Below are positions 1-26,599 of a stretch of DNA of 26,599 bases, one piece after another (within the stretch, counting starts at the first letter, position 1; each line of letters opens with the position of its first letter). Made by a program: the position numbers and the translations under genes. The stretch is from a virus. A model generated the notes under the pieces. It was not told the origin of the DNA and made no database searches. It worked only from the letters and a program-made list of their open reading frames with translations. Location: positions 1-26,599 of IMG/VR virus record IMGVR_UViG_3300047310_000188, one strand, 5' to 3'.

Positions 1-1
1 C

Positions 2-508
2 CTCGTTGCCGCCGGCGAGGTGGGAAGCCAAGGCAAGGCCGCCGTTCTGGCATTTCTTGAAACCGCAATGAACAAGGTTGCGGCCGAGGCATCACGGCAA
101 GGGCGGGAAGCGACCGGGCGCGATCTGCTGAATTATTTGAATTCCAGAACTTATTTCCCCGACACCTGGGGCAAGATTGAAAGCGGAAAGGTCAAAGGCG
201 GTGCTGTCACCGATGACCTTTTGGACGCAGTTGCGCAGGGCTCGAATACCACGAAGGGCTCAACCGGCAATTCGTCAGTAAAAAGCCCAGGATCGCGTTT
301 TGGCGGCAATCCAACCAATGCCACGATTGGTGGAGAGCACTACGGCGTCGAGAACTACAGTCACCACATTGGCTGGTACAATGCGCTGGGCGCGCCCCCA
401 GCGGGACGAGGGATTGGCAGCGACTTTGCCGCCGATCCGCAGGATATGCCGGCGGCGGCGGCGGTACCGCCGGCCGGTCTGCTCGACAGCCTATCTACAG
501 GGCGGTAA
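2..508 (+). CDS. Cell-wall hydrolase-like protein, 3' part
   Basis: The frame is open from base 2, so the 5' end lies outside the window; a GTG at base 20 is probably an internal Val. The visible part begins LVAAGEVGSQGKAAVLAFLE and continues with an MNKVAAEA segment, a YFPDTW motif and a TGNSS turn. This order (GE near the start, then a helix ending in MNR/MNK, then YxP) resembles SleB-like cell-wall hydrolases and the muralytic domains of phage virion proteins. In that family the Glu of AGE is the catalytic residue. The end is Ala/Pro-rich and closes with GLLDSLSTGR. The role would be cutting peptidoglycan at infection or lysis. The gene runs convergently into the minus-strand gene at 491-949, overlapping by 18 bases. 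Family assignment is by eye and moderate; it could instead be an uncharacterised internal virion protein. Confidence 0.55.
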   Translation, partial: LVAAGEVGSQGKAAVLAFLETAMNKVAAEASRQGREATGRDLLNYLNSRTYFPDTWGKIESGKVKGGAVTDDLLDAVAQGSNTTKGSTGNSSVKSPGSRFGGNPTNATIGGEHYGVENYSHHIGWYNALGAPPAGRGIGSDFAADPQDMPAAAAVPPAGLLDSLSTGR

Positions 509-949
509 CAAATCGGTCCCTTTAATATAGACGACCTCATCAGTAAGTCGTCCCAATCGTCTCTTAACTTTGTCAGGGTAGTGTGCCCACATTATTCGGT
601 TGCCAGTGATGGAATTGCCCATCACCTCTAGCGTTTCTGGATGGTAGTGATGCGCGGCATGGAAACCAAAGATAGCCTTGGGCATGGCGCAAGCCTTGGG
701 GTTGTTAAGCACCATGGTACATGCGGACAGGCATTGCCCTTTGACCCAGATTTCCTGGGCTTCCTCGCCACCTGATGCGAGCATTTCGAAGGCCCTGGCG
801 TAGCCGGCGAGGTCGCCACCGTAATCGTCGTTGAGTAGAAAGTGGCCTTGTAGCGTGATATCGAAGTTGGGCACGCGACTTATAGTCTGTGCTACTGGAG
901 TGACGGGTATGGTCATGCTGAGAGCAAGAGCTAGCATTGCGGTAATCAT
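491..949 (-). CDS. Secreted ClpP/crotonase-like protein
   Basis: This 152-residue protein has a hydrophobic N-terminus (about residues 1-20) that looks like a signal peptide, so the product is probably periplasmic. The core has GQCLSACTMVL (Ser75) followed 22 residues later by FGFHAAH (His97). This Ser/His spacing, with SxA and GFH contexts, is the pattern of ClpP/crotonase-fold predicted periplasmic proteins. Cysteines at 73, 77 and 87 could form disulphides outside the cytoplasm. Its start overlaps the end of the upstream regulator gene by 4 bases (ATGA), so the two are probably co-transcribed and translationally coupled. Whether it is an active protease cannot be told; the third catalytic residue is not obvious. 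A phage could use it to alter the envelope or exclude other phages, but that is speculation. Confidence 0.7.
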   Translation of the reverse strand: MITAMLALALSMTIPVTPVAQTISRVPNFDITLQGHFLLNDDYGGDLAGYARAFEMLASGGEEAQEIWVKGQCLSACTMVLNNPKACAMPKAIFGFHAAHHYHPETLEVMGNSITGNRIMWAHYPDKVKRRLGRLTDEVVYIKGTDLLPPCR

Positions 950-1164
950 GGTTTCTTTTCCTTGCCGATGAGCCAGTCCACCTTGACGCGGCAGAACTTG
1001 CAGAATTGTGGGATGAGCGAGTGCGGCATCAGTGACACCGTTTCGTACTGTTTGTAGCGGTCCTGCTTGATACCGAGCAGCTTGGCCATCTCGGATTGCG
1101 AGCGGTCACCGCGTGCTTGCTTCACGCGAGCGAGGAACTGGTCTCGGTACTCAGTGCTTTTCAT
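946..1164 (-). CDS. XRE-family helix-turn-helix regulator
   Basis: This small 72-residue protein is almost entirely one Cro/CI-type DNA-binding domain. The segment SQSEMAKLLGIKQDRYKQYE (about residues 23-42) is a textbook XRE helix-turn-helix: a first helix ending in AKLLGI, a turn, then the recognition helix. The C-terminus VDWLIGKEKKP resembles the end of many small phage repressors and Cro proteins. A GAGG sequence 7 bases before the ATG supports the start. It begins 23 bases from the divergent membrane-protein gene at 1188 and overlaps the secreted ClpP-like gene by 4 bases. It is one of two candidates for the factor that binds the TAGGAC...GTCCTA operators in this window; the link is inference. 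Confidence 0.85.
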   Translation of the reverse strand: MKSTEYRDQFLARVKQARGDRSQSEMAKLLGIKQDRYKQYETVSLMPHSLIPQFCKFCRVKVDWLIGKEKKP

Positions 1165-1187
1165 GCTTCAGCCTCGAAGGTGATGAC

Positions 1188-1406
1188 ATGATAGGAGCCT
1201 TGCTTGGAGCAATCGTCACTTTGATTATCGCGGGCGTATGCTTTTGGGCCATCCAACAGCTGCTCCCGCTCATTCCGTTGCCGGAGCCATTCGCTCGCGT
1301 GATTTACGTGTTGATGACGGTGGTCTTGGTCATCATCGTTCTCTACGTAATCCTTGCTTTGATTGCGCCGCTTGCCGGTGTTCATGTGCCGCTGTGGGTT
1401 AGGTAG
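1188..1406 (+). CDS. Two-TM small membrane protein (holin-like)
   Basis: This 72-residue protein has two strongly hydrophobic helices, roughly residues 2-22 (MIGALLGAIVTLIIAGVCFW) and 40-66. They are joined by a short loop with a LPEPFARVIYV motif. Small phage and prophage proteins with this architecture (two helices around an IPxPFxR loop) are common. Some sit near lysis genes, so a holin or envelope role is possible but unproven. ATG 1188 is preferred over upstream GTG/ATG codons because AAGG lies 8 bases upstream and the hydrophobic protein begins there. It is the only plus-strand gene within a minus-strand block, divergent from the XRE gene and overlapping the end of the Cys-rich gene at 1399 by 8 bases. 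Confidence 0.7.
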   Translation: MIGALLGAIVTLIIAGVCFWAIQQLLPLIPLPEPFARVIYVLMTVVLVIIVLYVILALIAPLAGVHVPLWVR

Positions 1407-1647
1407 CGCGCCGTTCGAACTGACCACACCAATCCCATCCTGCTACGATTGGCCAATCGGCTGCGAACCAATCGTTAGGGGTCTCGGCTGTAGCGCCCTC
1501 AGTGTTTGGTTTCTTTTTCGTTTTGATATGCAATAGAAACGGTGAGGGCGCATTGCGACGGCAATAACCTTCATCGCCAGGGTAGAGGTTGACGAGGGCA
1601 TCAGGGCCATCGAAGAACTTGCAGTCACTACATTTTAGAGTGTTCAT
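1399..1647 (-). CDS. Small Cys-rich, probably metal-binding protein
   Basis: This 82-residue protein has an N-terminal CSDCKFFD motif (Cys6, Cys9), a GYCRRNAP motif (Cys29) and a C-terminal WPIVAGWDWCGQF (Cys74). The four cysteines could bind one metal ion. Proteins with CxxCxFF, GxCRRxxP and DWCGxF in this order are frequent in alphaproteobacterial phages and genomes but have no assigned function. The start is supported by AAAGGA about 7 bases upstream of the ATG. It overlaps the upstream small basic ORF by 20 bases and the convergent membrane-protein gene by 8. Confidence 0.75.
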   Translation of the reverse strand: MNTLKCSDCKFFDGPDALVNLYPGDEGYCRRNAPSPFLLHIKTKKKPNTEGATAETPNDWFAADWPIVAGWDWCGQFERRAT

Positions 1648-1801
1648 GGCTTTTCCTTTCTAGCGCGGCAGCGGCCCGTCGTTCTTTGCGATTGCCATAA
1701 GGACTAGGCTGCTCTGCGCGTCGATGTACTTTTTTCTTGATGCCTTGGTTTGCGTGGCTGCCACGAAGGCCAGCGGCAGCCTTTCCGCTTACGTTGCCCA
1801 T
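1628..1801 (-). CDS. Small basic hypothetical protein
   Basis: This reading frame encodes 57 residues from ATG 1801, which lies one base after the stop codon of the upstream gene. A longer start at 1834 would overlap that gene by 32 bases. The protein is rich in Lys, Arg and Ala, with a NRKERRAAAALERK stretch, and would be helical and positively charged. No good ribosome-binding site is visible, so translation would depend on coupling to the upstream gene. Nothing in the sequence assigns a function, and it may not be a real gene. Confidence 0.4.
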   Translation of the reverse strand: MGNVSGKAAAGLRGSHANQGIKKKVHRRAEQPSPYGNRKERRAAAALERKSHEHSKM

Positions 1802-1802
1802 G

Positions 1803-2063
1803 TTAGTTGCACACTGTCCTGCAGACACCGCCAACGCACGATGAGGTGCATGTTCGCTGTTGCTGCTGCATGGCGCGAAGATTTTGAAGCGCCTCTAACT
1901 GCTGTTGCTGTTGCATCTGCTGCTGCATCTGCTGCATCTGTTGCTGTCCTAATCGTTCCGCACGTTCCATCTCGCGGCGAGCTGGGCTAGCATCGTCATA
2001 GTACTGTGCCATTGCTGGCGTAGCGGCGAGTAGCAAGGCTGTGATGGTGATGGTCTTGAGCAT
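1803..2063 (-). CDS. Secreted Gln-rich protein with Cys-rich tail
   Basis: This 86-residue protein has a classical signal peptide: MLK, a hydrophobic core, then a TPAMA cleavage site with the mature protein starting at QYYDD. The mature part holds a Gln/Met-rich helical stretch (roughly residues 40-57). It ends with CTSSCVGGVCRTVCN, whose four cysteines suggest disulphides in the periplasm. GGAG lies 7 bases before the ATG. The gene follows the conserved early gene at 2092 in the same direction and is probably read from the promoter at 2312-2340. Similar short secreted Gln-rich proteins occur in Rhizobiales genomes; the function is unknown. Confidence 0.75.
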   Translation of the reverse strand: MLKTITITALLLAATPAMAQYYDDASPARREMERAERLGQQQMQQMQQQMQQQQQLEALQNLRAMQQQQRTCTSSCVGGVCRTVCN

Positions 2064-2091
2064 TGTAGTCTCCTAGCTGACTAGCGTTGTG

Positions 2092-2286
2092 TTAGAGTGT
2101 GACGCGCTGTGCGAGCGCTTCGCTGATGTCCCCGTTGCGGGCGAGGTCATCGACAAAATCAACGAAGGCACATCGCACATCGGTCGGAAGTTGGTTCTGT
2201 GTCTTGCCGTAGTATTCACGCGGCTTGCCTTCGACAAAGAACACGGTCCAGAAGGCATCGCGGATTTCGCTTTGGCGGGTGTACAT
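2092..2286 (-). CDS. Conserved small early phage protein
   Basis: The product is 64 residues from ATG 2286. An ATG also lies at 2292, but GGGAG directly abuts that codon and sits a proper 6 bases before 2286, so 2286 is chosen. Still earlier start codons would lie upstream of the promoter at 2312-2340. The motifs SEIRDAFW, YYGKTQNQLPTDVRCAFVDFV and ISEALAQRVTL recur in short early proteins of many phages and prophages of Proteobacteria, from memory, without known function. It is the first gene of the minus-strand block and the clearest target of the palindromic operator. Confidence 0.75.
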   Translation of the reverse strand: MYTRQSEIRDAFWTVFFVEGKPREYYGKTQNQLPTDVRCAFVDFVDDLARNGDISEALAQRVTL

Positions 2287-2311
2287 TTTCATCTCCCGTT
2301 CTGATGAAACG

Positions 2312-2340
2312 AGCATAGGACAATCCGTCCTAGCTGTCAA
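2312..2340 (-). promoter_or_regulatory. Promoter P1 with operator in the spacer
   Basis: On the minus strand this reads TTGACA (2340-2335), a 17-base spacer, then TATGCT (2317-2312), a near-consensus sigma70 promoter. The palindrome TAGGACAATCCGTCCTA (2316-2332) fills the spacer and touches the -10 box, so a bound repressor would block RNA polymerase. A related half-site, AGGACAAT, follows at 2340-2347. The promoter points at the gene starting at 2286. Confidence 0.85.
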
Positions 2341-2368
2341 GGACAATTTACGCTATCAGGAGGAAAAA

Positions 2369-2569
2369 ATGTCCTTGCGTCAGCACGAGGATGATTTAGC
2401 CAACTTTTTCACGGGCTTAGGCTTGCCGCGGCGCGCGTCAAAAGACCTGGCCAACACCGTTTGCGAGTTTGATGAGGTGTGCGAGGCGCTCAAGGAGTTG
2501 GCAGAGGATGCCACGCACAAGCGGCGCAAGCGCAAGGATGATGATGCGCAAGCCGCTGCACAAGATTAG
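2369..2569 (+). CDS. Small charged hypothetical protein
   Basis: This 66-residue protein starts at ATG 2369, preceded by a strong AGGAGG 5 bases upstream; longer starts would run back through the operator region. It has a helical first half (MSLRQHEDDLANFFTGLGLP) and a highly charged tail (KRRKRKDDDAQAAAQD). Its last codons and stop lie inside the first copy of the 38-bp repeat, which also supplies the ribosome-binding site for the next gene. No function can be assigned. It is the first plus-strand gene after promoter P1, but I could not identify a clear plus-strand promoter for it. Confidence 0.6.
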   Translation: MSLRQHEDDLANFFTGLGLPRRASKDLANTVCEFDEVCEALKELAEDATHKRRKRKDDDAQAAAQD

Positions 2570-2581
2570 GAGGCTGCAATG
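2544..2581 (+). repeat. 38-bp direct repeat, copy 1
   Basis: This copy is identical to 3353-3390. It begins ATGCGCAAGCCGCTGCACAA and ends with AGGAGG, five bases and the ATG of the following gene. Here the left part encodes the C-terminus of the 2369 gene. The first 11 bases also occur at 4074-4084. Confidence 0.95.
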
Positions 2582-3337
2582 GCCAGAGGTGGCCTTTTAG
2601 GCATGCTAAGTGACCCAAACGCCGACTCGCCTAATAACGACGAAATCCTTTCAGCATACGGCGTCGATCCCAACGACCCTTCAATTCATCTCATGCAGGT
2701 GCCCGGGAGCATCGCGTTATCAGGCGACCACTACGTAGATGATTCTGGCCACGGTCTCGTGGGCGCGCCCGATGCCAACGGTATGTTTATGATACCCTTG
2801 AATGCAGATAGTACATTTGCAGGTCAGCCGCAGGGGTCTAACTTTGGGCCACCCTATACGGACTCGCCGACTTACCATCAGGGCGCATCTATGGCTCCTT
2901 CTGACATGCTTGACTACAGCGGGGGCGATGACATTGCGTCCAACTGGCAGCAGTTCTCGGGCAAAGACAGTTCTAGTGGTGGCGGTTTCTTCACCATTGC
3001 CGACCTGTACGGAGCGCGTGGGCAGGACGTTCCAAGCGCATTCCAGCAGGGGTCGACGCTCCCCTCGACAAACAACTACCGTATGCTCCCGCCTGCGTAT
3101 CGGAAGCCCAATTATATCATGAGGAATGGTCGCATCATCGATACAAATTCTTATCTTCGTGGCCCCCCGCAGTATCAAACCATTAACGGCGGCGCCGGCG
3201 ATTCAATCGGGCCAGCATGGAATAGTGGTGCTGGGGTCGGCGTTCCGGCGGCTTGGGCTCCGGGTGCCGTCGGGCCGTCATACCAGGCTTGGCCGGGCCA
3301 GCTCCAACCTATGATTGTAACCCCGCAAGGGGTCTAA
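2579..3337 (+). CDS. Low-complexity virion-like protein, paralogue A
   Basis: This 252-residue protein is rich in Gly, Pro, Ser, Asp and Tyr, with few hydrophobic runs, like the disordered structural proteins of phages. It opens with ARGGLLGMLSDPN and has a conserved block STNNYRMLPPAYRKPNY with NGRIID near residue 185. Both features recur in the next gene (GLLDMIS; STNNWRLLPPQYRDPNY with NGRIMD), so the two are paralogues. The ATG sits 5 bases after AGGAGG inside the 38-bp repeat. Function is unknown; virion location is inference from composition. Confidence 0.75.
   Translation: MARGGLLGMLSDPNADSPNNDEILSAYGVDPNDPSIHLMQVPGSIALSGDHYVDDSGHGLVGAPDANGMFMIPLNADSTFAGQPQGSNFGPPYTDSPTYHQGASMAPSDMLDYSGGDDIASNWQQFSGKDSSSGGGFFTIADLYGARGQDVPSAFQQGSTLPSTNNYRMLPPAYRKPNYIMRNGRIIDTNSYLRGPPQYQTINGGAGDSIGPAWNSGAGVGVPAAWAPGAVGPSYQAWPGQLQPMIVTPQGV
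3321..3332 (+). other. CCCC-GCAA-GGGG hairpin at gene end
   Basis: Four C, a GCAA tetraloop (GNRA type, unusually stable) and four G form a perfect short hairpin over the last codons of the preceding gene. No T-tract follows, so it is not a standard terminator; it might slow ribosomes or protect the 3' end of a transcript, or be chance. Confidence 0.4.
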
Positions 3338-3352
3338 TTGACCAGCCCACTA

Positions 3353-3390
3353 ATGCGCAAGCCGCTGCACAAGATTAGGAGGCTGCAATG
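3353..3390 (+). repeat. 38-bp direct repeat, copy 2
   Basis: This is the exact second copy of 2544-2581. Here the left part lies in a 50-base intergenic space rather than in a gene end, while the right part again provides AGGAGG and the ATG. Extended to the left (CTAATGCGCAAGCC, 3350-3363) it also matches 4071-4084 over 14 bases, which marks it as the junction of a tandem duplication. Confidence 0.95.
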
Positions 3391-4074
3391 CCCCGAGGCC
3401 TTTTAGACATGATAAGCGCCCCGGACCCCACCCCGGAGGAGCAGGCCGCGCAAGTGGAACACAACATGCAGCTGGCGCTAGCGAGCCAAGCCGCCTTCCC
3501 GGAGCAGCAGAACCCCACTCCAGAGCAGCAGAACGCGCTGGTGGCGCATAACATGCAATTGGCGCAAGCGAGCCAGACCGGCGGCTTTGGCGGTGCCGAT
3601 AGCGCCCTCGACTACGTGGCCAGCCTCGGCGGCGACCAGACTCCCCCGCCGTTCGTAGGCGGCAGCATTCAAGGCGGCATGCCCGGCGTTTTTTCCCCCA
3701 ATGATCGGGCCTCGGCACTCGGCAACGTGTTCACCATGGACGCCTACAACGATCAGAGTGGAAACCCGACCGTGGCCAACAATCCCACGGGCAACTCGCA
3801 ATTTCTCTCGACCAACAATTGGCGACTGCTGCCGCCGCAGTACCGCGATCCCAATTACTACTTATACAATGGGCGGATTATGGATCGCCGGCTGACTCAG
3901 GCAACGCTTGCGCCGAAATCCATACTTGGGCAGGAATCCCAAGGCGATCCCGGATATTACTATGCTGGATTTGACCCGGGGACGTGGAAACATCCCTTCG
4001 GGTCTTTCGCTCATGACTTTGGATATCCAGGACAACTTGACACCTGGACCACTGGCGCGACCCCGACCTACTAA
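3388..4074 (+). CDS. Low-complexity virion-like protein, paralogue B
   Basis: This 228-residue paralogue of the preceding gene shares the GLLDMIS opening and the block STNNWRLLPPQYRDPNYYLY with NGRIMD. An internal repeat lies near the N-terminus: PTPEEQAAQVEHNMQLALAS and PTPEQQNALVAHNMQLAQAS. The remainder is Gly/Pro/Asp/Tyr-rich. The start is fixed by AGGAGG in the 38-bp repeat. Its TAA stop overlaps the ATG of the next gene by one base. A structural or virion-associated role is likely from composition only. Confidence 0.75.
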   Translation: MPRGLLDMISAPDPTPEEQAAQVEHNMQLALASQAAFPEQQNPTPEQQNALVAHNMQLAQASQTGGFGGADSALDYVASLGGDQTPPPFVGGSIQGGMPGVFSPNDRASALGNVFTMDAYNDQSGNPTVANNPTGNSQFLSTNNWRLLPPQYRDPNYYLYNGRIMDRRLTQATLAPKSILGQESQGDPGYYYAGFDPGTWKHPFGSFAHDFGYPGQLDTWTTGATPTY

Positions 4075-4271
4075 TGCGCAAGCCCATAGCCGCGACCATC
4101 AATGAGGGCGGGGATTGGCTACCGTGGCCATTGGACAGCAAGCGGCCCCGCGCCATTCTGCATGATGACGGTTCAATCTGGGATGAGGGTGTGGGCTGGC
4201 GGGACCAATCGCCAGAGGAGATAGCGCGGTCAATCAAGGCTGTGATAATGATGCAGTTTCCGCAGCGTTGA
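4074..4271 (+). CDS. Small hypothetical protein
   Basis: This 65-residue protein begins MRKPIAATINEGGDWLPWPL and contains ILHDDGSIWDEGVGWRDQ followed by a short helix. Its ATG overlaps the stop of paralogue B by one base, so it is likely translated by coupling. The first 11 bases (ATGCGCAAGCC) are those found inside the 38-bp repeat; the repeat copy at 3353 therefore carries what looks like the truncated 5' end of this gene. It runs into the minus-strand gene at 4234-4467 with 38 bases of convergent overlap. Function unknown. Confidence 0.6.
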   Translation: MRKPIAATINEGGDWLPWPLDSKRPRAILHDDGSIWDEGVGWRDQSPEEIARSIKAVIMMQFPQR

Positions 4272-4467
4272 ACCACTTGCCATCGAAGGAGTCGACCATC
4301 TTGCCGTCGAGCATGAGGGCGACGTTATTGGTCGGCATGTCGTGCTTGATGCGCGCGTGAAACATCTCAGCGGCGAGGTGGCGGGCAAGTGGCTCATGCG
4401 TCCCCAAGTGGTAGCCGTGCTGAGAGCAGTAGCCGGTGGCATCTTCGATAACGAGTGTGTAGGTCAT
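4234..4467 (-). CDS. Small hypothetical protein under operator control
   Basis: This 77-residue protein begins MTYTLVIEDATGYC and continues with a helix (HEPLARHLAAEMFHARIKHD) and a strand-turn segment (NNVALMLDGKMVDSFDGKWF). GGGAG lies 8 bases before the ATG, and promoter P2 with its operator lies 28 bases further upstream. It looks like a compact folded early protein. I do not recognise the family. Confidence 0.7.
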   Translation of the reverse strand: MTYTLVIEDATGYCSQHGYHLGTHEPLARHLAAEMFHARIKHDMPTNNVALMLDGKMVDSFDGKWFNAAETASLSQP

Positions 4468-4494
4468 GTCCGTGTCTCCCTCTCTGATGAATGG

Positions 4495-4523
4495 ACCTTA
4501 GGACAATCTGTCCTACATGTCAA
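4495..4523 (-). promoter_or_regulatory. Promoter P2 with operator in the spacer
   Basis: On the minus strand this reads TTGACA (4523-4518), 17 bases, then TAAGGT (4500-4495), a weak -10 box. The palindrome TAGGACAATCTGTCCTA (4499-4515) fills the spacer, in the same position as in P1 and P3. It drives the gene starting at 4467. Confidence 0.8.
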
Positions 4524-4532
4524 CAACTATTT

Positions 4533-4549
4533 TAGGACAATCAATCCTT
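4533..4549. promoter_or_regulatory. Distal operator-like site at P2
   Basis: TAGGACAATCAATCCTT keeps one perfect arm of the palindrome and a degraded second arm. Its centre is 34 bp from the P2 operator centre, the same distance as at P3, which would allow cooperative or looped binding. It overlaps the 3' end of the gene at 4541-5077. Confidence 0.6.
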
Positions 4550-5077
4550 TTTATTTGCGAGCATGAGGCGAAGCAATATCGCCACGGGTTCTGGGATTGA
4601 GCGTTCATCATTCGCCCAGCGCCGCGAGGTGCGCGGATCAACGCCAAGCGCCTTCGCGGCCGCTACTTGCGACAAGCCTAGACGTTCAATGGAATAGCGG
4701 TATTCGTCCGCCGTCATGTCATCTGAGCATTCGTCAATGGGCTGCTCCCATGGCACGAATTGCAGATTGCCGCGCGCTTCCTCTGCTATTTTGTCCAATA
4801 GCTCGCGCGTGGTAGACTCTGACAGCCCACCGGTATGGTCACCGGCGTCCATCATGTAATCGTTCTGGACGCAAGCTTCGCGCGCTGCATCTAGTGTCAT
4901 GCCGCGCTTGCGTATGAGACAGCCATACCCTGGCACGAAGGGATTGCCGTCCAAGATGTAGGCTAGGTCGCAGTGTGGTTTCAGGCCCCCTTTGGACGCT
5001 AAGAAGCGAAACAGGGAGATGGGCTTGCGGCTCCGAGGTGACCGTGTATGCCGCGCGACTACAGAGGTTCCGAGCAT
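4541..5077 (-). CDS. Polyvalent-type domain fused to helix-turn-helix
   Basis: This is a 178-residue protein from ATG 5077. Longer starts at 5119 and 5143 lie inside or upstream of promoter P3 and are rejected; GAGG a few bases upstream supports 5077. Residues 20-105 carry SLFRFLASKGGLKP, VPGYGCLIRKRGMTLDAARE and a late ELLDKIAEEARGN. This pattern occurs in large multi-domain (polyvalent) proteins of phages and mobile elements. Residues 126-172 form a helix-turn-helix, with LGLSQVAAAKALGVDPRTSR followed by RWANDERSIPEPVA, typical of alphaproteobacterial regulators. It is transcribed from P3, whose operator it may bind, so autoregulation is plausible. Both the domain fusion and the regulatory role are inference. 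Confidence 0.75.
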   Translation of the reverse strand: MLGTSVVARHTRSPRSRKPISLFRFLASKGGLKPHCDLAYILDGNPFVPGYGCLIRKRGMTLDAAREACVQNDYMMDAGDHTGGLSESTTRELLDKIAEEARGNLQFVPWEQPIDECSDDMTADEYRYSIERLGLSQVAAAKALGVDPRTSRRWANDERSIPEPVAILLRLMLANKKD

Positions 5078-5114
5078 CTTGTCCTCACCGGGTAGAGACC
5101 CTTGTGATGGAGCG

Positions 5115-5143
5115 ACCATAGGACCATTGGCCCTACGTGTCAA
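5115..5143 (-). promoter_or_regulatory. Promoter P3 with operator in the spacer
   Basis: On the minus strand this reads TTGACA (5143-5138), 17 bases, then TATGGT (5120-5115). The spacer holds TAGGACCATTGGCCCTA (5119-5135), an imperfect form of the palindrome with one arm substitution. It drives the gene starting at 5077. Confidence 0.82.
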
Positions 5144-5152
5144 GCACTAATT

Positions 5153-5169
5153 TAGGACAATCTATCCGA
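5153..5169. promoter_or_regulatory. Distal operator-like site at P3
   Basis: TAGGACAATCTATCCGA is one intact arm plus a degraded arm, centred 34 bp from the P3 operator. It touches the ATG at 5169, so a protein bound here could also affect the rightward gene. P2 and P3, each with its distal site, form related blocks of about 50 bp (4499-4547 and 5119-5167). Confidence 0.6.
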
Positions 5170-5498
5170 TGGCAGCACGCAAAGGACCATCACTGCCGGC
5201 GATGACGCATGAGCACCGCAGTAAGATAAAAGTCTCTCAAATTCTCAATGCGTTAGAGGAGCACGTGATGGGCAAGCGAGACATGCAGCAGACGCAGGTC
5301 ACCGCGGCCGTCGCCCTACTCCGCAAGGTCATGCCTGACCTGTCACAGACCACGATGTCAGGCGATGCTAATAATCCTGTGCTTCACCGTGTCATCATCA
5401 CCGGCGTCCGCCGCGCTGGTGATACACTGCCCAACGGCAATCCAGTCGAGTTGAAGGTGATTGAGGATGTGCCGCGCCTCACCTCGAAGGACCACTAG
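5169..5498 (+). CDS. Possible small terminase / DNA-binding protein
   Basis: This is a 109-residue protein. The core HRSKIKVSQILNALEEHVMG with QTQVTAAVALLRKVMPDLSQ and a following SGD matches a short phage protein pattern (RxKIxxSxLxNxLxxHV...LSxTQVxAAxxLLxKxLPDL). That pattern is often found upstream of large terminases and is suspected to be the small terminase or another DNA-binding protein. The first part is helical and could carry the DNA-binding helices; the tail is strand-like. No strong ribosome-binding site is visible before ATG 5169; ATG 5202 is an alternative. It is separated from the terminase block by the 520-base gap. Family naming is tentative. Confidence 0.6.
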   Translation: MAARKGPSLPAMTHEHRSKIKVSQILNALEEHVMGKRDMQQTQVTAAVALLRKVMPDLSQTTMSGDANNPVLHRVIITGVRRAGDTLPNGNPVELKVIEDVPRLTSKDH

Positions 5499-5847
5499 GC
5501 GAGAGCTGCCCCATGTCCCTATCCATAGGCCCTGTCCCCCTAGGCCTCATCATGGTCCAGCTCTCACCCAGTCGTCCAACACCACCAGGTCGCGCGCTTC
5601 AAAGAATACTAGAGACCAGCATCCCATCCTCGACTAACCCCTTCCCTACTCTCTCTCCTCCCTTCGCCTCTCGCTCACAGCAAGAAGCGCATGATTGTCG
5701 CGACTGGTGCGCACACAATGACGCTGGGTATTACGCACTCATTCCATCATCATGGTTGTCACATCCTCCGCTCGCTCTCTCATCTAACCCATTGATGTTG
5801 CTGTGATATCCAGCACCGCTCGCCCTCCGCCCCCGACCTAGACCCCC

Positions 5848-5872
5848 GGGCGGCGAGGGGGTGGGTGGGGGG
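5848..5872 (+). other. G-quadruplex motif
   Basis: Four G-runs of 3, 5, 3 and 6 bases (5848-5850, 5857-5861, 5863-5865, 5867-5872) are separated by loops of 6, 1 and 1 bases. This meets the usual four-tract rule for an intramolecular quadruplex. The run is immediately preceded by five C (5843-5847), which could compete by forming a hairpin. Confidence 0.6.
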
Positions 5873-5944
5873 AAATAAATGGGGCCCCCGCAGGGAAAAT
5901 GTGGATAGGACCCGTGTGTGTATCCCTACTTTTTGGGTTGCTTC

Positions 5945-6008
5945 CCAACGTTAGCTAACGTTAGACTAACGCTAGTCCTGGTTTTGGGGCTGGTTGTTCT
6001 AACGTTAG
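5945..6008. repeat. Phased CTAACGTTAG palindromes
   Basis: CTAACGTTAG occurs at 5955-5964 and 5999-6008, a one-base variant CTAACGCTAG at 5966-5975, and AACGTTAG with altered first two bases at 5945-5954. The centres are 10, 11 and 33 bases apart, so all sites face the same side of the helix. They lie just upstream of the ATG at 6019, as expected for cooperative binding of a regulator or replication/packaging protein. Confidence 0.75.
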
Positions 6009-6018
6009 GGATTTTTGG

Positions 6019-6294
6019 ATGGATGCTCCGTTATGCCGGACCTGTGGGAAGCGTCATCGGCTTGGGGAGTGTCCTGAGTTACGGGGGTTACGGGAGGCGG
6101 TCCGGGCGATTGAGCGTGGGGAACCGAAGGTTGAGTTGAAGGTGTCGGCTCCAGTCAAGGTGAGGCGGGAGCCCAAGGTAGTTATTCGGCCTGCGGCGGG
6201 TCCACCTGAGGGGTGGGTTTGTCCGGTGTGTGAGAGGAACCGGCGGCTTGGCCGGGAGCGTTGGCGGCGGTGGAAGGAGAAGGGTGATGGCTAA
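6019..6294 (+). CDS. Zinc-knuckle-like small protein
   Basis: This 91-residue protein begins MDAPLCRTCGKRHRLGECPE, in which C-x2-C-x3-H-x4-C is one residue short of the classical CCHC zinc knuckle. A second CPVCERN motif (CxxC) follows near residue 68. The rest is rich in Arg, Lys, Glu and Val. Such small zinc proteins often bind nucleic acid. A GGG stretch 8 bases before the ATG can serve as ribosome-binding site. It is the first gene after the palindrome cluster and overlaps the next gene by 8 bases. Confidence 0.65.
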   Translation: MDAPLCRTCGKRHRLGECPELRGLREAVRAIERGEPKVELKVSAPVKVRREPKVVIRPAAGPPEGWVCPVCERNRRLGRERWRRWKEKGDG

Positions 6295-6466
6295 GCGGTA
6301 CACGGTAGCGGGGTTGAAGGAGATAAGTGAGAGCGAGCGGCGGGTACGGATGAATGAGGCGGAGAAGCGGGTGACTGCGGAGGCCAAGCGGAATGCGAAG
6401 TTGTGGGGGAAGCCTGCGGCGGCGACGGCGGGGCTGGCGGCCTTCAAGTTTACGGGAAAGAAGTGA
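6287..6466 (+). CDS. Small basic helical protein
   Basis: This 59-residue protein starts at ATG 6287, preceded by AAGGAG about 8 bases upstream. It reads MAKRYTVAGLKEISESERRV and then a long charged helix ending in LWGKPAAATAGLAAFKFTGK. It is rich in Lys, Arg and Glu. It overlaps both neighbours (8 bases before, 1 base after), so it belongs to the operon. I do not recognise a family. Confidence 0.6.
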   Translation: MAKRYTVAGLKEISESERRVRMNEAEKRVTAEAKRNAKLWGKPAAATAGLAAFKFTGKK

Positions 6467-6744
6467 TGATTTTGATTACGTGTACCGAGTGTGGGAAGCC
6501 GATGCAGTGGGGCGGCAAATGTGGGTGGTGCAAGGCGGGGAAGCGGATGGTTGGAGATACGGATGATAAGGCGAGCAGCGCGGACAAGGAAAAAGACCAA
6601 GCCAGCGAAGCCGCCGAAATTGTCGCCGAAGGCGAAGAGTATTCCACCCCGAAAGACCACTTCAAAAAAGTCAAAGCGTTCATCAAGCAAGCCAACGAAA
6701 TCGAGTACGGCGACAAGAGAGAGGAAACGGGCGATGGCGAATGA
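6466..6744 (+). CDS. Zinc-ribbon protein with acidic tail
   Basis: This is a 92-residue protein. The N-terminus MILITCTECGKPMQWGGKCG and the following WCKAG hold two CxxC pairs (Cys6/Cys9 and Cys19/Cys22), a compact zinc ribbon. The rest is charged, mostly acidic and helical. Its ATG overlaps the previous stop (TGATG), and the end overlaps the next gene by 11 bases. Within it (6563-6734) another frame is open in phase with the next gene and is strikingly Lys/Arg/Pro-rich. I favour the zinc-ribbon frame because its third codon positions are richer in C and the protein looks folded. Confidence 0.65.
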   Translation: MILITCTECGKPMQWGGKCGWCKAGKRMVGDTDDKASSADKEKDQASEAAEIVAEGEEYSTPKDHFKKVKAFIKQANEIEYGDKREETGDGE

Positions 6745-7144
6745 GCAGGTTAAGCACGAGGCTCCGAAGACTGGGCCAGTGACCCATACGGGAGCGAAGG
6801 CCCCGGAGCACAAGAAGGAGGCCCCCAACATTGGGCAGCCGGCGATTACGATGAAAGAGGCTCCTGAGAAGACGACCGAGATGGGCAAGTCCATCCGGGA
6901 GCATGTGGAGGGCATCATGAAGAAGCACACCCCGGCCGACCCCAGCCTGCCGTCACCGACTGAGGTCACCGTGCGCGCGCTGAGCCTGCGATGCCTGCAA
7001 CTCCTTGCTGAAGTAGAGGCGATTGCGGCGCAGATTGAGTTGTACGAGGTGCCGAAGGAGGATGATGAGAAGCGCGCTGACGCGAAGAAAGCAGAAGCGG
7101 CTGCAAAGGCACATCAGGAGAAGAAGGAAAAGCAACCCGCGTAG
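6734..7144 (+). CDS. Charged helical hypothetical protein
   Basis: This is a 136-residue protein from ATG 6734, with AGAGAGGA upstream. The N-terminal half is Lys/Pro/Glu-rich and probably disordered. The segment TVRALSLRCLQLLAEVEAIAAQIELYEVP (about 76-104, over two helical turns' worth of heptads) looks like a coiled-coil helix. The end is a Lys/Ala/Glu-rich tail (KADAKK-type). An alternative start at 6563, which has GGAG 6 bases upstream, would add 57 residues of histone-tail-like basic sequence in the same frame. Position just before the terminase suggests a packaging or early-late role, but no function is recognised. Confidence 0.6.
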   Translation: MANEQVKHEAPKTGPVTHTGAKAPEHKKEAPNIGQPAITMKEAPEKTTEMGKSIREHVEGIMKKHTPADPSLPSPTEVTVRALSLRCLQLLAEVEAIAAQIELYEVPKEDDEKRADAKKAEAAAKAHQEKKEKQPA

Positions 7145-7147
7145 ACG

Positions 7148-7558
7148 ATGACCTACCAAGAGATGGCCATGTATGCGAGCCTCATGTCGTGGAGCAATAA
7201 TTGTTCCGCGGAATGGGCAGCGATGGCCAAATATTATCGCGAACAGGCAGAAGCTTCAGAGGAGGAAACCATGGCTAAAGCAACTGCACGGGAAGGCGAG
7301 GCGCGCAAGACACCGGAAGAAGTACAGGCTGAAGTTGACGCGATGGTGCAGCCCTTGGCCGACTACCTGGTGGAAGCCTCCGACCATAATCTGCCGATTG
7401 CGCACAGGGCAGGACAGCTTCTGCGGGAAGCCTCTTCCCTGATTGTGACGGTGGCGTCAAGCCCGGAGCCGCCGGTGGAGTTGGTGCCGCCGCCGGGTGG
7501 GGAAGAGATTCCCGTGGCTACCAAGATGGCCCCGCTATTTGAGCCTGCTCATAAGTGA
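7148..7558 (+). CDS. Small protein upstream of large terminase
   Basis: This 136-residue protein has a Met/Trp/Tyr-containing helical start (MTYQEMAMYASLMSWSNNCS). A central helical region follows (TPEEVQAEVDAMVQPLADYL) with HRAGQLLREA, and then a Pro/Glu-rich tail. It overlaps the terminase start by 4 bases, so translation is coupled. Position immediately before the large terminase fits a small terminase subunit or a packaging helper. No DNA-binding motif is evident, which makes the 5169 gene the better small-terminase candidate. Confidence 0.6.
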   Translation: MTYQEMAMYASLMSWSNNCSAEWAAMAKYYREQAEASEEETMAKATAREGEARKTPEEVQAEVDAMVQPLADYLVEASDHNLPIAHRAGQLLREASSLIVTVASSPEPPVELVPPPGGEEIPVATKMAPLFEPAHK

Positions 7559-8901
7559 GTGATGCCGGGGTTCTGGACAGAGAGCCCGCGCTTGACGAAC
7601 TCGACCTCGGCTACATTGCCCGTCCCCAATTCGAAGCCTTCCACGCCAGAACCCAACGCTGGGGCGTGATTGTCGCGCATAGGCGCGCCGGCAAGACCGT
7701 CGCGTGCGTGATGGACCTGATTGACAGCGCCATCAGGTGTGAGAAGCCCAGGCCAAGATTCGCGTACATTGCTCCATTATATAAACAGGCAAAAACGGTA
7801 GCTTGGGATTATGTCAAGCAATACGGATTACGAATACCGGGAGCGGTGGCGTCAGAGAGCGAGTTGCGATTGGACCTGCCTGGTGGCGGCCAAGTGCGGC
7901 TGTTCGGGGCCGACAATCCTGACGCACTACGCGGAATGTATCTTGACGGGGTTATATTGGATGAAGCGGCGGATATGTCGCCGCGGGTGTTCTCGGAAGT
8001 CATAAGGCCGGCCTTGTCCGACCGCCAAGGCTGGGCGTTTTGGATTGGCACCCCCAAGGGGCAAAACGATTTCTATGACCTGGTCTATGGCGTTAAGGGT
8101 GGGTTTGAAGGCGCCCTCGCCTCCCCGGACTGGTTTTATCTGTGCCTTAAGGCGTCTGAGACTGGGATATTGCCACAAGAGGAATTGGAATCTGCCAAGC
8201 GCTCCGGGATGTCGCCGGAGCAATACGCTCAGGAGTTCGAGTGCTCGTTCCAAGCGGCTATCATGGGGGCCTATTACGGGCACGAGCTGGAGGCGGCCGA
8301 AAATGAGAACCGCCTGACGAAGAATGTCTACGATAGGACCCTGCAGGTTCATACGGCATGGGACCTTGGCCACTCCGACGCTACAGCCATTTGGTTTTAT
8401 CAGCAGCAGGGCTTCGAGATTCGGATTATCGACTTCTACTTTGCGACCGGGCATGCGCTGGACCATTATGTGACTGAGTTGCAAGGGAAGGCGGCGAGCC
8501 CTTCGAATATCGGCGGCTACATCTACGGCCGCCATTATCTTCCGCACGATGTGGAAGTCAAAGAGCTGGGCAGCGGCAAGACGCGCGTGGCAACGCTGCG
8601 GGGCCTGGGTATGCAGAACATCATCGTCGTCCCGAAGCTCAACGTTGATGAGGGCATCAACGCGGTGCGCAAGATATTCCCGCGCTGCTGGTTCGATAGA
8701 GAGAAATGCGCGGACGGCATCAAGGCGCTGCGGCAGTACCGGCGCGACTGGGATGACGTGCGCAAGGTCTTCTACGAGAAGCCCTACCATGATTGGGCGA
8801 GTGACCCGAGCGACGCATTCAGATATTTGGCGATAGGCCTGCAGGACCCGGAAGGCCGCAAGGCGGCAGGGCCAAAACGCGACAAGAAATGGATTTATTA
8901 A
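7555..8901 (+). CDS. terL: Terminase large subunit
   Basis: This 448-residue protein is the ATP-driven DNA-packaging motor that docks on the portal and cuts the concatemer. Walker A is AHRRAGKT (residues 41-48), Walker B is GVILDEA (about 132-138), and the coupling motif IGTP is at 164-167. The C-terminal RNase H-like nuclease starts with TAWDLGHSDATAIW (Asp270) and continues to about residue 430. Its length is normal for the family. It starts with GTG, overlapping the upstream stop by four bases (GTGA), without a strong Shine-Dalgarno, so coupling is likely. The portal gene follows after 36 bases. All key motifs are intact. Confidence 0.95.
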   Translation: MSDAGVLDREPALDELDLGYIARPQFEAFHARTQRWGVIVAHRRAGKTVACVMDLIDSAIRCEKPRPRFAYIAPLYKQAKTVAWDYVKQYGLRIPGAVASESELRLDLPGGGQVRLFGADNPDALRGMYLDGVILDEAADMSPRVFSEVIRPALSDRQGWAFWIGTPKGQNDFYDLVYGVKGGFEGALASPDWFYLCLKASETGILPQEELESAKRSGMSPEQYAQEFECSFQAAIMGAYYGHELEAAENENRLTKNVYDRTLQVHTAWDLGHSDATAIWFYQQQGFEIRIIDFYFATGHALDHYVTELQGKAASPSNIGGYIYGRHYLPHDVEVKELGSGKTRVATLRGLGMQNIIVVPKLNVDEGINAVRKIFPRCWFDREKCADGIKALRQYRRDWDDVRKVFYEKPYHDWASDPSDAFRYLAIGLQDPEGRKAAGPKRDKKWIY

Positions 8902-8906
8902 CAAAA

Positions 8907-8920
8907 GCCTGTTTACAGGC
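8907..8920. other. Short perfect hairpin after terL
   Basis: GCCTG-TTTA-CAGGC has five paired bases and a four-base loop in the 36-base space between terminase and portal. No T-tract follows, so it is unlikely to terminate transcription; it may be an mRNA processing or stability element, or chance. Confidence 0.4.
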
Positions 8921-8937
8921 GTCTTCAAGGATAGAGC

Positions 8938-9555
8938 ATGGCCAAAAAAATGTCGGACGGGGAATTGAGCGCCATCCTTGACGGCTGGGTGACCGATGCG
9001 CGCTCCTTCGACCGCTCCGACTTAGAACTCTCACGCGAATGGGCCATCAAGTTCTACGACGGCGAGTGCGATATCCCGACTCAGGAAGGCCGCTCCCAGG
9101 TCGTCTCGCATGATGTAGCGGACGCGCTGGAATGGATATTGCCGGCGTTGCTGCGCATCTTCACCGCTTCCGCCACGACTGCAATCTATGAGCCAGTCAG
9201 CCAGGAAGATGAGATTGGCGCCAAGCAGGCGACAATGTGCATCAACCACCTGTTCCAGAATGAGTGTGAGGGATACCGAATTTTGCATCACGCCATGCAC
9301 GACAGCCTGTTGCATGGCAACGGGCCCGTCAAATCCTGGTTCGAGCACGCCAAGGAATACAAGGTGGAGACGGTGCGAGGCTTGAATGAGATGGAATATC
9401 AGGCGCTCTTGTCCGAGCCGGACTTGGATGAGGTGCTGGAGGTGACGGAATATCCCGAGGGTCATCCAGAATTGGCAGAGGAAGGTGAGCCGCCGACGCT
9501 GGATGACGAAGAGGGTGAGGGTGAAGGCAAGGCAGAAGGCGAGGGATATACCTGA
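8938..9555 (+). CDS. Portal protein, N-terminal part
   Basis: This 205-residue product matches the start of portal proteins of the podovirus type that are normally one chain. It has an N-terminal helical segment (MSDGELSAILDGWVTDARSF), then GRSQVVSHDVADALEWILPA with LLRIF. An EDEIGAKQATMCINHLF helix follows, then LHGNGPVKSWFEH, and last an acidic linker. The chain stops at 9553-9555 after a Gly/Glu-rich run, and the next frame begins at the overlapping ATG (TGATG). The continuation of the portal fold lies in that second frame. It is a separate subunit, a coupled fragment, or the product of a sequence error; the ribosome-binding site AAGGATAG supports translation of the start. Confidence 0.85.
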   Translation: MAKKMSDGELSAILDGWVTDARSFDRSDLELSREWAIKFYDGECDIPTQEGRSQVVSHDVADALEWILPALLRIFTASATTAIYEPVSQEDEIGAKQATMCINHLFQNECEGYRILHHAMHDSLLHGNGPVKSWFEHAKEYKVETVRGLNEMEYQALLSEPDLDEVLEVTEYPEGHPELAEEGEPPTLDDEEGEGEGKAEGEGYT

Positions 9556-11654
9556 TGGCTTATATGCCCGGTCCTGGTGGACCTCCTCCTCCTGGAATGC
9601 CGCCCGGTGGACCTCCTGGAATGCCGCCTGGACCTCCCGGACCTGGACTGCCTGGCATGCCGGGACCGCCGCCGCCTCCTGGAATGGGCGACCCGAATCA
9701 ACCGATGCCGGGAGAAATGCCGCCGCCTATGATGGTCCCGATGGGGCCGCCGATGCTCTACGACGTGAAAATCAAGCGTTGTATCAAGAGCGGGCAACTC
9801 AAGTGCAAGAATATCCCGCCGGAAGACTTCCTCATTGATCCCAACGCGACAAAGCTGCGCGATGGCGGCGGCCGCTTCTTTGGCGACGTGTCGCGAATGA
9901 CGCGAAGCGAGGCCAAGCTGAAATGGCCCAAGAAGGCCGAGACAATAGACGAAATGCCGGCATGGACGAGCGCGTCAGGTGAATATGGAAGAGAGAAGCA
10001 AGCGCGCGACCAGAGATATTGGTCATTTCGGGAGACCTTCACCGACAAGGCCAGCGAGGAGGTCGAAATCGTCGAGTGCTACATCAACATCGACTTTGAT
10101 GGCGATGGCGTCTCCGAGTGGCGGCAAGTCTGCTTCGGCCCCAACCATGGCGAGGATGCCATCCTTTCCAACGAGGAGGTCGGCGACCATCCCTACGACA
10201 GCGTGACTGCCAACCCGATGCCGCACCGGTATCGCGGTCGCTCGCTGTACGATGATGTCGGCGACATCCAGCGGGTGAAGACGGTCCTGGAACGCCAGTT
10301 GCTGGACAACATCTACCTGCTCAATCAGCAGCAGATTGCGGTCAATGCCAGCGTCGTCGCCAACATGGACGCGCTCACCAATCCCGAAATTGGTGGCGTG
10401 GTCATCACCAACGGCAACCCGGCGGAAGCCATCCTGCCGCTGGTGATTCCGTTCCAGGCCGACAAAATCATGGGGACGCTGACCTACTTCGACCAAATCA
10501 TGGAAAAGCGCACCGGCGTGTCGCGCTCTACCTTGGCGATGGACACCGATGCGCTGCAGTACCAGACCGCGGCGGCGGTCAATCAGACGCAAACGTCATC
10601 CTATTCCAAGGTCGAAACCTACGCCCGCAACATTGCGGAGTGCGGTGGGCTGAAAGAACTCTTCGGAAGACTCCTTAAACTGTTCGTGGAAAATCAGAAG
10701 GCCGTAAAACAGATAAAGGTCAACGGCAATTTCATCCCGATGGACCCGCGCGGCTGGAATGCCGACATGCACGTCACAATAAATATTGGATTGGGGTCAG
10801 GAAGCAGAGACAGAGACCTGGCTACGCTGGGTGGAATTGCACAAAAGCAGGAATTGTCCATCCAAGGCTTGCAGAGCCCCTTCAACCCGATATGCAATGT
10901 CAGTCATTTGTTCACCACCTACCGGAAAATGGGGGAAATTGCGGGGCTCAAGAGCCCGGAGCAGTTCTTTCCCGAGATTACCCAGCAAGATGTCATGCAA
11001 ATGGCCCAGCAGCAGGCGCAGCAGCAAAAACAAGCGCCGCCGCCGCCCGAGGTGATGAAAATCCAGGCCGACATGCAGCTCGGACAGCAAAAACTGCAAG
11101 CCGAGACGCAAATGAAGCAGATGGAAATCAACGGCAAGATGCAGGGCGACAATAACCGCGCTCAACTCGACCAACGACAGGCCGAGCAGAAGGCACAGAA
11201 GGAATTGGTGCAGGCCCAGGCCGATGTGGCCGTGCAGCAGCGCAAAGCACAGACCGAAAGCGACCTCGCACAGCAACGCTTCAACCTGGAAAGCGACCTC
11301 AAGACCCAGGAATTTGCCATGAACCTCGCCATGAAGCGCGCTGAGGTCATTGCAAAGTTTTCAACGCCGCAAGGCCAGGACGAAAACGGAAATCCCATCA
11401 AAGCCGACTCGAGCGCCATGGAAATGGCCCTCGCACAACTGGATAATGTGACTCCCATGCCCAGCAAACGTGACGACGCCAATCAGGCTGCCTTGATGCA
11501 AATCATGCAGCAGAACGCGCAGATGATGCAGCAGTTCGCGCAGGCCATGCAGCAAATGGCGGACCACATGGCGGCGCCGACCGAGATTGTGCGCGACCCG
11601 CGTACCGGCAAAGTCGTCGGCTCGCAAAAGCGCGTCAACGGACGAATGAATTAA
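9555..11654 (+). CDS. Portal protein, main part with Pro-Gly-Met linker
   Basis: This is a 699-residue protein. Residues 1-68 are a collagen-like linker of Pro, Gly and Met (for example GMPPGGPPGMPPGPPGPG). From YDVKIKRCIKSGQLKCKNIP onward, with PEDFLIDPNA, it continues the portal fold begun in the previous gene. It includes the stem and crown segments ECYINIDFDGDGVSEWRQV, NPMPHRYRGRSLYDDVGDIQ and EKRTGVSRSTLA. From about residue 475 it is a Gln-rich coiled coil (QQQAQQQKQ, MKQMEINGKMQ), resembling the long helical barrel seen in some portals. The portal forms the dodecameric ring at the capsid vertex. Its ATG overlaps the previous stop; GAGG lies about 10 bases upstream. Confidence 0.88.
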   Translation: MAYMPGPGGPPPPGMPPGGPPGMPPGPPGPGLPGMPGPPPPPGMGDPNQPMPGEMPPPMMVPMGPPMLYDVKIKRCIKSGQLKCKNIPPEDFLIDPNATKLRDGGGRFFGDVSRMTRSEAKLKWPKKAETIDEMPAWTSASGEYGREKQARDQRYWSFRETFTDKASEEVEIVECYINIDFDGDGVSEWRQVCFGPNHGEDAILSNEEVGDHPYDSVTANPMPHRYRGRSLYDDVGDIQRVKTVLERQLLDNIYLLNQQQIAVNASVVANMDALTNPEIGGVVITNGNPAEAILPLVIPFQADKIMGTLTYFDQIMEKRTGVSRSTLAMDTDALQYQTAAAVNQTQTSSYSKVETYARNIAECGGLKELFGRLLKLFVENQKAVKQIKVNGNFIPMDPRGWNADMHVTINIGLGSGSRDRDLATLGGIAQKQELSIQGLQSPFNPICNVSHLFTTYRKMGEIAGLKSPEQFFPEITQQDVMQMAQQQAQQQKQAPPPPEVMKIQADMQLGQQKLQAETQMKQMEINGKMQGDNNRAQLDQRQAEQKAQKELVQAQADVAVQQRKAQTESDLAQQRFNLESDLKTQEFAMNLAMKRAEVIAKFSTPQGQDENGNPIKADSSAMEMALAQLDNVTPMPSKRDDANQAALMQIMQQNAQMMQQFAQAMQQMADHMAAPTEIVRDPRTGKVVGSQKRVNGRMN

Positions 11655-11656
11655 CC

Positions 11657-11809
11657 ATGGCCATGGCGGAAAAACAGGACCTTCCCAAGTTCTTTGGGGA
11701 GGTCTCCTGGCGTTGTCACGAGTGCGGCAAGAAAACCGAGCGCGAAAACCTGCATTGGATAGACAGCCGCTTGCTGTGCATCGAATGCGTACCAAACAAA
11801 GGAGATTGA
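11657..11809 (+). CDS. Small zinc-ribbon protein
   Basis: This 50-residue protein begins MAMAEKQDLPKFFGEVSW and has two CxxC pairs, RCHEC and LCIEC, about 20 residues apart. That is the minimal layout of a zinc ribbon. It lies tightly between portal and the next virion gene (2 bases before, 1 base after), and its last codons contain the GGAG that serves the next gene. ATG 11663 is an alternative start. Zinc ribbons of this size in phage late operons have no defined function. Confidence 0.7.
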   Translation: MAMAEKQDLPKFFGEVSWRCHECGKKTERENLHWIDSRLLCIECVPNKGD

Positions 11810-11810
11810 C

Positions 11811-12197
11811 GTGGCCGTCAACTATCTCACAAGCGTTAAAAGTTCTCGGATGACGGCGGTTGTTACCGCCCTTGATGCTGGCACTGCTGGAACATTGGAG
11901 ATTGCCACGGCGGCGTATGCCTCCATTCTGGCAACCATCACTATCCAGAAGCCGAGTTTCACCGAATCCGGCGGCGTGCTCACCTTGGCAGGGCCTCCTG
12001 GCACGCCACTTACCGCCACTGCGAGCAATACCGGCACGGCTGCGGTAGCGCGTTTCAAGAGCAGCGCCGCCGCCATCATTATCACCGGCTTGACCGTTGG
12101 CACCTCGGCAAGCGATATCATCCTCAACAGCACCAGCATCACGTCAGGGCAGACCGTCTCAATCACCGGCACCAACACGATTACCCACTCTCCATAA
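11811..12197 (+). CDS. Beta-rich virion-associated protein
   Basis: This 128-residue protein is Thr/Ser/Ala-rich, with alternating strand-like segments and a central PGTPLTATASNTGTAAVARF, then IIITGLTVGTSASDIILNST and SITSGQTVSITG. Phage late operons often contain a small protein with this pattern (N-terminal MxxxxxAxDAG, then a GxxTGTAxxxRxxxxxG core and LNxTSITxGxxV), probably a head or tail decoration or fibre-associated protein. It starts with GTG, 6 bases after GGAG. It precedes the first large receptor-binding gene. Confidence 0.65.
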   Translation: MAVNYLTSVKSSRMTAVVTALDAGTAGTLEIATAAYASILATITIQKPSFTESGGVLTLAGPPGTPLTATASNTGTAAVARFKSSAAAIIITGLTVGTSASDIILNSTSITSGQTVSITGTNTITHSP

Positions 12198-12200
12198 GCA

Positions 12201-15200
12201 ATGCGCAATTCGTGGCTTCCGCCAGAATGGAACGGGCAGCGACGGATTGCGCATCCAGTCAATTGGACGCGACTTCCTGAGTTCGACGTAGGCGTTGCTC
12301 ACGTTCAATATCGAGTAGACCACGGCCACGAAAATCGTTGGTATCTGTACGTCCGCAAGTTCAATGAGGCGGATGTCAAAGCGTTCCCGGTGTTGGCCTC
12401 AACCGTCATCACCTCCTCACCTGGCACTACCCAGACCATCACCTCGGATGCCACTTGGAATAACGCCGCTAACACCGTCGAGGTGATAGGCGCCGGCGCC
12501 CGAGGCGCTCATGGGTCCGGTACCTCAACCTCAGGCGGCGGCGGCGGCGGCGGGGCCTTTACCCGTATCACCAACGCCAGCATCACAACACCAGGCACGG
12601 ATCCCTATTACGCCCGCGTTGGCGGCGTTACGGCAACGGACGGCACGGCCGGCGGCGATAGCTGGTGGACCCTCACCTCCCCCGGCACCAGCTTTCCCAA
12701 CAGCGGTACAGCGGCCGGCGCCAAGGGCGCCGCAGCCCTTGCCTCCGCGACCTCGGCAACCGGTGGAGTTGGTGGCGATAAGCTCGCCGCCTATGCCAAC
12801 CCGGCCACAAGCTCGTTCAAGAACGCCGGCGGGAATGGCGGCAATGGTAGCGGCGTCTCTGCCGCTGGCGGCGGCGGTGGTGGTGGCGCTGCAGGATGGA
12901 GCGGAGACGGCATCAACGTTGCAGGCACGGGCCCGACCGCGGGCGGCGCCGGTAATGCAAATGCGAGTGGCGGTGGCACCGGCGGCTCAGTTGGCAACGG
13001 CGCGGGCGCGGTTGGGGGTAATGGCACCAATATCCAGACCGGACCAAATGCGGGCTCCGGCGGGGGTGGCGGCGGCGCCAATGTCAGTGCGGGAACCGGC
13101 GGCGCAGGCGGAAACTACGGTGGTGGTGGCGGCGGCGGAGGCCGCTCAACTGGCGTCGGTGGTCAAGGTGCCCAAGGCGTCATCGTCCTCACCTGGACGC
13201 CTATCTTCGCCGGCACCCTCGTTGTTACCGAGGCTGCGGATACCCCGGCCTTCCCCAGTGGCAAGGTCGAATGGCGAGCAAATCTCGCAACGCAGGACGG
13301 CACGCCATACGAGTTGCTGCTGCACTTCGACGGTGCCAATGCCTCAACCACGATTGTCGATAGCGGCGGGAAGAATAAGACCGTCACCACCCACGGCGCA
13401 GCGCAGATAGACACCTCGCAACTGGTGTTTTCCAGCAGCGCCTTGAAGCTCGCGGCCGCCGGCGATTACATAGATGTCGAAACATCCGCTGCTATCTTTG
13501 GCACCGTCAATTTCACCATCGACTTCCGCGCCAGACTCTCGGCCACCGGTACCGCTCAGACGTTCTATGACGGCGGCACCGGCAGCTTTGTAATTTCCTA
13601 CGATGGGACAAATCTGAAGTTCGTCAGTCCGGCGGGGACCATCACCGGCGGGGCTCTTGCCGCAAATACCAACTATCACATCGCGGTCACGCGGTCGGGT
13701 GGCACTACACGATTGTTTCTGGATGGTGTGGCGGTCGGAGGACCACTCAGTGATACGACGTTCTACACGTCGAGCTTCGGTTATCCGCAGATAGGGGGTG
13801 GCGTTGCCATCGCCTCTGGCACCCTGGTTGTGACCGAGGCCGGCGATACGGCCGCCCTCACGGGCACTGCTGGAGGTCTCGATTCTGCTACCTCGGCGTG
13901 GATTGCAGCGGTCGGGTCCGGCAACGTCGATAGCGCACACACAGGCGCTGTCGATACTCTGATTGTTGGGCTTAAGTCCGATGGCATTTGGAGCAAGCTC
14001 GACCGGCTCTGGATGTTTGCTGCCCAGAACACCAACAGTGCGCTGGTTGACTTGGTTGCGCTGGATGTGGCCACAGCAACGAACTCACCAACGTTTAGAA
14101 TCGACCAAGGCTATGCAGGCAACGGCAGCACCTCGTACATCAACACGACCTACAATCTCTCCACGGATAAGGTCAATTACACATCCAGTTCTGCCCATAT
14201 CGGAATATGGGACAATACGAGCAGAGGCGTAGACGGCACAATTGCATTTGGGTTTTATGACGGTGGAAGCAATCTTACCGATTTCTTTCCTTATTATTGG
14301 GGCGGGACCAACGGGCCATTAGTGCGGTTTAATTTCGTAGCAGGCGTCAACATCGCCAGCAGTTCCTCGCAGGGATTTGTCCTCAACCAGCAAATCAGCA
14401 GCACAACAGAGGAGATGTATTACAACGGCAGCTCCCTGGGGACGGGCGGGTCATCCGCTGCAATCGTAGCCGGGAATCTCCCGTTCTTTGTCGGTGGCCG
14501 CAACGATAATGGGACGATGGCAGGTGGAACAACTGACCAAATCTCAATGGTCAGCTTCGGCGGGAAGCTCACCAGCACCCAGGCCGCAAACTACTACACC
14601 CGTCTTCTCGCCTACATGGGGGCGGCCCCAACCCAGAGGTGGATTGATGCTGTTGTGGCTGCTGGAGGGACAGTAAGCGCCGGACGCCAGACGCTGGTGA
14701 AGGCACTCATCCAAGGCTTAATTCTTGATGGTGTCTGGGGCAAGCTCGACCGGCTATGGATACTCGCAGCGGAGAACAGCCAGAGCGCACTGGTTGACTT
14801 GGTTGCGCAGGATGTTGCCTCTGCAGTCAATTCGCCCACGTTCACGGCAGACCGAGGCTATGCCGGTAACGGCTCTACCTCGTACATTGACACGACATTC
14901 AATCCCTCGACGCAGGGCGTTAATTTCACATTGGATGACGCCCATCTGGCGGTCTGGGACAATACCAACAGAGCGGCAGCGACGACGGTCGCAATAGGCA
15001 ATTACGATGGTTCCGCCGAAGCAGATTTGTTCCCATATCAAAATGTGCTCACTGCCACCGGTGTCGGTAATCGTATCAATCTCGCAGCGGCCGACCCCGC
15101 TGCCATTGCCTACACTTCATCCCTTGGCTTCTTTATCGGTCAGTCCATTTCCCACGCTACTCAAGAGGTGTATGTCAATGGCACGTCTATTGGGACACAT

Positions 15201-15392
15201 CCAAAGACGTATGGCGCCTACGTCGTTAATCTCCCGTTCTTTGTCTGCGCAGAAAATGCTGGCGGCTCGATTTATGCGCCAACGACTGACCAAATCTGCA
15301 TGGCCAGCATTGGCGCAACACTAACCAGCACTCAGGCAGCAAACTATTACAGCCGGCTGCGCACCTACATGACTTCTGTCGGAGTCCCCTGA
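12201..15392 (+). CDS. Modular tail fibre / receptor-binding protein
   Basis: This is a 1063-residue protein. Residues 1-70 form a conserved N-terminal part (LPPEWNGQRRIAHPVNW), probably the virion attachment region. Residues 94-327 are very Gly-rich, like glycine-rich adhesin domains of tail fibres. Around 340 is one TEAADTPAF repeat. Residues about 370-532 are a LamG/concanavalin-like domain that stops early, at a QIGGG sequence, without its usual last segment. A second TEAGDTAAL unit follows, then two tandem lectin-like modules (about 566-812 and 813-1062), both with KLDRLW, NSPTF and GYAGNGSTSYI. The role is most likely host-surface binding. The start lacks a clear ribosome-binding site. 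It is followed, with a one-base overlap, by the 15392 gene. Confidence 0.8.
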   Translation: MRNSWLPPEWNGQRRIAHPVNWTRLPEFDVGVAHVQYRVDHGHENRWYLYVRKFNEADVKAFPVLASTVITSSPGTTQTITSDATWNNAANTVEVIGAGARGAHGSGTSTSGGGGGGGAFTRITNASITTPGTDPYYARVGGVTATDGTAGGDSWWTLTSPGTSFPNSGTAAGAKGAAALASATSATGGVGGDKLAAYANPATSSFKNAGGNGGNGSGVSAAGGGGGGGAAGWSGDGINVAGTGPTAGGAGNANASGGGTGGSVGNGAGAVGGNGTNIQTGPNAGSGGGGGGANVSAGTGGAGGNYGGGGGGGGRSTGVGGQGAQGVIVLTWTPIFAGTLVVTEAADTPAFPSGKVEWRANLATQDGTPYELLLHFDGANASTTIVDSGGKNKTVTTHGAAQIDTSQLVFSSSALKLAAAGDYIDVETSAAIFGTVNFTIDFRARLSATGTAQTFYDGGTGSFVISYDGTNLKFVSPAGTITGGALAANTNYHIAVTRSGGTTRLFLDGVAVGGPLSDTTFYTSSFGYPQIGGGVAIASGTLVVTEAGDTAALTGTAGGLDSATSAWIAAVGSGNVDSAHTGAVDTLIVGLKSDGIWSKLDRLWMFAAQNTNSALVDLVALDVATATNSPTFRIDQGYAGNGSTSYINTTYNLSTDKVNYTSSSAHIGIWDNTSRGVDGTIAFGFYDGGSNLTDFFPYYWGGTNGPLVRFNFVAGVNIASSSSQGFVLNQQISSTTEEMYYNGSSLGTGGSSAAIVAGNLPFFVGGRNDNGTMAGGTTDQISMVSFGGKLTSTQAANYYTRLLAYMGAAPTQRWIDAVVAAGGTVSAGRQTLVKALIQGLILDGVWGKLDRLWILAAENSQSALVDLVAQDVASAVNSPTFTADRGYAGNGSTSYIDTTFNPSTQGVNFTLDDAHLAVWDNTNRAAATTVAIGNYDGSAEADLFPYQNVLTATGVGNRINLAAADPAAIAYTSSLGFFIGQSISHATQEVYVNGTSIGTHPKTYGAYVVNLPFFVCAENAGGSIYAPTTDQICMASIGATLTSTQAANYYSRLRTYMTSVGVP
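13899..15389 (+). repeat. Tandem lectin-like module duplication
   Basis: Two in-frame copies of about 745 bases each (13899-14639 and 14640-15389) encode related domains starting at Trp (AWIAAV / RWIDAV) and ending in TSTQAANYY. Many stretches are nearly identical in DNA, for example around SALVDLVA in both copies. The copies could recombine and change receptor specificity. Confidence 0.85.
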
Positions 15393-15628
15393 TGATGATT
15401 CTTCTGACTCCGGCAGAAGCTGATGAGGTTCGTGGCGATACTGAGCCCGGTCATACACTGGAGCCGGTGAAGCTCAAGGACGGCAATTACGTGTTGCCGC
15501 CCGAGGTGATGGACGACCCGATGCACGCCGAGCATCACGACTTTCTCAATGGCTTGCCGCTCATCGCCGACCCGCTGCCTGAAGATTATTACCATCCCTT
15601 CGGGGCTACTGGTGCCGCTGGACCATGA
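15392..15628 (+). CDS. Small protein between fibre genes
   Basis: This 78-residue protein begins MMILLTPAEADEVRGDTEPG and continues with HTLEPVKLKDGNYVLPPEVM and DPMHAEHHDFL. The pattern (VRGxTxxGxxLxPVxLxDGxYVLPxxVxxDPxH) recurs beside tail-fibre genes of phages, from memory. It could be a small accessory or chaperone for fibre assembly. It overlaps the previous gene by one base and the next by four (ATGA). Confidence 0.65.
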   Translation: MMILLTPAEADEVRGDTEPGHTLEPVKLKDGNYVLPPEVMDDPMHAEHHDFLNGLPLIADPLPEDYYHPFGATGAAGP

Positions 15629-17370
15629 CCACTTGGATTGACGAATTTAGAATCGTCAAGAATCAAGCGGTTTGGACTTCAGGATTTACGCCGCCCACCG
15701 TTGCCTATGCCACCGGCGACATACCGGCCTTCACGGGCTTAGTCACAGACCGCACCGCTGTTCTTGCGACGACCGAGGCGGCGGATACCGCGTCCTTCAC
15801 CGGCACCGTTGCCTCGGCGGCAGTCACCGGCACACTCATCGTCACGGAGGCTGCAGACGTTGCGGCTTTCAACGGCGTAGCCAATCCATTCGGCACTCTT
15901 GTCGTCACCGAGGCCCCCGACACTGCGGCATTCCCTGCAGGCAAGGTTGAATGGCGGGCCACACTAGTCGTTACAGAAGCAGGTGACACTGCTTCCTTCC
16001 CTGGCGGCACCGTCCAGTGGAGTGTCACTCTAATCACGGCGGAGGCTGCTGACGTTGCGGCCTTCAATGGCAATGTTAGCTGGAACGCAACACTAGTCGC
16101 GACGGAAGCGGCGGACACCGCAGCCTTCAACGGTCAAGTTTTCAGTGCTGTCACCGGCACGCTGATAACAACGGAGGCGGCCGACACTCCGGCCTTCACC
16201 GGCACCGTTGTAACTGCCGGAACCATTACCGGCACGTTCCTCGTCACCGAGGCGGCCGATACTCCAGCCTTCACCGGCGCCGTTACAGGTGTTGCGGGCG
16301 CACTGGCGGTAACGGAGGGGGCCGATACGGCGGCCTTCAACGGCCAAGTTCTAAATGTCGTCACCGGCACTCTAATCACAACCGAGGCGGCCGATACCGC
16401 GGCCTTCACCGGCAACCTCTCGCTTCTTGGCATCAGCGGCACACTCACGGCGACGGAAGCAGCAGACACTGCGTCCTTCACCGGCACCAAAGCAACCACC
16501 GTCTCTGCGAAGCTGGTCACCTCGTTCACGCCAAGCTCTAATCGCAACGACTTCACGATTCTCGTGGGAATGCAGTTCGCTCTTACGGTCAACACACCCT
16601 TTAACGGCATCGGCCTGCGCTGTGGGCTCAACAACACAGGTCTCCACACTGTTGGCCTGTATGACTTTGCCACCAACACGCTGCTGCGCTCGGCCAACGT
16701 TGACCTGACCGGCAAAACGGAAGGGACATTCTACTACGCCGACATAACGCCAATCACGCTTGTTGCCGGGACAACCTACGCCCTGATGGCGTTGGTCACA
16801 GCCGGCAATGGGCAAATGTGGTCCGAGTATGGACCCACGACGCTCAAGGACGCGCAGCCGGGTAGCATAGGTGCGTGCTACTCACTCCCGCCAGGGGCGG
16901 CAATCACCTCCACGTCCCTCGCCGACTCGCAATACCACGGCGTTGACCTCAGTTATTCGGTCACCGTTCCTGATGCCGCTCCCATCCGAGGTGGTGGGGA
17001 TGCGTGGGTTGACTACGGGCGTGAGAAAAGGCGCAAGCCGCGCGGTCTGAGACAGGCCCAGAAGTTCTTCGAGGAGCGCCAACTTGAGCGCGACGCAGAA
17101 AAGCGCCGCCTTGAGGAAGTTGCAGCACGCGCCAGGGAAAGAGCGGAGCAGGAAGCCGCAAGGGCGTTCCAGGACGGTGAGTTTGCCCGCGCGCAGGCCA
17201 TTCTGGATGCTGCAAGACAGCAACAGCAACGCCAAGCCCAAATCGACAACATGATGATGGCGCTGTCCAACGACAGGCTGGAACAGGCTCGCCTTGAACT
17301 GGCGCTACTGCAAGCGCGCATGAATGAAAGGGATGAGGAGGACGCTATTTCAGTCCTTCTCCTACACTAA
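15625..17370 (+). CDS. Repeat-array fibre protein with coiled coil
   Basis: This is a 581-residue protein. Residues 2-27 (TWIDEFRIVKNQAVWTSGFT) match the closing segment of a LamG domain, without the rest of that domain. Residues about 47-288 hold 11 repeats with the core TEAADTAAFTG and variable linkers. Residues 290-455 form a beta-sandwich resembling DUF4082 (GMQFALTVNTPFNGIGL; NTGLHTVGLYD). From about 470 there is a Glu/Arg/Gln-rich coiled coil (QKFFEERQLERDAEKRRLEE). It is probably a structural fibre or fibre-linked protein. The start overlaps the previous stop by four bases (ATGA). Confidence 0.75.
   Translation: MTTWIDEFRIVKNQAVWTSGFTPPTVAYATGDIPAFTGLVTDRTAVLATTEAADTASFTGTVASAAVTGTLIVTEAADVAAFNGVANPFGTLVVTEAPDTAAFPAGKVEWRATLVVTEAGDTASFPGGTVQWSVTLITAEAADVAAFNGNVSWNATLVATEAADTAAFNGQVFSAVTGTLITTEAADTPAFTGTVVTAGTITGTFLVTEAADTPAFTGAVTGVAGALAVTEGADTAAFNGQVLNVVTGTLITTEAADTAAFTGNLSLLGISGTLTATEAADTASFTGTKATTVSAKLVTSFTPSSNRNDFTILVGMQFALTVNTPFNGIGLRCGLNNTGLHTVGLYDFATNTLLRSANVDLTGKTEGTFYYADITPITLVAGTTYALMALVTAGNGQMWSEYGPTTLKDAQPGSIGACYSLPPGAAITSTSLADSQYHGVDLSYSVTVPDAAPIRGGGDAWVDYGREKRRKPRGLRQAQKFFEERQLERDAEKRRLEEVAARARERAEQEAARAFQDGEFARAQAILDAARQQQQRQAQIDNMMMALSNDRLEQARLELALLQARMNERDEEDAISVLLLH
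15763..16488 (+). repeat. TEAADTAAF repeat array
   Basis: Eleven units of roughly 20-30 residues share the core T-E-A-A-D-T-A-A-F-T/N-G, and a twelfth, degenerate one (GDIPAFTG) precedes them. DNA copies around GAGGCGGCCGATAC are close to identical in several units, so the number can change by recombination. Two more units lie in the upstream fibre gene. Confidence 0.9.
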
Positions 17371-17379
17371 GGACATCAC

Positions 17380-17763
17380 ATGGCAGACCCCACCTCGCGC
17401 GATTTCATGGATTGGCGCACGCGCTTTGCCAACGCCACGCCCCCGTTGCGGCAGAACATGCTCAACTCGCAGAACGACAGCGCGGGCGTGATGGAAGCCA
17501 TCTCCAACATGCCCTACGTCTTCGACCCGCGGAAATTCCTCGGACAGCCGGGCAACTACACCCAGATTGGGCAGTCGCAGGGCCAAATCTCGCAGGCCGT
17601 CAACCCCAACAAGATGTCGCCGGCCGCAGTGGCGCAACTCGGTGGCTTGCCCGCGCCCATAACCGCAACAACGGCGCCGCCGTCTGATTTCCAAGGTCTG
17701 TTGCAGATGCTTGGTCCACAGTTTGGACCGCTCTTGAACAGCCTCTTTCCCGGAAGGAACTGA
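17380..17763 (+). CDS. Virion-associated hypothetical protein
   Basis: This 127-residue protein begins MADPTSRDFMDWRTRFANAT and is rich in Pro, Gln, Asn and Ala. Residue pairs such as GQSQGQISQA suggest a flexible region, and the end LLQMLGPQFGPLLNSLFPGR is amphipathic. GGA 6-8 bases before the ATG supports the start. It lies between the fibre genes and the disordered 17766 gene; the function is unknown. Confidence 0.65.
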   Translation: MADPTSRDFMDWRTRFANATPPLRQNMLNSQNDSAGVMEAISNMPYVFDPRKFLGQPGNYTQIGQSQGQISQAVNPNKMSPAAVAQLGGLPAPITATTAPPSDFQGLLQMLGPQFGPLLNSLFPGRN

Positions 17764-17765
17764 CC

Positions 17766-18941
17766 ATGGAAAACAACCAAGGCAACGACCCTCTGGGCGA
17801 CATGTTTCAAACCATGTTTGGCGGCGGCCGGCGCCGACGCCGCCGCTCCATGGTTCCCGAGACCGTCCAGGGCATGGGCGGATATGGTGGAGATGGCCCC
17901 ACTGGCTACGACTACGGGGGGAAAGCACCGGAGTACCCTGGTCAGTACGGATACATCTGGCGCGGCGACACACCCGTCTCTTATGACCCGAATCTAGGCG
18001 TTCCCGGTGGCTATAGCGTCTTCCATCGCGGGCAAGGCGCTCTTGCAGGACTTCCGGGTAATACGGGCCTGAATCCGCTTCCGGGTTATGGTAATAATGG
18101 AAATCCCCTTCCGGGTTATACGGGGGTGGGTAATTCGAGGGGAACTCCACAAACAGGAATGGCCCCTCCGGGGGCACCGTGGTTTGCCAGTGCGGCCGGC
18201 ACGGTCTTCGCCAATGGCCAGGACGCCCCCTACATTGGCGGAAATCCCGGTGTTGACCCCACTGGTCAGTACTACATCCCACCTGGACAGCCGGGCGGGG
18301 CAGCGTCAATTCCGTGGCAGGGTTCCTGGGCCGACCCTAACTCCCCCAATTTCTTTCTATCGCAGTTTGGCTTCCAGACACCCAACGACTACTTTAATCC
18401 CGGCCAATGGCAATGGGGGCAGGGTCCGGCACTCTATGGCAATGCGCAAAGCCACGGCGGCGCTGGCAGTTGGGGAAATGGTTGGACCGGCGGTCCTCAA
18501 GGTCAGGGTCCAAGTCCGCAAGGTCCGGCCCCAGGCGGGGGATACGGTCAACCTCCCGGTGGCGCACAAGGCGGTTCTCCACCCATGACCCCACCCGGCG
18601 GCAACGGTCCCACCGGGCCTGCCTCCAATCTCCCGTCCGGCTTCCAGATGGGGCCCAACGGCCAGGTCGGCAATTTCAACATGTATGCGGGCATGCCCTA
18701 TGCCGGCGGCATGGGGCCCTACAGCGGATGGCTCCCGCCCGCGGTGGGCAGTCAGGTTGACTACGGCGCGCCTGGTACAGCCCCCTCGCCGCAGGACGCG
18801 GCATCGGCTGCACCCGGCACCTACGCACCCGGCCCGACCGTCCAACCCGGTCAGTACGCCAACCTCGGTATGCCCCAAGGTGGAGGCCAGAGTGGCGGAA
18901 CCTGGGGCACAAACGGAGCCCAGGGCTGGGGCTACTGGTGA
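17766..18941 (+). CDS. Gly/Pro/Gln-rich disordered virion-like protein
   Basis: This is a 391-residue protein. The first 40 residues are charged, with an unusual run of six Arg (GGRRRRRRSMVPE), possibly nucleic-acid or capsid binding. The rest is low complexity, rich in Gly, Pro, Tyr and Gln (for example GYGNNGNPLPGYTGVGN). It is expected to be disordered or fibrous. AAGGAA just before the ATG is a ribosome-binding site. It overlaps the next gene by 4 bases. A virion role is inferred from the operon position; the family is not recognised. Confidence 0.7.
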   Translation: MENNQGNDPLGDMFQTMFGGGRRRRRRSMVPETVQGMGGYGGDGPTGYDYGGKAPEYPGQYGYIWRGDTPVSYDPNLGVPGGYSVFHRGQGALAGLPGNTGLNPLPGYGNNGNPLPGYTGVGNSRGTPQTGMAPPGAPWFASAAGTVFANGQDAPYIGGNPGVDPTGQYYIPPGQPGGAASIPWQGSWADPNSPNFFLSQFGFQTPNDYFNPGQWQWGQGPALYGNAQSHGGAGSWGNGWTGGPQGQGPSPQGPAPGGGYGQPPGGAQGGSPPMTPPGGNGPTGPASNLPSGFQMGPNGQVGNFNMYAGMPYAGGMGPYSGWLPPAVGSQVDYGAPGTAPSPQDAASAAPGTYAPGPTVQPGQYANLGMPQGGGQSGGTWGTNGAQGWGYW

Positions 18942-19180
18942 CCCCCAAGGAGCGGGCCGAGCGCGCCAAGCTCCTGCTTGAAGACGACCTCATCAAAGAC
19001 ACCCTCGCCGATATGGAGCGCCGCGCCGTGGAAGAGTTCATGGCGGCGCCCCGATGGTGGACCGGCGACCGCCGCCGCCGCATTGCCGCCGAGCATCTCC
19101 GTGAGGTCCGCGATTTCAGGCTGCGCCTGGAAATGGCGATGCACAGCGGTGCCGCCGAGCGCAAACGCTCAATAGCATAG
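18938..19180 (+). CDS. Small helical protein before scaffold
   Basis: This 80-residue protein starts with GTG overlapping the previous stop (GTGA). It is highly charged and helical (KERAERAKLLLEDDLIKDTL, RRRIAAEHLREVRDFRLRLE). Short helical proteins of this kind often lie directly upstream of the scaffold gene in phages of this type. A head-assembly helper role is plausible. It ends 9 bases before the scaffold start. Confidence 0.65.
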   Translation: MTPKERAERAKLLLEDDLIKDTLADMERRAVEEFMAAPRWWTGDRRRRIAAEHLREVRDFRLRLEMAMHSGAAERKRSIA

Positions 19181-19189
19181 GAGCCAGAT

Positions 19190-20167
19190 ATGGCAGACGA
19201 ACAACCCGCTCCCGCGAGCGGCAGCGCACCCGCGTCCGAACCATCTAACGAAGCCCTCGAATCGCAACTCGCCTCATTCGATTTCGGGGATGCTGAGCCT
19301 GAGAAAAAGCCGCCTGCGGGCGGTGAGCAGGCAAAACCCAAAGAGGCCGGTGACGACGAAGCGATGGCGACCGTTGCGGCGGAAGCCAAAGCAGAGCAGC
19401 CAGCGCCCGAAGACGATGACCCGGAAGAAACCCTGCGGGATGGAAAGAAGGTCAGACGTTCGGAGTTAAAGCGAGGCTATCGTCCCGACTGGGAAGCCAG
19501 AATCCAGCAGCATATGCAACGCGAGCAAGCGTTTGCACAGGCAACGAATGGCTTCAATCAAGCCCAGCAACAGACGGCTGTATTGCTGCAACAGGCTGTG
19601 GAGGTGGTTGCCTCCCGCATGCCGCAAGCACCGGACCCCTCGCTCGTAGACACAGACCCGTTCGAATACCAACGGCGGAAACTCATCTACGACACCGAGA
19701 AGTCCAAGCTCGATGACATCGTGGTCAGACGCGATGCCTTCATGCAGAAGACTCGCGCAGACCAGTATCAAGCTACTCAACGGCAACTCCTCCATGAGCG
19801 CGAGGCCACGCTCCGGGCTCTCCCTGATTTGAGAGACCCGGTGAAGGCCGCCAAGTTCGTGGAAGGCACCAAAAGTCTTGGTGCAGAACTCGGCTACACG
19901 CCACAGGAACTCGCGCAAGTGCGAGACCACAGGTTGATGAAGCTCATCAACATGGCGCTCGAAGGTAAGCGAATGAAAGCAGCCTACGAGTCGGCGCGTG
20001 CCAAGCTCAAGGAGAATGCAGCGAAGGCTGTTGAAGTGCAAACGCCACAGCGGCGGCGAACACCGTCCGCAGTGGAGTCGCAGTCAATTGCAACCCGTAT
20101 CAAGACGCTGGCAAAAAACCCGAACTCCGCGAAGGCGGCGGTCGATGTGCTTTCACAATTTGACTAG
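19190..20167 (+). CDS. Capsid scaffolding protein
   Basis: This 325-residue protein sits directly before the major capsid gene, as scaffolds do. It has an acidic, Pro/Glu/Ala-rich first third (about residues 1-85). Next comes a DGKKVRRSELKRGYRPDWEA segment typical of podovirus scaffolds. A long Gln- and charge-rich helical region follows (residues about 110-285), with a basic, Arg/Lys-containing C-terminus that would contact the capsid protein. GGAG lies just upstream of the ATG. It would guide procapsid assembly and be lost or removed before DNA packaging. Confidence 0.85.
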   Translation: MADEQPAPASGSAPASEPSNEALESQLASFDFGDAEPEKKPPAGGEQAKPKEAGDDEAMATVAAEAKAEQPAPEDDDPEETLRDGKKVRRSELKRGYRPDWEARIQQHMQREQAFAQATNGFNQAQQQTAVLLQQAVEVVASRMPQAPDPSLVDTDPFEYQRRKLIYDTEKSKLDDIVVRRDAFMQKTRADQYQATQRQLLHEREATLRALPDLRDPVKAAKFVEGTKSLGAELGYTPQELAQVRDHRLMKLINMALEGKRMKAAYESARAKLKENAAKAVEVQTPQRRRTPSAVESQSIATRIKTLAKNPNSAKAAVDVLSQFD

Positions 20168-20182
20168 AAGGAGAAGGTCAAC

Positions 20183-21187
20183 ATGACCATTCTCGGCGGC
20201 ACCACGACCACGTATGACGTGAATCGTCTGCGTGAGCAATTTTCCAACGCCATCTACATGATTTCGCCCGAAGAGACTCCGTTTCTGAGTCTTGTCGAGC
20301 GCGAGTCAATTGATGGCAAACACCCGGAATGGCAGACGGACGTTTTGGCGACCCCTGTCATTACCAACCAGCAACTGGAAGGTGATGAATACGCCTACAC
20401 CACGATTGCTGCGACAACCCGCATTGGCAACTACACCGAAATCGCCAGAAAATCGTATCTGATTGCTGGCTCGGAAGAAAAGAATACCAAGGCCGGTCCT
20501 CAATCCGAACTTGGCCGTGAGCGGGTGAAGAAGGGCAAGGAACTCAAGACCGACATGGAAGTCAGTTTGCTTGCCAACAAGGGCAGCGTAGTCGGCACCA
20601 CGGCGGTAATCCGCAAGACCGCAGGCTTTGCGGCCTGGGTTACGACCAACGACCAGCGCGGAGCCACCGGAACAGACGGCGGCTTCTCCGGTGGCACGGT
20701 GACGGCTGGCACTCCCGGCACACAGCGGGCGTTCACCAAGCCGTTCCTGGATGCTGCCATCCTAAGCGCATACACCGCGGGCGGCAGTCCAAGTGTTCTG
20801 ATGGTCTCGCCCTACGTCAAGACTGTGTTCTCGACCTTCATCAATGCCGCTGGACAAAACACCAGCGTCATCCAGTCGCGTGTCGAGAACAATAACCAGG
20901 CGACCATCTACGCTGCGGCTGACACCTACAGGTCGGATTTTGGGCTCATCGACGTGATGCCCAATCGTCAGCTCGCTCGCGCTGGCGCCACTGCAGCATC
21001 GACTGCCTACCTCATCGACCTCGATAAGGTGGCAGTCGGAATGTACCGCGACATCTTCGAAGATCGTCCGGCAAAAACCGGCGACGCAGAGAAGCGCGTG
21101 CTGCTCTGCGAGTACGCTCTCATCATGAAAAATGAGGCGGCTCATAGCTGCATCTACGGCCTCTTCGGCCTGACCGCCTCTTCGTAA
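20183..21187 (+). CDS. Major capsid protein (SU10/DUF5309 type)
   Basis: This 334-residue protein forms the icosahedral shell (HK97 fold). The opening DVNRLREQFSNAIYMISPEE with TPFLSLV is the hallmark of the SU10-type/DUF5309 capsid family. Other family features are YTEIARKSYLIAGSEE, GRERVKKGKELKTDMEVSLL, the LMVSPYVKTVFSTF segment and DVMPNRQLA. AAGGAG lies 9 bases before the ATG. The length is typical. It follows scaffold and is closed by a rho-independent terminator, which fits high expression of this gene. Confidence 0.92.
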   Translation: MTILGGTTTTYDVNRLREQFSNAIYMISPEETPFLSLVERESIDGKHPEWQTDVLATPVITNQQLEGDEYAYTTIAATTRIGNYTEIARKSYLIAGSEEKNTKAGPQSELGRERVKKGKELKTDMEVSLLANKGSVVGTTAVIRKTAGFAAWVTTNDQRGATGTDGGFSGGTVTAGTPGTQRAFTKPFLDAAILSAYTAGGSPSVLMVSPYVKTVFSTFINAAGQNTSVIQSRVENNNQATIYAAADTYRSDFGLIDVMPNRQLARAGATAASTAYLIDLDKVAVGMYRDIFEDRPAKTGDAEKRVLLCEYALIMKNEAAHSCIYGLFGLTASS

Positions 21188-21212
21188 CTCCTCCCGAGCA
21201 ACTCCCAACTTG

Positions 21213-21250
21213 GGGCGTCCTTCTATCCGGCGGGACGCCCTCTTCTTTTC
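21213..21250 (+). terminator. Rho-independent terminator after capsid gene
   Basis: GGGCGTCC (21213-21220) pairs with GGACGCCC (21233-21240) around a 12-base loop; a T-rich tract (TCTTCTTTT) follows. It would end most transcripts after the capsid gene, with read-through supplying downstream genes. Confidence 0.85.
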
Positions 21251-21259
21251 AGGTGTTCT

Positions 21260-21469
21260 ATGAAATCAGAAACCGAGACCTCGCCTAAGAAGTTCCGCAT
21301 CAAGATGATACGCGGCTACTTTCCCGCGGACCCCGACTTTCCCAGGCATCCCTTGACCGGCAGCGTGGACAAGGCCCGCGCGGGCGACATCGTAGAGCTG
21401 CCGGTCGAAGAGGCGAAGCGGCTAATCAAGGAGAAAATCGCCGAACTGCCGGATGACTTCGAGCCATGA
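21260..21469 (+). CDS. Small conserved head-region protein
   Basis: This 69-residue protein contains KMIRGYFPADPDFP and a typical GDIVELPVEEAKRLIKEKIA motif. This layout (GYFP, then AGDxVELPxEEAKxLI) recurs in short phage proteins immediately downstream of capsid genes. A connector or stabilising role is possible. AGG 7 bases upstream of the ATG serves as a weak ribosome-binding site. It overlaps the next gene by 4 bases. Confidence 0.7.
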   Translation: MKSETETSPKKFRIKMIRGYFPADPDFPRHPLTGSVDKARAGDIVELPVEEAKRLIKEKIAELPDDFEP

Positions 21470-21843
21470 AGCCCCCAGTCATTACCAACTCGAAAGTCAC
21501 TTACGACCCGCCGATTGACCCACTCAATCCCGGCCCGTGGAGCCTGCTGTCCGAGAACGAGGACTATCGCTATTGGATAAAGAAGATAGACGACGACGGC
21601 AACATGGTGATGAAGACAGAGCACAAGGGCACCGAGCAATTCTTCGAAGACAACCAGCGCGCCTACAACGATAGCGACGGCCAGCGTTGGGGCGATGGGA
21701 AGGTCTTTGGCTCCGTTCCGACCGACCTCTACTGGAAGTCCGGTCTGGCCGAGGCCAACAAGCAGGGGGACAGAGGCTTCCAACGCCGCTTCTGGAATGA
21801 CTTCGACAATCGCAAGTACAGGAAATTCAAAGGACGCATCTAA
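21466..21843 (+). CDS. Conserved hypothetical phage protein
   Basis: This 125-residue protein carries IKKIDDDGNMVMKTEHKG, the segment FFEDNQRAYNDSDGQRWGDG and VPTDLYWKSGLAEANKQGDR. The DNQxAYNxSxGxxxGDGKV and LAEAxxQGD motifs are common to a phage protein family of unknown function located between the capsid and adaptor genes. It is coupled at both ends (4 bases and 1 base). Confidence 0.7.
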   Translation: MKPPVITNSKVTYDPPIDPLNPGPWSLLSENEDYRYWIKKIDDDGNMVMKTEHKGTEQFFEDNQRAYNDSDGQRWGDGKVFGSVPTDLYWKSGLAEANKQGDRGFQRRFWNDFDNRKYRKFKGRI

Positions 21844-22454
21844 TGCCAATGGCCGACTACGCCCAACTGCAAGACAGCATCAAAGGCTGGCTGTGGGACC
21901 GGGAAGACCTGGCTGGGCGGGTGCCGGACTTCATCGCCATGGCAGAAGCCGACTTCAACGACGAGCTGCGGGTGGCTCCGATGGAGGTCTCCGCAACCGT
22001 CACCCTCACCAACGGAGCGGGCCCGTTGCCTAACGACTACCTGGCTTGGCGCCGCGTATTGAGCCAGGATAGCCCTAACCGTGTGCTGGAGTTTGCCGAC
22101 CCAGCCTGGGCGGAAGACCACTACATGGCGTGGGGGACCGAGCCCGCTTGGCACTTCACCATCTCAGGCTCCACCATCAAGACCTACCCCACCTCAGTCG
22201 CCAATCTGACGCTGCTCTACTACCAGAAGATTCCTGCGCTCTCATCCAGCAACGTCACCAACTGGCTGCTGACGCGCAAGCCCCAGGTCTACTTGTACGG
22301 ATCGCTCGTTCACGCCGCGCCATTTTTAGACGATGACGAGCGGCTGCAGACCTATGGCGCACTGCGCAAGGTAGCGTTGGACTCATTGCGCGGGACCGAC
22401 ATCATGGCCCGCTATGGCAAGGCCGTGCAAAGGCCTCCTGGTGCTACTCCGTGA
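21843..22454 (+). CDS. Head-tail adaptor protein
   Basis: This 203-residue protein contains YAQLQDSIKGWLWDREDLAG with RVPDFIAMAEADFNDELRVA, the family start of SU10-like/podovirus adaptor proteins. LPNDYLAWRRV follows, and LTLLYYQKIPALS later. The C-terminal LYGSLVHAAPFLDDDERLQT and a last helix complete the family. The adaptor binds below the portal and joins head to tail. It overlaps both neighbours (1 base before, 4 after). Confidence 0.85.
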   Translation: MPMADYAQLQDSIKGWLWDREDLAGRVPDFIAMAEADFNDELRVAPMEVSATVTLTNGAGPLPNDYLAWRRVLSQDSPNRVLEFADPAWAEDHYMAWGTEPAWHFTISGSTIKTYPTSVANLTLLYYQKIPALSSSNVTNWLLTRKPQVYLYGSLVHAAPFLDDDERLQTYGALRKVALDSLRGTDIMARYGKAVQRPPGATP

Positions 22455-22855
22455 GCAATCTCAGGCTCGTTGCCTATTCCAGCAAAGTAGCCATCATCAT
22501 GCATCCTCCTTCAACCAAGCGCGACTTGGAGTTCACCTTCGGCGAGCACTGGCGAGTTGATTTCGAGGTGAAGGACGGTGATGGCTCTATCATCAATCTC
22601 ACCGGCGCAACCATTCAATGGCGCTTGGTGGACAAGGTTGGGACAACCTCCATGACCCGTGCGGTCGGCGACGGCATCACCATCACCGGCGCCACTACCG
22701 GCCTTTGTTCCTTGTCTGTGACGCCAGCCCACCAGACCACTGCTGCCATCGTGGAAGAGGGCAACTACGCTTATGAGTTCCGGGTTACGCAATCGGGCGG
22801 CACCGTCTCGACCAATGCCAGCGGCGCGCTTGTTGTTCGACCTTCGGTGTTCTGA
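22451..22855 (+). CDS. Beta-sandwich virion protein
   Basis: This 134-residue protein starts at a GTG overlapping the previous gene by 4 bases; ATG 22500 is an alternative. It has the pattern FTFGEHWRVDFEVKDGDGSI, NLTGATIQWRLVDKVG, GDGITITGATTGLCSLSVTP and EEGNYAYEFRVTQSGGTV. This looks like a repeated beta-sandwich, similar to the N-terminal domain of phage baseplate upper proteins (BppU) and other Ig-like head/tail proteins. A small tail or capsid accessory is likely. The next gene starts at its stop (TGATG). Confidence 0.7.
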   Translation: MSNLRLVAYSSKVAIIMHPPSTKRDLEFTFGEHWRVDFEVKDGDGSIINLTGATIQWRLVDKVGTTSMTRAVGDGITITGATTGLCSLSVTPAHQTTAAIVEEGNYAYEFRVTQSGGTVSTNASGALVVRPSVF

Positions 22856-23028
22856 TGGTTGACCAACTCAACAAGGTCACTCTCTCGGTGTCTGCGGACG
22901 CTGACCATCCTGTGCGGACTGCGATTAAGAGCACCGAGGATGAGATGAACAAGCTGGTCACCGACATCAACAAGGTCGTTGCCCAACTCGAAGCGCTGGT
23001 TATGACCCGAACGCGCGAGACGCCATAG
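22855..23028 (+). CDS. Small coiled-coil hypothetical protein
   Basis: This is a 57-residue protein. Its ATG overlaps the previous stop by one base, and its TAG is directly followed by the ATG of the next gene (no gap). The second half, ADHPVRTAIKSTEDEMNKLV with TDINKVVAQLEALV, has the heptad character of a coiled coil. Tight coupling on both sides is the main evidence that it is real. Function unknown. Confidence 0.6.
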   Translation: MVDQLNKVTLSVSADADHPVRTAIKSTEDEMNKLVTDINKVVAQLEALVMTRTRETP

Positions 23029-23748
23029 ATGGGCTACCCTCAATCCAACCAGCAAACACCGTTCATCGGGTATCCACAGAACCAACTTTATAGTCCTGAC
23101 ACCCTGCAATACATGCAGGACACGCAGCAGACGTTTCTGGACTGGGGTCAGTGGCAACCGGGGATGACCTCGGTGTCGCAGTGGGACACCAACCCCGCTG
23201 ATGCTGACGTGCAGGGTCCGCGCCAGCAGATGCTCAATCAGTATCTCACGCGCGTTGGTACGCCCTACGAGCAGAGCCAACGGCAAGCCTACTGGGAGCA
23301 GATGGGCGGGCAGCACTACGGCGGCATCATTGCGCCGGAAGACCCTCTAAGCCCATTCCCCGGCACCCCAGCCTACAACAAGAAGATGTTCGAGCAGCCC
23401 GGTGGTCCATGGGGTGCGCTCAACAACATGGGTATCTCCTCGGCCTATGGCATGCCGGCATGGCAGCAGGACCAATTCTCATCGCAGAACGCCGGCCCCG
23501 GACAACCAAATAACTTCGAACAATTCAACAATATGCCGGGTTCTGGATTGTCGGATTACGGCATCCCAACGAGCTTCACTCCGGGGCCGTCCGGCGGACC
23601 AGCACAGCAACCCGCACAGCCGCCCGCGACCAACAATCCCGCGGCGCCGGAGTGGATGTATCCGCAACAGCAAACTGCGTGGGGCAACGACAGCGGTAAT
23701 CCTTGGAGCCATAATGGTGGCTGGGGCGGCAAGGGGTGGGGTCAATAA
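23029..23748 (+). CDS. Gln/Gly/Pro/Tyr-rich virion-like protein
   Basis: This 239-residue low-complexity protein begins MGYPQSNQQTPFIGYPQNQ and ends in a Trp/Gly-rich tail (HNGGWGGKGWGQ). It has few predicted secondary elements apart from a middle helical part (QGPRQQMLNQYLTRVG). It is of the same compositional type as the 17766, 2579 and 3388 products. The start is fixed by direct coupling to the preceding TAG. A flexible structural role in the virion is inferred from composition and position. Confidence 0.7.
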   Translation: MGYPQSNQQTPFIGYPQNQLYSPDTLQYMQDTQQTFLDWGQWQPGMTSVSQWDTNPADADVQGPRQQMLNQYLTRVGTPYEQSQRQAYWEQMGGQHYGGIIAPEDPLSPFPGTPAYNKKMFEQPGGPWGALNNMGISSAYGMPAWQQDQFSSQNAGPGQPNNFEQFNNMPGSGLSDYGIPTSFTPGPSGGPAQQPAQPPATNNPAAPEWMYPQQQTAWGNDSGNPWSHNGGWGGKGWGQ

Positions 23749-25899
23749 GTGGCAAGAGCAAAGGTTGTCGAGCTTCCACTCCTGACAGGCTCAGTCACTG
23801 ACGACACCGTACTCGCGTCCAAGTTCTATGCGACCGACATGGACAAGATGCGCGCGCGCGGCAAGCGCTGGGAGACCGTCAAGGGCTGGACCTCCTTCAA
23901 TGCGCTTGGAATGACCTCCGGGAAGGCTCGCGGCATTCACGCCTATGCCGACCTCGATGGCAACAACGTTCTGATTGCCGCGTCTGCAAGCGCCGTCAAT
24001 GCGTGGATGGGCGGCACGCGAATTGACATTACGCCGAAGTGGGCAGACGTGTGGCTGCACAATACGTCCATCAGGACAATCTCGGGCACGACGGCGACCT
24101 TCAAATGGTTCGTCTACCAGCCCTCCACGGACACCTTCACGGTCGCACCGCATAATTTGATAGTTGGGGACCAGATTACCTTCGGTAACGTGGTCTCGAC
24201 CGGGGGAACTCAATTGGCCGGGCCTTACACGGTCACGGCAATTGTTGACATCTACCAGTTCACAATCACGGTGGCTGCCGGTACTGTTCCCAGTTCATTC
24301 CCATTCACTGCCACGGTGGCCTTCCGAAATGGGCTGACCGATGGAACGGGTGACACGCCAGCGTTAAGGCCGCGAGCTTGGTCGATTTCCAACTTCGGGG
24401 AAAACGCGGTGATGTGTGCCTCGGACGGCACGCCGGTTTGGGTTTGGCAGCCGGCACAGACCACGCCCAATATCATCGTCAACGGCACATTTACCGCTGC
24501 TCAAGCTCCGCCATGGAGCGGTTGGGCTTTCAGCGGTGGGGTGGCATTTTATAGTTCGCCGGGCAGTCCGGCTGACTTGAACTATGACGTGTCGAATAAC
24601 GTGCTGGAGGGCGGAAAGACTTATGAGATGTCTTTCCAAGTCGTGTCGGTCTCTGGTCTTGATACCTTCCGGGTTCGCATCGACACGATAGATATCTGGC
24701 CCAGGTCCATAACCACTGCTTGGTCCGGGAACGCCGGCGCTGCTCGCACCTACACCTTCAGGTTTGTCTGCCCTGCTAATCCACTGTTATTGAAGTTCAC
24801 TGTCAACATTCCCACCGCTGGCTCGATAAGCCTTGATAACGTCTCTATCGTGCAGATGCCGATTGCAAGTCCAATCAACGAGGCGCCACAGAAGAACTAC
24901 GCGCTATTCGTGGACGGCAACGGCATCCTGTCAGTGCTGGGCTCGTATGAGGCGGATGGGGATTTCAACCCAACGCTGCTGCGCTGGTGCGGTGTTGGCA
25001 ATTATCGGACGTGGATACCGGACTCCAACAATGTTGCCGGCGAGCTACCTCTTGGCATTGGCTCCGTTGCTGTCTGCGGCGCGCAGGTCGGCGCGAGAAA
25101 TCTCATCCTGACCGATGACGCGGCCTATGCCGCCTCGTTCACCAACAACGGTTACACCCTCTCGGTGATTGGCACCGGCTGCGGCGCGATGTCCACCAAC
25201 TGTCTGGCTGTGGTGAACTCCCGCGCCTATTGGCCGTCGAAGAAAAGCCTTTGCTACTACGACGGACAACAGGTCACGGCGCTGGAGTGTTCAATCAAGA
25301 CGCGCTTTGCGACGAAGATTTCGCAGTACCAAGCAAACAAAATCTTCTCCTGGCGCAACGTCGAGTACAACGAAATCTGGATGCACTACCCGCACTCGGA
25401 TGATGGTCTTGAGGTCAGCCGCTACCTCATCCTGAATTTGCTGGACAAGGAAAACCCGTGGGCCTTCGGCACCATGAACCGAACCTGCATGGAGAAGGCA
25501 GGGGTGTTCACAAATCCGATTGGCTTCGATGTGTCCGGCGCCGTCTGGTATCACGACACGGGCTCTGACATGCCAGGAGGATTGGTGCTGCCCTACCTGG
25601 AGTCAGGCTACATCACCGCAGAGGCTGGCGACCAGTGGGTGGCGTGCAAACGGTATTATCCCGACATCCAGGACCAGATTGGCAATATCAGGTTCACCGT
25701 GACGGGCAAGCGCGCGCCGCAGGGTCAGCTCAACACTCAGGTGATAGGCCCGCTCGTCATGGTGCCGAACAAGCGCACGGTCGATTTCCTCATCAGTTGC
25801 CGGCAAATGAAATTCAAGTGGGCCTCTGAGGCCACGCCGACGAACTGGAGATTAGGCGTCGTCGGCTTGGAGATGAAGCCGGGAGAGGCGCGTCGGTGA
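23749..25899 (+). CDS. Beta-propeller tail protein with inserted modules
   Basis: This 716-residue protein shows the N-terminal pattern KFYATDMDKMRARGKRWETV and repeated blade segments. Examples are DGNNVLIAASASAVNAW, NFGENAVMCASDGTPVWVWQ, KNYALFVDGNGILSVLGSY and AYWPSKKSLCYYDGQQV. It resembles tail hub or stabilising proteins of podoviruses. Two extra domains are inserted: an HNLIVGDQITF domain (about residues 120-198), and a jelly-roll domain resembling carbohydrate-binding modules (about 241-370, from NGTFTAAQAPPWSGWAF to ISLDNVSIVQ). It starts with GTG directly after the previous stop and overlaps the next gene by 4 bases. It probably closes the tail channel and stabilises packaged DNA. 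Confidence 0.8.
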   Translation: MARAKVVELPLLTGSVTDDTVLASKFYATDMDKMRARGKRWETVKGWTSFNALGMTSGKARGIHAYADLDGNNVLIAASASAVNAWMGGTRIDITPKWADVWLHNTSIRTISGTTATFKWFVYQPSTDTFTVAPHNLIVGDQITFGNVVSTGGTQLAGPYTVTAIVDIYQFTITVAAGTVPSSFPFTATVAFRNGLTDGTGDTPALRPRAWSISNFGENAVMCASDGTPVWVWQPAQTTPNIIVNGTFTAAQAPPWSGWAFSGGVAFYSSPGSPADLNYDVSNNVLEGGKTYEMSFQVVSVSGLDTFRVRIDTIDIWPRSITTAWSGNAGAARTYTFRFVCPANPLLLKFTVNIPTAGSISLDNVSIVQMPIASPINEAPQKNYALFVDGNGILSVLGSYEADGDFNPTLLRWCGVGNYRTWIPDSNNVAGELPLGIGSVAVCGAQVGARNLILTDDAAYAASFTNNGYTLSVIGTGCGAMSTNCLAVVNSRAYWPSKKSLCYYDGQQVTALECSIKTRFATKISQYQANKIFSWRNVEYNEIWMHYPHSDDGLEVSRYLILNLLDKENPWAFGTMNRTCMEKAGVFTNPIGFDVSGAVWYHDTGSDMPGGLVLPYLESGYITAEAGDQWVACKRYYPDIQDQIGNIRFTVTGKRAPQGQLNTQVIGPLVMVPNKRTVDFLISCRQMKFKWASEATPTNWRLGVVGLEMKPGEARR

Positions 25900-26261
25900 G
25901 AAACGAATTTGAGCGTTGCTGGCCCTGGCTGGCAGCGGCGCTCGAGCACGCTGGCGGCACGCACGGCAAGGAAGACCTCTGGAAGACCATTGAGAACTGC
26001 AGCGCGCAGCTTCATCCCCTGCGCAACGGCGCCATCGTCACGACTATCCAGACGCATCCAAGCGGGCTCAAGGACGCCAATGCGTGGCTTGCGGGCGGCA
26101 ATCTCGGGGAAATCGTTGAGGTGATACCGCTGCTGGAGACCTGGCTGAAAAGCGAGGGCTGCAAGCGCGTGACACTGACCGGGCGCAAGGGGTGGATGAA
26201 GGCGCTCCCGACTTACAAGCACACAGGAATCATCATGGTGAAGGACCTTACTCATGGGTAG
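25896..26261 (+). CDS. Small conserved phage protein
   Basis: This 121-residue protein has a Trp/Ala-rich helical start (WPWLAAALEHAGG), a HTI/TTIQTHPSG strand segment, and a conserved end. That end, EGCKRVTLTGRKGWMKALPT followed by YKHTGIIMVKDL, recurs in a family of phage proteins that look like reduced GNAT acyltransferase folds. The acetyl-CoA-binding motif is not evident, so an enzymatic role is doubtful. It starts with GTG overlapping the propeller stop by 4 bases. Its 3' end overlaps the next gene by 8 bases. Confidence 0.7.
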   Translation: MRNEFERCWPWLAAALEHAGGTHGKEDLWKTIENCSAQLHPLRNGAIVTTIQTHPSGLKDANAWLAGGNLGEIVEVIPLLETWLKSEGCKRVTLTGRKGWMKALPTYKHTGIIMVKDLTHG

Positions 26262-26599
26262 CAGCTTGCCGACCAAGGCTGGCCCCTCGACTGCGGGCAC
26301 CACCAACACGACGGGCACCAGCAACGTGACCACATCGCTGGCGCCGTGGTTTACGCAGCAGTGGCAGGACATCCTCAACCAGGGCGGCAACCTCGCCAAC
26401 AATCAGAACTATTACACGATGGGTCTGACGCCGGACCAGATGACCTCCAGCATTGCCACCAACAACCTGTTGAATTCCTGGCTCAGTCAGCCGCAGCCAT
26501 CTGCCTATGACGTGTTTGGCATGGCCTCGACGCCTTTCCAGGCACCTCAAGCAAATATGAACGGGACGACGGCTGCTAATGCTTTTACTCCGCAGCAAG
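26254..26599 (+). CDS. Probable internal virion/tail protein, 5' part
   Basis: The frame starts at ATG 26254 and remains open to the window end, giving 115 residues. It is rich in Thr, Asn, Gln and Ser, with SLAPWFTQQWQDILNQGGN and NYYTMGLTPDQMTSSIA. Proteins with such an APWFTxxWxxxLxQG opening are found as long tail or ejected proteins after the tail hub gene of podoviruses. Whether it continues to a muralytic domain like the one at the left end of the window cannot be seen. It overlaps the upstream gene by 8 bases. Confidence 0.65.
   Translation, partial: MGSSLPTKAGPSTAGTTNTTGTSNVTTSLAPWFTQQWQDILNQGGNLANNQNYYTMGLTPDQMTSSIATNNLLNSWLSQPQPSAYDVFGMASTPFQAPQANMNGTTAANAFTPQQ

Follow-up and report, generated by a model that had tools for sequence, protein, structure and literature searches.

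Few machines of tailed phages and herpesviruses are as conserved as the portal. It has been described as a homo-dodecamer, built from copies of one chain (PMC13386823), and the closest described systems are each built from a single continuous polypeptide. The portals of the LUZ24-like Pseudomonas phages Pa223 (PDB 9NWM) and PaP3 (7SXK) are the best solved relatives, by both sequence and fold, of the locus studied here, and both are single chains, as is the SU10 portal (PDB 7Z44), a member of the same Pfam family (PF23899). The P22 portal protein gp1 is likewise a single chain, comprising a wing (residues 6-319 and 417-524), stem, clip (344-398), crown, and barrel (PMC12005531). It carries a continuous trigger loop that faces the portal perimeter and has been proposed to swing as DNA winds round the portal, to sense this DNA, and to start maturation (PMC5290284); residue Ile266 of this loop contacts the scaffold (PMC12005531). 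In the open-access literature, which set the scope of our search, we found no split or two-gene portal.

Two portal genes and the place of their junction in the fold

The stretch of DNA analyzed here, hereafter the window, is the record of an uncultured virus (26.6 kb; 26,599 nucleotides) that carries a head module of the SU10/LUZ24 type, in which terminase, portal, scaffold, and capsid protein follow one another in the order of that type (starts at 7555, 8938, 19190, and 20183; Table 1). We assign its portal to the SU10/LUZ24 type as well (PF23899, phrog_1216), with the qualification that it lacks one general trait of this type, the single chain. A single polypeptide is common to the other relatives, although it is no part of the profile definition, whereas the window encodes the portal in two open reading frames (ORFs) that lie in different frames. 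We refer to their products as the N chain and the C chain. Together, the two chains tile the 593 positions of the PF23899 profile with almost nothing missing or doubled (Table 1), and they likewise tile the solved Pseudomonas phage portals: On Pa223, the N chain spans residues 9-172 and the C chain residues 181-677 (E 3.5e-55), and the cut site is occupied in that protein by a short loop (173-180).

Table 1. Features of the portal locus and the head module in the window.
Feature	Coordinates	Strand	Evidence
Large terminase, next gene upstream of portal	7555..8901	+	PF03237, E 1.5e-06; phrog_2, E 1.4e-35
Portal N chain (ORF1), 205 aa; first/outer part of wing domain	8938..9555	+	PF23899 (SU10_portal) positions 2-175, E 3.4e-47
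Acidic C-terminal tail of N chain, fast-evolving; net charge about -12 in the window	9454..9552	+	Acidic in 10 of 10 members
Shine-Dalgarno-like GAGGGA, 8 bases 5' of C-chain start	9541..9546	+	Anti-Shine-Dalgarno hybrid, -8.0 kcal/mol
TGATG overlap: N-chain stop TGA (9553-9555), C-chain start ATG (9555-9557)	9553..9557	+	Read directly
Portal C chain (ORF2), 699 aa; remaining wing, stem, clip, crown, barrel	9555..11654	+	PF23899 positions 171-593, E 2.2e-122
Pro/Gly/Met-rich N-terminal tail of C chain, 67 aa	9555..9755	+	Composition
Head scaffolding protein	19190..20167	+	phrog_3927, E 2.2e-27
SU10-type major capsid protein	20183..21187	+	PF17236, E 2e-76

An earlier, sequence-only reading of this DNA had placed the limits of both ORFs and their TGATG overlap exactly, and it had correctly noted that the second frame is closed by a TGA at 9522-9524 and is open from 9525 onward. 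A Shine-Dalgarno-like site precedes the C-chain start, with a strength that is equaled at 3.6% of nearby positions. The first 73 residues of the C chain consist of 42% Pro, 22% Gly, and 16% Met, and the resulting tail is almost uncharged. The tail comprises 67 residues, and the recognizable fold resumes with LYDVKIKR at residue 68. The description of this stretch as a collagen-like linker did not hold in the strict sense: The longest regular Gly-X-Y run amounts to 3 triplets in the window and to 1-4 triplets among the split relatives described below, far from the long regular repeat of a collagen-like protein, and what precedes the fold is a disordered tail rather than a collagen.

The position of the cut within the fold was examined on a single-chain relative (L028, positions 3026-5320 of its contig), which carries, precisely at the cut position, a disordered, Pro/Gln-rich linker about 70 residues long. 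An AlphaFold model of this protein (mean pLDDT, 80.6) displayed the linker as a low-confidence coil between two strands (165-176 and 245-266), and a Foldseek search with the model returned the portals of Pa223, SU10, and PaP3 as best matches. In the alignment supplied for this model, MAFFT misplaced the Pro-Gly head of the window, and the alignment served only as depth. A model of the N chain alone, computed from ten sequences, was unusable.

P22 was mapped through Pa223, because a direct profile alignment of the family with the single P22 portal sequence gave no match. P22 carries a conserved basic motif at residues 272-275, inside the trigger loop (226-277); by structure, the equivalent motif of Pa223 has been placed at residues 190-193 (PMC13386823), and these indeed read KKKR in the sequence. 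The cut, at Pa223 173-180, falls 10-17 residues before this motif. Taken together with the published equivalence, this places the cut inside the counterpart of the P22 trigger loop (PMC13386823, PMC5290284). Judged by the P22 domain limits (PMC12005531), the N chain would then comprise the outer wing only, and the C chain the whole channel.

Persistence of the cut among relatives and its competing explanations

The same junction was present in two near-copies of the window, one 99.8% identical in DNA over 7.3 kb with no gaps (L002) and one from a different strain (L016; 97.7% identical). Counted apart from these, nine further distinct contigs share the cut position, with C chains 44-95% and N chains 48-87% identical to those of the window, which yields ten distinct split members, the most distant being a 45-kb contig (L049). 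None of the relatives inside the group displayed a fused frame. The statement in the sequence-only reading that related portals are single chains therefore held outside this group, in 49 of 49 related loci, and failed inside it, where all ten members are split. The outside loci include Rhizobium phage RHph_N3_2, Pelagibacter phage HTVC106P, and loci in Devosia, Polaromonas, and Massilia genomes; some are near-copies of one another or partial contigs, the partial ones still spanning the junction. A scan of bacterial genomes yielded only single-chain relatives and no split portals.

In trees computed without the linker, the split members formed one clade, with an SH-aLRT value of 100 (40 rows) and bootstrap/SH-aLRT values of 100/100 (28 rows plus outgroup), and a single change of state was obtained in 200 of 200 bootstrap trees. 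The portal split arose once, in the common ancestor of this clade. The likely sister group is single-chain: It contains RHph_N3_2 (L015) and L028, both of which have one open frame, with the linker of L028 translated through.

We consider it highly probable that the portal gene was split once, inside the trigger-loop equivalent, and has since been kept as two adjacent, usually overlapping genes whose chains co-assemble into one ring. The earlier proposal of two chains made by coupled translation is supported. The way in which the chains tile the fold and the selection acting on each of them point strongly to one shared ring, and the overlaps suggest that translation of the two genes is coupled: Across the eight members without an insert, stop and start overlap by 1-23 nucleotides (with inferred start codons).

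The alternative that fares best, although we regard it as unlikely, is that both chains are made but that the ring consists of the C chain alone, the N chain having another role, such as that of an assembly factor. The N chain is indeed a separate gene, and the whole DNA channel appears to reside in the C chain (from the P22 limits, PMC12005531). However, the N core has kept full similarity to the wing found in single-chain portals, and its conservation is as strict as would be expected of a part of the ring, with dN/dS values of 0.03-0.17; the C core gave 0.06-0.08 (both from pairs with unsaturated dS). Both cores are under strong purifying selection. The N-chain tail evolves fast, with the net charge ranging from -3 to -12 while remaining acidic in every member. 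Moreover, the two genes have stayed adjacent in 10 of 10 members, allowing for insert ORFs in two of them (L007 and L049).

A programmed frameshift or translational bypass that fuses the halves is very improbable. Slipping would be geometrically possible in most members, where the open frames overlap by 26-89 nucleotides, but the direction needed differs even between close relatives (-1 in the window, +1 in L004). Over the whole clade, the second frame is offset by -1 in two members (the window and L049), by +1 in seven, and by 0 in one (L007), and hence no single direction of shift joins the halves. The frame overlap is, furthermore, absent in L007 and L049, where a complete ORF separates the halves and makes a fused chain by slipping impossible. 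In each member, the C frame possesses a separate start close to the N-chain stop, and the sequence-only reading saw no classical slippery heptamer within 9525-9555.

The first of these intervening ORFs encodes 161 amino acids (L007, 3359-3844), overlaps with its start the last part of the N chain, and joins the C chain through a TGATG; searches of Pfam, PHROGs, IMG/VR, and phage records returned no relative of it. The second encodes 100 amino acids (L049, 6555-6870) and is flanked by an 18-bp direct repeat (TGCTCGCACCTAACCCCG); searches at the level of Pfam and PHROGs returned only a weak helix-turn-helix match. The junction has thus taken up genes in two lineages.

The same features bear on a sequencing or assembly frame error in the Pro-Gly-rich run, which the sequence-only reading had offered as its other explanation and by which the true gene would have a single frame. 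The setting is error-prone, as the junction is GC-rich and of low complexity and contains a 24-bp short tandem repeat at 9588-9641. The cut nevertheless recurs in other contigs and at the equal place in nine distinct relatives with differing offsets, two of which hold complete ORFs between the halves, and the terminase next to the portal is a single open frame in 10 of 10 other contigs that hold it (shortened in L006 only by the contig end). The differing offsets and the complete intervening ORFs exclude both frameshifting and frame error for the group, and we give an error in the window itself next to no credence. Equally negligible is a decaying portal pseudogene in a defective element, of which a broken frame would be the usual sign, as dN/dS lies well below 1 in both cores and even deeply diverged members have kept the split state. 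Recoding of the stop codon was rejected, since the halves lie in different frames in 9 of 10 members, the remaining one (L007) has a complete gene between them, and the N-chain stop itself varies among members (TGA, TAA, or TAG).

A proposed two-chain ring and its possible origin

In the two-chain portal that we favor, the C chain would be translated by re-initiation after the N-chain stop. In some members, a Shine-Dalgarno site belonging to the C chain would probably assist; this site is strong in 5 of 10 members and weak in the other 5. The N chain (outer wing) and the C chain (remaining wing, stem, clip, crown, and barrel) would then fold together, such that the strands flanking the former loop are contributed by different chains, and the ring would presumably hold 12 N and 12 C chains. 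In each subunit, the single loop would give way to a pair of disordered tails, the first acidic and the second rich in Pro, Gly, and Met. These tails may provide spacing or scaffold contact, or may keep negative charge at the DNA-facing perimeter. A normally single protein that exists as separate cooperating polypeptides has likewise been described in the split RNA polymerase beta of jumbo phages (PMC7824862), although that protein is an enzyme, whereas the split portal is the DNA channel of the head.

More tentatively, the clade may represent a natural 12+12 portal in which the trigger loop is physically cut and acidic and Pro-Gly-Met tails stand in its place, such that packaging control and scaffold release proceed without a continuous loop or via two free tails, at a junction that tolerates the insertion of a whole gene; we regard this extended reading as possible rather than probable. 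The clade has diverged deeply with its portal in two chains, which implies that continuity of the wing loop is not required. As a natural cut-loop experiment, the clade makes the DNA-sensor idea developed for P22 directly testable.

The linker of L028 at the cut site suggests an order of events in which the linker grew first and fission followed, as read from one lineage and not from a reconstruction, and it is plausible that this linker represents the intermediate before fission. The clade thereby displays a likely route of gene fission, in which a loop grows into a Pro-rich linker and then breaks. Annotation pipelines would probably report such a portal as fragmentary or erroneous.

Neighboring genes of the head module

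As for SU10, an SU10-type capsid protein and a scaffold follow the portal in the window, and large additional genes sit between portal and scaffold. Two large ORFs of 1063 and 581 amino acids were observed there (12201-17370), bearing a Laminin_G_3 match and TEAADTAAF-type repeats. Across this region, the DNA of the L016 near-copy is only about 80% identical to the window, against 97.7% upstream, a strong strain divergence that fits fast-evolving adhesins, as expected. In L007, a further unmatched ORF (2330-2755) lies between the terminase and the portal N chain.

Several proteins encoded in the window are rich in Gly, Pro, Gln, and Asn (2579-4074, 17380-18941, and 23029-23748). A Pfam scan of low-complexity proteins (at 2579, 17766, and 23029) returned no match, and low-complexity proteins of the structural module seem common in this phage.
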